Source: a virus
DNA length: 56,243 nucleotides
Strand: one strand, 5' to 3'
IMG/VR virus record: IMGVR_UViG_3300009184_000053
Span: 1 to 56,243 of that record
The position numbers were made by a program, and so were the translations under genes. Below are positions 1-56,243 of the stretch, piece after piece; position 1 is the stretch's first letter; the number at the start of each line of letters is the position of its first letter. The notes below the pieces were generated by a model. The model made no database searches. It was not told the origin of the DNA and was given only the letters and a program-made list of their open reading frames with translations.

Positions 1-73
1 ACTGAATTTGATATTTTTAATATAGATTAGGAACAATTTAGAATACTTTAACTAGAAAATAAAAAAGATAAAA

Positions 74-616
74 ATGGCAAGAAAATCAGAAAAACAAATC
101 GAAGTTATGGAGCCGGGTGCTTCTAATGAAGTTGAATTTAAAACTATGGAGGAAGCTACCATTCCTGGATTAGCTCATGAATCTAATTTAGACCATGAAT
201 TAATTTCTAAGCTAGAGAATGATATAGCTTCAAAAAAAGAGGAAATAAAGAATAAAGTTTATGCTGTTTCTATGACAGATGCTCTTTTCCAAAGATATGA
301 ATCATTCATTCAAAATGAAGCTGAATGGTCAGGAACAGAAGCTTTAGGAGTGAAGGAAATAAATAAACAAATCCAAAGAGTAAAGAAAGAAGGAGGAGTT
401 AAAAATTCGGTAATATTCTTAGGAGCTTTACCTTTAGAAGCTAGTCATTATTTCATAGCTAAATCGAAGGGGAAAGGATTAACAAGTGCTGAAGATTTTA
501 TTTCTTTATACAAGGCATTCGATCAGGCGATAGATGATGCTAAAGCAGATGCCAGAGAGATAAAAGGGTTAGAAAAAGAATTAACTGCAGCTATGCAGGG
601 AATAAATGCTGAATAA
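74..616 (+). CDS. Hypothetical protein, 180 aa, helical and charged
   Basis: I do not recognise this protein. It begins with ATG after an A-rich leader (aaaaaagataaaa), the usual start context in this window. It is acidic and lysine-rich with long predicted helices (about residues 40-62 and 150-178) and no membrane segment or signal peptide. A strong terminator follows directly, so it is the last gene of an operon that enters from the left edge of the window. No function can be assigned; a structural or assembly role would fit the neighbourhood but is only inference. Confidence 0.75.
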   Translation: MARKSEKQIEVMEPGASNEVEFKTMEEATIPGLAHESNLDHELISKLENDIASKKEEIKNKVYAVSMTDALFQRYESFIQNEAEWSGTEALGVKEINKQIQRVKKEGGVKNSVIFLGALPLEASHYFIAKSKGKGLTSAEDFISLYKAFDQAIDDAKADAREIKGLEKELTAAMQGINAE

Positions 617-637
617 ATAATATAATTTTAATAAAAT

Positions 638-664
638 AAGCTGGATTCGTATCCAGCTTTTTTT
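638..664 (+). terminator. Rho-independent terminator
   Basis: A perfect 9-bp stem (638-646 with 651-659) with a 4-nt loop TCGT runs into a T-run ending at 664. It closes the transcription unit ending with the gene at 74-616. Confidence 0.9.
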
Positions 665-680
665 GTTGAATAGGAATAAA

Positions 681-689
681 GATATATAA
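681..689 (+). promoter_or_regulatory. Candidate late promoter GATATATAA
   Basis: The 9-mer GATATATAA lies between the terminator at 638-664 and the start at 704. It is one of about ten copies placed shortly before the first gene of a block, and it resembles the T4 late promoter TATAAATA read by gp55; a gp55-like gene lies at 5999-6358. The promoter role is inferred from position and recurrence. Confidence 0.55.
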
Positions 690-703
690 AAAAACAGAAA
701 ATT

Positions 704-994
704 ATGAATTTCATAGATAAAAATTTAACAAAAATCATTTTAGCCTTTTTGGTACTTGTTTCAATAGGCCAGTGTGGAAACTGCAGAAGATCAGCTTCTA
801 TAGAGAAAAAAATAAAGGACACTAACACTAGAATAGATTCTATTTGTACAAGGAAAGAGATTAAGAAAATAGTGGAAATTGAAGGACTTAAATCAGAGAA
901 AAGGATGATACAATCCACCGATAGAAAAATATTGGATGTTAATCGCCAATCTGAGATTGATGCACAATTGAAAAATTTAAACGAGAATGAATAA
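704..994 (+). CDS. Small membrane-anchored coiled-coil protein
   Basis: This 96-aa protein has an N-terminal hydrophobic segment (about residues 9-22, IILAFLVLVSIG) followed by a Cys-rich junction (QCGNC) and then a charged helical tail. The arrangement suggests a single-pass or lipid-anchored protein with a coiled-coil domain outside the membrane. The Cys context is not a clean lipobox, so lipidation is doubtful. It overlaps the next gene by 8 nt in the sequence ATGAATAA, which suggests translational coupling. The size and topology would fit a spanin-like lysis component, but no motif supports that specifically. Confidence 0.7.
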   Translation: MNFIDKNLTKIILAFLVLVSIGQCGNCRRSASIEKKIKDTNTRIDSICTRKEIKKIVEIEGLKSEKRMIQSTDRKILDVNRQSEIDAQLKNLNENE

Positions 995-1673
995 AAAAGT
1001 AACAAGCTATTTTATCATAGGAACTTTCGTTGGCCTCTATTTAATTGTTTCTGCGATATCTACTGTACACGTTATAAATTTCTTTGAACTGTCTAATCCT
1101 AGATGGCTAGCTATATCATTAGCTCTTGCATTTGAGATCGGAGCAGCCGCTTCGTTATCATCACTTATTATACTGGATAAAACAAATAAGTTTTTAGTTT
1201 GGATGCTTTTCATAATACTAACCCTTATGCAAGCTATGGGTAATACTTATTATGCATACACTCATTTAAGTGATTTTAAATCATGGGTAGAATTATTTGG
1301 AATGGTTGACGAGGATTTAATTTATCAAAAGAGAATCCTTTCATTAATAAGTGGTGCTATACTTCCATTGGTTTCTTTAGGGTTTATAAAGTCTCTAGTT
1401 GATTACATTAAACCCACAGAGATTAATCAAGATGAAATTGGAACTGAAGCAGATCAAGAACCAATAATTCCTCAGGAAGAAACAACAACTGAGCCAGAGA
1501 TTAATCAAGATGAGCAATTGGAAGAAACTGATATCCCTCATGATGAATCTGTAATTTTGGAGGCAGGTGTAAATTCATGGGCACCTGAAAATCTAGAGCC
1601 CGTTAATAGTAACTCCGTTCCATTAAAGAGAGTTGAGGACCCTTCATTAAGGCATAAGATGGGATATAAATAA
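987..1673 (+). CDS. Multi-pass membrane protein with acidic C-terminal tail
   Basis: The first 140 or so of 228 residues contain four hydrophobic segments (about 7-30, 39-62, 68-90 and 115-137), consistent with an inner-membrane protein. The rest is a hydrophilic tail rich in Glu, Gln and Thr, containing two copies of EINQDE, and ends in a basic stretch. It overlaps the preceding small membrane protein by 8 nt, and the two are probably made together. I do not recognise the family; a role in the host membrane (lysis control, exclusion or envelope remodelling) is inference only. Confidence 0.7.
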   Translation: MNKKVTSYFIIGTFVGLYLIVSAISTVHVINFFELSNPRWLAISLALAFEIGAAASLSSLIILDKTNKFLVWMLFIILTLMQAMGNTYYAYTHLSDFKSWVELFGMVDEDLIYQKRILSLISGAILPLVSLGFIKSLVDYIKPTEINQDEIGTEADQEPIIPQEETTTEPEINQDEQLEETDIPHDESVILEAGVNSWAPENLEPVNSNSVPLKRVEDPSLRHKMGYK

Positions 1674-1688
1674 AATAATTTAAATAAA

Positions 1689-2375
1689 TTGGCAGACAAC
1701 GATACATCACAAGTACAAGATTATGACGGTGGAGACTCCGGGGGTGGAGGTATAAATTTACCTGGTGGTTCGTCTGCATATCCATCTTCACCTGTAGATG
1801 GAGAGCTTGGACCTACCGGAAATAATTTTTTTACTAATTATAGCAATATTGCTAAAATTAAGGATCAATTAAGTATAATTGATGCAACATTTAAAAGATT
1901 TAATACCCCTCCGGTTCTTAATTTTTCGGGAAATACCATAAACGTATCCAGAAAAGCTGAGACTCTTGACACGTTGAATATCTCTGAATTTTTTCACCCA
2001 TTATTAGATTTCTCAGAATATCAGAAACAGACATTTGTAATATCGCCAAGAACTACTGTTAATATAGATCCTTCAAGTTTGCAAACAACGAATGGTGAAG
2101 TTTCTATGATAGTTGCTAGAGCATATTATCTCCCTGAAGCAACCGATGGTGATAGATCTATATTCTGGGATTATAAAGGATCCCAAAGAAACCCTATGGG
2201 TCAATTTATGGTTTTAAGCGGAGCTGTTAAGAATGGCTCTTCTTGGTATGGTTGGGATCTTGATCCTTTTTCTACCTACGGTCACACGGGACCAGCTAAC
2301 ATAGCAAATGGAGGAATCTCTTTTACAAATCCTACCAATTTGAATGTTAAGCTTACAATAATAATATCAAGTTAA
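1689..2375 (+). CDS. Putative virion surface protein, paralogue of the next gene
   Basis: This 228-aa protein starts with TTG at 1689, because no ATG is available in frame near the open frame's beginning. The N-terminus is Asp/Gly-rich and low complexity (residues 1-30). The C-terminal half holds the block MGQFMVLSG and later GGISFTNPTNLNVKL. The same blocks occur in order in the neighbour at 2377-2862 (MGTLMVLSG and GGIVFCNPHPNIDIKL), so the two are diverged tandem duplicates. The beta-rich, Gly/Asn-rich composition fits a capsid decoration, neck or fibre protein, but this is not proven. The spacing to the next gene is 1 nt. Confidence 0.65.
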   Translation: MADNDTSQVQDYDGGDSGGGGINLPGGSSAYPSSPVDGELGPTGNNFFTNYSNIAKIKDQLSIIDATFKRFNTPPVLNFSGNTINVSRKAETLDTLNISEFFHPLLDFSEYQKQTFVISPRTTVNIDPSSLQTTNGEVSMIVARAYYLPEATDGDRSIFWDYKGSQRNPMGQFMVLSGAVKNGSSWYGWDLDPFSTYGHTGPANIANGGISFTNPTNLNVKLTIIISS

Positions 2376-2376
2376 A

Positions 2377-2862
2377 ATGGCTACACAACCGGTTATATGT
2401 CCAGTTCCAGAAGTTCCTGGATTCACTTTTTCGAGAGGTAGTTTAGTATTAGATGATGGAACAAAAACTACACCCCCGGTATATCTTGATCTGAAGGATA
2501 TGAAGGAAGAGCTTGTTTCTTTCTCAAAAAGTAGGGTTATCCTAAAGGCTGATAAATGCTTTCTCCTAAGTCAAACAGATATAGGTGATGATCTAGGATA
2601 CGTTTCCTTTATAGCTATTAAGGCAACATTTCCTGATTTAACTGTTGAATCTAAAAAATATCTTACGTGGACGTACGAAGGGGTTACTAATAATATGGGC
2701 ACCCTGATGGTGCTTAGCGGTAAAAGAATATCTTCAATTAGCTCTGTTTATGAGGGGTGGCTTCTTTCTAAACCTGGGGTATATTCACAGAATGGTGGTA
2801 TAGTATTTTGTAATCCACACCCTAACATTGACATAAAATTGGAAATATTGGTGGCTAGATGA
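2377..2862 (+). CDS. Putative virion surface protein, paralogue of the previous gene
   Basis: This 161-aa protein is related to the C-terminal two thirds of the preceding gene through a shared W-x-Y-(E/K)-G, MG-x-(F/L)-MVLSG, GG-I-x-F-x-NP and (V/I)KL-x-I pattern. It lacks the Gly/Asp-rich head of its neighbour. It starts with ATG one nucleotide after the previous stop, so the pair is co-translated. The fold looks all-beta. I would guess a small head or tail decoration protein, but the sequence alone does not decide between a virion part and something else. Confidence 0.65.
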   Translation: MATQPVICPVPEVPGFTFSRGSLVLDDGTKTTPPVYLDLKDMKEELVSFSKSRVILKADKCFLLSQTDIGDDLGYVSFIAIKATFPDLTVESKKYLTWTYEGVTNNMGTLMVLSGKRISSISSVYEGWLLSKPGVYSQNGGIVFCNPHPNIDIKLEILVAR

Positions 2863-2913
2863 TAAAAATCCTAGCTTATTCAAATATATAGTAAAAAGTA
2901 TCATACCTTTTTG

Positions 2914-2922
2914 GATATATAA
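2914..2922 (+). promoter_or_regulatory. Candidate late promoter GATATATAA
   Basis: GATATATAA lies 22 nt before the ATG at 2945, in an 82-nt intergenic gap after a gene pair. It is the same motif and position class as the copies at 681, 21466, 30282, 36185 and elsewhere. Confidence 0.5.
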
Positions 2923-2944
2923 TCAGATAAAATAATTAAAAACT

Positions 2945-3709
2945 ATGGAATTTATAAACCAAGTTAAACAACTAAAGGAACAAACTAAATCACCTGAGGT
3001 TAGACAAATTTGCGAGGCATACCTAAGTGGTAAAGGTGGAATATCCCCTGAAGCTATAACTAATGTGTTAAATGAGAATTTTGTTACTCCTTTATCTAGC
3101 CCAAGTATATTAAACTACAGGGATGCAGTACAAAGGGAAGAAGCTGAAACCTCTAAAAGAGCAGCTGACTCATTAATGGCATCTTGGGATGGTGTAAAAT
3201 CAGCTCCTTTAAATAACTCAGGAACATACTTAATAAAAGAAAGTCAAAACAATGACAATTCTATAATTAGAGAAATAGCTAGTGCTGCTTCTGGAGATTC
3301 CTCTGCTAACTCTTTTGTCGAAGCTCAGGGATTAAAAAAATTAGGTGTTTTAGAATCTATCTCAAAGATAAAAAGCTCTTCGATTTATGAGCATCATCCA
3401 GTTAGAGTTTTATGTGAAAAATATTCAAATCTAATTGAAAATAAAAATATCCCAGAATTCGCTTTAATTCATAACTTTATAGCAGAAGCTTCTAATTTTA
3501 AATGGGATTTTACAGTAGGTGAAGTTTTAACTAAATTAAACAGAAGAGTTGATAAGTATTCTAGAGAAATAGAGGTTTCTAAAGTTTTAGAGAATGTTAA
3601 ATCAAGTGGAAGTTCTAGCTTTTATTCTGAATTAACTGAATCTTTAAATTCTTGGTTAATATCTGAAAGTAAATCTTCTTGTATATTATCTAAAAGTATT
3701 TCTAAATAG
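2945..3709 (+). CDS. Hypothetical protein; may be the front part of a longer product
   Basis: This 254-aa, mostly helical protein has no family I recognise. It starts with ATG in an A-rich context behind a candidate late promoter. Its stop is a TAG at 3707-3709. The frame continues open past the TAG through eight codons and into the 668-codon frame that follows, so the two may be one polypeptide interrupted by a nonsense codon, read through, or simply two adjacent genes. TAG is a normal stop in many other genes here (for example those ending at 7454, 12153 and 15750), so the codon is not globally reassigned. Confidence 0.65.
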   Translation: MEFINQVKQLKEQTKSPEVRQICEAYLSGKGGISPEAITNVLNENFVTPLSSPSILNYRDAVQREEAETSKRAADSLMASWDGVKSAPLNNSGTYLIKESQNNDNSIIREIASAASGDSSANSFVEAQGLKKLGVLESISKIKSSSIYEHHPVRVLCEKYSNLIENKNIPEFALIHNFIAEASNFKWDFTVGEVLTKLNRRVDKYSREIEVSKVLENVKSSGSSSFYSELTESLNSWLISESKSSCILSKSISK

Positions 3710-3733
3710 GCTTTTAATTCAGTAGTTAGAAAC

Positions 3734-5740
3734 TTGATCAATTATCTTAATGTTAATGAATCAAGAAGTTCTAGAAATTTGGAAATACCTGTTTCACAAG
3801 GAGAATCTACTGTTAATAGAGTGCATTCACCAGTTTTAATAGAAGAAGGAAATACTATATTTGCTATAGGAAAAACACTTTTTGAAGCTTCAGAGAACGG
3901 GGTTAGTAAAATCGCTCAGGACAGAATACAATATATTTCTAATGACTATTTATCTCTTGTTTCTGCTTTAAATAACGAAGGCGTTAAAGTAAACGAAAAC
4001 GGTGTATTTGTAAGATTTGGTAAAAAGACTGTTAGATTGGTTGAAGAAAATTCTGATCTTTCTGTTTACTTAGATAAAACCAAATTAAATTTTAGAAGCT
4101 TAGGTGAACTTGGTAAACTTTTAGGTTTAGAGGCAGGTGCATACTTTGGTGTTAATGAGAATGAGACAATCACTAATGTTATTACCATATACAGAGGATT
4201 TAACGATATTGTTGAATTAGATTTTGCTAAATCTATAGTTTCTAATATCTACGAGGGTGTAACCGCAAATTTAATAAAATGGGAAGGTAAAATCTATCTA
4301 AACCGTGTTAATGAGGGTATGAGAGAAAATTCACTATTCCCGGTTAACGGAACACAAGCCGTTAATATGGTTAAAGAATTACTAAGATACGACATATCTG
4401 AAGGATTAACAGAATTCTTAGAGGGAGAACAAAAAGTTAAGTCTGTTATGATAAATGACAGAAATAAAGTTTTGGAAAATATCTCTAGAGTGGAGATTGA
4501 AATGTCTAAGATTGAAACCCTAATGGAAAGCAATCAACTTTATGCTAATTCTAAAGAAATCAAAGCTGCACATAATTTATTAAATAGAGAATTATCTCTA
4601 TTAAAAGAAAAGTGGAATCAAATAAACTTAGAGATAGCTAAAATAGAAATGACTCCAGAAATCGACGAGGTTTACATAACAGAAGATGAAAGATTTCATA
4701 TAGGTTCTTATATTAAAGTAAAAGAATCAGGAGAAAGCGGAAAAATAGTTTCTGTTGATGGAACATCTGGAAGATTTACAGTTCTTTTAGATAGCGGAAA
4801 AACGTCTGATTATTTGGTAAATGAAATAGTTGATTTAGACAGCGCATTAAATCAAGCTGCTAATGATAACGAGGAATCAAGATCAGATAGAAGCGATGAA
4901 GACGGAGAAGAGGAAATGAAAGAATCAATGACTCTTAATACCCTTAATAAATCTAAATTAAGCATCGGAGAGCAAAAGAAAATATTAAAGACTCTTGCTA
5001 CTAATCACTCATTTGCTAATGCCCCTAAAGGTGAACAAGACGAGATAGAGGTAGATATGGACGGATTTCATGGCTACAATTTAACAATGAATGAAGCCAT
5101 TAAGAAAATTCAATCCCAATATAAGAATGGCCAATTAGTTAAAGCTCCAGGTAATGATAAGATGACTAAAGGTAAGGACGCAAATAAGAAGAATTTAGCC
5201 GCTGCTCCAGGCAGTTCTAAAATGGTTAAAGGAAAGGAGCAAGGAAAAAATCTTTTAAGAGATGCTCCAGGTAAAGAAGGTGATGTAGATTTTGACGGTG
5301 TAGATGCTGCAGGAAATAAATATGAAATCGGGTACAATATAGCAGAGGGTAAAACGACAGCTACCAATTATGCTAAAACCCCAAACGGAGGTTCTAAAGT
5401 TAAATCTACTGGAGGAACTACGAAAAATAATACCACCGCTCACGCTCCAGAAAGTGGAAAACACGCTCCTCAAACTAAAGGAACAACTCCTAATAATTTA
5501 GCACATGCTCCAGAGAATGGAAAACATGCAGGAGAAACACATAAGCCTGCTTTAATGAATTCTTTAATTTCTGCTCCAGATCACGGAAGGAAAGCTAAAG
5601 AAACAAACAGCGTAGTTGCAGGAATTACTAAAAAACAAGGATTAGTATCTGCTCCAGGAAAGGAAGGAAATGTAAACTTTAAAGCAGCAAAAGATAGAGG
5701 TTACAATCTTTCGGAAGGGGAAGAATTAAAAAAAAAGTAA
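3734..5740 (+). CDS. Large probable virion protein with Pro/Gly/Lys-rich repeat tail
   Basis: The 668-residue frame is given a TTG start at 3734 because there is no nearby ATG; the context before it is not A-rich like other starts. Residues 1-370 look globular, with a coiled-coil near 245-305 and a small beta-barrel-like piece around 320-370 (SYIKVKE...GRFTVLLDSGK). From about residue 430 the protein becomes low-complexity, with repeated short units of the form (H/S/A)AP-x-x-GK and GYN(L/I)-x-EG. The frame ends at TAA immediately after an A9 run, but the same repeat style continues in the -1 frame to 5898 (separate entry). N-terminal VNE-SR resembles the prohead protease sites seen elsewhere. 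The function is unknown; a virion protein is likely from context. Confidence 0.65.
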   Translation: MINYLNVNESRSSRNLEIPVSQGESTVNRVHSPVLIEEGNTIFAIGKTLFEASENGVSKIAQDRIQYISNDYLSLVSALNNEGVKVNENGVFVRFGKKTVRLVEENSDLSVYLDKTKLNFRSLGELGKLLGLEAGAYFGVNENETITNVITIYRGFNDIVELDFAKSIVSNIYEGVTANLIKWEGKIYLNRVNEGMRENSLFPVNGTQAVNMVKELLRYDISEGLTEFLEGEQKVKSVMINDRNKVLENISRVEIEMSKIETLMESNQLYANSKEIKAAHNLLNRELSLLKEKWNQINLEIAKIEMTPEIDEVYITEDERFHIGSYIKVKESGESGKIVSVDGTSGRFTVLLDSGKTSDYLVNEIVDLDSALNQAANDNEESRSDRSDEDGEEEMKESMTLNTLNKSKLSIGEQKKILKTLATNHSFANAPKGEQDEIEVDMDGFHGYNLTMNEAIKKIQSQYKNGQLVKAPGNDKMTKGKDANKKNLAAAPGSSKMVKGKEQGKNLLRDAPGKEGDVDFDGVDAAGNKYEIGYNIAEGKTTATNYAKTPNGGSKVKSTGGTTKNNTTAHAPESGKHAPQTKGTTPNNLAHAPENGKHAGETHKPALMNSLISAPDHGRKAKETNSVVAGITKKQGLVSAPGKEGNVNFKAAKDRGYNLSEGEELKKK

Positions 5741-5898
5741 CTAGGCACTTTTACTTTGCTCCTAAAGCTGAAGATCAGAATAAACCAGGGAAAAAATTCA
5801 TAGATCCATCTGCAGGAAAACTTAGTAAAGCACCAACAGGGAAGGACATCATACAAAATACAGACGATGATTCTTCGGAGCCTGAAGAATCTAAATAA
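5728..5898 (+). other. -1 frame extension of the preceding gene across an A9 run
   Basis: Nine A residues (5728-5736) precede the TAA at 5738-5740. Reading in the -1 frame from this run gives about 50 more codons up to TAA at 5896-5898. The extension contains FAPKAEDQNKPGKK and SKAPTGKD, which match the AP-x-x-GK style repeats of the upstream frame. The terminator hairpin at 5906 starts just after this second stop. Either a programmed -1 slip on A AAA AAA, or a one-base error or indel in the homopolymer, would join the two. Confidence 0.6.
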
Positions 5899-5905
5899 AT
5901 ATTAG

Positions 5906-5933
5906 AAAGAGAATGCATCGCATTCTCTTTTTT
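5906..5933 (+). terminator. Rho-independent terminator
   Basis: A perfect 11-bp stem (5906-5916 with 5920-5930) has a 3-nt loop ATC and runs into T residues to 5933. It lies 8 nt after the stop of the -1 frame extension. Confidence 0.9.
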
Positions 5934-5998
5934 ATTGAAATATTATCATATTTATTAACTAGAATATAATAGTTCTAATCCAAATAAACTCACACTTA

Positions 5999-6358
5999 AT
6001 GGCCAAAGATTATGTAAAAAATAGCGATCTAATGATAGCTGTTGTAGAATCAAAGAAAAACGGAAAGCTAACCCCTGAAACAATAGCTATGTTTACCCTA
6101 ATGATACAAGGGATATCTAAAAAAATGGCCTATAAAGATCCTGATGATAAGGACGATTGCATGGCATTTGCGATGGAAGATCTTTGCAAATATTGGGATA
6201 GGTTCAACCCAGAGAAATCGAATAATCCTTTTGCATATTTTACTCAGATAGCGAAGAATGGGTTTGCTAAAGGCTGGAAAAAACTCCATCCGCCTAAGAG
6301 TCCTAAAACTATACCCTTTAGCTATATCACAGGTGATGATAACACATATAACATTTAA
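5999..6358 (+). CDS. 55: Late-transcription sigma factor, T4 gp55-like
   Basis: T4 gp55 is a minimal sigma-70 relative that directs host RNA polymerase to late promoters and contacts the sliding clamp. This 119-aa protein carries the recognisable core: LMIQGISKKMAY (35-46), a DxMA...ED segment (52-62) and NNPFAYFTQIAKNGFAKG (75-92), matching the T4 stretch that reads KNPHAYITQACFNAF. It is much shorter than T4 gp55 (185 aa) and ends soon after the region-2-like part, so the C-terminal clamp-binding tail is missing or very short. It sits just before the head-completion nuclease. Its likely targets are the GATATATA motifs found through the window. Confidence 0.75.
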   Translation: MAKDYVKNSDLMIAVVESKKNGKLTPETIAMFTLMIQGISKKMAYKDPDDKDDCMAFAMEDLCKYWDRFNPEKSNNPFAYFTQIAKNGFAKGWKKLHPPKSPKTIPFSYITGDDNTYNI

Positions 6359-6363
6359 TTTAT

Positions 6364-6849
6364 ATGACTGATATTAAAAAGGTTAAGCCCAATGGTGAAT
6401 ATAAGTCTGGATTATATGCTCCTATTAATCAAGATAAGTATATTGGGGATATTCATAATATAATATACCGATCCTCGTGGGAATATAGATTTTGTACATA
6501 TTGTGATACTAATGAATCAATAATTAAATGGTCATCAGAGCCCATGGCTATAGATTATTATAATCCTTTAGATAAAAAAGAGCATAAATATAATGTTGAT
6601 TTTTATATAAAAGTTATAAGAGAGGATAACGAGATCCAAGAATGGATTATAGAGATTAAGCCAGAGAGACAAACGCAAAAGCCAATATATGAGGGTAATA
6701 TGACTCTTTCTAAATTAAAGTCATATAATAGAAATATGCAGATCTGGATAACAAATCAAGCTAAGTTTAAAGCAGCCAAAGACTGGGCTGAGAAAAGAGG
6801 ATTTAAGTTTGGTGTTGTTGATGAGAATTTTTTATTTAAAAGTAGATGA
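6364..6849 (+). CDS. 4: Head-completion nuclease, T4 gp4 (gp50)-like
   Basis: This 161-aa protein matches the T4 head-completion protein gp4 in size and motifs: IYRSSWEYRFCTYCD (34-48), then IIKWSSEP (53-60) and a PD-(D/E)xK-like nuclease core with Asp79 in YNVDF and Glu97-x-Lys99 in EIKP. The T4 protein acts late in head maturation, after DNA packaging and before tail joining. Its stop overlaps the next start (ATGA at 6846), so it is coupled to the downstream gene. It belongs to the block late sigma - gp4 - unknown - portals. Confidence 0.85.
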   Translation: MTDIKKVKPNGEYKSGLYAPINQDKYIGDIHNIIYRSSWEYRFCTYCDTNESIIKWSSEPMAIDYYNPLDKKEHKYNVDFYIKVIREDNEIQEWIIEIKPERQTQKPIYEGNMTLSKLKSYNRNMQIWITNQAKFKAAKDWAEKRGFKFGVVDENFLFKSR

Positions 6850-7454
6850 GAAAATATTCAGAATCAGTTTTAGAATATAAGAACAGTTTTAAAAATACAT
6901 CGGAATTAGTTTCTAATACTGATAATATTTTTGAAGCTAAATATTTTAGAAACGGTAAATCAGACAAAAAATTCTATCCCCCGTTTATACCTGGACAAAT
7001 ATACTCGTTCTATTACACAACAGATTCTAAGGTTAGCGAAAAAAGACCCTTTATAAACAGGAATCCTATAGTTTTATCTACTGGATATTATCTTGATAAT
7101 AAAATCGGTACAATATTAAAAGGAATAGATTTAATTACTGTCCCCCCTATTAAAAAAATAGAAATATTATCCAAAGTATTTGATAATTTTTCAGAGGTGC
7201 TAGAAAAAAACGAGGAGGCATATCCAAGAGGAGGGGCTATAACACCGATAGATTTAAATTCATCATTCTTAAATAAGGCATTAGCAGAAACCGGATATGA
7301 AAAATCTTTTTTTGGTTTTAAAGCTAAGTTTATGCAAGATATAAAAATATTAGATCTTGAAGATTGGTATAAAATTCCATATCTTCGTTTATCTATGATA
7401 GAGGGCTTGCAACCTCAGGGGATATATAAAGAATATGAGTCGAAATTAATTTAG
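6846..7454 (+). CDS. Conserved-looking structural or assembly protein, unassigned
   Basis: This 202-aa protein overlaps the gp4-like gene by 4 nt. A central block FIPGQIYSFYY followed by KRPFINRNPIVL (about residues 48-78) looks like a conserved phage motif, and the protein ends in basic residues. In T4 the genes near gene 4 are gene 2 (DNA end protector) and gene 53 (baseplate wedge), so either could be its counterpart by position, but I cannot show sequence similarity to either. It stops with TAG, 33 nt before the first portal gene. Confidence 0.65.
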   Translation: MRKYSESVLEYKNSFKNTSELVSNTDNIFEAKYFRNGKSDKKFYPPFIPGQIYSFYYTTDSKVSEKRPFINRNPIVLSTGYYLDNKIGTILKGIDLITVPPIKKIEILSKVFDNFSEVLEKNEEAYPRGGAITPIDLNSSFLNKALAETGYEKSFFGFKAKFMQDIKILDLEDWYKIPYLRLSMIEGLQPQGIYKEYESKLI

Positions 7455-7487
7455 AAAGTAGACTAAAATAACTGAAATAAATTACAA

Positions 7488-9128
7488 ATGGCTGGTTTCG
7501 TAGATAATAATGGTCCTTCTCAATCCCCGGTTATACAAAGAATTAGGGATTCTCTTAAAAGGTTAAGTACCTTTGGGATGAAGTATGATGATATGGTTAT
7601 TAGGAATTCCCAAGCGGTAGGAGCTACAGAGGCTTCTTTTCTTAATAAAAATAAATCAAATGTCGAAGATGAAGGTATGTTATGGACCTTGGCTAAGCAA
7701 GATATAACAACCAAACAATTTGTATCATATTTCGATAAAGACTATAAGGGCAAAAGAGATTACCTCAGAAAATTTTCTTTAAACCCTGAGATTGAATGGG
7801 TCCTTGATATACTTTGCGATGAATCCATATCATATAATCCTTCCAACTATTTTGCCTATCCTGATATGATAGATCTTACCGATCTTAACGAAAAGCTTAA
7901 GGATGATCTGTATGAAACATATAAAAAGATATACGATGTATGGGGATTCAACGATGATATAACAGCTTGGCAATATTTTAGACAATTTTTAGTTGATGGG
8001 TTTTTAGCATTTGAAATAATATACGATAATTCAGGCAAAGAAATAATAGGATTTAAAGAGATAGATGCAGTAACAATAGTTCCTAGTGTAGAAAAGCAAC
8101 CAAATGGTTCTTTTTTAAGTACATGGACACAATTCCCTCAGGATCCTAGAAAAAGAAGAGTTCTTTACGATCCACAGATCATTTATATTTCTTATGCTAA
8201 AGGAAATTCTATATCAAGAATTAGTTACACAGAAAGACTGATTCGCCCTTATAATATTCTTAGAATTATAGAATACACCAGGGTAATTTGGTCTGTTATG
8301 AATGCTTCGTTTAAGCTAAAGATGACCGTTCCAATTGGAACAAAATCTCAGCAGAAAGGTATGCAAACATTGGGTGAATTAATGAGTATTTATAAAGAAG
8401 ACATCCAGTTAAATGATGATACAGGAGAGCTACTTGTTGATGGCAGACCTAAAATACAATTCTATAAGAATTATTTAATGCCACAAGGGGTAAACGGAAC
8501 TCCTACCATAGAGCCAATAACTACTGAAGGACCTAATTTAAACGACACGACACCTTTGAATTACTTTTATGATAAGTTTTCTCAGGAATCTAAAATCCCA
8601 GCATCTAGATTCCATGGTCCGGATGGAGGTAATACCTCAACTTATGTAAATGCTGCAGAAGGATTAGATAAGGAGGAAATTAGATTTTCTAAGTTTATAT
8701 CTAGATTAAGATCGACATTTCAAGAGATATTAACTAAGCCTTTATGGATTCAAATGGCAAAGAAACACCCTCAGCTAGAGCAGGATTTTACATTCAAAAG
8801 TCAACTAGGCCTTGAATATTTTTCGGATAATCCTTTTAAGATAAATCAGGAGATAGAAATGTTTAATAAAAGAAAGGAGTCGGTTACAGCTATGGCTGGA
8901 CTCCTTGAAGATGGAGAAAAGCCTTATTTTTCTGTTTCATTCTTGGTTGAAAACTTTTTAGGAATGTCACATCAGGATATAAAATCTAACCAGGAGGCGG
9001 TCGAAAGAAGGAAGAAAGAGAAAGAGGAAGAGGCTAAAAAGAAAAAGAAAGAAGAAGAGAAAAAAGCTAAAAAAGAAGGTGAGGAAGGTGGAGAAGAAGC
9101 AGGGGATGATGAAACGGCAACATTATAA
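7488..9128 (+). CDS. 20: Portal protein A, T4 gp20-like
   Basis: The portal is a dodecameric ring at one capsid vertex, through which DNA is pumped and ejected; T4 gp20 is 524 aa and this protein 546. gp20-like features include the FDKDY...KR-x-YLRKFSLNPEIE stretch (about 75-100), DE(S/C)ISY, QFLVDGFLAFEIIYDN (about 165-180), IIYISYAKGNSISR (about 226-239) and a long helical region before the C-terminus. The last 45 residues are an extreme Lys/Glu-rich tail ending TATL. The adjacent gene is a full-length paralogue with the same blocks and the same last four residues. The spacing between the two is 9 nt. Confidence 0.85.
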   Translation: MAGFVDNNGPSQSPVIQRIRDSLKRLSTFGMKYDDMVIRNSQAVGATEASFLNKNKSNVEDEGMLWTLAKQDITTKQFVSYFDKDYKGKRDYLRKFSLNPEIEWVLDILCDESISYNPSNYFAYPDMIDLTDLNEKLKDDLYETYKKIYDVWGFNDDITAWQYFRQFLVDGFLAFEIIYDNSGKEIIGFKEIDAVTIVPSVEKQPNGSFLSTWTQFPQDPRKRRVLYDPQIIYISYAKGNSISRISYTERLIRPYNILRIIEYTRVIWSVMNASFKLKMTVPIGTKSQQKGMQTLGELMSIYKEDIQLNDDTGELLVDGRPKIQFYKNYLMPQGVNGTPTIEPITTEGPNLNDTTPLNYFYDKFSQESKIPASRFHGPDGGNTSTYVNAAEGLDKEEIRFSKFISRLRSTFQEILTKPLWIQMAKKHPQLEQDFTFKSQLGLEYFSDNPFKINQEIEMFNKRKESVTAMAGLLEDGEKPYFSVSFLVENFLGMSHQDIKSNQEAVERRKKEKEEEAKKKKKEEEKKAKKEGEEGGEEAGDDETATL

Positions 9129-9137
9129 AAATAAAAA

Positions 9138-10757
9138 ATGGCAGGATTTACAGACGGGCTTAAACCCAATCAATCAGCTTTAGGTAATATAATAAGAAAT
9201 CTTGGAAGAATTTCTAAGCTTGGCATGGAGTATGATGACATGGTTGTAAGAAACTCTCAAGCAGTTGGTAAAACTGAATCTGCATTCTTTAATCAATCAA
9301 GTACAGGATTTACCGAAAATGATGCTTTTTATTGGACATTATCATATCAGGATACAAGGGTTAGGAAATACATAGCTTATTTTGATAAAGATTATATTGA
9401 GAAAAGAAATTTCTTAAGAAAGTTTTCTTTAAATGGCGAGATTGAATTTATATTAGATACTGTAACTGACGAGTGTATAAGTTATGATGACCGTAATTTC
9501 TTTGCAACACCATCTTTTGTAAATCTTCAGGATCTAAAAGATAAAACGAGAGAAGAGATCACTCATAATTATAATAGACTTTATAATGTTTTCGGATTTC
9601 AAAATACAATATTAGCTTGGCAATTTTTTAAACAATTTCTAGTTGATGGATTTTTAGCATTTGAAATAATATATGATAATGCAGGTAAGGAAATAATAGG
9701 ATTTAAGGAGCTTGATCCAACATCACTTCAACCTGCAGTTGAGAAGATTGGGGAGAATGAATATAAACAATTTTGGATTCAATATCCGAAGAATCCTCAA
9801 ATGACAAGAAAACTAACTAATGAGCAGATAATTTACATTTCCTATGCTAAAGGAAATTCTATATCAAGAGTTAGCTATTTAGAAAGACTTGTAAGATCAT
9901 ATAACATTTTAAGAATAATGGAAAATTCTAGGGTTATCTGGAATGTTATGAACGCTTCATTCAGACTTAAATTTATAATTCCAACTGGAACACAGTCTCC
10001 TCAGAAAGCAATGCAAACCCTGGGACAGTTAATGAGTAACTACAAGGAGGAGATATCTATAAATGATTCATCAGGTGAAATGACTGTTAACGGTAAACCA
10101 AAAATACAGTTCTATAAGAATTATCTTTTCCCTGAACAAAATGGCCAATCTCCAACAATTGAGTCTCTTAATGCATCAGGACCTGATTTTAATGTAATGG
10201 AAAATGTTCTCTATTTCTTTAACAAACTTAAAATGGATTCTAAGATTCCCTATGCTAGATTTGCTTCAAGAGGAGCAACACCAGTTAACTATTCAGTGAG
10301 CATAGATTCTTTAGAGAGAGATGAAATTAGATTTGAAAAATTCTTAACCAGATTAAGATCAATTTTCCAAGAGATCCTAGTAAAACCCCTTTACATACAA
10401 ATGTGTTTAAAACATCCAGAGCTTGCTAAAGACAGAAGTTTTAAAACTAATTTAGGTATAAATTTCCACAGGGAAAGTCCATTCAATGAGCAAGTTCAAA
10501 TTGCTTCCTATCAGAAAAGAACAGAGTTTATCACAGGTCTAGGAGAGCTTAAAACTAAAATGGGAGAAACAGAAGTTCCCTATTTTGATGCTGGATTTTT
10601 AATTCAAAGATTCTTAGGTCTTAACCCAGATCTAATTTCTCTTAATGAGAAATACAAAAAGAAAGATGATAAAGAAGCAGAAAAAGTTGCTAAGGCAGCT
10701 GCTGATGCGGAAGGAGCTGAAGGCGAAGCAGGGGCAGAAGATACAGCTACCCTATAA
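9138..10757 (+). CDS. Portal protein B, T4 gp20-like paralogue
   Basis: This 539-aa protein aligns with the preceding portal over its whole length. It begins MAGF, keeps YDDMV(I/V)RNSQAVG, QFLVDGFLAFEIIYDN, IIYISYAKGNSISR and PKIQFYKNYL, and ends in an acidic Ala/Glu-rich tail with TATL. The tail is Ala/Gly/Glu-rich where portal A has Lys/Glu. Neither copy is truncated or frameshifted, so both are probably made. They could form a mixed ring, two kinds of portal, or one could have taken another role such as a connector or inhibitor. The next gene is 65 nt away behind a promoter-like element, so this ends the structural block. Confidence 0.8.
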   Translation: MAGFTDGLKPNQSALGNIIRNLGRISKLGMEYDDMVVRNSQAVGKTESAFFNQSSTGFTENDAFYWTLSYQDTRVRKYIAYFDKDYIEKRNFLRKFSLNGEIEFILDTVTDECISYDDRNFFATPSFVNLQDLKDKTREEITHNYNRLYNVFGFQNTILAWQFFKQFLVDGFLAFEIIYDNAGKEIIGFKELDPTSLQPAVEKIGENEYKQFWIQYPKNPQMTRKLTNEQIIYISYAKGNSISRVSYLERLVRSYNILRIMENSRVIWNVMNASFRLKFIIPTGTQSPQKAMQTLGQLMSNYKEEISINDSSGEMTVNGKPKIQFYKNYLFPEQNGQSPTIESLNASGPDFNVMENVLYFFNKLKMDSKIPYARFASRGATPVNYSVSIDSLERDEIRFEKFLTRLRSIFQEILVKPLYIQMCLKHPELAKDRSFKTNLGINFHRESPFNEQVQIASYQKRTEFITGLGELKTKMGETEVPYFDAGFLIQRFLGLNPDLISLNEKYKKKDDKEAEKVAKAAADAEGAEGEAGAEDTATL

Positions 10758-10797
10758 AATACATCCCCCCTTATTTTTAATCCCCGAGACAATTATC

Positions 10798-10805
10798 TAT
10801 ATTTG
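10798..10805 (+). promoter_or_regulatory. Candidate Bacteroidota-type promoter (TATATTTG)
   Basis: TATATTTG fits the Bacteroidota -7 element TAnnTTTG and lies 17 nt before the ligase start. No convincing -33 TTTG is seen. Directly upstream, CCGAGACAATTATCT (10784-10798) recurs with two changes at 39470-39484 before another start, so a shared regulator site is possible. It is probably an early or middle promoter, as it heads a replication block. Confidence 0.5.
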
Positions 10806-10821
10806 TAAAAAATAAATATAG

Positions 10822-12153
10822 ATGATTAAATCAATTAAAACATTAAAAGATCTAGAAAGCTTAACTGGTGAGGGATCACAAAAAGCAAAACAAACTCTTA
10901 TTAAAGAATCTCTAAGTCCTGAAATGGAATACATCTTAGATGTTTGTTTTAATCCCTTCGTCACCACGAAACTACATAAGCTAAATTTACAAATTTTACC
11001 GGGAGAAAAAAATCCAAATCTTTGGGACGAGTTTAGATCTCTTATAGAGGATTTAAAAAAAGCTCCAGCTGCTAATGACCTTCTAAGAGGGCGTGCTCAG
11101 TCGATAATTTCTTGTAGATTATCAGATGATGATCATGAAGATATCGAGCTTAGAAAATATCTAATGAAAATTCTAACGAAAAGAATGAATATTGGAATAG
11201 GAGCTAAATTAATCAATAAAGCTGTCGGTAAGGAACTTATCCCTGATCCCTCATTAATGTTAGCTACTGACGATCATGAAACTATTGAGAGATGGGATAA
11301 AATTTACTGTGAGGAAAAATATGACGGTGTTAGAGTTATAGCCCTCTGTAAAAATGGTGAGATATCATATTTTACCAGGGCTTTTAATGAATTAGATTCT
11401 TCCTGCTTCCCTACCATTACTGCTGATTTAAAGAAGAGCTTAGACGATAGCGGATTAAGTGGTGATTGGTTTTTTGATGGCGAGTTAACGGATCTTAATA
11501 GAAAATCAGTTAGTGGGAAAGTTACCCAAATTTTAAAAGGAAAGGTGGATTCTAAAATAGAATCAGGAATGCTCTTTAATGTTTTTGATTTTGAGGAAGC
11601 ATCAACTTTAGAAAGAGGAGTGGGTGTTCTTGATTATATTACAAGAAGACATACTCTAGAAAACGTAGTAAAACATCTACCTGAAACATCCCCAGTTAAA
11701 CTTGCTAAACTATGGGAATTGAACGATGCTTCGGATGTTCCCTCTATTTATAAGGAAATAGTTAAACTTGGGGGAGAAGGAGTTATATGCAAAGATAATG
11801 GAGTTTATGAATGCAAAAGATCTAAGTCGTGGGTTAAATTTAAAGAGGTTAGTGATTGTGATTTAGAGATAACAGGCTGGTATCCAGGAGAAGGAAAAAG
11901 AGAAGGATTTATTGGCGGATTTTTCTGTACAGATTCTTCGAAAACCCTTAATGTTAAGGTTGGATCAGGATTTACAGATTCAGATTTAAAAGAACTTAGT
12001 GCTAATCCAGATTCTTTAATAGGAAAGATAGCAGCGGTTCAATATAATGTTGCAATAACGGATAAGCATGGCAATAGATCATTATTTTTACCTCGCTTTA
12101 TAGAGGTGAGAAGCGATAAAAATTCTGCTGATAATCTTTCTAAACTTTTTTAG
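10822..12153 (+). CDS. 30: ATP-dependent DNA ligase, T4 gp30-like
   Basis: DNA ligase seals nicks during replication and repair through an enzyme-AMP intermediate. The adenylated lysine is Lys166 in EEKYDGVRV (motif I). Downstream are DGEL (motif III, about residue 220), GGEGVICKD (motif IV, about 316) and SWVKFKE (motif V, about 335), in normal order and spacing. The 443-aa length is slightly short of T4 gp30 (487), and the N-terminal helical DNA-binding region is present. It stops with TAG. It leads a replication cluster with the clamp loader, a kinase and a 5'-3' exonuclease. Confidence 0.92.
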   Translation: MIKSIKTLKDLESLTGEGSQKAKQTLIKESLSPEMEYILDVCFNPFVTTKLHKLNLQILPGEKNPNLWDEFRSLIEDLKKAPAANDLLRGRAQSIISCRLSDDDHEDIELRKYLMKILTKRMNIGIGAKLINKAVGKELIPDPSLMLATDDHETIERWDKIYCEEKYDGVRVIALCKNGEISYFTRAFNELDSSCFPTITADLKKSLDDSGLSGDWFFDGELTDLNRKSVSGKVTQILKGKVDSKIESGMLFNVFDFEEASTLERGVGVLDYITRRHTLENVVKHLPETSPVKLAKLWELNDASDVPSIYKEIVKLGGEGVICKDNGVYECKRSKSWVKFKEVSDCDLEITGWYPGEGKREGFIGGFFCTDSSKTLNVKVGSGFTDSDLKELSANPDSLIGKIAAVQYNVAITDKHGNRSLFLPRFIEVRSDKNSADNLSKLF

Positions 12154-12185
12154 GAACAACTTTAAAAATATACTCTAAAAAAAAT

Positions 12186-13130
12186 ATGATACAAGAACTT
12201 TTAACCGAAAAATTAAGACCAAAGGAGCTGAAGCATATGATATTGCCCTCCAGAATATCCAGACTATTTGAGAGCGGGTTAAATCATAATGTTTTATTAA
12301 GCGGATCCCCAGGATGTGGAAAAACAACTCTAGCTAAAATATTAGCTTCTCCATATCCGCACATATTCATAAATGTTTCTGATGAAAGCTCGGTTGAAAC
12401 CATCAGGGTTAAGATTAATGATTTCTGTTCTACCATATCTGTATTAGACGGGAAGTCATCTAAGAAGATTGTTATTTTAGACGAGTTTGACGGGGCCTCA
12501 GATCAATTCTATAAAGCACTAAGGGGTACAATAGAAAAGTTTGCTAGTAACGCTAGATTTATCGCTACGTGCAATTATATTAACAAGGTACCTGATGCTA
12601 TACAAAGTAGATTTGAAGTTGTTGACTTTAATCCAGTAAATTCAGAGGAGGAAGAGGCTTTAAAGAATGAGTGGAATAAAAGGGTTAAACTTATTTTAGG
12701 TAAACTTAATATCCAAATAGATGATGAATCATTAAATGAATTCCAGAAGGCTTATTATCCAGATTTCAGATCGGGATTAAATAAAATCCAAACCTGGATG
12801 ATAGAGGGAGTTAGCACAATAGATATAAATAAAATAAAGGAACTTGGGTGGACGTATGAATCCCTTTATAATTTAATAATAACTTCAAAAGATCCAATTA
12901 AGAACTATCAGGAAATAGCTGGAGAATATCAAGGTAAAGTTGATGAGGTAATGTCAGCATTAGGTGAGGAATTTATAAATTGGATCATTAACAATAAACC
13001 TGATTTAAAAAAGATTATACCTGGAGTGATAGTTTTAGTAGCTGAGCATCAGGCCCAAAGAACCCAGGTAATAGATCCTATGGTTTCTTTATTGTCTTTA
13101 GTTTTTCAAATTCAAAAAATGGTAGAATAA
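12186..13130 (+). CDS. 44: Sliding-clamp loader ATPase, T4 gp44-like
   Basis: Clamp loaders open the ring clamp and place it on primer-template DNA. This 314-aa AAA+ protein has a Walker A GSPGCGKTT at 40-48, a Walker B VILDEFD at 96-102 and the clamp-loader SRF sensor motif at 141-143 after TCNYINKVPDAI. The DEFD variant and length match phage gp44 rather than bacterial DnaX. In T4 the partner gp62 is the neighbour; here the small unknown at 14767 is the only possible candidate nearby. The next gene starts 2 nt after the stop. Confidence 0.88.
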   Translation: MIQELLTEKLRPKELKHMILPSRISRLFESGLNHNVLLSGSPGCGKTTLAKILASPYPHIFINVSDESSVETIRVKINDFCSTISVLDGKSSKKIVILDEFDGASDQFYKALRGTIEKFASNARFIATCNYINKVPDAIQSRFEVVDFNPVNSEEEEALKNEWNKRVKLILGKLNIQIDDESLNEFQKAYYPDFRSGLNKIQTWMIEGVSTIDINKIKELGWTYESLYNLIITSKDPIKNYQEIAGEYQGKVDEVMSALGEEFINWIINNKPDLKKIIPGVIVLVAEHQAQRTQVIDPMVSLLSLVFQIQKMVE

Positions 13131-13132
13131 GT

Positions 13133-13612
13133 ATGGCTTTTAAAGACAGCAAAATAATCCTAGTAGGAAAGGGTGGATCTGGTAAAGATTACATGAGAAA
13201 AAAATTTGAATCAAGAGGATTCAAATATTGTGTTTCGTACACGAGCAGGCCTAAGCGCCAGGGGGAGAAAGAGGGTAAAGACTATTATTTTGTTGATGAT
13301 TCTTTTTTTCAAAACAACGTTCATAAATTTTATGAAATCCATGATTTTAATGGATGGAAATACGGGAGAACGATAAATGACTTTGAAAAATCTAGTCTTC
13401 TTATAATGACACCAAGTGGAATAAGCTGTATTAAGCCAGAACACCGTAAAAGGTGTTTTATCATTTATATAGATCCGGATAATGAAATACTAAAGAAAAG
13501 ATTAGCTGAAAGAAAAGATGCAGATTCTGCGGAGAGAAGATTAATTGCTGACGATGAGGATTTTTTAAATTTTCACGACTATGATATCAGAATAAAAAAT
13601 GAAGACTTTTAA
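13133..13612 (+). CDS. Guanylate-kinase-like (nucleoside monophosphate kinase) protein
   Basis: This 159-aa P-loop protein has Walker A GKGGSGKD near residues 12-19 and the guanylate-kinase substrate signature YTSRPKRQGEKEGKDYYF (about 36-53), the part that binds GMP/dGMP. It is shorter than cellular Gmk (about 200 aa), mainly at the C-terminus. It would raise the dGTP supply for phage DNA synthesis. It is packed between the clamp loader and the exonuclease (gaps of 2 and 10 nt). The P-loop ends in Asp instead of Ser/Thr, which is also seen in some phosphate-transfer kinases, so exact substrate choice is uncertain. Confidence 0.78.
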   Translation: MAFKDSKIILVGKGGSGKDYMRKKFESRGFKYCVSYTSRPKRQGEKEGKDYYFVDDSFFQNNVHKFYEIHDFNGWKYGRTINDFEKSSLLIMTPSGISCIKPEHRKRCFIIYIDPDNEILKKRLAERKDADSAERRLIADDEDFLNFHDYDIRIKNEDF

Positions 13613-13622
13613 AATATAAAAT

Positions 13623-14765
13623 ATGGTTAATATACTTATAGATGGAAATTATATAATGCATAAAACTTTTGGTATCTTTGCAGGATATGGGAAAAATATA
13701 GATCCCGGAAAAATATTAGCACGTAAAGAGGATCAATCTGCTTTCGTCAGAAAAATTGCCACTGATCTTTGTTCTTCTTTAAAAATGCTACCCGCTGGGG
13801 GGAGATTAATTTTTACATCCGATAGCAGAAGTTGGAGAAAAGAAGTTGAGATAGAAAACGGAGGTTATAAATCAGGTAGGATTAAGGATGAAAATGTTGA
13901 CTGGAGTATATTCTTCGAACTTTTACAATCATTTGGCCACCATTTAGAAAAAATGGGATTTATTTTTTCTAAGATAGAAGGTGCAGAGGGAGATGATTTA
14001 CTTTTATTCTGGTCTAGAAAATTCAATGAGCTTAATGAAAATTGTATAATCATAACAGGTGATAGAGATTTACATCAGCTGTCTAGAGTTGATAAGGGGG
14101 TATGGACAGCAGTATGGAACAACAATTCTAAAAATAATACATTTACAGTTCCTGATGGATGGACAGCAGATAACTCTGAAAAAATTGGAGAGATCAGCGT
14201 TTTTAATATGGGTTTTACCGTTTCACCAGAGATTGATAAATTAAAAGATTTTATTAAAAAAGTTAATGTTGAAAATATAGACAGCAAACCTTTTTTATTT
14301 AAAAAGATATTAATTGGGGATAGCGGGGATAGCGTGCCTAGCGTATGGGAATTTGAAGTAAATGGAAAGATTAATAGATTCACAGAAAAGAAAGCTGATA
14401 CCGTCTATGACTTATTTTTAAATAGCGAATGGAAAGATTTACCAGTTTCTGAACTTCTTAAAAATGAAGAATTTTTATCTTGGATAAGCAGCTTGATATT
14501 GAAAATTGCTAAAGGTGTTGACAGCAGTGAGAATAGAATAAAAGCTAAGAATAACTTTTTAAGAAACTATAAACTTATGTGGCTAGATCCTGAGGTTATC
14601 CCAGAGGGAATTAGAAATTCATGTTATCTAGAAATAGAAAGAGGCATAAAGCTAGAAAGAAAATCAGTAACTTTGGATAGAATAAAAATACTTGAGGGAA
14701 CAGAATGGATTACCCCTGGTTATCAACCAAAAGGATTTGATCCTTTTGAAAATATTTTAAAATAA
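13623..14765 (+). CDS. rnh: 5'-3' exonuclease / flap nuclease, T4 RNase H-like
   Basis: This family removes RNA primers and 5' flaps during lagging-strand synthesis. The acidic metal-binding residues are visible in order: Asp7 in ILIDGNY, Glu122 with Asp124-Asp125 in GAEGDDLL, Asp147 and Asp149 in ITGDRDLHQL, and the GDSGDSVPS patch near 232-240 that corresponds to GDxSDN in PIN/FEN nucleases. The length of 380 aa is somewhat above T4 RNase H (305). It is cotranscribed with the ligase and clamp loader upstream, which makes Okazaki-fragment processing its likely job. Confidence 0.88.
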   Translation: MVNILIDGNYIMHKTFGIFAGYGKNIDPGKILARKEDQSAFVRKIATDLCSSLKMLPAGGRLIFTSDSRSWRKEVEIENGGYKSGRIKDENVDWSIFFELLQSFGHHLEKMGFIFSKIEGAEGDDLLLFWSRKFNELNENCIIITGDRDLHQLSRVDKGVWTAVWNNNSKNNTFTVPDGWTADNSEKIGEISVFNMGFTVSPEIDKLKDFIKKVNVENIDSKPFLFKKILIGDSGDSVPSVWEFEVNGKINRFTEKKADTVYDLFLNSEWKDLPVSELLKNEEFLSWISSLILKIAKGVDSSENRIKAKNNFLRNYKLMWLDPEVIPEGIRNSCYLEIERGIKLERKSVTLDRIKILEGTEWITPGYQPKGFDPFENILK

Positions 14766-14766
14766 T

Positions 14767-15189
14767 ATGCAACTTTTTGACATAGTAAAAGTAATGTTTT
14801 CCAGCAAACCTAAAGAATGGGAATCTGTTGGTAAAAATGACAAATCTAGAAATTTTTTCATGATTAATAGAATCATGGGAATTCAATTTCCAGTTCAGGC
14901 CAATCAGTTTAATAAACTAAAAGTTGTTCCGGGTCCTGTTGTTAATTGGTGGCACGATACCCTTTCCCATAGGTTTAAAAAACCTCCATCTGAGTGGATC
15001 TATGCTAAAACCAAGAAAAAAGAATCTGTAAAATCAGATAAGATAAAAGATTTTGATTTAATTGAAGATTTTATAAGGAATAAATATAGCGTTTCTAAAA
15101 GAGACTTAGAGGATATTAAAAAATTTTACCCACAAAGGTATTTCTCTTGGTTAGAGGACATCTCAGATCAAGTTGGCCTACAAAAATAA
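14767..15189 (+). CDS. Small replication-cluster protein, possibly a clamp-loader small subunit
   Basis: This 140-aa basic protein starts 1 nt after the exonuclease stop, so it is tightly coupled to the replication genes. It shows a conserved-looking stretch with DKSRNFFMINRIMGIQFP (about residues 25-42), a Trp-rich NWWHDTL and WIYAKTKKK. The position near gp44 and the general look of a small helical adaptor make a gp62-type clamp-loader subunit conceivable, but I cannot demonstrate it from the sequence. Confidence 0.6.
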   Translation: MQLFDIVKVMFSSKPKEWESVGKNDKSRNFFMINRIMGIQFPVQANQFNKLKVVPGPVVNWWHDTLSHRFKKPPSEWIYAKTKKKESVKSDKIKDFDLIEDFIRNKYSVSKRDLEDIKKFYPQRYFSWLEDISDQVGLQK

Positions 15190-15201
15190 GATATATAGGA
15201 T

Positions 15202-15750
15202 ATGGAGAAAAAAAATGCTAAAATAATAGATAAGGTTATCTCCAGTTTAGATTGGGATTCCATATATGAGGTTAATAAATGCTTCAAGATGGGGGTTGGA
15301 GAAGGAACTAATGCTATCCCCGGTATCAAAAGAAAAGTTTTTGGTGATGATTTAGTCAAGGCTGATCTTAAAGGTGAACTTAAATCTCTATTAAAATATG
15401 TGATAGAAAACGATTTAGCAGAGCTTAATTATGGAGCATGGATGATTTACTGGGTTAATTCAGACTGGAAGGGGGATAAGTATGGTGGTATTGAAATAGA
15501 GATTGAATTCGAAAATGACATACAAACTGGACTAGAAATAGATTCTACGCTAGAGGTAATATATTCCCCGCAAAGAATATGTGTCATATCAAGTGAGTCC
15601 AGAGAGGAGGAAGTTTCTAAAGAAGATTCAGATATGAAGAGACTTGAAGTTATGCTTAAAAAAGCACTTGACTCCGAAAAGTATGAGTTAGCTACAATGA
15701 TCAGAGATGTCATAAAGCTCCAAAAAGGAGAGTCCCTTGAAGATAAATAG
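15202..15750 (+). CDS. Unknown protein with C-terminal UVR-like motif
   Basis: This 182-aa protein is not recognised as a whole. Its last 40 residues contain MLKKALDSEKYELATMIRDV, which looks like the UVR motif of UvrB, UvrC and McsA (two short helices with an E-x-Y-E-x-A-x-x-x-R-D core). That motif normally mediates contacts with UvrC-like or Clp partners. The middle is an acidic beta-rich domain. GATATATAG lies at 15190-15198, only 3 nt before the ATG, so it is probably not a usable promoter. The gene sits between replication and UVDE-like genes. Confidence 0.65.
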   Translation: MEKKNAKIIDKVISSLDWDSIYEVNKCFKMGVGEGTNAIPGIKRKVFGDDLVKADLKGELKSLLKYVIENDLAELNYGAWMIYWVNSDWKGDKYGGIEIEIEFENDIQTGLEIDSTLEVIYSPQRICVISSESREEEVSKEDSDMKRLEVMLKKALDSEKYELATMIRDVIKLQKGESLEDK

Positions 15751-15754
15751 ATCT

Positions 15755-16237
15755 ATGAAGCATATTAAAACTATAAATGAATTCTTCGATGGTGGAGCTT
15801 TCGGAGATACCTACGGATATGGAGGAGCTAATGGCATATTAAAAATAAACTATAAGCCATTTAGTGATCTTTCAGTTTCTGTTGGCCAGGATCCGGATAT
15901 GGAAACCACTGTCAAAGGATCTGAATTCCAATTAGGTGATGTTGTTATAGCCCAACCGATAGATTCTAAGAAAAAAGTAATAGGGGTTATAGTTAGAGCT
16001 TTTAGAAATCCTGATGGGAAAGAATATAGATATTTTATACAGGTTTACAATAAAGGAAAGAAAACTGAAAGAGTTATAGAGGTTAAATCAGATGCCATTG
16101 AGTTTGCTCAGGGTGGGGATCACGGAAATATCGAATCTAAATCGAAAGCTAAATTTAACCAAATGCCTGACAGCTCATATAACTCAAAAACTGTTTATAA
16201 TGCTTCCGAATTGGGACTAGAAACTACTGGAGGATAA
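15755..16237 (+). CDS. Unknown protein with capsid-targeting-like N-terminus
   Basis: I place the start at the ATG at 15755 rather than the in-frame TTG at 15737, because the ATG gives MKHIKTINEFFDGG, which resembles the short N-terminal peptides of several head-region proteins here (for example MLKFDEFLINEADG at 27489). INE-F could be a prohead protease site. The 160-aa product has a small beta domain around residues 55-115 (LGDVVIAQPID...YRYFIQVYNKG) that looks like an SH3-like barrel. It might be a virion-packaged protein, but its position among DNA-metabolism genes leaves this open. Confidence 0.6.
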   Translation: MKHIKTINEFFDGGAFGDTYGYGGANGILKINYKPFSDLSVSVGQDPDMETTVKGSEFQLGDVVIAQPIDSKKKVIGVIVRAFRNPDGKEYRYFIQVYNKGKKTERVIEVKSDAIEFAQGGDHGNIESKSKAKFNQMPDSSYNSKTVYNASELGLETTGG

Positions 16238-16285
16238 TAAAACGGAACCAATTAAATCCTTTGATCTAAGATATAAAAAGGAATA

Positions 16286-17188
16286 ATGTTATTTGGTAAA
16301 ACCCCACCGGAAATCTCATATCTTGGTTTATCCTCTGAATTTGGAAAGAATTCAATAGTTCTTAATTCATATCCAGATCTGATCTCAGTTATCATAAATT
16401 CCTGTAAATTTAATCTCTCGTTAGATATTAAAATTGTTTGCTTAGACGCTTCTGAGCTTATTTTTTCTCCTAGTTTTTTTAATACTGTAATAGAAGAGGA
16501 ATCTCCAGAGATTTCTAAAATTATTGATGAGGCAAATTCCATTATATCTAAGAATGGCATACGTATTTGCTTTTATATAGGTAAGGACTATTTTCTTGGT
16601 AGTCAATTGGAAGAGACTAAAAAATCTACAATTAAATTAATCAATTCACTCTCCGATTGTTTAGATATTATAGGTATAAATTATCCTTCCATTATGTTAA
16701 GGGTTGGATCTGCTTATGGTAATAGGAAAAAAACAATGGATGAATTTTGTAACAGACTGCAACTTCTTGATCAGTCGTCAATACGCAGAATATGTGTAAT
16801 GAATGATGATAAACCAAGTCTTTTTTCGGTAACAGATCTTCTTTCGGGGGTTTATTATAAATCTGGAATACCTTTATGTTTTAGAGTACTCCCCCATCAA
16901 TTTAATGATGGAGGTCTTTCTATTAGAGAAGCACTTTTTCTTTCTTGCTCAACATGGGAAATAGGAAAAAAACCAATATTTTTTTATTCAGAATCTGCCG
17001 AATTGGATGCCAACGGTACCCCACTAGTACCTAATCCAAATGACATTTTAACCAAGAGAATTCCAACTTTTGGATTGGACCTAGATATTATCATAGATTC
17101 CAAACTAAAAGAGGATGTTTGTCTTAAATACAGAATGGACTATAAGAAACTTCCCCCTATAATTATTAATAAATCAGTAAAAAAATAA
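16286..17188 (+). CDS. UVDE/UvsE-like TIM-barrel protein lacking the metal ligands
   Basis: UvsE is a metal-dependent endonuclease that nicks beside UV photoproducts. This 300-aa protein follows the UvsE pattern: LRVGSAYGN (138-146) matches IHIGGAYGN of Bacillus UvsE, VMNDDKPS (171-178) matches LENDDKT, IPLCFRVLPHQF (195-206) matches VPFVFDFHHFY, then STW and KKPIFFYS. In each place the metal-binding residue is changed: His to Arg139, Glu to Met172, Asp/His to Arg200 and Leu202, His to Phe233 and Glu to Asp271. It is therefore probably not a working nuclease and may be a DNA-binding or structural derivative. The comparison is from memory of the family. Confidence 0.7.
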   Translation: MLFGKTPPEISYLGLSSEFGKNSIVLNSYPDLISVIINSCKFNLSLDIKIVCLDASELIFSPSFFNTVIEEESPEISKIIDEANSIISKNGIRICFYIGKDYFLGSQLEETKKSTIKLINSLSDCLDIIGINYPSIMLRVGSAYGNRKKTMDEFCNRLQLLDQSSIRRICVMNDDKPSLFSVTDLLSGVYYKSGIPLCFRVLPHQFNDGGLSIREALFLSCSTWEIGKKPIFFYSESAELDANGTPLVPNPNDILTKRIPTFGLDLDIIIDSKLKEDVCLKYRMDYKKLPPIIINKSVKK

Positions 17189-17230
17189 TATTATTTCGGG
17201 ATATTTTATTAATTTTATAAAAATTTATTT

Positions 17231-17932
17231 ATGTTTAATTTAGATGCAATTCAGAAATATTTATATTTTGATGTTGAAACTGTTCCCATGTACGATTCAA
17301 TAGGATCAATGAGGTTACAGAATGAAAGATTATATCATCTTTGGAAAAAGAGGGAGCTTTATTATAAGAGTGTTTATGAGGAAATGAAAGAAGCATCAGA
17401 GAATGATATCTACTTAGCTAAAGGTGGGTTGGAGCCAGAATTTTCAAGAATAGTTTGCATTTCATTTGGGTCATTTACAGATTCAGGTGAAAAAAGGTTC
17501 GCCTCTTTTTACGGTGAAGATGAGATTGATATTTTGACCAAAGCATCAAAGGTTTTAAATAATGCTGCTTCTAAAAATTGGAAATTATGTGGACATAATA
17601 TAAAAGGTTTTGATATACCCTGTGTAGGAAAAAGAATGCTTTATAATGGAATAAACCCTCCATCCATTATAAAAGTATGGGATAAAAAACCATGGGATAT
17701 GCCTTTTATGGACACCTCTGAAATATTTGCTTTCGGTAGTTGGACCCATCAAAAATCAGTAAGTTTAGATCTTTTATCATGTTCTCTTAATCTATCATCC
17801 CCTAAGGAGGATATGGATGGATCGATGGTAAGCGATTATTTTTGGAACAAAGGTGATTATGATTCAATCAAAAGATATTGTGAGATGGACGTTGACACTG
17901 TTATGTCAATAATGAGTAAGATCTGTTTTTAA
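17231..17932 (+). CDS. DEDD-type 3'-5' exonuclease, PolB-exonuclease-like
   Basis: This 233-aa protein is a stand-alone relative of the proofreading domain of family B polymerases. The motifs are YFDVETVP with Asp14 and Glu16 (Exo I), CGHNIKGFDIP with Asp128 (Exo II) and YCEMDVDTV with Asp220 (Exo III, DEDDy type with Tyr216). There is no polymerase domain. It probably trims 3' ends in repair or recombination. It is the last gene before the terminator at 17953. Confidence 0.85.
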   Translation: MFNLDAIQKYLYFDVETVPMYDSIGSMRLQNERLYHLWKKRELYYKSVYEEMKEASENDIYLAKGGLEPEFSRIVCISFGSFTDSGEKRFASFYGEDEIDILTKASKVLNNAASKNWKLCGHNIKGFDIPCVGKRMLYNGINPPSIIKVWDKKPWDMPFMDTSEIFAFGSWTHQKSVSLDLLSCSLNLSSPKEDMDGSMVSDYFWNKGDYDSIKRYCEMDVDTVMSIMSKICF

Positions 17933-17952
17933 ATAAATTTACTCAAACTAAC

Positions 17953-17990
17953 AAAGGCTTTCTTTGATATATAAAGAAAAGCCTTTTTTT
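17953..17990 (+). terminator. Terminator with a promoter-like GATATATAA in its loop
   Basis: The left arm 17953-17965 pairs with 17973-17986 (one bulged A), followed by T7 to 17990. The loop holds GATATATAA (17966-17974), the recurrent late-promoter candidate, 16 nt before the GTG at 17991. One element could end the upstream unit and start the next. Confidence 0.75.
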
Positions 17991-18797
17991 GTGGGTCTAG
18001 TTTTATCCTATAATCAATACATAAATAACCAATTTATTTCAGAATCCCAAATAGGACCATTTTATAATGATGTTCTAAGTCCAGTTTTTTGGACTAAAAA
18101 AACAGACAAATCAGGAAAGATCTCATGGGAATTCGATCAGAGAGTAAGAAGAAAACTTCTTAGAATAGCTAATGAATTTTTTGAGAAGTTCGATGGAATA
18201 CTAAAGCAAAAGGATATTGTTGATGTTCAATTAACAGGTTCACTCTCAAATTATAATTACACCCCACTTTCAGATCTCGACGTCCACGTAATTGTTAATC
18301 TTGAAGGTATAGACGATGACAATCCAAAGATTCTAAAATCTGCTTTGGATGGAATAAGATTCGTTTGGAATCTTAGACATGATATAAAGATCAGAGGATA
18401 TGATGTAGAGCTATATGTTCAGGATGCTAAAGAACCCCATACTGCATCGGGTCTTTTTTCTTTACTTAATAATGAATGGATAAAAAATCCAATATTCGAT
18501 CCGCCAGAAATTGATGAAGCTGATGTGAATATGAAAGCTGATTCTTTAGCTTATGAGATAGATCAAATAGAAACAAAACTCCTTGTTACTACACTTCCAT
18601 CAAATGCTAAATCCCTTTATAAGAGAGGAATAAAATTGAAAGAGAAAATTCAGAAGATGAGGAAAGAATCATTAAGTAAAGACGGCGAATTTTCTATCGG
18701 TAATCTTGCCTTTAAGAAGCTTAGGAATGAAGGATATATAGAAAAACTTATAGATGCCATAGCAGAGGCTTATAATAAGATTTATACAGAAAAATAA
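17991..18797 (+). CDS. Nucleotidyltransferase-fold protein
   Basis: The 268-aa product has the nucleotidyltransferase signature LTGSLSNYNYTPLSDLDVHV: Gly-Ser followed by an Asp-x-Asp metal pair, with a third acidic residue likely in YDVELYV. This superfamily adds nucleotides to RNA, proteins or small molecules. The C-terminal part is a helical coiled region. The start is uncertain: the frame is open from a TTG at 17964, but that lies inside the terminator hairpin, so I prefer GTG at 17991; no in-frame ATG exists near the front. The substrate cannot be told from the sequence. Confidence 0.72.
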   Translation: MGLVLSYNQYINNQFISESQIGPFYNDVLSPVFWTKKTDKSGKISWEFDQRVRRKLLRIANEFFEKFDGILKQKDIVDVQLTGSLSNYNYTPLSDLDVHVIVNLEGIDDDNPKILKSALDGIRFVWNLRHDIKIRGYDVELYVQDAKEPHTASGLFSLLNNEWIKNPIFDPPEIDEADVNMKADSLAYEIDQIETKLLVTTLPSNAKSLYKRGIKLKEKIQKMRKESLSKDGEFSIGNLAFKKLRNEGYIEKLIDAIAEAYNKIYTEK

Positions 18798-18805
18798 TAA
18801 TATAG

Positions 18806-21439
18806 ATGTTAGCACTTTACTCTTCAAAAGCAGTTTATAATAAAGGTGGGGATTTTCCATTAATATCAATATCCACTGATATGAAAGATGCCCAGGATAT
18901 GGATTTGACAGATTTCCAATGGTGGGCTTACTCTGAAGATTTTAAGGGATGGCTAAGTAAGCACCCTAGAGAATGGACAGCAGATTCTGTTGATACCTCT
19001 GTTTATTCTAAAACGTCATCACCAATAAACGAGAGTATCATAAAGGATAGGGCCTCTAATTTTTCAGATTTTATTTTAGAAAATGATCAAAGTTCGGATG
19101 ATGCATTGGCAAAAGATTCAATTAAATTTCATTATGCATATAACTCTTTGCTGGCTCAGAATAAAATCAAAGACAGTTTAAGTTTTTCTAACTCTGGAGG
19201 GGATTTGGCAGTTTTTATGATGATGAAAGACGATAATGGTCAACCATTAGATGAAACACTAAAGGCATTTAGAATGTCTCCTAGTGCTGGTGACACTAAC
19301 AAACTGGCTATTATGAATGTTAGTGAAACACTACCCGGTGGTAAATTACCAGACAATGCATCATCTGAGAGCATATTCCAAACAATAGCAGATAATAGTG
19401 GTAAGCTAGCTTTATGGGGTATTGGTGGACTAACCGTATTTGGTCTTTTAAAAGTTGCAGGTGGACTTGGTGGACTTTTTACTATAATAGGGCTTAGAAG
19501 AGTCACAAATGCTCTAAAGAATTTTGGAAAAGTTGTGCCTAAGGTTACTAAGCCTTCTAGAACAATAAAATACGTTAAAAGTTTATGGGGATTCGCTAGG
19601 GATCTAATAGTACTGAAAAGAACTAGACAAGCTGGTAAAATTATTAAGGATGCGACTTGGATAGCAAATGAGAGAGTTAGACTAGCAAGAGCTGCAGGGA
19701 AAACACGAAAACTTGTACTTGCAGGTAGATGGGCGGGCGGATTCGGGAAGGGATTACGTGCGGGTGAAAAAGTAGTAGCTCAAGCTGCTGGTAAGACTGG
19801 GGCAAAATTAGGATCTCGACTTATTCCCTATGTTGGTGAGGTTTTAATAGCTACTGATATAATCGCATCTTCTTGGAATTGGTGGAGCGGAAGACAAGCA
19901 CCAATGTATAGCGATCTTAAAAAAGAAAGCTGGATAAAAGATCACTTTAATCCAAAAGAAGTTGAAATTGGTAAAGCTATAACAGTTTGTTTTAGCCAGG
20001 GAAAGGGAGGAGCTAGCGGATTTTTATCGGGGTTATTTTTTAATGCAGATACAAGAACAACTATGGAGCTTGTAAAAATAGCAGAGAATGGGGGTTCATC
20101 TATTTTTATATTAGCCCAGATAAATTCTAAAGAAATGCAAAAAATGGTTGCTGAGAATGATATGACTCTTCTTAGTTTTAGCAACTCAAGGGATGTTAGA
20201 AGAGGGTATATCGATAATGATGACCTTAAATTCAAAATATCTTTTCAAAATGGTCTTTCCTCAGCTGAAAGTGTTCCCTCTATTTTTTCAGGATATTGTA
20301 GCTGGTCTGAGCTAATGTCAGCTTATGGTAATTCAGAAAGCCAGCTAATTACTGCTGATCCAAATGCTCCCGAGACATTTGATTTCAATTTTAAAGATTC
20401 TGAGAAAAATGTCATTAACGTTTCAGGAAAAAAAATAAGCTCAGATACATTAGCCAAACTAACAGACGATGAGTTAATGATCATATTCGGGGTAACCGAA
20501 ATTTCTAGCAGCGGGGTAAAGGAGCATAGAACTTTTAAAGAATTAAAAGACTCTGGGTATATTTTCGAAGGTGAAGTTATGAAATTTGGAGATTTTAATA
20601 ATAAAATTTCTGGAATTTTTGAAAATGATGACGAAAATACAGGAGACGTTGCTGTGTTAACACCCAAGCAAAAAAGCTCTCCTGCAGTAGTATCAGCATA
20701 CAATATAACTAAAAAAGAATACGCAAATCCTGAACTTATAGGTAAAGATGGATACGGAACTGGTAGTTTTATGAGTTTTCTTCTGGACGCAAAAGGATAT
20801 GGATCATCTGATGATGAGCAGATAGATGTTTTTATAAACACTGACGAGTTTTTAGATGATTGCAGAATGGGATTATATAAATATGATCCATCTGATAATG
20901 TAGCTTCAAATGATGATTCAGAGGATCAAACTGACGATCAAGTAGATAATCCTGATGATACTAAATTAAGCGATCTTGATGCTGATGGAAAAACTAAAAG
21001 AAAAACAGCTCCTTTAACTAGAGGTGGGGATGATGACGAAAGCAATGTTAGATATAGAGGTGGATCAGATGTCCCTGATTATGTTCCAGAACCGAAAAGC
21101 TCAGCAGATGATGTGAAGGCTAATCCGAGAGATGTTTCAGTTAGCTCCAATAGAAGATCAACTGAAATAGAGGACACTCCAATGCCAGGAGGGGTTAATA
21201 TCTTTGATAAGTTCTTGACATATAAAGAAAAAGAGATACTGAGTATATCAAATTGGAAGAACATTACCTTTGCAAAAGAAATACTTGATAGAGCAGGTAA
21301 TGTAATAGAAGTTAAGCTTAGCAACAAATATGCTTCATTTGGAGATAGAAAAAGAAGGTACAGTCCTCAGGACGGAGAATCATTTGAGATTGCCAGAAAT
21401 TTTGTAGAAGAGGTTAAAGATAGAATAAAATCCGAATAA
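18806..21439 (+). CDS. Large unknown protein with membrane-type segment and acidic linker
   Basis: This 877-aa protein lies directly upstream of the head genes. Residues about 202-232 are hydrophobic and Gly-rich (ALWGIGGLTVFGLLKVAGG), followed by a strongly basic helical region (about 233-340). The middle looks globular, residues about 690-790 are acidic and low-complexity, and a short conserved-looking domain ends the protein. PINE-S near residue 74 fits the (L/I)xE processing sites seen in head proteins. A virion or ejected protein is plausible, but the family is unknown to me. Confidence 0.65.
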   Translation: MLALYSSKAVYNKGGDFPLISISTDMKDAQDMDLTDFQWWAYSEDFKGWLSKHPREWTADSVDTSVYSKTSSPINESIIKDRASNFSDFILENDQSSDDALAKDSIKFHYAYNSLLAQNKIKDSLSFSNSGGDLAVFMMMKDDNGQPLDETLKAFRMSPSAGDTNKLAIMNVSETLPGGKLPDNASSESIFQTIADNSGKLALWGIGGLTVFGLLKVAGGLGGLFTIIGLRRVTNALKNFGKVVPKVTKPSRTIKYVKSLWGFARDLIVLKRTRQAGKIIKDATWIANERVRLARAAGKTRKLVLAGRWAGGFGKGLRAGEKVVAQAAGKTGAKLGSRLIPYVGEVLIATDIIASSWNWWSGRQAPMYSDLKKESWIKDHFNPKEVEIGKAITVCFSQGKGGASGFLSGLFFNADTRTTMELVKIAENGGSSIFILAQINSKEMQKMVAENDMTLLSFSNSRDVRRGYIDNDDLKFKISFQNGLSSAESVPSIFSGYCSWSELMSAYGNSESQLITADPNAPETFDFNFKDSEKNVINVSGKKISSDTLAKLTDDELMIIFGVTEISSSGVKEHRTFKELKDSGYIFEGEVMKFGDFNNKISGIFENDDENTGDVAVLTPKQKSSPAVVSAYNITKKEYANPELIGKDGYGTGSFMSFLLDAKGYGSSDDEQIDVFINTDEFLDDCRMGLYKYDPSDNVASNDDSEDQTDDQVDNPDDTKLSDLDADGKTKRKTAPLTRGGDDDESNVRYRGGSDVPDYVPEPKSSADDVKANPRDVSVSSNRRSTEIEDTPMPGGVNIFDKFLTYKEKEILSISNWKNITFAKEILDRAGNVIEVKLSNKYASFGDRKRRYSPQDGESFEIARNFVEEVKDRIKSE

Positions 21440-21465
21440 AATCACAAAAAATTAAATCGGACATT

Positions 21466-21474
21466 GATATATAA
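21466..21474 (+). promoter_or_regulatory. Candidate late promoter GATATATAA upstream of protease/capsid genes
   Basis: GATATATAA lies 26 nt before the prohead protease start, in the only gap of the capsid block. High late expression would be expected here, which makes this one of the better-supported copies. Confidence 0.6.
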
Positions 21475-21500
21475 GTAATATAGAAAAAGTATAAAAAAGC

Positions 21501-23474
21501 ATGCCTAGAGTAAATGATAATATATTGAATGAACAAATGGTGTTCATCTTGGAGAAACAAGAGCATATACTTGAATCCAAAAAATCTGCAGGGAACGAAT
21601 ATGTTCTTGAAGGAATTGCAGCTGTATTTGGTAAAGAGAACAATAATCATAGAATCTATGAGGAGAAGGAATATCTTCCTCATTTAGATTATTTAAAGGA
21701 TAAGATATCTCAGAAAAGATTGGTTGGTGAATTGGATCATCCTGAAAAATTCGACGTTTCACTTAAGAACATTTCTCATTTAATAACAGATCTTACCCAT
21801 GATAAAGGTGATAGAACTCTAAAAATAAAGGTTAAGCTTTTGGATACTCCTGCTGGAGATATCGCAAAAAAACTTGTTGATGCTGGTGTTCCTTTATCTA
21901 TATCATCAAGAGCAGCAGGTTCTGTTGGTAACGATAAGAAGGTTCAGATTAAAAAAATCTTCACTTATGATTTAGTTGCTGATCCAGGATTTCAAAATGC
22001 ACAGCTTGAAAGAGTCTATGAAAGTGCAGGATTTAGCACAGAAGAATATGAAAACTACAGATCTAATAGCGTAATTAACAGCTTAATTTGCTTAAATGAG
22101 TCTTTAGGAATAGAAAATGAATCTTCTTTGAAGATATATAAAGTCGATAACAACGAAGAGTTTTACAATATTATAAATAAAACAGACAATAAAAATAAGA
22201 AAGCCCTTATGGAGAATAACGAATTTGTTACCGCGGACGAGCTTAATAAATATTCAGTTTTCTTGAAAAAAGAAATGGATGCTATGAAAGCTACTATCGT
22301 GGATTTAAAAGAACAAAAGGAAGCCCTTAGAGAATCAGTAGAATCTAGTAATGATACCTACGAATTAGAATCAAGGGTTGCTAAACTTGAAAAGTATTCT
22401 GAATACTTAGCAGAGAATTTGGAGAATGCTATTAAATATGGCGAATATCTATCAGAAAATCTAGATAACAGTATCACTTATAGCAAGTACTTAGCAGAGA
22501 ATCTTGATAAGACAATTTCTTATTCTAAATACTTAGCAGAGAATGTTGATAGATCAATATCTTATTCTGAGTATGTTGCTGAGAATGTTGATAATAACAT
22601 AGAATACTCTAAGTATATCGCGGAAAAATTAGATCAGAATATCCAATATTCTGAGTACTTAGCTGAGAATGTAGATAAGGGAATTTCTTATTCTGAATAC
22701 TTAGCAGAGAACTTGGATAAAGGTATTGCTTATAGCGAATATTTAGCTGAAAAAGTAAACAACGGTATTGAATATACTGAATATGTAGCAGAAAATCTAA
22801 ACAGAGGTATAGAGTATTCTGACTATTTAGCAGAAAATTTAAACAAAGGAATTGATTATTCTGAGTACTTAGCAGAAAAACTTAATAGATCAATCTCTTA
22901 TAGCGAGTATATCGCAGAATCAATGGAAAGAAACGCACCTTATAGCGACCAAACAAGCTTAAGAGAAAGTGCGGAATTCACAGCAGACTCTGATCTTAAC
23001 GAATCAGGATTTGCAGGAAGCTATGATGATCTTTCTTTTAAAATCGACTCTCTTATTGAATCAGTTCAAACCAAAAAAACTGAGGAGAATATAAACGAAG
23101 CTGCTAACAGATTTGCAGCGACAGCCAAAAAACAAAAGGCAGCAGAATCACTTAACGAATCAGAGAACATTAACGAAACGGGTATCAAGTTTATAGACGA
23201 AATCCCTGAAGAGTATGCTCAGGTTTGGGAATCTTTATCTGAAGGACACAAGCAATCAATTATTGCTCAATCAAGCTTCTACAGATTGGATACTCCATAC
23301 CAGATCAAAAACTTCTGGTCAACACGTCAACTTGGAACTAGCCCAGTTGGTCTTCAAAAACTTCATGAAAGTGAAGAGGTTTCAAACAACCCATCTCAAG
23401 CAACACAAGCTTATTCATCAGATTACATGAATTACATAGCTTCTGCTTTAGAGAAAAAGTTTACAAACAGATAA
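21501..23474 (+). CDS. 21: Prohead protease fused to a repeat-bearing scaffold-like region
   Basis: Residues 1-190 match the T4 gp21 protease: LVGELDHP with His80 and LSISSRAAGSV with the Ser-Ser-Arg at 135-137 (the T4 catalytic His and Ser contexts are GELNHP and GVSSRG). Unlike T4 gp21 (about 212 aa) the chain continues to 657 residues. Residues 299-480 are thirteen 14-residue repeats, consensus YSEYLAENLDKGIS, which should form a long helix or coiled coil. A further C-terminal domain (about 560-657, with EEYAQVWESLSEGHKQSI) follows. LNE and INE sites between them could be cut by the protease itself. The protein therefore looks like gp21 plus gp22-like scaffold in one chain. Confidence 0.82.
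   Translation: MPRVNDNILNEQMVFILEKQEHILESKKSAGNEYVLEGIAAVFGKENNNHRIYEEKEYLPHLDYLKDKISQKRLVGELDHPEKFDVSLKNISHLITDLTHDKGDRTLKIKVKLLDTPAGDIAKKLVDAGVPLSISSRAAGSVGNDKKVQIKKIFTYDLVADPGFQNAQLERVYESAGFSTEEYENYRSNSVINSLICLNESLGIENESSLKIYKVDNNEEFYNIINKTDNKNKKALMENNEFVTADELNKYSVFLKKEMDAMKATIVDLKEQKEALRESVESSNDTYELESRVAKLEKYSEYLAENLENAIKYGEYLSENLDNSITYSKYLAENLDKTISYSKYLAENVDRSISYSEYVAENVDNNIEYSKYIAEKLDQNIQYSEYLAENVDKGISYSEYLAENLDKGIAYSEYLAEKVNNGIEYTEYVAENLNRGIEYSDYLAENLNKGIDYSEYLAEKLNRSISYSEYIAESMERNAPYSDQTSLRESAEFTADSDLNESGFAGSYDDLSFKIDSLIESVQTKKTEENINEAANRFAATAKKQKAAESLNESENINETGIKFIDEIPEEYAQVWESLSEGHKQSIIAQSSFYRLDTPYQIKNFWSTRQLGTSPVGLQKLHESEEVSNNPSQATQAYSSDYMNYIASALEKKFTNR
22209..23474 (+). other. Possible nested scaffold gene by internal initiation
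   Basis: The in-frame ATG at 22209 (Met237 of the fusion) follows an A-rich stretch (aaaacagacaataaaaataag) of the kind that precedes real starts in this window. Starting there would give a 421-aa product with only the repeats and C-terminal domain. Nested scaffold genes are known in lambda (C/Nu3) and herpesviruses. No other separate scaffold gene is visible next to the capsid gene. Confidence 0.4.
22395..22940 (+). repeat. Thirteen tandem 42-bp (14-residue) repeats
   Basis: Units start at each Tyr of Y-S-(E/K)-Y-(L/V/I)-A-E-(N/K). Protein conservation is high but third positions vary between units, showing long-standing purifying selection rather than a recent slippage expansion. Fourteen residues equal two heptads. 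Confidence 0.9.
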
Positions 23475-23500
23475 AAAACAAAAAAAAATAAACACAAATC

Positions 23501-25249
23501 ATGAAATTGATTAACGAACAAGAAATCTATAGTACTTGGGCGCCTCTAATCGAGAGCAAAGCAGGTATTACAGATGAAAGCAAAAAAGGATGGTTGACTA
23601 AATATTGTCACTACCATTCATTAAACGAATCTGCTGGTGCTTACAACACTTTAGGTGTAGTAAACGGTATGGGTGCTGTACAAGCTCCTTTATTCCCAGG
23701 CGCTAGCTACGGTATTGGTACTGCTTCTACAAGTGCTAATGCTAACTTCTACAACACTGGATATCAAGGTTCAGGCGATAAATTCCCTTCATTACTTCCG
23801 TTGGCTATTCAGGTAGCTGCGAAGACTGTTGGTTTTGATATCGTTCCTGTTATCCCAATGTCTGGTCCTACTGGTATCTTATCATACCTTGACTACGTAT
23901 ACGCTGGTGGTAAAATCGCTGGTGCTACTTCAGGTACTTCAGGTGCTGATTTAGCTGATTCTCCTACAATGATTAAGTTCTCTGCAGGTACAACTGCTGC
24001 TTCTTCAACTGCAGTAAGCACAGGTATCACTGGTTTCAATAGTGCTGCAGTAGGTACAACTTACTATATCGGTGCTACTGGTACTGTTACTTCTTATAGT
24101 CAACATATCACTGCTAAATTCGTAGGTTTATCAAGAATAGATGGTAGTCCAATTTACCAAATCACAAACATCGGTGACGGTTGGAACGTTGCTTCTGTAG
24201 TAGTTGCTGGATCTTTAGTATCTTCATCTACAACAGTTAGTACTGCAAACGCAGTTGGTGTTGTCACTTCAACAGCCTCTCTAGTTAAAGGTCTTGAAGA
24301 TCATATCCAAGGTTTCTCTGGTGCTGGTTTCAACAACGATCAAAACTGGCAAGGACCATACGTTGATGGTACTAAGACTTACAACCCAATGTTAAGAGCG
24401 GTTGGAGAATCTACATACTACAACTCAATGGGTCTTTCGACTTTCACTAAGTTCGTAGAAGCTGAGACTTTCCAAGTTGCTGCTTCTGTTACAACTGAGC
24501 AAATCCAAGATTTGAATAAGCAATTCGGTATCGATGTGATTTCAATGATTGAAAACGCTCTTGTTAACGAGGTTTCTCAAGCTATCAACAAGCACATCCT
24601 TGCTAGAGCATTCGCTTTAGGTTGGTCTAACCACATCACATTTAACAACGTTGATGGACAAAACTTGAACTTAAACTTGTCTACTTCAGCTGCTTCAGCT
24701 ACTGCTGCTTACGTAGGTAAAGAGGACACTGGAGTTTCTTTAGCAGTTCCTGGTCAAATCGCAACAAACAACTTTGAGAACCAATCAACTTTACAAAGAA
24801 GATTATTCTCTAGAATCCTTGCTGCTGCTAACGTAGTTGCTAACAGAGGTAGAAGAGGACCTGCTAACTTCATCGTTACTAACTCTCAAATCGCTTCTGC
24901 TTTACAAGACATTAGCCAGTTCACATTCGCTCCATTCTCTAACACTTTGACTCAAAATAACGGTACATTATACCCTGTAGGTTCACTTGCTGGTATGACT
25001 GTTTACGTAGATCAGAACATGAACTACGCTGATACTAGAATCTGTGTTGGTAGAAAAGGTGGTGATGACGAACCAGGTCTTAAGTTTATGCCTTACATGA
25101 TGGCTGAATCAATTCAGACTATCTCTGAAGGTACAATGTCTCCTAAGATTGCAGTTAAATCTAGATACGCTCTAGTTGAAGCTGGCTTCTTACCAGAAAC
25201 AATGTATCTTACGTTCTTCGTAAACATCCCATCAGGTGGTATAGTTTAA
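23501..25249 (+). CDS. 23: Major capsid protein, T4 gp23-like
   Basis: This 582-aa protein follows the protease, as in T4. Its N-terminus (EQEIYSTWAPLIES) resembles the gp23 start AELLNKWKPLLEG, and later blocks fit gp23: TFQVAASVTTEQIQDL (related to RQLKAAYSIELAQDL), NRGRRGPANFIVTNSQIASAL, and near the end KFMPYMMAESIQTI and KSRYALVEAGF. A likely maturation site is after Glu43 in SLNE-SAGAYN, equivalent to the T4 cut after residue 65. Codon use differs from its neighbours, with many C-ending Asn, Tyr, Phe and Ile codons and GGT/GCT, as expected for the most expressed gene. A strong terminator follows. Confidence 0.92.
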   Translation: MKLINEQEIYSTWAPLIESKAGITDESKKGWLTKYCHYHSLNESAGAYNTLGVVNGMGAVQAPLFPGASYGIGTASTSANANFYNTGYQGSGDKFPSLLPLAIQVAAKTVGFDIVPVIPMSGPTGILSYLDYVYAGGKIAGATSGTSGADLADSPTMIKFSAGTTAASSTAVSTGITGFNSAAVGTTYYIGATGTVTSYSQHITAKFVGLSRIDGSPIYQITNIGDGWNVASVVVAGSLVSSSTTVSTANAVGVVTSTASLVKGLEDHIQGFSGAGFNNDQNWQGPYVDGTKTYNPMLRAVGESTYYNSMGLSTFTKFVEAETFQVAASVTTEQIQDLNKQFGIDVISMIENALVNEVSQAINKHILARAFALGWSNHITFNNVDGQNLNLNLSTSAASATAAYVGKEDTGVSLAVPGQIATNNFENQSTLQRRLFSRILAAANVVANRGRRGPANFIVTNSQIASALQDISQFTFAPFSNTLTQNNGTLYPVGSLAGMTVYVDQNMNYADTRICVGRKGGDDEPGLKFMPYMMAESIQTISEGTMSPKIAVKSRYALVEAGFLPETMYLTFFVNIPSGGIV

Positions 25250-25267
25250 TCATTAAACTAAACATAC

Positions 25268-25298
25268 AAAAAACCCTAAGGCGACTTAGGGTTTTTTA
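25268..25298 (+). terminator. Strong terminator after the capsid gene
   Basis: A 13-bp perfect stem (25268-25280 with 25285-25297) with loop GCGA is flanked by A and T runs. It limits read-through from the highly expressed capsid gene. Confidence 0.93.
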
Positions 25299-25354
25299 TT
25301 TGCCCTTTTTAAAAGGATTTTCTATTTTATTGCTTAGATAAAAAACTAGAAAAG

Positions 25355-25363
25355 GATATATAC
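25355..25363 (+). promoter_or_regulatory. Candidate late promoter GATATATAC
   Basis: It lies 27 nt before the ATG at 25391 and just after the capsid terminator, so it would restart transcription for the internal-protein block. Confidence 0.55.
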
Positions 25364-25390
25364 AAGGTAAAATTAGAACAGAGCAGTAAT

Positions 25391-26533
25391 ATGAAAAATA
25401 TCCCCTCTTTTAACGAGTTTAAAAAATACGATCATCTTTTAGAATCTTCTGATGATTTATTAAGGAAAGAATTTAATGAATTAGAGAGATTAGAAATTTC
25501 TTATAACCTAAACGAGGGAAGTGCTTTAGATTCTATAAAAAGTTCTTTATCTAAATTCTTTTTGGGTCCTTTGTCTAAAACTGGTATGATAGACGAGACA
25601 AGAAAGATTATGATTGATCTAGAGATTGACCTAATAGAACAGAAGTACTCTATCGAGAAAGAAATAGAAAATATTAACGACCAAATAAGTGGTTTATCAA
25701 GATCATCAGAGAAAGAGAAATATACAGCTTTAGTTAAGGATAAGGAATCTAAAATTAAGCAGATTGAAACCTATATTAAATCGCAAAGATTAAAGATAAA
25801 AAAGTGTCAGGAACACATAAGAAATCTTATAGGTAAAAGTGAAAGAAGAAGAGAATATTACGAAACTGGCAGAGCGGAGGATGAAATAACAATAGCAGAA
25901 TTTGAATATCAATTAGCTAAATCAGAAGCAGATTCTTCTGAAATTAGAAAATATGAAGAAAAAATAGCTGCTGCTAGAAAAGAAGCTGCCGAGAAAGCTG
26001 AGAAATTTGAGGATGATTTAAAAGCAAGCTCTGAGATAGAATCTGAAGAGCCTGTCGAGCGAGTGGATGCGGAGAAGGAGAAGAAGAAAGTTTCTTCTAG
26101 AAAAGGATCTGATATTATAAAAAGAAAAAATGATTTGCAGAAAGAGATCATAGATTTGAAATCAGATCTTGAAAGGAAGCTTAAGACCCTACAAAAAAGA
26201 ATAGAAAAAGGAAACGGTAAAGCATCAGTTTCATACGTTAATAAGATGAGAATTCAACTTCTTGAATTAACATCTACACTTGATGCCAAAGTTAATCTTT
26301 TAAATGCTTTTAAGGAATTAGGGGGAAGCGAGAAAGAAATAACTTCTAAGGTTGCTAAAGAGACTGAGTTTTCTAAATTAGCAAGTAAGATTAATAGCGG
26401 AATAGTAGATGGCCAGGATGCTAATACAGGAACTAAAAAAATAATAGGATCTATTTTTTCAACGAATTCTAAAAATGGAACTGGTGAGGTAAAGATTGAA
26501 AAATTAAAAGATGCTATTAAGAAAATTCAATAG
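25391..26533 (+). CDS. Candidate capsid-internal protein, coiled-coil rich
   Basis: This 380-aa protein begins MKNIPSFNEFKKYDHLLES, a short Phe-x-x-Phe peptide like the T4 capsid-targeting sequence (MKTYQEFIAEA). Prohead-protease-type sites follow at LLE-S and at NLNE-GSALDS near residue 41. The mature part is almost entirely charged coiled coil (about 75-230 and 240-320), rich in Lys, Glu and Arg. No enzyme motif is seen. It opens the block behind the capsid gene, and I infer it is packaged in the head or belongs to the scaffold core. Confidence 0.65.
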   Translation: MKNIPSFNEFKKYDHLLESSDDLLRKEFNELERLEISYNLNEGSALDSIKSSLSKFFLGPLSKTGMIDETRKIMIDLEIDLIEQKYSIEKEIENINDQISGLSRSSEKEKYTALVKDKESKIKQIETYIKSQRLKIKKCQEHIRNLIGKSERRREYYETGRAEDEITIAEFEYQLAKSEADSSEIRKYEEKIAAARKEAAEKAEKFEDDLKASSEIESEEPVERVDAEKEKKKVSSRKGSDIIKRKNDLQKEIIDLKSDLERKLKTLQKRIEKGNGKASVSYVNKMRIQLLELTSTLDAKVNLLNAFKELGGSEKEITSKVAKETEFSKLASKINSGIVDGQDANTGTKKIIGSIFSTNSKNGTGEVKIEKLKDAIKKIQ

Positions 26534-26560
26534 AGTTATAAATTAAGTACCCAATATATA

Positions 26561-27496
26561 ATGACCTTATTAAAATTTAAAGAGTGGAATAGAGTAGATG
26601 AATCAAAGATTAGCGATAAGCTTAAGAATTGGTTTAGTGGAGCTTTCGGCGGGGCTATACATAAGCTTGATTCACTTCTATCAGAATATAAAACTTCAGA
26701 GCTAAGATTTGTTGACGAGTGGGATGAGGTTAAAACTGAGATTGATTCTTTATCTTTGGAAAGATCCCAAAAAAGAAGCGATCCTGCTGATGCTAAAAGA
26801 ATTGACAGAATGATTGATAGAAATCAAGCAATAATTCCGGCAGCAACTAAAGCTAAAGAGAAGAAGAGTGAGGAAGTTATGTTGAAAGCTAAAAATATTA
26901 TAGGAGATAATAAAAGACTTCAGAGCTATTGGGATACTAAAAAAGCTACGGTTGATTCTGAGATATCTGAAGAGATGTATAGAAGGGCTAAAAGATTAAC
27001 AGATTCAAGTTTAGCCGATGATCTTTATAGTAAGTATAAAAAAGCAGTAACTAAGGCAAAAGAAAAAGATGAAGCTTTTAAAGAGGAATATGGGGATTAT
27101 TCTTTTGGTAGAGTCCCTTCATATACTCCTGAAAGATCTTATGGATCTTATTTTGATATAGCTAAAAGATCAACTCCGGTTGATTCTGTCGGAGGTATGG
27201 AATCTAGTTTTGAGTTTCTTTCTAAATTATCAGTAGTCGAATTTGCAGAAGCAATTAAGGGATTCCCTAGGGATCAAGCTAAAAAACTTGCAATTTTTCT
27301 AATAAATGAAAGGAATGATAGATATGTTTCAATGGATATGGAAAGAGACCTTTTAAATACAGAGGTTGAAAAAAATCCAAATGATCATAAAACTAGAGAG
27401 TATGCCTCTAAAAAAATAAAAGAGATCAGAGAAAAATATATGGCTGAGATCAGAGATCTAAGATCCAAAATAACAATAATAAAAAGATATGCTTAA
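26561..27496 (+). CDS. Candidate capsid-internal protein, helical
   Basis: This 311-aa charged helical protein starts MTLLKFKEWNRVDESKISD, again a Phe/Trp-containing N-terminal peptide followed by an xxE-S junction (VDE-S). Residues 15-35 can form an amphipathic helix with Gly (NWFSGAFGGA). Coiled-coil segments follow. It ends by overlapping the next gene by 8 nt (ATGCTTAA). No known family; capsid targeting is inferred from the N-terminus and the block it belongs to. Confidence 0.6.
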   Translation: MTLLKFKEWNRVDESKISDKLKNWFSGAFGGAIHKLDSLLSEYKTSELRFVDEWDEVKTEIDSLSLERSQKRSDPADAKRIDRMIDRNQAIIPAATKAKEKKSEEVMLKAKNIIGDNKRLQSYWDTKKATVDSEISEEMYRRAKRLTDSSLADDLYSKYKKAVTKAKEKDEAFKEEYGDYSFGRVPSYTPERSYGSYFDIAKRSTPVDSVGGMESSFEFLSKLSVVEFAEAIKGFPRDQAKKLAIFLINERNDRYVSMDMERDLLNTEVEKNPNDHKTREYASKKIKEIREKYMAEIRDLRSKITIIKRYA

Positions 27497-27761
27497 ATTC
27501 GACGAATTTTTAATCAATGAAGCTGATGGCGTTCAAACTAAAATAGAGAAGCTTAAGGTTAAGCTTTCTGAAAATTTTGATGCCATAAAGGAAGCCAAGA
27601 AAATGAAGAAGCCAGGTGATCCTGCTAGTGAGATAACTAGTCTAACCAAACAGGCGGATTTGTATGCAGAGATTTCACCTGTCATGAAATCTCTTATTGC
27701 TGCACTAAAAGAAAAAGAAGCAGATAAAGCGGCAAACCCGGGAAAGCCTACATTATATTAA
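27489..27761 (+). CDS. Small candidate internal protein with T4-IP-like targeting peptide
   Basis: This 90-aa protein begins MLKFDEFLINEADG. This is the closest match in the window to the T4 internal-protein targeting peptide MKTYQEFIAEA, where the prohead protease cuts after the Glu of IAE; here the cut would be INE-A at Glu11-Ala12. The remaining 79 residues are lysine-rich helices. Size and arrangement are those of T4 internal proteins IPI-IPIII, which are packaged and ejected with the DNA. It is coupled to the previous gene by an 8-nt overlap. Confidence 0.68.
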   Translation: MLKFDEFLINEADGVQTKIEKLKVKLSENFDAIKEAKKMKKPGDPASEITSLTKQADLYAEISPVMKSLIAALKEKEADKAANPGKPTLY

Positions 27762-27775
27762 AAAATAAAGATAAG

Positions 27776-30280
27776 ATGAGTAAGAACCCCTATGTTCACA
27801 ATCCCATTGCGGAAAGACTTCTAGGAGATTATAATCAAAGACTTTTTGAAAACGAGAAGGTTGAACCTGTTATCTCTAAAATATGTGATCAGATTTTAAA
27901 TATCTTTAAGATTTTAAATTTCGATCTTGCTAAAAAGAGAGATAGAAATCCTGATGTTATGAGGGATAAACTATCGGATATCTCCACATCTAAAACGGTA
28001 AAATCATTAACTGGTAAAATTGTTGACTATGCAGACGATGCAGACGTAAGCGATTCAAGATTTGCTGAGGTTAAAAGGCTTTATATTGAAAGTTTAAAGA
28101 AATTTACAGAGGCATTAAATAGAGCATCTGAAATAAGTAAAGGAAAAAGTGATGGATTTATATTAAAGAAATTTAAGATTGATCCAACTAAAATTCAAAC
28201 AACTCTTGACTATGTTGCAAAACAAGCAGAGGAGGAAGAGGAGAAAATGTTAAAAGCTGAAGAGGAAGCTTTATCTGAATCATTATTTATTAGCGAGTCA
28301 ATTTTTACTGGACATCAGGGAAGGGTTAAGAATCTTAAAAAACTTTTAGCTAATCTTATAACTTCAGCGGAGGGAAAGGATCAGAAAGGTGGATATGGTA
28401 GAGATTGGAAGAGGGTGTTCATAGAACTAGATCAGAGAAGACAATCTTTAGATTACAATGGTGGGGGTGAGAAGAGCAAGAAGATCTTAGAGGATTTGGA
28501 AAAGCAGGTTGAAAAATTTCAGGATGAATTTAATAAAGCTTTGGTTAGCGCATCTAACAGATCACTTCAACAACTAGAAACAGACGAGGAAGTTTATACA
28601 TCATATGTTGACGTTGCTGATTTGAATCGTCAGGCTTTAGATGATTTAACTAGAGCACAAACCCAGTATTCTATTGCGGTAAAAGAAATTAAAGACGGAC
28701 ACGAATCAAGAGAAACCGAAATTAGCAAAAACCTATTCCCTTTAAAGAGAGGTGATTCTGATTCTGATAAAAAATTAAAAGACAGCGGTTTAATATATTC
28801 TATACAGACTGCAATCTGTAATGGCATTCCTTCTGTCGGTAGATTGCTCAAAGCAAAAAAAGGTTACAATGGAAAATTTGGACCTTCTACTCAGGCAGCG
28901 ATTATGACTATTCAGAAAGTTTCTGGCAATAAAAACACAAACGGTGAGATAGATAAATCCCTTTTGGATTCTATCCTTCTATCGGATTGGGTTTCATACA
29001 AAGACAAAGTTGCGATAAGAAATGCTATAGATAAAATAAAATCTCAAGTGAACGAAAGCTCTCGTTTTGGTAATCATCTAATAGGTACAAGAGAATTTAT
29101 ATTTAATTTGAACGAGGAAAAAATTTTTATAAACAACTCAGAGTTTGAAAAGGAATTAGAGACACAATACAAATCGATTGCGGGTAATGTTCAGATGCCA
29201 CAATTTGACGAATCTGATCCTATTGACAATAAACCTACAGGAGCTAGCAACTTATCTAAAAAACTAAGATCTGTATACAGTATAAAAATAGAGGCAGATG
29301 ATTTTATTAAATCCGACGGAAGCCTTAAATCTTCATATACCCAAGATTTTATATCTGCATGGAATAATGCAATTGACGAGGCTCAGCCTGTTGATGACTT
29401 TTCCTATTTTTATTCTATGGGTGGTGTATATAATATTAATCTTTCATCCACCTCTCTTAAAACACCTTGCAACTGGACAAAATGGGCTGAAGTGAGAAAG
29501 CTTAAAGATCTAAGCGATGAAGACTGTCTAGATTTTATTACAAACTATTTAAATGGATGGAAAACTTTCGGTCTGATTAGACCAGAATGGAGATATTCAG
29601 GAATAAAAGAATTGAATAAAAAAATAGGGGAAGACGCAAAAAACTCAAGAGCTTACGATAAGGTATATTCTGCTTGTAGTGACAATGGAACTGTTCCATA
29701 CATCGCTTATAATTTGCTAAGAGGTCCAGTTGCTCAATCGTTTAAATCTGTTTTGCAATTAAATGAAAAATCTCCAGATCTAGAAGATACTGATTTTTCT
29801 ATGCTAAACAATCTTATAGTTATGATTGCTAATACCGTAACTTTTGATGGAGATAAATTCGTTAGCTGTATTAAATGGATACATGATAATATTATGGGGG
29901 AGTCAACTTGTAATAGATTAGTTAAAGACTCGATAACATCTTCTATCGATGATGTTGATTCTGGCGAAATAATTCTTTTAGGATTCGAAAGTTCTAAAAT
30001 AATAGTTTCAACCAAAGAAGATCTTTTAGACAGATTGAATACTGAAGAGGTTAAAGATCCATCTAGAATGCTTTCTGGATTTTCCCCATTGATCAAAATT
30101 TCATCAGGAAAAGATCCTGAGGATGCTGGGGTTAAAGAGATTTTAGGTAAGAACCTATATTACATAGCTGCTGATATTTACCCTTCAATAGCAGCTCACG
30201 TTAAAAGAATAAACTCTACATCATTTTCGGAGATACCCCAGGTTTCTCCTTTTAAATGCGTAGATTCGGATAATCTATAA
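27776..30280 (+). CDS. Large head-block protein with peptidoglycan-binding-like domain
   Basis: This 834-aa protein is the largest in the block behind the capsid gene. Residues about 340-403 look like a PG_binding_1 domain: a GL-x-x-x-IQ lead-in, NGKFGPSTQAAIMTIQ near 365-380 and NGEIDKSLLDSIL, matching the usual G-x-x-G-x-x-T-x-x-A-(V/I)-x-x-(F/I)-Q pattern. ALSESLFISES (about 165-175) and FNLNE-E (about 445) could be protease sites. No hydrolase motif is visible. A protein ejected into the cell wall or periplasm would make sense of a wall-binding module, but a tail or tape-measure-like role is possible. Confidence 0.6.
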   Translation: MSKNPYVHNPIAERLLGDYNQRLFENEKVEPVISKICDQILNIFKILNFDLAKKRDRNPDVMRDKLSDISTSKTVKSLTGKIVDYADDADVSDSRFAEVKRLYIESLKKFTEALNRASEISKGKSDGFILKKFKIDPTKIQTTLDYVAKQAEEEEEKMLKAEEEALSESLFISESIFTGHQGRVKNLKKLLANLITSAEGKDQKGGYGRDWKRVFIELDQRRQSLDYNGGGEKSKKILEDLEKQVEKFQDEFNKALVSASNRSLQQLETDEEVYTSYVDVADLNRQALDDLTRAQTQYSIAVKEIKDGHESRETEISKNLFPLKRGDSDSDKKLKDSGLIYSIQTAICNGIPSVGRLLKAKKGYNGKFGPSTQAAIMTIQKVSGNKNTNGEIDKSLLDSILLSDWVSYKDKVAIRNAIDKIKSQVNESSRFGNHLIGTREFIFNLNEEKIFINNSEFEKELETQYKSIAGNVQMPQFDESDPIDNKPTGASNLSKKLRSVYSIKIEADDFIKSDGSLKSSYTQDFISAWNNAIDEAQPVDDFSYFYSMGGVYNINLSSTSLKTPCNWTKWAEVRKLKDLSDEDCLDFITNYLNGWKTFGLIRPEWRYSGIKELNKKIGEDAKNSRAYDKVYSACSDNGTVPYIAYNLLRGPVAQSFKSVLQLNEKSPDLEDTDFSMLNNLIVMIANTVTFDGDKFVSCIKWIHDNIMGESTCNRLVKDSITSSIDDVDSGEIILLGFESSKIIVSTKEDLLDRLNTEEVKDPSRMLSGFSPLIKISSGKDPEDAGVKEILGKNLYYIAADIYPSIAAHVKRINSTSFSEIPQVSPFKCVDSDNL

Positions 30281-30281
30281 G

Positions 30282-30290
30282 GATATATAA
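30282..30290 (+). promoter_or_regulatory. Candidate late promoter GATATATAA
   Basis: It lies 19 nt before the ATG at 30310, in a 29-nt gap right after the preceding stop. Confidence 0.5.
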
Positions 30291-30309
30291 AAAACAAAAG
30301 AATTAAGAT

Positions 30310-31044
30310 ATGGGAAATCTTTTACCGTTTGATACTTATTCATCCATACAGAAAAACAGTCAGTCTATAAATGAAAGTTTAAGATCAGGTGACTTTTCTT
30401 TTGAATCTTTGAATGAGAAGGAGCTTTTAGAGTTAGACTACATGGCAGAGACATCAGGTCTTTGCACATTTGATTTGATCTGCATGCAAGAAGGCGTGGG
30501 ATATGATAAATTAGGACGTCCTATGCAATATCAGCCAGATTATGAAATTGAAGGCCATTTATATGAGGATGAAACTGGATGGCTAGCTAAGGAAGTAAAC
30601 AAGCAAACAGCTGAGATCAAACCTAAAGTAACTGAAGCTCTTAAAGGACTTCAATTGAAGCCGACACCTGCGGTAGATTCACTTATTGGTATGTATATTA
30701 CGGGCCTTAAAAAGGCTTTAGCTAAAAATCCAAAAACAACAGGAAAACTTTTTGATATAGCTAATACACTACCTGAGCATAAAAAGGTTGTTAAAATATT
30801 ATCTAATAGCTATTCTAAAATAATTAAGGATAATGATGCTAGATTGCAATCATCTTTGTTTAGTGAAGACAATAAGGCAACAGCGGGTAATTTAGCAACT
30901 GTTCAAAATGCTATAAAAGAAGTTGTTTTCAATCTTAAAGAAGAGGGAAATAAACATGGCGAGAAAAATAAAATATCTCAATCTGTGGTTAATCCTAAAC
31001 CTTGGACGGAAGCAGATTTAAAAGCAGCAGAAGCTAAAGCTTAA
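30310..31044 (+). CDS. Internal-protein family member 1 (FDLICM family)
   Basis: This 244-aa protein starts MGNLLPFDTYSS, followed by SINE-S near residue 22, a possible protease site. Residues about 38-65 carry LDYMAETSGLCTFDLICM and EGVGYD, shared with the next gene (LDRLAEEHGICTFDLICM, EGIGYD) and in weaker form with the third (IDELVITEGRGYLDLVAI). A second shared block near the end reads FSEDNKATAGNLATVQNA. Between the two blocks the sequences differ freely. I recognise no known function; the trio looks like a phage-specific family of packaged proteins. Confidence 0.65.
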   Translation: MGNLLPFDTYSSIQKNSQSINESLRSGDFSFESLNEKELLELDYMAETSGLCTFDLICMQEGVGYDKLGRPMQYQPDYEIEGHLYEDETGWLAKEVNKQTAEIKPKVTEALKGLQLKPTPAVDSLIGMYITGLKKALAKNPKTTGKLFDIANTLPEHKKVVKILSNSYSKIIKDNDARLQSSLFSEDNKATAGNLATVQNAIKEVVFNLKEEGNKHGEKNKISQSVVNPKPWTEADLKAAEAKA

Positions 31045-31076
31045 TAATTTAAATATAAAAATAAAATAAACGAACG

Positions 31077-31811
31077 ATGAAAAATCTTTTATCTTTTGGT
31101 AGTTATGAACCAGGAAAATCCAATTCACACAGTGGAGTGAATAGCAGGATTAACGAATCTAACCTTTTTGAAAGCGTAAAGAATATAGACTTTACAAATC
31201 TTAATGAACAAGAAAAAGCTGATCTTGATAGATTGGCGGAAGAGCATGGAATTTGCACATTTGATTTAATCTGCATGAGAGAAGGCATAGGTTATGATTC
31301 ATACGGTCAGCCTTTAAACGAGGAAGAGATTGATGCTGAATATGAGTCAATTGACGAGGGATTCCTTGGTGGGCTTCTTAAGGTAGTTAAAAATGTTATA
31401 CCTAAAGCTAAATCTATTATTGCTAAGGCTAAACCTCTATTCCAGAAGGGTGGAAAGATTAGCCAGGGACTTCAAGGTGCTTTTGGTAAAGTACAAGCTG
31501 GTATAGCTAAATTAGCAGGCAAATCAAAAACTTTACAGGGATTAATAAAAAATGCAGATTCTAATCCGGAATTAGCTCAATCCGCTGATGCTTCACAAGA
31601 AGGATTAGGTAAAGTTCTTGCAGATCTTAAAGCTAACGGAGCTAAAGCTTTCTTTAGTCCTGATAATGCTGCTACGGTTCAAAATGTTGCTAGCTTATTT
31701 AATAGCACTTCTCAAACAGCTAGTGAAGTTAAAAAAGCTGCTCCTAAATTAGCAGAACCTGAAGACGCTGACGATGATGACGATGATGACGATGATGAAT
31801 CTGGAATATAA
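31077..31811 (+). CDS. Internal-protein family member 2 (FDLICM family)
   Basis: This 244-aa paralogue of the preceding gene begins MKNLLSFGSYEPG and has INE-S near residue 27. After the shared acidic N-terminal block, SIDE-GFLGGLLKVVKNV (about 90-107) changes abruptly to a basic, amphipathic, Gly/Ala-rich chain. SIDE-G has the (L/I)xE form of the prohead protease site, so the acidic part may be a propeptide. The C-terminus has FFSPDNAATVQN and then a run of about ten Asp. The pattern suggests a protein whose basic helices bind DNA or membranes once released. Confidence 0.65.
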   Translation: MKNLLSFGSYEPGKSNSHSGVNSRINESNLFESVKNIDFTNLNEQEKADLDRLAEEHGICTFDLICMREGIGYDSYGQPLNEEEIDAEYESIDEGFLGGLLKVVKNVIPKAKSIIAKAKPLFQKGGKISQGLQGAFGKVQAGIAKLAGKSKTLQGLIKNADSNPELAQSADASQEGLGKVLADLKANGAKAFFSPDNAATVQNVASLFNSTSQTASEVKKAAPKLAEPEDADDDDDDDDDESGI

Positions 31812-31833
31812 TAAAAATTAAAAATTCTAACAA

Positions 31834-32889
31834 ATGAGGAATATAGTATCCTATAGTAATATTTTTGAATCAAAAGAGGTTAAGAAAAAATCACCGCTTT
31901 TTGAAACCTGCTCATCTTTCAATTTGGACGAGGAGTTAACTGTTGAACAGCTTAGAATGATTGACGAGCTAGTTATTACAGAGGGCAGAGGATATTTAGA
32001 TCTAGTTGCAATAAAGGAAGGATGGGACGTAGAAGATATAAGCGAGGAGTATGATTATCCAGAAGACATGACTTTTGCAGAATTTATAGAGAAAGAATTT
32101 GAAGGATTAGACGAGGAGTCTTTTGCACAATGTCTTGTTGACGATCTTGGTCTAGATGATTTAAATGAGGATGAGCTAAAAGAGTTTTGCAGTTTATTAA
32201 ATGAATCTAACTTTTTTGAAGATCTCGATGAGTCTGAAATCTATGAGCTTAATGAGGGATTCTTTAAAAAAATAGGCCAAGCTTTTAAAAAAGTTGGACA
32301 GGGTATAGCTAAGGGTGTTAAATCTGTAGGACAAGGCATTAAAAAAGTAGCTCAGAATATCAAGAAGATAAGCTTAAAGGATATAGGTAAGGCTTTAAAG
32401 AAAGCTCTTCCCATTATAATAATGGTTGCTTCTATTGCTCTAACCTGTGTTGGTGTTCCTGCAGGTCTTGCTATAGCATCAAAATCTCTTGGCTTTTTAA
32501 GTAAAGGAATGAAGGTTTTACAAACTGCTCAAAAGGTTCAGAAAGCAGGAAAATTAGTATCCACGTTAAATAAAGCTAAAAAAGCTATTAAAGGACTAAA
32601 GATGGTTAAAAAGATATCATCTTTAGCTAATAAAACTAAAACGCTTAGAAAGACTTTAGATATAGTAGCTAAAGGAGCTAAAAAAATTAAACAGGATTTT
32701 GCAAAAAGAGGAGCAGAAGCTCTTGAAAGCCCGGACAATCAGCAAATAGCTGGAACCATGGCGGCAACATATCATGCTGCTACAGAAGGTGCAGATGCGA
32801 TGGCAAACGAAATGAAGGAGGTTCCTGATGATCCAGCAGTTGCAGCAAAAATGGATGCAGAGGCAGATCAAGCATCACAGCAAGCTTAA
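31834..32889 (+). CDS. Internal-protein family member 3 with hydrophobic basic core
   Basis: This 351-aa protein starts MRNIVSYSNIFES. The first 145 residues are very acidic. At ELNE-GFFKKIGQAFKK (about 140-156) the chain becomes strongly basic and amphipathic, with a hydrophobic stretch at about 192-215 (LPIIIMVASIALTCVG) long enough to span a membrane. ESPDNQQIAGT near residue 305 matches the C-terminal block of the two preceding genes. Cutting at LNE-G would release a cationic membrane-active protein from an acidic shield. This is inference from composition. Confidence 0.65.
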   Translation: MRNIVSYSNIFESKEVKKKSPLFETCSSFNLDEELTVEQLRMIDELVITEGRGYLDLVAIKEGWDVEDISEEYDYPEDMTFAEFIEKEFEGLDEESFAQCLVDDLGLDDLNEDELKEFCSLLNESNFFEDLDESEIYELNEGFFKKIGQAFKKVGQGIAKGVKSVGQGIKKVAQNIKKISLKDIGKALKKALPIIIMVASIALTCVGVPAGLAIASKSLGFLSKGMKVLQTAQKVQKAGKLVSTLNKAKKAIKGLKMVKKISSLANKTKTLRKTLDIVAKGAKKIKQDFAKRGAEALESPDNQQIAGTMAATYHAATEGADAMANEMKEVPDDPAVAAKMDAEADQASQQA

Positions 32890-32892
32890 TTG

Positions 32893-32901
32893 GATATATA
32901 A
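32893..32901 (+). promoter_or_regulatory. Candidate late promoter GATATATAA
   Basis: It lies 35 nt before the ATG at 32937, between the third family member and the next gene. Confidence 0.5.
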
Positions 32902-32936
32902 AAAAAATATATAAAACAAAATAAACAATTTTAAAA

Positions 32937-34088
32937 ATGAAAAGAATATTAACATTCTCAGGATTTGAAGACATGTACGAATCCTATGGATTTACCGATG
33001 ATATGTTAGAATACGATAGCGAAATATTCGGAGAAGATGACACTGTAGAAGATATTTTCGAATTTTGGGATAACATTGAAGCCAATCATATTAACGAAGA
33101 TACAAAAGCAGTTCCTGGCAAGAAAACACCTGGTGGTGTCCATATGGATGCTGAATATTATAAATTGTTTGAAAGCGTAAGTGTTGTTACTATTAATGGT
33201 CAAACATATATCATAGGTATACCTAAAAAAGGTGCTTCTGAAAGTGTTGATAAAATAAGCAAAAGACCTGCATTTGCAAAGAGCGGTTTATCTAAAGCTT
33301 TCTCTTGGATAAAAGATGTGGCAACTGCAGAGAAAGCTAAAAAAGCTCTTGTCTTCACAGCTAAAGCAGTAGTACTGGCACCTTTAGCTGTAGCATCTGG
33401 TATAATCGGAGCAGCATCTAGTTTGATTAAAAACGTTGCTAAGGGAGCTGTTAAAGTAACAATGAGTGCACTCCATGGTATGGGCCACATTACAAAATGG
33501 GCTGGCACTAAAGCATACAGTGCTGCAACAGCAGGATTTAATGCGATATACGATGGCTTTGTTCAAGCCGGTGCTAAAGCATGTAAAGCTATATCGGGAG
33601 CTATGAAGGGCGTTAAAAAGGGAGCAATTGCAATAGGTGGATTTGTTGCTGCATTAGGAAAAACTGCTGCCATGGTTACTGGGAGCGCAATGAAATTTGT
33701 TCTTGCTGTTGGTGTGGGTTTAGGTTTAGTAGCATGGAAGGGATTAAAATCTCTAGCTGGTGCTGCTTCTTCAGCTGCTAAATGGGTTTATGGAAAAAGT
33801 AAAGAAGCCGCACAATATATGGCAAATTCAATTAAATCAGGTCTTACGTCTGTTGTTAATGGAGCTAAAAGTGTTGCAGCAAGTGGATATAATCATGCTA
33901 AAAATGTAGCTTCTAAAGGATGGCAAGGAGCTAAAAATGTTGGATCTGCAATTTCTTCAGGAGTAGGATCTACTGTGAAATTTGCTCAAGAATACTATAA
34001 AAAAGGAAATGATGTAGTTAATAAATTATTTGGTAAATTATTTGAAAGTGATGGATATGAATTTGGTACTATAGAAATTTTCTCATAA
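32937..34088 (+). CDS. Candidate internal protein with long Ala/Gly-rich amphipathic helices
   Basis: This 383-aa protein begins MKRILTFSGFEDMYES, like the other targeting-type N-termini. Residues 1-55 are acidic, ending HINE-DTK, a possible protease site. From about residue 100 onward the chain is Ala/Gly/Lys-rich with several hydrophobic stretches (for example VLAPLAVASGIIGAASSLI and FVLAVGVGLGLVAW) and quasi-repeats such as GAKSVAASGYNHAKNVASKG. This resembles membrane-inserting or channel-forming helices. It is the last gene before a strong terminator. No known family. Confidence 0.65.
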   Translation: MKRILTFSGFEDMYESYGFTDDMLEYDSEIFGEDDTVEDIFEFWDNIEANHINEDTKAVPGKKTPGGVHMDAEYYKLFESVSVVTINGQTYIIGIPKKGASESVDKISKRPAFAKSGLSKAFSWIKDVATAEKAKKALVFTAKAVVLAPLAVASGIIGAASSLIKNVAKGAVKVTMSALHGMGHITKWAGTKAYSAATAGFNAIYDGFVQAGAKACKAISGAMKGVKKGAIAIGGFVAALGKTAAMVTGSAMKFVLAVGVGLGLVAWKGLKSLAGAASSAAKWVYGKSKEAAQYMANSIKSGLTSVVNGAKSVAASGYNHAKNVASKGWQGAKNVGSAISSGVGSTVKFAQEYYKKGNDVVNKLFGKLFESDGYEFGTIEIFS

Positions 34089-34111
34089 TATAAATCTTTA
34101 ACTTTTACACC

Positions 34112-34140
34112 AAAAGACCAGGAACCCCTGGTCTTTTTTT
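34112..34140 (+). terminator. Rho-independent terminator closing the internal-protein block
   Basis: An 11-bp perfect stem (34112-34122 with 34127-34137), loop AACC, then T residues to 34140. Confidence 0.92.
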
Positions 34141-34158
34141 ATTCTCGTGGAATTTTAT

Positions 34159-34166
34159 TATATTTG
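34159..34166 (+). promoter_or_regulatory. Candidate Bacteroidota-type promoter (TATATTTG)
   Basis: TATATTTG fits TAnnTTTG and lies 23 nt before the ATG at 34190, just after the terminator. Only the host-type element is present, not GATATATA, so the kinase/asparagine synthetase pair is probably expressed earlier than the surrounding head genes. Confidence 0.5.
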
Positions 34167-34189
34167 TGTAATATAAAAAATAAAGATCT

Positions 34190-34753
34190 ATGGTATATGT
34201 TTTTGAGGGTGCTAGGAATTCGGGTAAAACCTATCTTTCTAAGCACATCTCCGATAAATTTAGAATCTCTAGGTTTCAATTTGATTTTGGCAATCATTTT
34301 AATTTATTAGATCTTAAAAGCAAGGACAATAAAGAGGCCCATTCATTCTCTATGGGTAAAGAGCTTATGCTAATGCAGCTTTCTAAAGATCTACTAAATG
34401 CTCCTGATTTTATACATGATAGAGGAATACTCACTGTTTTAGCTTGGGGGATTTCTGAGAATAGAATATCCAAGGATGATGTCGTTAAACAAATAGAATA
34501 TATTAGGGATAATCACCTTTTAGATAATCTCACTATAGTTTATGTGTATGGAGATAATCCTGATAAATCTGACAGAAATAAAGATCAATGGGATTATGCA
34601 GATGGAAATAACTTAGAAAGAGATGCTTTTGAATTTGTGATTTCAAAGTTCAAAGAGCTTGGAGCTAAAAAAATATACAGACTTAAAAATAACTTTGATC
34701 TTGGATCTATCTTATCACTTGAATCATTTTTTGAATATTTACTTTTTAACTAA
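34190..34753 (+). CDS. P-loop nucleotide kinase, thymidylate/deoxynucleoside-kinase-like
   Basis: This 187-aa protein has Walker A GARNSGKT at residues 7-14 and a D-R motif in FIHDRGILTVLAW (about 80-92), as in thymidylate and deoxynucleoside kinases where the Asp-Arg pair contacts the substrate. A Lys/Arg-rich region near 120-130 could be the lid. It probably phosphorylates a nucleoside or nucleotide, but a polynucleotide or other kinase cannot be excluded. Its stop overlaps the asparagine synthetase start (TAATG), so the two are coupled. Confidence 0.72.
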   Translation: MVYVFEGARNSGKTYLSKHISDKFRISRFQFDFGNHFNLLDLKSKDNKEAHSFSMGKELMLMQLSKDLLNAPDFIHDRGILTVLAWGISENRISKDDVVKQIEYIRDNHLLDNLTIVYVYGDNPDKSDRNKDQWDYADGNNLERDAFEFVISKFKELGAKKIYRLKNNFDLGSILSLESFFEYLLFN

Positions 34754-36162
34754 TGTGTGGAATCCTACTTACAACTAGGGCTGAAAAGATGCCTGAACTT
34801 CTTGACTCTATAAGTCATAGAGGTATAGAAATGTCTTTTAAGAATTTAAATGATGTCACTCTCTGCCATCATAGGTTGCCAATTCAGACACTCGATGGAG
34901 ATGAGTGGGCACAGCCTATAGAAATATCAGATGGTGTATACCTTATGTTTAATGGTGAGATTTTTAATTACGACCAAGATAAATTCTCTTCTGACACTGA
35001 GTATCTTTGTAATTTATTTTCCAATTATAGAGGTGGGAATATAGAATTTTTTGCTGCTGTTTATACACCACATATTCAAACTTGGGACGGATTCTGGGCA
35101 ATTGTGATTTATGATTCCAAAACTGGAAATGTTATAGCTTTTACAGATCCGCTTGGTAAGAAGTGCCTTTATAAAAATGAGCTTGGAGAGATCTGTTCAG
35201 AGATGAAGGGCATAATGACAGCTCAGAGCAATATAGATCACTCGTATATCAGTTCTGTTAGAAAATGGGGATATAATAAAGACGAGAGAACACCGTACCT
35301 TAACATTAAAAGGCTCCTTCCGAATAACATATATTCGTATAATATTGGATCCCCTCTTTTTAATCAGATTTTTCCCAAGTATTATAGAGCATGGGAAACC
35401 CCCATTAAAGAGCTAATAGGAGCCGATTACGAGACTCATATGAATTGGCTTTGGGATAAAATGATTGAGAGCGTAAAACACCGTCTAGTGTCAAAAAACT
35501 ATCCTATATCGGTGTTAGTGTCTGGGGGATTAGATTCTTCTATCATAGCAGCTATTTTAAAAGAACTAAAAGCCAAGGTTACCTGGTTTTCTATAGAGAA
35601 TGGGGAAACCCCTTACGTTCAAGCTTTAAGTGATCATTTGAAAACCCCTATACACTTCCTAGAATATAATATGGATCCAAATAAATTGGCAGAGATTTAT
35701 TGTGATTGGAACGAAGGTCCAATTGATTTAGGATCGGTTATACCCCAATATCATCTTTTCGAAGCGGTTAAAAAAGAGTCAGGTTATAGAATAGTTGTTA
35801 GCGGAGATGGATCCGATGAGCTTTTTGGCGGATATTCGAGAATCCATGAATATGATTCTCAGCAATCTGATATATTCGAGGAACTTACATTTTATCATCT
35901 TCCGAGATTGGATAAGATGTCGATGGCTCACACATTGGAACTAAGAAATCCTTTCCTTAATTTAGAGATAGTTAGATTTGCGCTACATCTACCTATAGAG
36001 TGGAGAACTGATAAAAAAATACTTAAGGACACATTTGGACCTTTGCTTCCCTCGATAATTATAGATCGAAAAAAAGAAGCCCTTAAAAATCCAGAAATCA
36101 AGGAGGACAAGCTTAAATATAGACAAAAAGCGGTTAATCTTTTCCTAGATTTAATGAAGTAA
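34753..36162 (+). CDS. asnB: Glutamine-hydrolysing asparagine synthetase, AsnB-like
   Basis: AsnB makes asparagine from aspartate using glutamine ammonia and ATP. Cys2 of MCGI is the glutaminase nucleophile; SHRG (about 19-22) and FNGEIFNY (about 64-71) complete that domain. The synthetase domain has VLVSGGLDSSI with the PP-loop at 257-263 and SGDGSDELFGGYSR (about 350-363). At 469 aa it is shorter than bacterial AsnB (about 550) but the catalytic parts are present. Possible roles are raising the Asn supply for the Asn-rich structural proteins, or amidating another acid. It is coupled to the kinase gene. Confidence 0.88.
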   Translation: MCGILLTTRAEKMPELLDSISHRGIEMSFKNLNDVTLCHHRLPIQTLDGDEWAQPIEISDGVYLMFNGEIFNYDQDKFSSDTEYLCNLFSNYRGGNIEFFAAVYTPHIQTWDGFWAIVIYDSKTGNVIAFTDPLGKKCLYKNELGEICSEMKGIMTAQSNIDHSYISSVRKWGYNKDERTPYLNIKRLLPNNIYSYNIGSPLFNQIFPKYYRAWETPIKELIGADYETHMNWLWDKMIESVKHRLVSKNYPISVLVSGGLDSSIIAAILKELKAKVTWFSIENGETPYVQALSDHLKTPIHFLEYNMDPNKLAEIYCDWNEGPIDLGSVIPQYHLFEAVKKESGYRIVVSGDGSDELFGGYSRIHEYDSQQSDIFEELTFYHLPRLDKMSMAHTLELRNPFLNLEIVRFALHLPIEWRTDKKILKDTFGPLLPSIIIDRKKEALKNPEIKEDKLKYRQKAVNLFLDLMK

Positions 36163-36184
36163 ATAAGAATCTAAATCATTAGTA

Positions 36185-36193
36185 GATATATAA
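36185..36193 (+). promoter_or_regulatory. Candidate late promoter GATATATAA
   Basis: It lies 16 nt before the ATG at 36210, after the asparagine synthetase gene, and would return transcription to the late programme. Confidence 0.55.
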
Positions 36194-36209
36194 AGAAAAA
36201 AAGTTTTTC

Positions 36210-36854
36210 ATGGCTAGAATAAAAAAACTTAAGGATTATAAAATAAATGAAGATTTTAATTGGAGCGGGGTTTTGAGTAGTGTATTCCCTATGTTGGGGG
36301 GCGCTTTCCAGGACACAATTAAAACAAAAATAACTGCTGCCTTAATGGAAAAGATCGGACTTTCCGAAGGATCTTTATTATCAGCATTTGTACAAGAGTT
36401 TGTTGCTGAAATTCCCATTGGCGATTACCCTTCAATACTTTCAGGTAATAATATGAATGGTGATTATTGGGCTCCTAAATTATCAGATTTTGCTCGTAGA
36501 TTTGTTGAGAGAAAGGGTATAGACACGATAGCAGAAAAAATGGGGATTAAACCTAATGGATTAGCTTCAACATACTTTAGAAATCTTTTATTAAGCAAAG
36601 AAGGACAAGATAAATTAACTAGCATGTTTGCTCAAATACTTGGATCTTCACATATAGGGAAAGAAGCTTTAAGCAATCTTAGCAGTTCTGATAAAACCAA
36701 ACTTTCCGATGTTCTTAGTCAAAGATTGGGACAAACCTATAGAAATACGGGGAGTACGTCAAATGCCAGCACTTCAAGCTCGAATTCTAACGATAAAGGG
36801 GTTTGGGGATTTCTTAAAACATTTATGGGAGCAGCAGAAAACCCAAATGCATAA
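36210..36854 (+). CDS. Candidate capsid-targeted protein
   Basis: This 214-aa protein begins MARIKKLKDYKINEDFNWSG, a basic N-terminal peptide ending in INE-D, the same form as the putative targeting/cleavage peptides of the block at 25-34 kb. The rest is helical with moderate hydrophobic character and a Ser/Asn/Thr-rich linker near 180-195. Residues 20-40 (SGVLSSVFPMLGGAFQD) may be amphipathic. It is the first gene of a small late unit with the next gene. Function unknown. Confidence 0.6.
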   Translation: MARIKKLKDYKINEDFNWSGVLSSVFPMLGGAFQDTIKTKITAALMEKIGLSEGSLLSAFVQEFVAEIPIGDYPSILSGNNMNGDYWAPKLSDFARRFVERKGIDTIAEKMGIKPNGLASTYFRNLLLSKEGQDKLTSMFAQILGSSHIGKEALSNLSSSDKTKLSDVLSQRLGQTYRNTGSTSNASTSSSNSNDKGVWGFLKTFMGAAENPNA

Positions 36855-36868
36855 ATAATTAATTCATA

Positions 36869-37213
36869 ATGAATATAAAAAATGTAGCTCAAAGAGAAAT
36901 CCTAGATTTTTCTCAATTTGTGAATAAGGTTCATGATAATAGATATAAGCCATTGGCTCCGTCTAATCAATCTCAGGGTGGATTAGATAAATCAGGTCTT
37001 TCAGTTATAAAAAGAGAGCCAGCATACGATCATGTTGGATACGGTGATGCAGTTTTTGGTAACACCTCTAAAATTGATGTTCCTGGAGTTAGAGTGGAGA
37101 GAAAGGAAGGAGAAATTTTTAAAGATGCCACATCTTTTGGTACAACTTCTATGATTCACGCTACTGAATCTCTACAGAATGACTTTTCTTTAACTAGACT
37201 AGAAGATTTTTAA
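36869..37213 (+). CDS. Small hypothetical protein
   Basis: This 114-aa polar protein, with few hydrophobic stretches, starts with ATG 14 nt after the preceding stop. The N-terminus MNIKNVAQREILDFSQFVN has a DFSQF element that recalls the targeting peptides but lacks a clear (L/I)xE site right after it. I do not recognise it. It ends just before a terminator that faces the only minus-strand gene. Confidence 0.6.
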   Translation: MNIKNVAQREILDFSQFVNKVHDNRYKPLAPSNQSQGGLDKSGLSVIKREPAYDHVGYGDAVFGNTSKIDVPGVRVERKEGEIFKDATSFGTTSMIHATESLQNDFSLTRLEDF

Positions 37214-37235
37214 TATAAACTATCTTTTTAAAAAG

Positions 37236-37257
37236 GGCCTTAAAAAGGCCTTTTTTT
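37236..37257. terminator. Bidirectional terminator between convergent genes
   Basis: GGCCTT (37236-37241), loop AAA, AAGGCC (37245-37250), then T7 on the plus strand; the A-run on the left gives a T-run on the minus strand. The minus-strand gene's stop codon (37256-37258) overlaps its right end. Confidence 0.8.
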
Positions 37258-37993
37258 ATGCTGGCCCATTTGAGATCACATCTATGAATCTTTCTTTTGC
37301 TAATTTATAAATCTCAGATTCTTCTTCGAAGTTTTCATTAATCTCTATTACGTACAAGTGGGGAAAATATCCGCTATTTAGACTAAATTCATTAAGGATC
37401 TCATGATAAATGTATTCGTAATTTAACGAGAAGAATGTATTTTTGATTGGAACTTTTTTAAGAATAAATACCTCTTTATCACCATCCTCAGTTTTCATAG
37501 TTACCTGAGCTCTAAAAAAATAATTTAATATTTTATCGGTAACCATATTTCTGATTATAAGTATACCTGAATCATTCTTTTTTATTGGGGGATCAAATTT
37601 TGACTGGATTTTAAAAATTTTTATCTTGGTCTCCTCTTCCTTTAGCATTTCCAGGCAAATCTCAGAATACTCGTACAAAGTATCTAAAGAGTTTTGCACA
37701 ATTTCTTCTAATATAGCGGAATCCTCTTTTAACAATTCTCTGGATAAAAAATCCTCCATAAATTTTTTATCCTCCTTTCTAAGAAGCTTTATGGTACGAT
37801 CCCCTATTTTTTTATTGGCTTTATAATCATTTAGAGCTTTTATTATTCTGGATATCTCCCTTATGACAGCAAAACAATTTTCATGACTTAGATCTTTACT
37901 TATTGTTTTTAAATAGTCAAGTAAAACATATTCCTTATGTTCAGAGTCTAATGGGGACTTTAAAAACCATATTGGACTTAAATTCTTTTTCAT
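37256..37993 (-). CDS. Unknown protein, the only minus-strand gene
   Basis: This 245-aa protein is the only gene in the window that runs leftward. It starts ATG at 37993 in an A-rich context on its own strand and shows a normal, uninterrupted open frame with the same AT-rich codon style as its neighbours. It is acidic, Lys/Glu-rich and helical in the first half (residues 35-135), and beta-rich in the second. I recognise no motif. Being isolated and convergent, with its own promoter region (shared divergent gap 37994-38072), it could be an early or accessory gene inserted into a late region. Confidence 0.65.
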   Translation of the reverse strand: MKKNLSPIWFLKSPLDSEHKEYVLLDYLKTISKDLSHENCFAVIREISRIIKALNDYKANKKIGDRTIKLLRKEDKKFMEDFLSRELLKEDSAILEEIVQNSLDTLYEYSEICLEMLKEEETKIKIFKIQSKFDPPIKKNDSGILIIRNMVTDKILNYFFRAQVTMKTEDGDKEVFILKKVPIKNTFFSLNYEYIYHEILNEFSLNSGYFPHLYVIEINENFEEESEIYKLAKERFIDVISNGPA

Positions 37994-38046
37994 TGCTTCA
38001 ATTTTAGCTATTCTATATATTTTAATCCCTTAGAGTTGTCTTTAAT

Positions 38047-38055
38047 GATATATAC
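38047..38055 (+). promoter_or_regulatory. Candidate late promoter GATATATAC
   Basis: It lies 17 nt before the ATG at 38073, in the divergent intergenic region next to the minus-strand gene. Confidence 0.5.
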
Positions 38056-38072
38056 AATAAAAATAAGTATCG

Positions 38073-38519
38073 ATGTCTAGAATTTACGATTACGGAGCTT
38101 TTACGTTCTCTAAAAAAGAGTCACCTAGGGGGGAATATAGTTTTGGTGTGGATATAAAGTACATAGATATTGACATTCATAATAGACCTAAAGAATATCA
38201 AGAAATAGAAGATGCCAAGGCATTTATAGAGTACTCCGTAAATCTAGAAATCAAGAAGAACGGGATAGCTGGATTAGATTTCTCTTTAAATGGGGTCGAG
38301 CTTGAATTTACTGTAGATGATTATCCCAATCCTACTAAGTCATTTGATATAGATTTAATCCCCGGAAGAACTATAGATATTGGCCAAGTTCATGCAGAAT
38401 CTAAAGATTATAAGATTCCAACATATCCGTCTAAATTGGAAATAAACATGAATGGATCAACAGATCCTAAGAAATTCGACGTTACCGTTCACTTCGGAAG
38501 CGACAGCTATAACTATTAA
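38073..38519 (+). CDS. Hypothetical beta-rich protein
   Basis: This 148-aa protein is rich in Asp, Ile, Tyr and Phe with alternating polar/hydrophobic stretches typical of a beta sandwich (for example DIKYIDIDIH and FDVTVHFGSD). No membrane segment. It is followed after 3 nt by the next gene, so they form an operon. A small virion part is possible; nothing identifies it. Confidence 0.6.
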   Translation: MSRIYDYGAFTFSKKESPRGEYSFGVDIKYIDIDIHNRPKEYQEIEDAKAFIEYSVNLEIKKNGIAGLDFSLNGVELEFTVDDYPNPTKSFDIDLIPGRTIDIGQVHAESKDYKIPTYPSKLEINMNGSTDPKKFDVTVHFGSDSYNY

Positions 38520-38522
38520 TCA

Positions 38523-39464
38523 ATGATTATTGAAAATTTTTCAGACTTTATAAATTTAAAAGAATCCTTAAATTCAAGTATTAGAAGAATAGAGGACTCT
38601 GATGATTCCTGCACTATTGATGTTTTAGATATAACAGACAATAACGATCTAAAAAAACCAAGGGTCATATTATTTGATAGTGTGGATGACATCGCTCACA
38701 TTAGTTACATAAATAAGGCTGGAGAGGAATTGGGACTTTTAGAAATACCTATGAAATTCTTGAAATTTGATAAGAATAAAAATGGGAAAGTTTCAAGAGT
38801 AATCTTTGATAAGTATAAAGATAAGGATCTAAATTCTGATTCGATTGATGACTTTATAGAGGATTTCGCTAACTATCTTACTGTTAAAAACGGAAGAAAT
38901 ACAGAATGTGCTAAATCAGATATCGATCTTTTCTTGGATCTTCTTGGTATTCAAGGAGGTGTGGATGAGATAGAAAGAAAAGATAATCACAGTTGGAATG
39001 CAAAGTTGGATAATGATTTTTTCGTGGAAATGGGAAAAAGATCTAAGTATGATTTAATGGGATCCTTTAAGATCTACAAGGGTGAGGAGTCTTCAATCCC
39101 ATGTATTCATATTCAGCATAGAGACGATTCTAAAAACTGTATTTTTAGTTTAAATGATGAAGACCCCTCTTCAAAAATAGAAGAACCTATAGGATTTACA
39201 GAACTTAAAAGTAAAAATCCTTATTATTCATATCTTATAAATAGATCAATGGGCAAAGAAACTAAATCTCATCAGAGTGACTTTGTTGATCACTTTATAG
39301 ATTTTTTAAAGAACCATTCTAAAGATTACAAAAAATCTAGCGACTCCAATACACGTAAAGCTGGAGAACAGAAGGAAGAAAGTGTTAAAAGGATGATGAA
39401 GGCCCTTTCATTTTTTCTCCCCCCTCAGGAGATAGAAGACATTTATTTTAAAAACTTAAATTAA
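38523..39464 (+). CDS. Hypothetical protein with targeting-like N-terminus
   Basis: This 313-aa acidic protein begins MIIENFSDFINLKESLNSS; NFSDFINLKE-S is similar in form to the capsid-targeting-type peptides elsewhere in the window (for example MLKFDEFLINEA). The remainder is mixed alpha/beta, with a charged C-terminal helix. I recognise no domain. If the N-terminal peptide is functional the protein would be packaged, but the alternative is chance similarity in a helical start. Confidence 0.58.
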   Translation: MIIENFSDFINLKESLNSSIRRIEDSDDSCTIDVLDITDNNDLKKPRVILFDSVDDIAHISYINKAGEELGLLEIPMKFLKFDKNKNGKVSRVIFDKYKDKDLNSDSIDDFIEDFANYLTVKNGRNTECAKSDIDLFLDLLGIQGGVDEIERKDNHSWNAKLDNDFFVEMGKRSKYDLMGSFKIYKGEESSIPCIHIQHRDDSKNCIFSLNDEDPSSKIEEPIGFTELKSKNPYYSYLINRSMGKETKSHQSDFVDHFIDFLKNHSKDYKKSSDSNTRKAGEQKEESVKRMMKALSFFLPPQEIEDIYFKNLN

Positions 39465-39485
39465 AATTTCCGAAACAATCATCTT

Positions 39486-39493
39486 TTTATTTG
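39486..39493 (+). promoter_or_regulatory. Weak host-type promoter candidate with a shared upstream box
   Basis: TTTATTTG differs by one base from TAnnTTTG. The preceding CCGAAACAATCATCT (39470-39484) is 13/15 identical to the box before the ligase promoter (10784-10798). The shared box is the main argument for a regulated promoter here. Confidence 0.35.
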
Positions 39494-39505
39494 TTACAAT
39501 TAAAG

Positions 39506-39784
39506 ATGAAATTTGATCCAGATTTTATATTAGGATATAACGACAAAATTATCCTCCGAAAAAAATCGGGGAATAAGGTTGTCGAATTCTCAAGACACAA
39601 TGATAGAATTTTAGATAATATAGTTGAGCTTTGGGATTATGATTCAAAGAAAAAAAACAAGGGAAAGTCAGTCTGGTTAATATTAAAGGACCTTCCTGGT
39701 TTTTTGAATTCCTATATAAATTCAGGTAATTATGAGATAGTTAGCGAAGAAACAATTTTAAATAAGAATACTAAAAAACAATAA
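39506..39784 (+). CDS. Small hypothetical protein
   Basis: I choose the ATG at 39506 over an in-frame TTG at 39491, which lies inside the promoter-like box. The 92-aa product is basic and beta/alpha mixed (FILGYNDKIILRKK at the front). Its stop overlaps the next start (TAATG), so translation is coupled. No family recognised. Confidence 0.58.
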   Translation: MKFDPDFILGYNDKIILRKKSGNKVVEFSRHNDRILDNIVELWDYDSKKKNKGKSVWLILKDLPGFLNSYINSGNYEIVSEETILNKNTKKQ

Positions 39785-40422
39785 TGGGGAATTTATTTAA
39801 GTCCCTATTTGGGACATCTAAAAAAAATAAAAAAATGGGGAATCCAGAAAAAACAATTGCAGAATATCAAAATCAATATTCAAACCTAGACTTCCAATGG
39901 TTAAAGGGCGATGACATGTCAGTTATTGAAAAATATAAGGGTATTTCAAATAATGAAGATTTCATATTTGTAGAATTTCAAAGTGGGAGAAGAATTAATG
40001 TTAATCTGATAGACGAGTATATGTTAACATTACCTTCACCGCCTGTCATTAAAGAACTCCCGCACAGTCAGGAAACATTTAAACCAAAGATAGATAAAGA
40101 TTCTGCAGTAACATCTATTGTTTATGAGGATTCTGAAAATCTTCAAAATGACTCTCCGATATATAAATTATTAAGAAAACAAAAAAAGAACATGGTCGAG
40201 GTTTCAATTAAGATAAAATTGAATCTTCCTCCTAAGGATTTATATAATGTTCTCTTAGGATCTTTTGATGAAGCTGAAAAAGAAATAATTGATTTCGTTT
40301 TAGATGGAATAGATATCAATAATATCAAAATTGCTTTAGCTGACTCTGTTAAAAAATCATACTACTCCGAAAAAACAGAATCTAAAAAATCGGAGAAAAT
40401 AGAAAAAGAAATAAAAGAGTAA
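39784..40422 (+). CDS. Hypothetical protein
   Basis: This 212-aa protein has a basic N-terminus (NLFKSLFGTSKKNKK), an acidic middle and a charged Lys/Glu/Ser tail. A central segment KKNMVEVSIKIKLNLPPKDL looks like a beta-strand-helix unit. It sits in a tight operon: 1-nt overlap with the preceding gene, 1-nt gap to the Nudix gene. A non-structural role is likely from this company, but no motif supports one. Confidence 0.6.
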   Translation: MGNLFKSLFGTSKKNKKMGNPEKTIAEYQNQYSNLDFQWLKGDDMSVIEKYKGISNNEDFIFVEFQSGRRINVNLIDEYMLTLPSPPVIKELPHSQETFKPKIDKDSAVTSIVYEDSENLQNDSPIYKLLRKQKKNMVEVSIKIKLNLPPKDLYNVLLGSFDEAEKEIIDFVLDGIDINNIKIALADSVKKSYYSEKTESKKSEKIEKEIKE

Positions 40423-40423
40423 A

Positions 40424-41014
40424 ATGCCAGAAACTATAAAGGATAAAATTATTTCATCTTCTCCAAGATTTGATGTGATAGATAGAAATGGTCACATAGG
40501 GATAATTCCAAAATCTGATTCAGTTATTATACTTCCCTATATTTCAGATGATAGTGGACATCCACTTTCTATAGGGGTTCTTAAAGAAAGAAATCTATTT
40601 AGAGAAGGTGGATTTTCGACAACATTAATATCGGGAAGATGCGAGGATGAGGATCCTAATTTTTTAGAAACTGCAAAAAGAGAGCTTAAAGAGGAATCAG
40701 GATTTTCTGTTCCTGATAATAGCAAATGGTTTTTCCTCGGAACTGTTACTGCTTCCAAAATGGTTGACACAGAGCATCCTTGTTTTGCAGTAGATGTTAC
40801 AGGTATTAAAAGGGGAGAAGCTACAACTGATGGTTCTGAAAATGAAAAACAATCTGAATTTTTATTTATATCATCAAATGATGTAGTAAAGGTCAAAGAC
40901 GTTTTTGTTCCTGCTCTATTTTTAAAACTTTTTAAGTATGTTGTAGGAATGGATATGTACAATCGTGATGATTCTGTTTTTGGGAAACCTAAAGGATTTA
41001 CTGCTGAAATTTAA
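40424..41014 (+). CDS. Nudix hydrolase
   Basis: Nudix enzymes hydrolyse nucleoside diphosphates linked to another moiety. The Nudix box is visible: Gly in ISGRCEDED, then AKRELKEESGF with Arg86-Glu87 and Glu90-Glu91, the REUxEExGU core. The distance from the Gly to the Arg is slightly longer than the canonical box. The 196-aa length is usual. Possible substrates are oxidised nucleotides, NADH, Ap4A-type molecules or mRNA caps; none can be chosen. It is cotranscribed with small unknown genes. Confidence 0.85.
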   Translation: MPETIKDKIISSSPRFDVIDRNGHIGIIPKSDSVIILPYISDDSGHPLSIGVLKERNLFREGGFSTTLISGRCEDEDPNFLETAKRELKEESGFSVPDNSKWFFLGTVTASKMVDTEHPCFAVDVTGIKRGEATTDGSENEKQSEFLFISSNDVVKVKDVFVPALFLKLFKYVVGMDMYNRDDSVFGKPKGFTAEI

Positions 41015-41025
41015 ATTTTTTTAAT

Positions 41026-41328
41026 ATGGATCAAATATCTAGAAAAGAGCAAAGGAGAATATTAAAACAGCTTGGTCTAAAATTACCTGATAGAAAAAAA
41101 ACTCCTGAGGAGTTATCTCAAAGAATAGAAGAGGGAAAAAATAAACATCGGATGTTTGTTCAGGATGTTAAAAATAAAGAGATCATGGATAGTCTTTCTA
41201 AAAATCCAGCATCTGTAGAAAGAAATGATATATTCATTTACAGAGGACAAGAATCTCCAGACTACTCAAACTTCAATTCTTTACTTCTAAAAGCTGATTG
41301 GGATGAAATGAGTGAAAATGAAGAATAA
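41026..41328 (+). CDS. Small hypothetical charged protein
   Basis: This 100-aa protein is very charged and helical in its first 60 residues (KEQRRILKQLGLKL), with an acidic C-terminus. It follows the Nudix gene after 11 nt. No recognisable domain. Confidence 0.58.
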   Translation: MDQISRKEQRRILKQLGLKLPDRKKTPEELSQRIEEGKNKHRMFVQDVKNKEIMDSLSKNPASVERNDIFIYRGQESPDYSNFNSLLLKADWDEMSENEE

Positions 41329-41349
41329 AAAATTCCCAATAAACCTAAA

Positions 41350-41664
41350 GTGAATATTTACATATCCAAGAGTTCCTCAAAAGAGGCCAAAAAAAAATTA
41401 CACTTAAACGAGTGTGATTTTTACATAGTTGACATTTCTAAGATAATCAGAGATCTAGGATATGAAACAGATAAATTAACCACTGAATCGGAGTTTATAT
41501 TAAACTACACTATTCGCAAGAAAATTATTCATGGAATATATACTACAAAGTGCGATAGTATGCTAGTTTGCTATAGAAACTCTACCCCTGAATTTGTTGA
41601 TAATTTGGAAGATTTCTTTACCGAATTAACCGAAAACGTTGAGTATACTATCCATCACTTGTAA
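41350..41664 (+). CDS. Small hypothetical protein, GTG start
   Basis: The frame begins with GTG at 41350, with no suitable ATG. The 104-aa product starts MNIYISKSSSKEAKKKL and has several Cys and Tyr. It reads like a small alpha/beta domain, with IYTTKCDSMLVCYRNS near the middle. It lies between the Nudix operon and the tail genes. Function unknown; a GTG start lowers certainty of the exact 5' end. Confidence 0.52.
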   Translation: MNIYISKSSSKEAKKKLHLNECDFYIVDISKIIRDLGYETDKLTTESEFILNYTIRKKIIHGIYTTKCDSMLVCYRNSTPEFVDNLEDFFTELTENVEYTIHHL

Positions 41665-41681
41665 AAATAGTGAAAGGATAA

Positions 41682-43511
41682 ATGGCTTTAAAAGATCTAT
41701 CGGAAGAGCAGATTCTCAAATCTGACTCGAATGCTCTCATTTCAAGATACAGTAATCTAGGATCTAATACTAACAGGGGTACTACTGCTAGATCTTTATT
41801 TTATGAAGCTGGAAAGAGAAATCCAGGAAAGTATGGTCAGTTCTTATTCTATTCCCTTGGCAGTTTTGATAATAATTATATAAATTCTTACTATAGATCA
41901 GAGTCTGTTTCTTATAACAAGACTATATCATCATTAGCATCAAAAAACCCTTCAGCAGGTATGCTTGTTAGGGAGACACAAAATAATGAGTTAATTTCAT
42001 CTAAAAATACAGGAACCTTATCTGGTCTTGTTTCTTCTACTTCATATACAGGTAATATAATTGGGGGTCTTTCCGCTCCCTATTACTGGAAGGATTTTTT
42101 ATATTGTAAATATTATGGGGCAATTCCTAATAATTACATGATAACTTTAAGAAGATTCCCTACACCAGTTTTAGATAACCTATCGGTTCCCGATGCAATA
42201 AAAAGTACTGATTCTTATCACGCGGAAGGTGCGGGCAGACCTGTAGCTCAAGCGGTTACTTGGTATGGAGGTAATACCGGAAATTCTTTATCATCTCTCT
42301 TATCATTCACATCAGGCCTTCAATGGCAAGACAAAGAGCAAGAACAGACTAGAAACCAACAAGCATTCTCAAAGGGTATATTCATGGATGGCGCTGGTCC
42401 CATGGCTTTTATTGGGGACTCACTTAAAAAGCTATCCCCTGTTCTTGGTAATGCTTTTGATCTAGGTAAAACCCTAGTTAATGGATTAACCATAGCTGCC
42501 GATCCAAGAGAAACAGTAACCGGTGCAATAAGAACAAATGCATTTAGAAATAGGTCAAAAGAGGAGTCCGGCGTAATGGGAGAATATATTTATGTCCCAG
42601 TAGACGTCGTAAAGAAAACATGGGTTAGAGGAATGGGTCTTACTTTCGCTTGGGGCGAGATTAATGTAGTTTTTGAATATGAATTGGCAACAGTTTCAGA
42701 GGTAAACTCTAAAGCTGCTATGCTTGATATACTGGGTAATCTTTTATCAATTGGAACAAATTATGGTAACTTCTTAACCCCCGATGTTAGATACGATGCA
42801 GCATTTCCACCTATAGGATTTCCTGGAGGAAATGCAGGTTTGGAAACTTATTACAAAGATCCTTTAAAATGGTTTAAGAATTTTGCAACTGATATAACCA
42901 AGTCAACAAAAGGTACAGGATCGACTCAGGATAGCGACCCTGCAGATACTTCTGCTGATTCTAAAATCCAAGATATTCGTAGTAAACTTTCTAGCATTTT
43001 GCAAGAAAGCGGAAATGATCCTTCTAAGATATCATCCCAAGTTGATAAGCTTGCAGAGGAGTTAGGAGCAGGAGCTGGTAGACTACTTAGATTTGCAGTT
43101 TCAAAAGAATTTACAGAAAATTATAAAGTTCCCGTTTCACTTTTAACGGGAGCACCTGTAGGCGAATGGCATTTAACTGTAGGCAATCCGACTAACCCTA
43201 TTGCAATGATAGGTAATCTTATTTGTAATGGCGTTAAAATAGAATTCTCTGAATCATTAGGCCCTGATGATTTTCCAACTGGGATAAAAGCAACATTTAC
43301 ATTAACTCACGGAAGGGATAGAGAAAGAGGCGAAATAGAAAGTATATTTAATAGAGGTGCGGGAAGACTTTATCAATCCACATTATCAACCTCTGCTAAC
43401 GCACAACCCTACGCTTCCTTCGGAGACGTCAATGGTAATGTTCTTTCTGAGAATTTTAAGAACGACTATTTAGACGGAACAACCTGGCAAAAAAATACAA
43501 CAGGTCTTTAA
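41682..43511 (+). CDS. Large tail/baseplate structural protein
   Basis: This 609-aa Gly/Ser/Asn-rich protein opens the tail block. Near the C-terminus a conserved-looking stretch reads LLTGAPVGEWHLTVGNPTNP, then IGNLICNGVKIEF and LGPDDFPTGIKATFTLTHGR. This looks like a phage structural domain of tail-tube or baseplate type, though I cannot give its exact T4 counterpart. A disordered linker (about 405-455) separates it from the N-terminal part. It is followed by LysM-like, hub-like and spike-like genes, which supports a baseplate or tail-end role. Confidence 0.7.
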   Translation: MALKDLSEEQILKSDSNALISRYSNLGSNTNRGTTARSLFYEAGKRNPGKYGQFLFYSLGSFDNNYINSYYRSESVSYNKTISSLASKNPSAGMLVRETQNNELISSKNTGTLSGLVSSTSYTGNIIGGLSAPYYWKDFLYCKYYGAIPNNYMITLRRFPTPVLDNLSVPDAIKSTDSYHAEGAGRPVAQAVTWYGGNTGNSLSSLLSFTSGLQWQDKEQEQTRNQQAFSKGIFMDGAGPMAFIGDSLKKLSPVLGNAFDLGKTLVNGLTIAADPRETVTGAIRTNAFRNRSKEESGVMGEYIYVPVDVVKKTWVRGMGLTFAWGEINVVFEYELATVSEVNSKAAMLDILGNLLSIGTNYGNFLTPDVRYDAAFPPIGFPGGNAGLETYYKDPLKWFKNFATDITKSTKGTGSTQDSDPADTSADSKIQDIRSKLSSILQESGNDPSKISSQVDKLAEELGAGAGRLLRFAVSKEFTENYKVPVSLLTGAPVGEWHLTVGNPTNPIAMIGNLICNGVKIEFSESLGPDDFPTGIKATFTLTHGRDRERGEIESIFNRGAGRLYQSTLSTSANAQPYASFGDVNGNVLSENFKNDYLDGTTWQKNTTGL

Positions 43512-43525
43512 ACTAACTTTTAACA

Positions 43526-44116
43526 ATGGCTTTAGAAATAGATACGCTAGTTAGAAATAAATCGACGTTCAATCCGTCTGCCCAGTTAAATCTATCTAAC
43601 TATGGGGTTTGGGATCTAACAAAACCTTCTATATCTTATCAGGGGGTAGATCCTGCATATAAAACATTTATGATGATCCCTGATTATTTTCAAATGCGTC
43701 CAGACCTTGTAGCAGCTTTAAGAATGGGGGATCAAAAAAAGGTTGGAACGCTACTTAAATTTAATGGAATAAGTAATCCATTCGCATTAAAGGAAGGACA
43801 ACTGTTAGCTATTCCTGACGATAAAACCGCGGAGGATGTTTTTACTGCTAGACAAATACAGAATCAAAAATTATACTCATCTGACACAAATACGAATCCA
43901 AATCAGGAGTTTAGAAAAAATCAGGAGCAGAAAAAATTCGAGGTTAGTGACGGAAGGAAGAAATTTTTACAAGATAAAATAAAGAATAGTCCTGATATGA
44001 TTCTTCCTCCTAACGTAACACAGCCAGGAGAATCTTCAATAAATAAACAAAACGGGTACCTTGTTTTAGCTCCTTCCGCAGGCGGCGGAGGATTTAATTC
44101 ACCTTCGAATATTTAA
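43526..44116 (+). CDS. Baseplate protein with LysM-like segment, gp53-like candidate
   Basis: This 196-aa protein contains LLKFNGISNPFALKEGQLLA (76-95), the ending of a LysM-like fold (N-x-x-x-P-x-x-(L/I)-x-x-G-x-x-L-x-I-P). T4 gp53, a baseplate wedge protein, has a LysM-like domain, and phage baseplates commonly use such modules. The C-terminal 70 residues are polar and probably extended. The context, between two large tail genes with gaps of 14 and 10 nt, supports a baseplate role. Confidence 0.65.
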   Translation: MALEIDTLVRNKSTFNPSAQLNLSNYGVWDLTKPSISYQGVDPAYKTFMMIPDYFQMRPDLVAALRMGDQKKVGTLLKFNGISNPFALKEGQLLAIPDDKTAEDVFTARQIQNQKLYSSDTNTNPNQEFRKNQEQKKFEVSDGRKKFLQDKIKNSPDMILPPNVTQPGESSINKQNGYLVLAPSAGGGGFNSPSNI

Positions 44117-44126
44117 ATTCATCAGT

Positions 44127-45689
44127 ATGACACTTCAGGATATACAGATAGTTAGCTTGGCTTTAAATAATATAAAGCTAGATGAGCAGGTTCAAATAGA
44201 TAAGAGTGGGGGATCTGATAGTCTTAGTGATGCTAGAAGGCAAGCAGATATAGCGATAAAAAATACAGGGTTATTTGCACCTTTTATTACCATAAATGGA
44301 TACAATGTTACCCAATACATGAGGAGATTTAATTTAAATCTTGATGGATTTCTCCCTATGGTAAGATTTACTTTTATTGCGGAGGAAGCAGTTTTCATAT
44401 CGGTAAACTATCCAAAAGACGGAGATATAGCATCGGTGTATATGAGATCGCCTGGTGATTTCTATAAACCTTTTAGAATGGATTTTAATATTCTAAACGT
44501 TTCAAGTGAGCCTTCAAGTAGAATGGATTCATCTGGAACAGATCCAGAGGGTAAAGGGAGAAATCTAAAATTTACAATACTTGGAGAATGTAGAATTCCT
44601 GGACTTTACACACAAAGAATTAAATCCTTCAGAGATGTTTCATCATTGGAATGTCTACTTAGTGTTTCCCAAGATTTAAATCTTGGATTTTCTACAAATG
44701 ATAAAACATTAAATGATAAAATGACATGGCTATGCCCAGCATATTCATATTATGATTTTATGCAGAGTGTTTCTATAAGAGCATACAAGGATGATGAAAC
44801 AAGTTTTTTTGATTGCTGGATAGATTCTTATTATAATCTTAATTTTGTCAATCTTGGCTCCCAATTTGCTTATTCAGCTCCGCCTGATCAGAAGGCTGTA
44901 TATCTCCCTGGCTATGTTGGTGGCGGATTTCAAGCAAGTAACCGTATACCGGGAACACCCGATCCCAAACCAGTAGAAGCTCCTCTTGTTCTTACAAATC
45001 TTATTGGCTATGGTGAGATCCCTTATTTTATAATAGGATATACACTAACTTCTAAAGCTGGTAATAATACTAATCAAATGGGTTATGTTAACGAAATAGG
45101 ATTTTATGATGAGAATGAAAAGATTTTAGATCCATCCAAAAAATACATTAAATATAATATAGAGTCTCAAACTCCAGAGAATGTTGGCGACGGAATGGTT
45201 CTACAAAAAGGTAGAGCTAGAGATAATTCATATCAGGATGAAAAAAGAATAGAATGGCTAGGAATTTTAAATACAAAAATCCCTGGAAGTGATGGTGGAG
45301 TACACCCTAATTTTCTTCATGCTAAATATCAGAATTTAGTGAACTTTAACGATGCTACTAAAATGACATTACAGGTTGAGCTTGAAAATTATTTTCCTGG
45401 CATTTATAGAGGTCAAGTTATTCCTGTTCAAATCTATGTGAGTGAGCATGGAATAAGACAACAGAATGTTGGTAACCAAGGTAATAGGGAGTCAAATGAC
45501 ACACAAACTCCTGTAATCGATACATTCCTTTCAGGCAACTACGTTGTCATGGGTATGAGCGTGTATTGGAGTGATTCAGGGGGTAGAATGAGACAATCAT
45601 TAACTTTAGCCAAAAGGGTTTGGAATCTTAATACGTCTGGTGCTATACCTAAGGCATTCCCAATATCGCCTACAAAAAGTATATTTTAA
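44127..45689 (+). CDS. Baseplate hub-like protein (gp27/gpD-type candidate)
   Basis: This 520-aa protein is beta-rich, with features of tail hub proteins: an early TINGYNVTQYMRRFNLNLD strand-rich part, then KTLNDKMTWLCPAYSYYDFM and SFFDCWIDSYYNLNFVNL (about 190-250), resembling hub proteins that thread peptides through the tail tip. The C-terminal half includes YPGIYRGQVIPVQIYVSE-type strands typical of a hub barrel. The gp5-like spike gene is two genes downstream, and gp27 and gp5 are partners in T4. The assignment rests on context and general pattern. Confidence 0.6.
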   Translation: MTLQDIQIVSLALNNIKLDEQVQIDKSGGSDSLSDARRQADIAIKNTGLFAPFITINGYNVTQYMRRFNLNLDGFLPMVRFTFIAEEAVFISVNYPKDGDIASVYMRSPGDFYKPFRMDFNILNVSSEPSSRMDSSGTDPEGKGRNLKFTILGECRIPGLYTQRIKSFRDVSSLECLLSVSQDLNLGFSTNDKTLNDKMTWLCPAYSYYDFMQSVSIRAYKDDETSFFDCWIDSYYNLNFVNLGSQFAYSAPPDQKAVYLPGYVGGGFQASNRIPGTPDPKPVEAPLVLTNLIGYGEIPYFIIGYTLTSKAGNNTNQMGYVNEIGFYDENEKILDPSKKYIKYNIESQTPENVGDGMVLQKGRARDNSYQDEKRIEWLGILNTKIPGSDGGVHPNFLHAKYQNLVNFNDATKMTLQVELENYFPGIYRGQVIPVQIYVSEHGIRQQNVGNQGNRESNDTQTPVIDTFLSGNYVVMGMSVYWSDSGGRMRQSLTLAKRVWNLNTSGAIPKAFPISPTKSIF

Positions 45690-45695
45690 AAGTGT

Positions 45696-45705
45696 GATAA
45701 ATATA
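45696..45705 (+). promoter_or_regulatory. Weak late-promoter-like GATAAATATA
   Basis: GATAAATATA lies 20 nt before the ATG at 45726 and resembles both the T4 late element TATAAATA and the GATATATA motif of this window. It is a variant, so the call is weak. Confidence 0.3.
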
Positions 45706-45725
45706 GTAAATTTATTTAAAGTTAA

Positions 45726-48700
45726 ATGTTAGGAGCAACCGATCAATTAAGGAGTCTCTTTTTAAAGGGATTTAAACTTTCAAAACAAGGGAACTACGAG
45801 GATCCAACATATCTTGGATTTAAAATTGTTTTCGATTTTGGGGTTTTACCTGTTGGCGTTGAAGACGGTTTACCTCCTAGTCCAATACTTAAGAAAGACA
45901 ATTATCTAGCTGACACTGGTGTTAATAGTTTCGTAAGCAGAAATCCATTCGGCCAACCTCAATACGACTATAAGGAGCCTGGACCTGCTGGTGAAATAGC
46001 TTTTTATTCTGCAGTAACATATCTAAGCGAAAGGGAGGATGGGTTTATAAACGGTGGAAAAAGAGCAGATATGCTTGTTCAATTCCAAAACACTCTAAAA
46101 GATCTTGTTAATAATTATCCTTGGTTTTTTCAATCTATAAATGGACTAGATGCTTTAGCTAAAGTTTCTAGGACTGGATTTCCTGATGATAGCTCAGGTA
46201 CTTTTAACCCGCAGAGAACTGCAGGTAAGATTTTAGAATTTAAAACACTGGAGTCATTGAATCTAAGAATGACTGCTTTGGCAACACTTTATAATCAAGC
46301 AACTTTTGATTATGATAATATGAGAGAGGTTGTTCCTAGGAATCTTAGAAGGTTTACAATGTATATCTTTGTTTCTGAAATAAGAAATTTTTTCAAAACC
46401 TCTAGATTGATTGGATCTTCGTCTACTCTTAAAACCATAGATAATCTTTCCTCTTTATTAGGTAATGGAAATAATCCCGGGACAAATCTGGGAGTGACCC
46501 AAATTGCAGGAGAACAAAATCAACAATATTCTTCCGGTGGAGCAACCAACCCAACTAATGGGTTTACTTCTTTTATAGGAAACGTTCTTAATAATTCAGG
46601 CTTAGACAGTGATATATCTCTTCTTAGAAATCAACAAGATCAATCAGGAATTAAACCTGTTATAGTTTTTGAGTGCAGAAATTGCGAGTTTGATTTTGCA
46701 GAAAGCACACCTATAACTAGTTCAATTTCTCCAGGTACAAATCAACCCGATTTAACTACTCAGGGATTTAAAGTTCATGTGGGTAATGTTAGAATGAGAT
46801 CACAATTCCCTAACATTAGACAGGACGGAAATCCTTTAATCCTAGCTGATAGCTGGGATGGTGGAAGATCTTCAGTTCAAAAGAATCCAAAGGATCAAAG
46901 CCAAATACTTTCTATAGGCGAAGAACTTTTAACAAACTTTATAAGCAATTCTTTAAATGATCTAATCAATGAGGGAGCAGCTACTCTTACTGGTGCTTTA
47001 TCTGGAGTTGATAGAACAATTCTTGGTAACACCTACACTTTTAATACTGCTGCTCTCAATGGAACAAATCTTTCTTTCAATAACGCACAGAATTTTTTAC
47101 AAAGTTTAGGAGGAGTTAACGGACTTGGGAATAGACTTCCTAATCCACAAACTAATGGTCTCGGGGGTCCTCCTCAAAGAGCTTATGTAAAACCTACTGG
47201 CGATGAATATTTAGGAAATCCTGGACAAGATTTAGGAAGCCCTGGTAGGGTGTATCCAAAAGTCAGTGATGATGCTTATCCAACATCACCAGGTAAGGAT
47301 TTGGGACTGCCTTTAAGAGCATACTCTTCACCAGGCGGAGACGAGTATCCAAACAATCCTGGACAGGATCTAGGAGTTCCCCAGAGAATTTATCCTGTTC
47401 CTTCCGGTGATCAGTATATAAATTCACCAGGAACTGATCTTGGACTTCCAAGAAGAGCTTACAGCTCCCCAGGTGGAGACGAATATCCTGAAAATCCTGG
47501 AAATGATTTAGGAGTTCCTCAGAGAATTTACCCAAAACCATCGGGAGATGTTTATCCAAATTCACCAGGTAGTGATCTTGGTGTTCCCCCTAGAGCTTAC
47601 CAACAGCCTTCAGGAGATGCATACCCTAATAATCCAGGAAGTCTTAACTCAACAAATATAAATGGAGGGGATCTCGGGGTTCCTCAAAGGGTTTATCAAA
47701 AACCATCCGGAGATGTTTATCCAACTTCACCTGGACAGGATCTAGGTCTTCCAAGAAGAGCTTATCAATCAGTTTCCGGTGATTCTTATCCGACTAATCC
47801 TGGATCAGCAAATGCATCAGATCCTAACTCATTAGGAGGAGATCTTGGTGTACCCCAAAGAATTTATCCAAAACCTTCAGGAGATGTTTATACAACATCC
47901 CCAGGTCAAGATCTAGGTTTACCCCAAAGAGCTTATCCCTTAACATCGGGCGACGCATATCCAACTAATCCAGGAAATCCAAGTTCTCAAGGAGGTAGCA
48001 ATGCTGCAGGAGGAGATCTTGGCGTACCTCAAAGGATTTATCCAAAACCATCTGGAGATGCTTATGTAGATTCTCCAGGCAAAGATCTTGGACTTCCTTT
48101 AAGAAGTTATAACCAACCAACAGGTGACGGGTATCCAAATAATCCTGGTGGAGATTTGGGTGTTCCCCAAAGGGTTTACACCAATCCTACAGGTGATTCC
48201 TATGCTGATGTACCAGGAAGAGATCTGGGTTTACCACAAAGAGCTTACGGCAAACCAACAGGTGACGAATATCCAAGTAACCCTGGGGATCTTAATTCGA
48301 CAGGGGGAGATCTTGGAGTACCACAAAGAATTTATCCAAAGCCTGATGGCGATGTATATCCAAATAGTCCAGGAATTGATGCAGGACTTCCTTTAAGAGC
48401 TTATCCAAAAACTGATGGTGATACTTATCCAGGGGTTCCTGGTCCTGAACTAGGAGCACCTGATAGGGTATACAATAAACCTTCAGGTGACGTTTATTCT
48501 AAAGTACCCGGGTCTTCTTTAGGTGTTCCTGATAGAGCTTATCAACCTGCTTCTGGTGACGAATACACTGGAGTTCCTGGTCCAGATTTGGGAGTAGCAG
48601 AAAGAATTTATACAAAGCCATCCGGTGATTCTTATCCGAATTCTCCAGGTAGTGATCTTGGACTCCCACAAAGAATTTATAGCAAACCATTTGGTGATGA

Positions 48701-50654
48701 ATATAGCGGGGTTCCAGGTAAAGAATTAGGCAAGCCTGAAAGAGTTTATCAAAATCCCGAGGGCGATGTTTACCCAGATTCACCAGGTAGATCCCTTGGA
48801 TTACCTGGAAGAGTATATGAGGGAATCGCTGCTGATCAATATTTAGATGTTCCAGGAAAAGAATTAGGAGTTCCTCAAAGGGTTTACCCTGCTCCAGGTG
48901 GAGATGTCTATGATAAATCGCCAGGTGAAGATTTAGGATTGCCAGGAAGAACGTACGGTACACTTTCAGACGATGAGTACATAGGTTCACCTGGAAAGGA
49001 TTTGGGTGTTCCGCAAAGGGTTTATCCGAACGTGAATAGTGACGTTTACCCCGATTCACCAGGTAAGCAATTAGGGGTTCCTGATAGAATTTACAATTCA
49101 CCAGATGGTGATGTGTATCAGGAGGTTCCTGGTCCCGAATTGGGCGGACAAACCCGAATTTATCCAAAACCAGATGGAGATGTTTATTCTAAATCACCAG
49201 GGGAAGATTTAGGACTTCCCCTTAGAAATTATAAAAAACCAGAGGGTAATGCATATCCTAATCTTGATGATAGCTATAAAGGTGGCAGTCCAGAAATAGA
49301 TATTAATAGAATTTATCCAGACCCAGGTGGCGATGCATACACTGGAGTTCCCGGACCAGATTTAGGATTATCTGTTGGTGGATATGAGAGAGCTTATAAA
49401 TCTCCAGAGGGAGATGCATATTCAAACGTACCTGGTAAAGATTTGGGTGTTCCTGAAAGAGTTTATAAAGAAACCGGTGATGATGTATATCCTAGCGTAC
49501 CTGGACCTGATTTAGGTTTAAATAGTAGCTCTAGAGATTACCAGAGAAATTATAGAGCTCCGTCGGGAGACGAGTATCCAAGAAACCCTGGTCCTGATTT
49601 GGGGGTTAAAGGTGATGTTGGATCCCCGCAGAGGGTTTATCCAAAACCTAATGGAGATGCTTATCCGACCTCTCCTGGCCCAGATTTAGGACTTCTTAGG
49701 GAAGGATCCTCAGCTTCCAGAGTTTATGTTCCGCCTTATGGAGATTCATATCCTGGAAATCCTGGTACAGACCTTGGTGTTAGAAAAGACAGCGGATCTA
49801 TTCAAAGGGTTTATCCGAACCCTGGTGGTGATGTTTATCAGGGGGTTCCTGGGGTTGATCTTGGTGTTAAATTAGGAACTGACCAGAGAGCTTATAAAGT
49901 TCCAGATCCTTCTGATTCATATTCAAATAACCCAGGAACGGATCTTGGGGTTAGAAAAGAAGTAGGAACACCTCAGAGGATCTACCCGAAACCAGGTGGT
50001 GACGTATACCCAAATAATCCAGGTAAAGATCTTGGTGCTCCTGATAGAATTTACAATAATCCAGGAATTGATGATGAATATCCACACGTTCCAGGAAAAG
50101 ATCTGCTAAACAATCCTAGTGTTTATAATAAAGTTTCTGGAGATGTTTATCCAAATTCCCCAGTAAATGATTTGGAAGCACAGAATAGTTCTTACGTAAG
50201 AAGTTTAGAAAATAATCCTTCTAACCAAATCTCAGGAGATAGAGTTTACGGTAATCAATCAAATATCCCAGCATCTAATTTATCCGCAGATCAGGTTTAT
50301 TCCGCTCCTGGTATGACTAATTCTTTTGGATCTGCTGAAAGAGTTTACGGAAATCAAATTTCAACTAATTCTCCTAATCAGATAGAGCAAACCTCAATAT
50401 ATCCAAAACAAGACTCAACTATCTCTAACTCTGATGTTCTAAGTAATTTCAAAGGTGAAATGCCGGAGCCTGTATATCCTCAGGTCCAATCATTTGCATC
50501 TTCCAGAATGAGAGGCGATCTTGGAAGGGATTATCCTCCCGTTTCCGGAGATTTTTTAATCGATAAACCTATAAATTTGGGAAATCTAAAACCCCCTGAT
50601 AAATATAATATTAGTACAGGAGGATATAATTCACCTAAATCAGAATTTGAATAA
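45726..50654 (+). CDS. Giant tail protein with about 40 copies of a 23-residue repeat
   Basis: This is the longest gene here, 1642 aa. Residues 1-470 look like a baseplate/tail structural domain (YPWFFQSINGLDALAKV near 135-151, VVPRNLRRFTMYIFVSEIR near 202-220). Residues 485-1487 are tandem 23-residue units, consensus R-(A/V/I)-Y-P-K-P-S-G-D-x-Y-P-x-(S/N)-P-G-x-D-L-G-(L/V)-P-x. Units often alternate between a RAY..DEY..NPG form and a RIYPKP..DVY..SPG form. Some units carry Asn/Gly/Ser-rich insertions. Residues 1488-1642 are a degenerate tail. A long extended fibre, a tail-length spacer or a ligand-binding array are all possible. Confidence 0.75.
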   Translation: MLGATDQLRSLFLKGFKLSKQGNYEDPTYLGFKIVFDFGVLPVGVEDGLPPSPILKKDNYLADTGVNSFVSRNPFGQPQYDYKEPGPAGEIAFYSAVTYLSEREDGFINGGKRADMLVQFQNTLKDLVNNYPWFFQSINGLDALAKVSRTGFPDDSSGTFNPQRTAGKILEFKTLESLNLRMTALATLYNQATFDYDNMREVVPRNLRRFTMYIFVSEIRNFFKTSRLIGSSSTLKTIDNLSSLLGNGNNPGTNLGVTQIAGEQNQQYSSGGATNPTNGFTSFIGNVLNNSGLDSDISLLRNQQDQSGIKPVIVFECRNCEFDFAESTPITSSISPGTNQPDLTTQGFKVHVGNVRMRSQFPNIRQDGNPLILADSWDGGRSSVQKNPKDQSQILSIGEELLTNFISNSLNDLINEGAATLTGALSGVDRTILGNTYTFNTAALNGTNLSFNNAQNFLQSLGGVNGLGNRLPNPQTNGLGGPPQRAYVKPTGDEYLGNPGQDLGSPGRVYPKVSDDAYPTSPGKDLGLPLRAYSSPGGDEYPNNPGQDLGVPQRIYPVPSGDQYINSPGTDLGLPRRAYSSPGGDEYPENPGNDLGVPQRIYPKPSGDVYPNSPGSDLGVPPRAYQQPSGDAYPNNPGSLNSTNINGGDLGVPQRVYQKPSGDVYPTSPGQDLGLPRRAYQSVSGDSYPTNPGSANASDPNSLGGDLGVPQRIYPKPSGDVYTTSPGQDLGLPQRAYPLTSGDAYPTNPGNPSSQGGSNAAGGDLGVPQRIYPKPSGDAYVDSPGKDLGLPLRSYNQPTGDGYPNNPGGDLGVPQRVYTNPTGDSYADVPGRDLGLPQRAYGKPTGDEYPSNPGDLNSTGGDLGVPQRIYPKPDGDVYPNSPGIDAGLPLRAYPKTDGDTYPGVPGPELGAPDRVYNKPSGDVYSKVPGSSLGVPDRAYQPASGDEYTGVPGPDLGVAERIYTKPSGDSYPNSPGSDLGLPQRIYSKPFGDEYSGVPGKELGKPERVYQNPEGDVYPDSPGRSLGLPGRVYEGIAADQYLDVPGKELGVPQRVYPAPGGDVYDKSPGEDLGLPGRTYGTLSDDEYIGSPGKDLGVPQRVYPNVNSDVYPDSPGKQLGVPDRIYNSPDGDVYQEVPGPELGGQTRIYPKPDGDVYSKSPGEDLGLPLRNYKKPEGNAYPNLDDSYKGGSPEIDINRIYPDPGGDAYTGVPGPDLGLSVGGYERAYKSPEGDAYSNVPGKDLGVPERVYKETGDDVYPSVPGPDLGLNSSSRDYQRNYRAPSGDEYPRNPGPDLGVKGDVGSPQRVYPKPNGDAYPTSPGPDLGLLREGSSASRVYVPPYGDSYPGNPGTDLGVRKDSGSIQRVYPNPGGDVYQGVPGVDLGVKLGTDQRAYKVPDPSDSYSNNPGTDLGVRKEVGTPQRIYPKPGGDVYPNNPGKDLGAPDRIYNNPGIDDEYPHVPGKDLLNNPSVYNKVSGDVYPNSPVNDLEAQNSSYVRSLENNPSNQISGDRVYGNQSNIPASNLSADQVYSAPGMTNSFGSAERVYGNQISTNSPNQIEQTSIYPKQDSTISNSDVLSNFKGEMPEPVYPQVQSFASSRMRGDLGRDYPPVSGDFLIDKPINLGNLKPPDKYNISTGGYNSPKSEFE
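47178..50186 (+). repeat. Tandem 69-bp (23-residue) coding repeats, about 40 units
   Basis: Units begin at Arg-x-Tyr from residue 485 and continue to about residue 1487; 39 are clear and the last one or two degenerate. DNA of neighbouring units is diverged at third positions while the Gly-Asp, Tyr-Pro, Pro-Gly and Asp-Leu-Gly pairs are kept. Insertions of 4-12 residues occur after Pro-Gly in several units. Confidence 0.92.
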
Positions 50655-50656
50655 TT

Positions 50657-51358
50657 ATGCCAAGTGAAAAAACATACCTTGGTAAAGTTGTAGATAATAA
50701 AGATCCACTTTATCAGGGAAGAGCAAAAGTACAAGTATTTGGAATTTTTGATGGAATACCGGTAGATGATTTGCCATGGGCTGAACAGATCTCAGGTCTA
50801 TCCTTTGGCGGATACTACGGGGGTGGTAATACATCCATTCCCAGAATAGGGACTGTTGTTTCTGTTCATTTTGAGGATGATAATTATTACAAAATGAATT
50901 TTCACTACGTAAAAGAACTTTCAGATGATTTACTTCAGGAGCTTAGAGATGAAAATTCATATGACGGAACACAATCACTAGTATATGATTCGGAGGCTCA
51001 ACCAGGGGCTCTTAAAATTATCTATACCCGGAAGAAGGGATTAGTTTTTCAGCTGGGTGATGCGATAATTCAATTAGATACACAGAATGCCGGAACAGAT
51101 AAGGAAAAGCTTAGAATAGTTCTAAAAATGAACGACGACGAGATTAGAATGGAGAAGAAGAACGGTAAACAAACTGTTATAATTAACAGTGGTAATATAG
51201 AATTAGGTGAAGACGCTGCTGAAAGACTTATTCTTGGTGATTCATTTAAATCCCTCTATAATTCACACACCCACTCCACACCATCAGGGGAGTCTTCTAT
51301 GCCAACCCAATTAATTCAGGATAATATCCATCTTAGTCAGATTTCTAAAACTAAATAA
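50657..51358 (+). CDS. 5: Baseplate spike protein, gp5 OB-fold type without lysozyme
   Basis: This 233-aa protein has the gp5/gpV OB-fold: YLGKVVDNKDPLYQGRAKVQ (7-26), VFGI, DDLPWAEQISG (about 37-47), then RIGTVVSVHFEDDN (about 63-76). After it comes a strand-rich region (GLVFQLGDAIIQLD, then repeats of similar form) like the beta-helical spike of gp5. HTHSTPSG near residue 205 is typical of spike proteins. T4 gp5 has a lysozyme domain between these parts; here there is none. It begins 2 nt after the giant gene's stop. Confidence 0.82.
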   Translation: MPSEKTYLGKVVDNKDPLYQGRAKVQVFGIFDGIPVDDLPWAEQISGLSFGGYYGGGNTSIPRIGTVVSVHFEDDNYYKMNFHYVKELSDDLLQELRDENSYDGTQSLVYDSEAQPGALKIIYTRKKGLVFQLGDAIIQLDTQNAGTDKEKLRIVLKMNDDEIRMEKKNGKQTVIINSGNIELGEDAAERLILGDSFKSLYNSHTHSTPSGESSMPTQLIQDNIHLSQISKTK

Positions 51359-51389
51359 TCACTTATTTAATTCAAGGAACTTAAGATTT

Positions 51390-51398
51390 GATATATAC
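51390..51398 (+). promoter_or_regulatory. Candidate late promoter GATATATAC
   Basis: It lies 47 nt before the ATG at 51446, in an 87-nt gap after the spike gene. The distance to the start is the longest among the copies. Confidence 0.45.
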
Positions 51399-51445
51399 TA
51401 TAACTAAATAACTTTTAATCACTAAACCTTTTAAAAACAAAAAGA

Positions 51446-52606
51446 ATGAGTTTTAATTCACCAGAAAATTTTGATTGGACATTACCAAACAAAAGAGCGG
51501 TTAACCCAAAAATTAAATCCCCAGAGGGAGCTAGAGTCTATTCACATGAATCTTATGCACAGGAGCTAAGTAATCTTTATTTTAACTATGAATCAGACTT
51601 TATGGATTCTATAGGGAAAGATCTTAAGGACGGTGAGGTTTACAACTGTGTAATAACTAATATGAGCGAAACTGAAGCTTTAGCACAAACTGCAGCGGGA
51701 CAAACAATTTATATAGATCTTAGGAAAGAATTGAGAGATTCTGTAAAACTTAATATTGAAACTATTGTATTTAATATAGGATCAGAATTTAAGGCTGCTG
51801 TTAAAAAAATAGGGGGTAGCTATACAGGATCGGTTGTAGATTATTATGCTCAAAGTATAAGAATGGAATTCTTTGAACAAATAAAGAAGGCTTCTCATGC
51901 TTATAGAGCTAAAGTAGAGAGTATTAACAAAGGTGGATACATCGCAAGCATCTCTGGTATAAAATGTTTTTTACCTGGATCTCTAGCTGCTGCTAATAGA
52001 ATTACTGATTTTGAATCTTATATAGGAAAAGAGATTCCTGTTATGATTGAAGGATATGTGGAAGGCAAGGATATTTTTATAATATCTTACAAGAAGTACC
52101 TTAATAAAATAATGGATTCTAAAATCCAAGAACTCGATCTTACTAAGAAATATAAGGGATCAGTTACAGGAACTAGCCAGTTTGGTGTTTTCGTTGAGTG
52201 GGAAGAAGTTTACACTGGATTAATTCATAAAACTGAATTCGAAAACGATTCCACTATATCATCATTCTCTCCTGGGGACGAGATAGAATTTTACGTTAAA
52301 GAAATAAAGGACAATAACAGATTAACTTTAACTTTAGAAAAGCCCCTAGAAAGAAATGTTATTCTTCAGGATCTTGATAATCAAATAAAAGATGGTACTT
52401 TAGAACAAGTTGAAGCAAGAATTAAGCACAAAAGAAAAAATGGAACACTTATAGAATTAATTCCATTCGGTCTTATGGCACTTATCCCTCATGATAAATC
52501 TGGAAAGAACATGGCTAACTTAAAAATGGGTGATTCTTTAACTGTTTCGATATATGAGGTTGAACCTAATACAGGAAAAATATTTGCAGAACCAGTAAAT
52601 GAATAA
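51446..52606 (+). CDS. S1-domain RNA-binding protein, ribosomal S1-like
   Basis: S1 domains are small OB-folds that bind RNA. At least three are visible in this 386-aa protein: one around residues 152-218 (YRAKVESINKGGYIASISGI, then CFLPGSLA), one around 235-300 (YKGSVTGTSQFGVFVEWEEV, then GLIHKTEF) and one around 318-381 (EARIKHKRKNGTLIELIPFG, then ALIPHDKSG). The front (about 62-90) may be a fourth. The second has the usual G-V-F-V...G-L-I-H signature of translation factors and ribosomal S1. Its own promoter-like motif and position in the late region suggest a role in late mRNA translation, stability or transcription. Confidence 0.8.
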   Translation: MSFNSPENFDWTLPNKRAVNPKIKSPEGARVYSHESYAQELSNLYFNYESDFMDSIGKDLKDGEVYNCVITNMSETEALAQTAAGQTIYIDLRKELRDSVKLNIETIVFNIGSEFKAAVKKIGGSYTGSVVDYYAQSIRMEFFEQIKKASHAYRAKVESINKGGYIASISGIKCFLPGSLAAANRITDFESYIGKEIPVMIEGYVEGKDIFIISYKKYLNKIMDSKIQELDLTKKYKGSVTGTSQFGVFVEWEEVYTGLIHKTEFENDSTISSFSPGDEIEFYVKEIKDNNRLTLTLEKPLERNVILQDLDNQIKDGTLEQVEARIKHKRKNGTLIELIPFGLMALIPHDKSGKNMANLKMGDSLTVSIYEVEPNTGKIFAEPVNE

Positions 52607-54005
52607 CGAAAGAACCCACTTTGATCAACTGTATGCTCTTAGCTCTTCTGAAATTGGATTTGAGTTTGAGTTCTATACAAATATGCTTAAGGGCAAAGCT
52701 GCGGATGCATTGGGTAAGGTTCTTAATAAAAAAGTGATAGTTTCAGAAAAGTATCACTCTAAAGTTCCGGTAAATGCGAATACTTTTAAGTTAGAGCCTG
52801 ATTATTCAGGAGGAGGTAAAATGGTAGAATTCATAACCGGACCCCTTCCTTATAATGAGGCTATACCTATTATGATCAAAACCCTAAAATGGATAGACGA
52901 GAATGGGTGGACTAATGATAGATGTGCTTTTCAATTTTCAGTAAGCTTTGATAAATCTAGAAAGGATATAAAAGATAATATTGAAAATTTAGATAGACTT
53001 AAATTTATATTAGGATTGGATGAGGGTAAGATATACGATAAGTTTGGAAATAGGATTAAGAATGTTTATGCTAAATCTGTAAAAAGAGTGGTTCCTAGAA
53101 ATAGATTTTCACTTCTTGATAATATAACATCTATTGATCCTAAGATGTATAAAATTCCTGATGACAAATATTACGGTGTGAATTTTACAAAAATATCTAA
53201 GGGATATCTTGAATTCAGATATTTAGGAAACAGAGATTATCAGAAAAAGATAAAGGAGATAAGAGAGGTTGTTGACTATGTTATATTATATCTTTATGAC
53301 ATATTAAGTAGAAGAATAGGCGGATACACTAAAGATGATCTTGCTAAGCTACAGAATATGATGAAGGATTATGTTAAGGTTGTTAAATCTTTTAACAATC
53401 CTGAATTTTTCTTTAGAAATTATCCGGATTTTCATTTATTCGTAGATCTTAAAGGATGGGAAGAAAATATAAAAACATATTTTCCAGTAATCAGAGATAA
53501 ACTTTTTGAAATTATAGTTGAAGGAAATGTTACATCAGGCTATTTCAACTATGATACAGCTACAGGTAAATATCAACTTAAGGAAGCTAGAAGTAGGGAA
53601 GCAGTTTCGATAAATGGTGTAGATCTAATTCTTTGTGATATCAAGAACGGTGTTCTGACTAATTGTAATATTTATAGCAGTGAGATAAAAAAGTCATCTT
53701 TAGAGGATTGTAATATTGTTAGTGATTCTAAATTATTTTCATGTAAAGTTAAGTCAACTATAGTTGAATTCACTAACGAGCTAAATGACTGTTTTATTGA
53801 TTGTGAGGGAAAGAATGTTAACTGTAAAATAGAAGGCGGTGTTTTTAGAGCAGGAAATCTTGGTGAAGCTTCAAATGTAAGTAAAGACACATATAAAGTA
53901 AAAGGATGGGACGAGCTTAGAAACAAAAGGTTTGTTACTGACAGTAGGCTAAAGGATCTTAATGATAAATACAATATATCAAGGTTCGGTAATATGAACT
54001 ATTAA
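52599..54005 (+). CDS. Amidoligase-like protein with repeat tail
   Basis: This 468-aa protein overlaps the S1 gene by 8 nt (ATGAATAA). The N-terminal half looks like the Amidoligase_2 family (glutamine-synthetase-like fold that joins COOH and NH2 groups): EIGFEFEFY with Glu22 and Glu24, LEPDYSGGGKMVEFITGP (about 66-83) and CAFQFSVSF. The C-terminal part (about 340-430) is a series of short Cys/Asn/Asp-rich turns (CDIKNGVLTNCNIYSS), as in pentapeptide or beta-helix repeats. The enzyme may modify a protein or wall component; its place between spike and baseplate genes could mean virion association. Confidence 0.65.
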   Translation: MNNERTHFDQLYALSSSEIGFEFEFYTNMLKGKAADALGKVLNKKVIVSEKYHSKVPVNANTFKLEPDYSGGGKMVEFITGPLPYNEAIPIMIKTLKWIDENGWTNDRCAFQFSVSFDKSRKDIKDNIENLDRLKFILGLDEGKIYDKFGNRIKNVYAKSVKRVVPRNRFSLLDNITSIDPKMYKIPDDKYYGVNFTKISKGYLEFRYLGNRDYQKKIKEIREVVDYVILYLYDILSRRIGGYTKDDLAKLQNMMKDYVKVVKSFNNPEFFFRNYPDFHLFVDLKGWEENIKTYFPVIRDKLFEIIVEGNVTSGYFNYDTATGKYQLKEARSREAVSINGVDLILCDIKNGVLTNCNIYSSEIKKSSLEDCNIVSDSKLFSCKVKSTIVEFTNELNDCFIDCEGKNVNCKIEGGVFRAGNLGEASNVSKDTYKVKGWDELRNKRFVTDSRLKDLNDKYNISRFGNMNY

Positions 54006-54020
54006 AATAACCCCTAGAAA

Positions 54021-54815
54021 ATGATATTAGATGGATTGGTACAAGAAATAGAGGATGCACTATCTTTTAGTTGCGCTCTCCCGTACAACCTAAATCGTCA
54101 GGAGGTTGAAAGAATTATAAATAGAGCTAAATCTTGGTTTAGAGATAATTATCAATACGCTGTAGAGGATAGGGTTTTTATCCTTGCTAATTCCATATTT
54201 CAACATAAAGAATTTAGATCAACTAGACAATTAAGACTCCCTGATTCTATAGTTACCGTATATGATGTAAGAGAAGTTGGGGGATCTGGGATTTCTGGTA
54301 ATCCTGATAGAGATTTCAGTGATTCTAAACTTTTAGGATCTGAGTTATTGCTTTCACCATTTGTTGGAGATAATCTTGTTTATAGAACTGTAATGTATTC
54401 TTACTTTGATTTATCTAGAGCATATCTTTTAAACAGTTTTGCATTCAAGTGGAATAAGAATAGTAAAAATTTAACTATATTAGGTAGGGACCCTTCAAGA
54501 TCAGGAAAGAACGGGGGATCTGCAAATTCCCAAATGGCACAAGGATTTGGTGTTGGTGGTGTGGATGTTGCAGTTAGATGTTATGTTGCTATTAATGACG
54601 AGGATCTTTTCAGTGATGAGCTTTTTGTTAGATATTGTATAGCCAAATCTAAAATAGCTTTAGCTAATATGCTTTCAGTTTTTAATTACAATTTACCCGG
54701 GGGTATTCAAGTAAATTCGGGGGATATTAAAGCGACAGGGGAAGCAGAGCTTCAGGAGGTTATGGAAATGATAAATGGTGAGAACACTCCTAGCTACTTT
54801 CTCCAATGGAATTAA
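54021..54815 (+). CDS. Probable virion structural protein, neck or baseplate region
   Basis: This 264-aa protein begins with a helical domain (EVERIINRAKSWFRDNYQYA, 28-47) followed by LPDSIVTVYDVREVG (about 74-88) and a hydrophobic C-terminal helix region (RYCIAKSKIALANMLSVF). The arrangement looks like a head-tail connector, neck or tail-completion protein, but the exact T4 counterpart is not clear. It lies just ahead of gp25- and gp6-like genes and ends before a terminator. Confidence 0.62.
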   Translation: MILDGLVQEIEDALSFSCALPYNLNRQEVERIINRAKSWFRDNYQYAVEDRVFILANSIFQHKEFRSTRQLRLPDSIVTVYDVREVGGSGISGNPDRDFSDSKLLGSELLLSPFVGDNLVYRTVMYSYFDLSRAYLLNSFAFKWNKNSKNLTILGRDPSRSGKNGGSANSQMAQGFGVGGVDVAVRCYVAINDEDLFSDELFVRYCIAKSKIALANMLSVFNYNLPGGIQVNSGDIKATGEAELQEVMEMINGENTPSYFLQWN

Positions 54816-54834
54816 AATATTATTAATTAATTTT

Positions 54835-54868
54835 AAACCCCAAATTCTTATAGATTTTGGGGTTTTTT
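54835..54868 (+). terminator. Rho-independent terminator
   Basis: A 14-bp stem with one mismatch (54835-54848 with 54852-54865) has a 3-nt loop and a T-run to 54868. It closes the S1/amidoligase/structural unit. Confidence 0.88.
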
Positions 54869-54894
54869 GTAGATTATGTGACTTAGAAATTAGT

Positions 54895-54903
54895 GATATA
54901 TAA
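54895..54903 (+). promoter_or_regulatory. Candidate late promoter GATATATAA
   Basis: It lies 14 nt before the ATG at 54918 and immediately follows a terminator, giving a clean block boundary ahead of the baseplate wedge genes. Confidence 0.6.
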
Positions 54904-54917
54904 TACGAATTTTAAGC

Positions 54918-55289
54918 ATGAGAGAGATTTATAACAGAGATCCTAAGGATCCAAAATACAATCCTTACCAGATAGAAACAACAGATCCTATAGAAATTTG
55001 TATAGGACAGCTAAAAATGTTGCTTTTAACTAACAAAGGAGAAGTTTTAGGTGATCCTAAATTTGGACTAAATCTGGAGGATTTACTTTTTAATTTAAAT
55101 CTCTCAGAGACGAGTCTTAAAAATGAGATTGATATTTTTATAGGTACGTATATTCCTCTTTTTAGAACATTAGGTGGAACTTATGAACTCAAATTTTATC
55201 AGGGAACACAAAGAGATATAGTAACGCTAGATTTCATGATACCTTCTGATGGTGGATTAAGTCCGGTTGTAACTTTAAGAGTAACATAA
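54918..55289 (+). CDS. 25: Baseplate wedge protein, gp25/GPW-like
   Basis: This 123-aa protein has the size and layout of T4 gp25 (132 aa), the lysozyme-like wedge protein that meets the sheath initiation ring. It shows LLLTNKGEVLGDPKFGLNLE (about 34-53), the family's G-E-x-x-x-x-P-x-F-G-x-(D/N)-L signature, followed by an acidic helix and two strands. The next gene is gp6-like, matching T4 gene order 25-6. Confidence 0.82.
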   Translation: MREIYNRDPKDPKYNPYQIETTDPIEICIGQLKMLLLTNKGEVLGDPKFGLNLEDLLFNLNLSETSLKNEIDIFIGTYIPLFRTLGGTYELKFYQGTQRDIVTLDFMIPSDGGLSPVVTLRVT

Positions 55290-55297
55290 TTTATAAG

Positions 55298-56243
55298 ATG
55301 AATATTTTTAAGAAAAATAACATACTGATCAATGGGCTTCTGAATGACACATTTAACTTTCTTCAGGACACCTATAATCAAACTGTTAATCTATTCACAG
55401 TTTCCTCTGCATGGGGCCAGATTCTATTTGTTCTTCAGAATCTTTCCCAGATGATTCTTTATTTTATAGAAGATTCCATAACAGAATTAAATATAGAAAA
55501 TGCTACCAGAGATTATTCGGTTAGAAGCTTAGCTAGAATATCAGGATATGATCCTGGTAGATCCAATTCATCTCAGGGTGAGGTCTATGTAGCGTGGAAT
55601 ACAAGAGAATCTGATGTAGATGGTGGGGCAGTCATAATAAACAATCACACACAGATAAGATGCCAAGAGAACGGAAAGGTTTATTCTCTTATATTAGGCT
55701 CTCAGAAGGTGACAATCCCTCTTAAAGGAGGAACTAATCCTATAAGATGCAAAATAGTCCAGGGTAATTTTAATTCTTTTCTAGTTACCGGAACAGGTCT
55801 TGCTTTACAAAGTTATAATATACCCTCACAAGCTGCTTCTTATATAGATCAATTTTATGTTGATGTTTATGTTAATGAGGAGAAGTGGAAAAAATACGAT
55901 TCGCTATATGACATACCTTTGAATAAAAAGGGCTATATTGTCAAGGGTGGAATACAGGAAGGTCTTGATGTTTATTTTGGTAATTCTAATTTTGGAATGG
56001 TTCCTCAGGGTGGTTCTAGGATAAGAATAGAATACCTTCAGAATATTGGATCTGGTGGTAATGTTTCTTCAACGAAGGAGAACCCAATAAGTTATAAATT
56101 CAATCAAACCGGGACAGATTTATTCGGCAAAGAAGCTGATCTTGGAAACTACTTAGAGATTAGACCTAGCATAGATCCTATGTTTGGTACAAACCCAGAT
56201 TCTACTAATTTAATAAGATTGGTAGCTCCCAAAACAAGCAGAT
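55298..56243 (+). CDS. 6: Baseplate wedge protein, gp6/baseplate-J-like (partial)
   Basis: The frame opens with ATG at 55298, 8 nt after the gp25-like stop, and runs off the right edge, so about 315 residues are seen; T4 gp6 has 660. The segment VDVYVNEEKWKKYDSLYD followed by GLDVYFGNSNFGMVPQGGSR and YLQNIGSGGNV is typical of gp6/baseplate-J proteins (strand, then FGN-x-x-x-G-x-x-P-x-x-G). In T4, gp6 and gp53 form the wedge core that controls sheath contraction. Confidence 0.8.
   Translation, partial: MNIFKKNNILINGLLNDTFNFLQDTYNQTVNLFTVSSAWGQILFVLQNLSQMILYFIEDSITELNIENATRDYSVRSLARISGYDPGRSNSSQGEVYVAWNTRESDVDGGAVIINNHTQIRCQENGKVYSLILGSQKVTIPLKGGTNPIRCKIVQGNFNSFLVTGTGLALQSYNIPSQAASYIDQFYVDVYVNEEKWKKYDSLYDIPLNKKGYIVKGGIQEGLDVYFGNSNFGMVPQGGSRIRIEYLQNIGSGGNVSSTKENPISYKFNQTGTDLFGKEADLGNYLEIRPSIDPMFGTNPDSTNLIRLVAPKTSR

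Follow-up and report, generated by a model that had tools for sequence, protein, structure and literature searches.

A candidate scaffold-mimicking address tag on head-gene products and many other proteins of a large T4-related phage

Why do genes directly behind a gp23-like capsid gene encode different proteins with similar N termini? This question is raised by positions 25391 to 34088 of a 56,243-nucleotide viral sequence (IMG/VR record IMGVR_UViG_3300009184_000053), the whole of which is called the window here. The initial annotation described eight ORFs in this block, seven of them starting with a short peptide like that of T4 internal proteins, and predicted packaged, possibly ejected, effector or pore proteins. 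All eight ORFs lie where that annotation placed them, directly behind the capsid gene, and seven (25391, 26561, 27489, 30310, 31077, 31834, and 32937) indeed start with a T4-type capsid-targeting sequence (CTS), (I/L)xx(F/Y)xx(F/Y/W) followed by a prohead-protease site (L/I/V)xE. The block was scored for an N-terminal (F/Y)xx(F/Y/W/I) core plus an (L/I/V/M)xE site inside residues 11 to 27. We propose, with a probability of about 0.82, that the peptide is a removable, scaffold-mimicking address tag that loads many proteins into the phage head. This proposal builds on the peptide, its conservation at the amino acid level, its spread over unrelated proteins, its match to the capsid protein's own site, and a heptamer that recurs in the scaffold, all of which are observed.

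Table 1. Tags and related head-gene features in the window (arrow, predicted cut; pair, aromatic pair; fractions, orthologs).
Feature	Positions	Strand	Basis
15755 (160 aa), possible short variant, MKHIKTINE-9↓F	15755..15781	+	LxE 36/37, pair 2/37
17991, nucleotidyltransferase-like (17991-18797, GTG start), tag MGLVLSYNQYINNQFISE-18↓S	17991..18044	+	orthologs, model
18806 (877 aa), internal tag-like heptamer FSDFILE, residues 86-92	19061..19081	+	kept in orthologs
gp21-like prohead protease half of fused protease-scaffold ORF (21501-23474)	21501..22280	+	PHROG 207
Scaffold repeats, about 13 tandem 14-residue units IxYSEYLAENLDKG	22389..22940	+	repeat spacing
Capsid-protein propeptide, SLNE-43↓SA	23501..23629	+	SLNESA in 75/76
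25391 (380 aa), tag + propeptide, MKNIPSFNEFKKYDHLLE↓S ... NLNE-42↓G	25391..25516	+	conserved gene; ortholog N termini
26561 (311 aa), tag MTLLKFKEWNRVDE↓S	26561..26602	+	pair + LxE in 46/46
27489 (90 aa), tag MLKFDEFLINE↓A	27489..27521	+	pair + LxE in 24/24
27776 (834 aa), N terminus without pair, LFE-25↓N	27776..27850	+	LxE 42/42, pair 2/42
30310 (244 aa), tag MGNLLPFDTY...SINE-22↓S	30310..30375	+	sequence; paralog of 31077 and 31834
31077 (244 aa), tag MKNLLSFGSY...RINE-27↓S	31077..31157	+	sequence; paralog of 30310 and 31834
31834 (351 aa), tag MRNIVSYSNIFE-12↓S	31834..31869	+	sequence; paralog of 30310 and 31077
32937 (383 aa), tag MKRILTFSGFEDMYE-15↓S	32937..32981	+	sequence; tagged relatives elsewhere
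36210 (214 aa), tag MARIKKLKDYKINE-14↓D	36210..36251	+	pair 31/39, LxE 32/39
38523 (313 aa), tag MIIENFSDFINLKE-14↓S	38523..38564	+	tagged relatives in G004, G005, G006

The tag had been presented as a feature of the block, which holds within the block but not as a limit, since most carriers sit elsewhere in the genome. With internal methionines from the same proteomes as a control for tag frequency, the core plus (L/I/V)xE was found in the window in 6 of 54 N termini versus 2 of 227 internal methionines (p = 8e-4); the corresponding counts for three long contigs of relatives were 46/610 versus 12/1770, 29/421 versus 12/1439, and 27/500 versus 10/1482. In these relatives, 5 to 8% of the proteins carry the tag (about 25 to 45 per phage) compared with 0.7 to 0.8% of internal methionines, and the odds ratios for N-terminal enrichment were 8 to 12, or 21 to 23 with N or S required at P2. 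A free scan of about 565 gapped patterns, with no prior choice, ranked I..F..F first in all three (p = 3e-23, 2e-22, and 6e-10). The signal was replicated in two held-out contigs (odds ratios, 3.3 to 24), and the tag is enriched at N termini in LR756500 too, while phiKZ, PTm1, and Lak-A2 (read with TAG = Q) showed no enrichment. AT-rich phages often have short hydrophobic patterns at protein N termini, single matches are weak, and about 0.7 to 1% of internal positions match; however, odds ratios of at least 8 within the same proteomes, conservation among orthologs, replication in the held-out contigs, and the lack of enrichment in the three phages just named make chance a very improbable explanation. 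The portal starts MAGFLDFL were also considered as tags, and this regular-expression match was judged to be chance.

Across orthologs, the spacing of the tag is constant and the other letters vary. The aromatic pair, placed at i and i+3 like the targeting residues of a T4 CTS, occurred in 46/46, 24/24, 41/43, 34/46, and 31/39 ortholog N termini of 26561, 27489, 17991, 25391, and 36210, respectively, whereas adjacent genes taken as negative controls had it in 1/42 (34190), 2/41 (34753), and 0/34 (36869). The LxE site was present in 44 of the 46 distinct N termini of 25391 and in 43/43 orthologs of 17991, where E18 is nearly invariant. We also considered whether the shared starts mark a promoter or translation signal, acting in DNA or RNA, rather than a peptide. 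An upstream Shine-Dalgarno-like sequence was looked for and none was seen, and therefore early codons could act in initiation. Nevertheless, Glu codons at the cut follow genome usage (GAA/GAG, 0.66/0.34 versus 0.65/0.35 genome-wide), F, Y, and W replace one another, the distance from tag to start varies, and the motif recurs inside 18806 orthologs, far from any start (NFSDFILE↓N, downstream of INE-76↓S, in 37/41). Thus, a nucleic acid element was rejected as scarcely credible.

The P2 and P1' residues played no part in the tag search. At the presumed cut sites, N occupied P2 in 44% (versus 6.7%) and A, S, or G occupied P1' in 51% (versus 19%), a preference resembling the capsid protein's own SLNE↓SA. 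The protease half of the fused ORF matched PHROG 207, head maturation protease (E = 1e-37, residues 13 to 250), with relatives in T4, PAU, PTm1, Lak-A2, and LR756500. Each scaffold repeat unit combines a heptamer resembling the CTS with an LxE site; the 14-residue spacing was seen in the window and more than 60 relatives, and the tandem array is visible in the DNA too. The heptamer is common to tags and scaffold repeats and rare elsewhere. The address-tag reading is supported at the sequence level because cut-site residues, codon use, and scaffold heptamer agree, all of them outside the search design. Strict cut sites were depleted in the mature parts of carriers (p = 0.004 versus noncarriers and 0.07 versus shuffles), which is only suggestive. 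Several observations count against an address tag, namely, the missing aromatic pair of 27776 and 15755, the few carriers in T4 and P-SSM2, and LR756500, in which the tag is present, yet the scaffold repeats have diverged.

From these sequences, we infer scaffold binding, cleavage, packaging, and ejection of the tagged proteins as follows. The N-terminal peptide would be a T4-type CTS that has spread beyond a handful of proteins to become a genome-wide address tag. It would form a short amphipathic helix, its aromatic residues placed at i and i+3, and mimic a single 14-residue unit of the scaffold (IxYSEYLAEN) that the phage itself encodes; tagged proteins would thereby co-assemble with the scaffold core during prohead formation. 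The gp21-like protease would cut past (L/I/V)xE, mostly at (L/I)NE↓(A/S/G), thereby removing the tag, and would also cut up the scaffold and trim the capsid protein at SLNE↓SA. Once released, the tagged proteins would remain in the head alongside the DNA, and at least some would probably be ejected into the host. It is most likely that the tag loads proteins into the head to travel with the DNA. Alternatively, the peptide could direct proteins elsewhere, such as to the membrane, the tail, or a phage compartment, with incidental LxE sites. Other phages do have N-terminal sorting signals, and the carriers, metabolic enzymes among them, are spread across the genome. Such a destination is nonetheless improbable, as the residues around LxE match the capsid protein's site, the spacing equals that of tested T4 CTSs, the scaffold contains the heptamer as well, and the capsid gene has several conserved carriers as neighbors.

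The proposed likeness to the CTS of T4 internal proteins holds at the key residues. In T4 IPIII, targeting is directed by residues 4 and 7 (Y and F) and processing by residues 8 and 10 (I and E), the T4 prohead protease cuts at L/I-x-E, and T4 CTS proteins and fusions reach cells (PMC9026906). As in T4 (IPI, IPII, and IPIII), the tags here span about 10 to 20 residues with aromatics at i and i+3 and end in an (L/I)xE site, which here has the capsid protein's residue preferences; the genome encodes a gp21-like protease, a scaffold, and a gp23-like capsid protein; and the tag is common to unrelated proteins, with diverse domains and 28 families having at least two tagged members. The heptamer of the scaffold repeats is also present in T4 MKTYQEFIAE. 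Unlike in T4, (L/I)NE is the preferred cut site, one ORF encodes protease and scaffold as a fusion, and the scaffold consists of tandem tag-like repeats, an array that T4 gp22 lacks. What is new relative to T4 is the same kind of tag on dozens of unrelated proteins (about 25 to 45 carriers per phage versus a handful). Two proteins of the T4-like cyanophage P-SSM2 start similarly (MKSFKQFLEE↓A and MKSFSQFLTE↓T), although carriers are few there (8/293 versus 6/895; p = 0.009). Because T4 and P-SSM2 have only few carriers, the expansion of the tag has no direct precedent.

Sphingomonas phage PAU, a related isolate, has an N-terminal tag of its own, MK(T/S)(L/I)xxL(Y/F)E, with 17 carriers that include two annotated internal capsid proteins. 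Like the tag here, it is clustered at head genes and followed by LNE↓(A/S) in several carriers, but leucine replaces the aromatic-pair core, and the FxxF tag is absent. Trimming shortens the PAU capsid protein by about 65 residues, from 585 to 520 (PMC5646251), and its LME-64↓N adjoins the reported cut, one residue off. In phiKZ and SPN3US, inner-body and ejection proteins, some cut after xxE, leave the head with the DNA (PMC5694885). Many different head proteins bear prohead-protease propeptides there, as predicted here, but those propeptides often exceed 100 residues, have the motif A/S-x-E, and share no common short N-terminal tag. We rejected propeptides of the phiKZ type for this genome, in which the site is (L/I)NE and the head genes are T4-like; phiKZ gave neither tag enrichment nor a portal match. 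Our literature search, which was incomplete and does not prove novelty, found no paper on capsid targeting in huge phages and, for cyanophages and jumbo phages, only work on T4, SPN3US, and P22.

Carriers include adenylate kinase, RimK-like ligase, GDPD, CHAP, exonuclease, and LRR proteins and, in the window, a nucleotidyltransferase-like protein; about half of the carriers tested had no significant Pfam match. The tag stands ahead of complete known domains, for example, that of adenylate kinase, which starts at residue 27. We know of no adenylate kinase or similar enzyme as head cargo, which counts against an address tag. It is possible, though doubtful, that tagged proteins are instead core or inner-body parts, kept in the head or degraded like T4 gp67 and gp68, with no delivery to the host. 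Four block genes (25391, 26561, 27489, and 27776) fit this: their order next to the capsid gene is conserved among relatives, Pfam and PHROG profile searches found no enzyme domain in them, and the AlphaFold model of 27776 is all-helical (pLDDT, 80; pTM, 0.46). Many carriers outside the block, however, are enzymes or hydrolases, which make poor sense as core parts, and delivery of T4 CTS proteins and fusions into cells (PMC9026906) argues likewise.

The core-part explanation may be right for those four genes themselves, which probably encode structural head-core or inner-body proteins; such a role suits them better than that of ejected effectors or pores, which the initial annotation had predicted for the block. 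The 27776 model had no fold match in PDB or BFVD, and a peptidoglycan-binding hint stayed under the Pfam cutoff. Variable cargo is more likely for the cassette 30310-32937 and for 17991. Among block proteins, membrane activity is plausible only for 31834 and 32937 because both contain predicted hydrophobic segments (residues 187 to 205 in 31834; three in 32937). The former gave no match by tblastn against the phage collection. The latter has a further LFE-370↓S near the C terminus, and its tagged relatives in G004 and G005 lie far away from the capsid gene; its PHROG matches to tape-measure proteins (E about 1e-4) were judged compositional.

We lean toward the view that large T4-related phages, probably of Bacteroidota, practice open cargo loading, in which a lineage-specific, scaffold-mimicking tag admits any protein to the head. 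About 25 to 45 different proteins per phage would be delivered with the genome, including cell-wall hydrolases, a GDPD-family phosphodiesterase, a RimK-like ligase, nucleotide and nucleic acid enzymes, and LRR proteins, and related lineages such as PAU would use another tag. Should the tag prove to be a genuine address, a simple sequence rule would allow the genomes of many uncultured huge phages to be read for predicted virion cargo, and dozens of unknown proteins would be assigned to the head and, probably, to the start of infection as their time of action. Scaffold mimicry, if true, would suggest how a CTS is recognized, and orthogonal protein-loading tags for laboratory phages could then be tested.

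Similar starts had also been reported outside the block; those at 36210 and 38523 were borne out, while 15755 has only MKHIKTINE. Two features had been overlooked, namely, the tag of 17991 and the internal copy in 18806. The 17991 protein contains GSLSNYNYTPLSDLDVHV, the GS...DxD motif of Pol-beta-type nucleotidyltransferases, which is lost in diverged members; its Pfam NTP_transf_2 score lies just under the cutoff, and its Foldseek matches are weak but mostly nucleotidyltransferases. In its structure model, residues 7 to 13 form a helix, and residues 13 to 18 form a low-confidence linker.

The best-supported reading of the short N-terminal peptide described here, an aromatic pair at i and i+3 followed by an (L/I/V)xE site, is that a T4-type capsid-targeting sequence (CTS) has been converted into a general loading tag, and we estimate the probability that this tag functions in capsid targeting and cleavage at about 0.8. 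The window, a viral contig 56,243 bases long, comes from a huge phage related to T4; its tail genes lie further along than the capsid gene. Its capsid protein is 37 to 44% identical to those of LR756500 (an uncultured phage) and the Prevotella Lak megaphages, and phages of Tenacibaculum and Chryseobacterium as well as PAU have more remotely related ones; relatives alone suggest Bacteroidota as the host phylum. A relative is encoded in over 170 IMG/VR stretches, and 80 loci were fetched. LR756500 has one full portal match and one weak and partial match. In the tail gene region, a 1,642-residue ORF (45726-50654) contains a long GDxYPxxPGxDLGxPxRxY repeat array.

Head genes of the window and domains identified in tagged proteins (carriers) with Pfam and NCBIfam
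Feature	Bearer	Position	Value or remark
Tandem portal-like genes	window	7488-9128, 9138-10757	51% identity across 505 residues
gp21-like protease fused to scaffold	window	21501-23474	
gp23-like capsid protein	window	23501-25249	
Adenylate kinase	carrier	from residue 27	6e-37
LRR	carrier		1e-33
DUF2201 metallopeptidase	carrier		9e-34
RimK-family ligase	carrier		2e-32; TIGR00768 above cut-off
PNK3P phosphatase	carrier		2e-21
GDPD	carrier		2e-16
CHAP	carrier		5e-9
Exonuclease RNase_T	carrier		4e-9
OmpA domains	carrier		1e-7
R2K ATP-grasp	carrier		9e-7
Tlde1/YkuD and Hydrolase_2	carriers		below cut-off

We searched three relatives' long contigs (434, 348, and 373 kb), together with reference phages, for the pattern ^M.{2,6}[FY].[EDSTQNG][FYW].{0,20}[LIV].E, with genes called as the longest ORF (ATG preferred) and internal methionines as the control. 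N-termini matched in 46/610, 29/421, and 27/500 cases versus 12/1770, 12/1439, and 10/1482 internal methionines (p = 6e-18, 4e-11, and 1e-9), and in LR756500 in 36/632 versus 18/1459 (p = 2e-8). The pattern was rare in phiKZ, PTm1, and Lak-A2 (only 1/342, 3/289, and 3/577 N-termini), and carriers in T4 itself were too few for significance. Since the regular expressions were devised after sight of the window and its relatives, a free scan and held-out contigs were also used: I..F..F ranked first among about 565 three-position patterns in all three long contigs of close relatives, and the enrichment was repeated in two previously unused contigs (G008 and part of G001). After background correction, each large contig, possibly incomplete, has about 25 to 45 carriers across many unrelated families; single carriers may be chance matches, and 28 families have at least two tagged members. 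Carriers are spread genome-wide, yet are neighbors more often than expected (p = 0.03 to <0.0005).

As judged from sequence comparison of 24 to 46 distinct N-termini per family, conservation acts at the peptide level. Mean identity over residues 2 to 20 of tagged families was only 18 to 30%, yet the aromatic pair was kept in orthologs of ORFs 26561 (46/46), 27489 (24/24), 17991 (41/43), 25391 (34/46), and 36210 (31/39), compared with 1/42, 2/41, and 0/34 for the neighbor genes 34190, 34753, and 36869. Glu codons at the presumed cut follow genome usage. An internal tag copy lies between residues 60 and 135 in 37/41 orthologs of ORF 18806 (expectation, 0.14 per 75 residues). Orthologs of 38073-38519 keep the aromatic start MSRIYDYTAF in 18/20 cases and an LxE site in 1/20; this start may be a tag that stays on the protein or a signal of a different kind.

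Presumed cut sites, tallied with selection on [LIV].E alone, had N at P2 in 44% (background, 6.7%) and A, S, or G at P1' in 51% (background, 19%). SLNE↓SA is present in 75/76 capsid protein orthologs, the last record beginning within the motif. Strict sites were scarcer in the mature parts of carriers (p = 0.004 versus the non-carrier ratio; 0.07 versus shuffles), a suggestive depletion. N-terminal sequencing showed that the capsid protein of the related isolate PAU is shortened from 585 to 520 residues (PMC5646251), and the site LME-64↓N in this protein is no more than one residue from the reported cut.

The scaffold half of the ORF at 21501 comprises about 13 14-residue repeats (IxYSEYLAENLDKG), kept in more than 60 loci. 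The heptamer [FY].[EDQ][FY][LIVM].E occurs 9 to 10 times in each of three long-contig scaffolds, about 4 times per 100,000 residues outside scaffolds, and at N-termini in the relatives' contigs G004 (7), G005 (2), and G006 (13) and in LR756500 (21). Because scaffold repeats, N-termini, and the T4 CTS (YQEFIAE) have this heptamer in common, it is suggested that the tag mimics a scaffold repeat, although the diverged LR756500 repeats (YTRYIANE, YMEHIAEK) count against a firmer statement. In T4, CTS residues 4 and 7 serve targeting and 8 and 10 processing, and CTS fusions are delivered into cells (PMC9026906); these residues correspond to tag residues here. Through a scaffold-like helix, tagged proteins would co-assemble with the scaffold, lose the tag to the prohead protease, and be retained with the DNA, ejection being probable. 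Whether most carriers reach the host is less certain than targeting and cleavage, with the odds only slightly in favor of such delivery.

The initial annotation had proposed packaged, protease-cut proteins in the eight-ORF block behind the capsid gene (25391-34088). Our results support this idea, but the finding extends beyond the block, whose core proteins are likely themselves structural. The gene order behind the capsid gene in relatives is orthologs of the four conserved core genes (25391, 26561, 27489, and 27776), kinase-like and asparagine-synthase-like genes, and then 36210. The window's thymidylate-kinase-like and asparagine-synthase-like genes (34190-36162), kept behind the block in relatives, are both without the tag. 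ORFs 30310, 31077, and 31834, with orthologs in L005 only among the fetched loci, are paralogs with a common tag, second N-terminal module (LNExExxxLDxLAExxGICTFDLICMxEG), and C-terminal module (SPDNxxTxxN) and dissimilar middles. ORF 32937 has tagged relatives in G004 and G005, distant from the capsid gene there.

Known domains of carriers start downstream of the tag. The sole recognizable enzyme among window carriers is the nucleotidyltransferase-like 17991, in whose predicted structure the tag forms a short helix of its own (7-13), and the cut site lies in the low-confidence linker after it. GTG is the likely start in nearly all of its orthologs (L003-L092), and diverged orthologs have lost the catalytic motif and retained the tag. 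Six paralogous leucine-rich-repeat proteins of LR756500 (at 13446, 14298, 180972, 198758, 313382, and 331856) all begin with the tag (MKYIKxYEDFxxE). Two tagged proteins, G006:164039 (L106) and G004:11336 (L138), have stretches (LYHG..., GGCIFLTS) resembling ADP-ribosyltransferases by eye, which, if real, would parallel T4 Alt; Pfam gave no match for either.

The FxxF tag is absent from Sphingomonas phage PAU (JQ362498), in which 17 proteins bear MK(T/S)(L/I)xxL(Y/F)E, a looser form of which occurs at 0/1044 internal methionines. Twelve of the 17 are encoded in the 20-kb region that contains the head genes (100-120 kb), and two, gp142 and gp154, are labeled "internal capsid protein" in GenBank, with no basis stated there.
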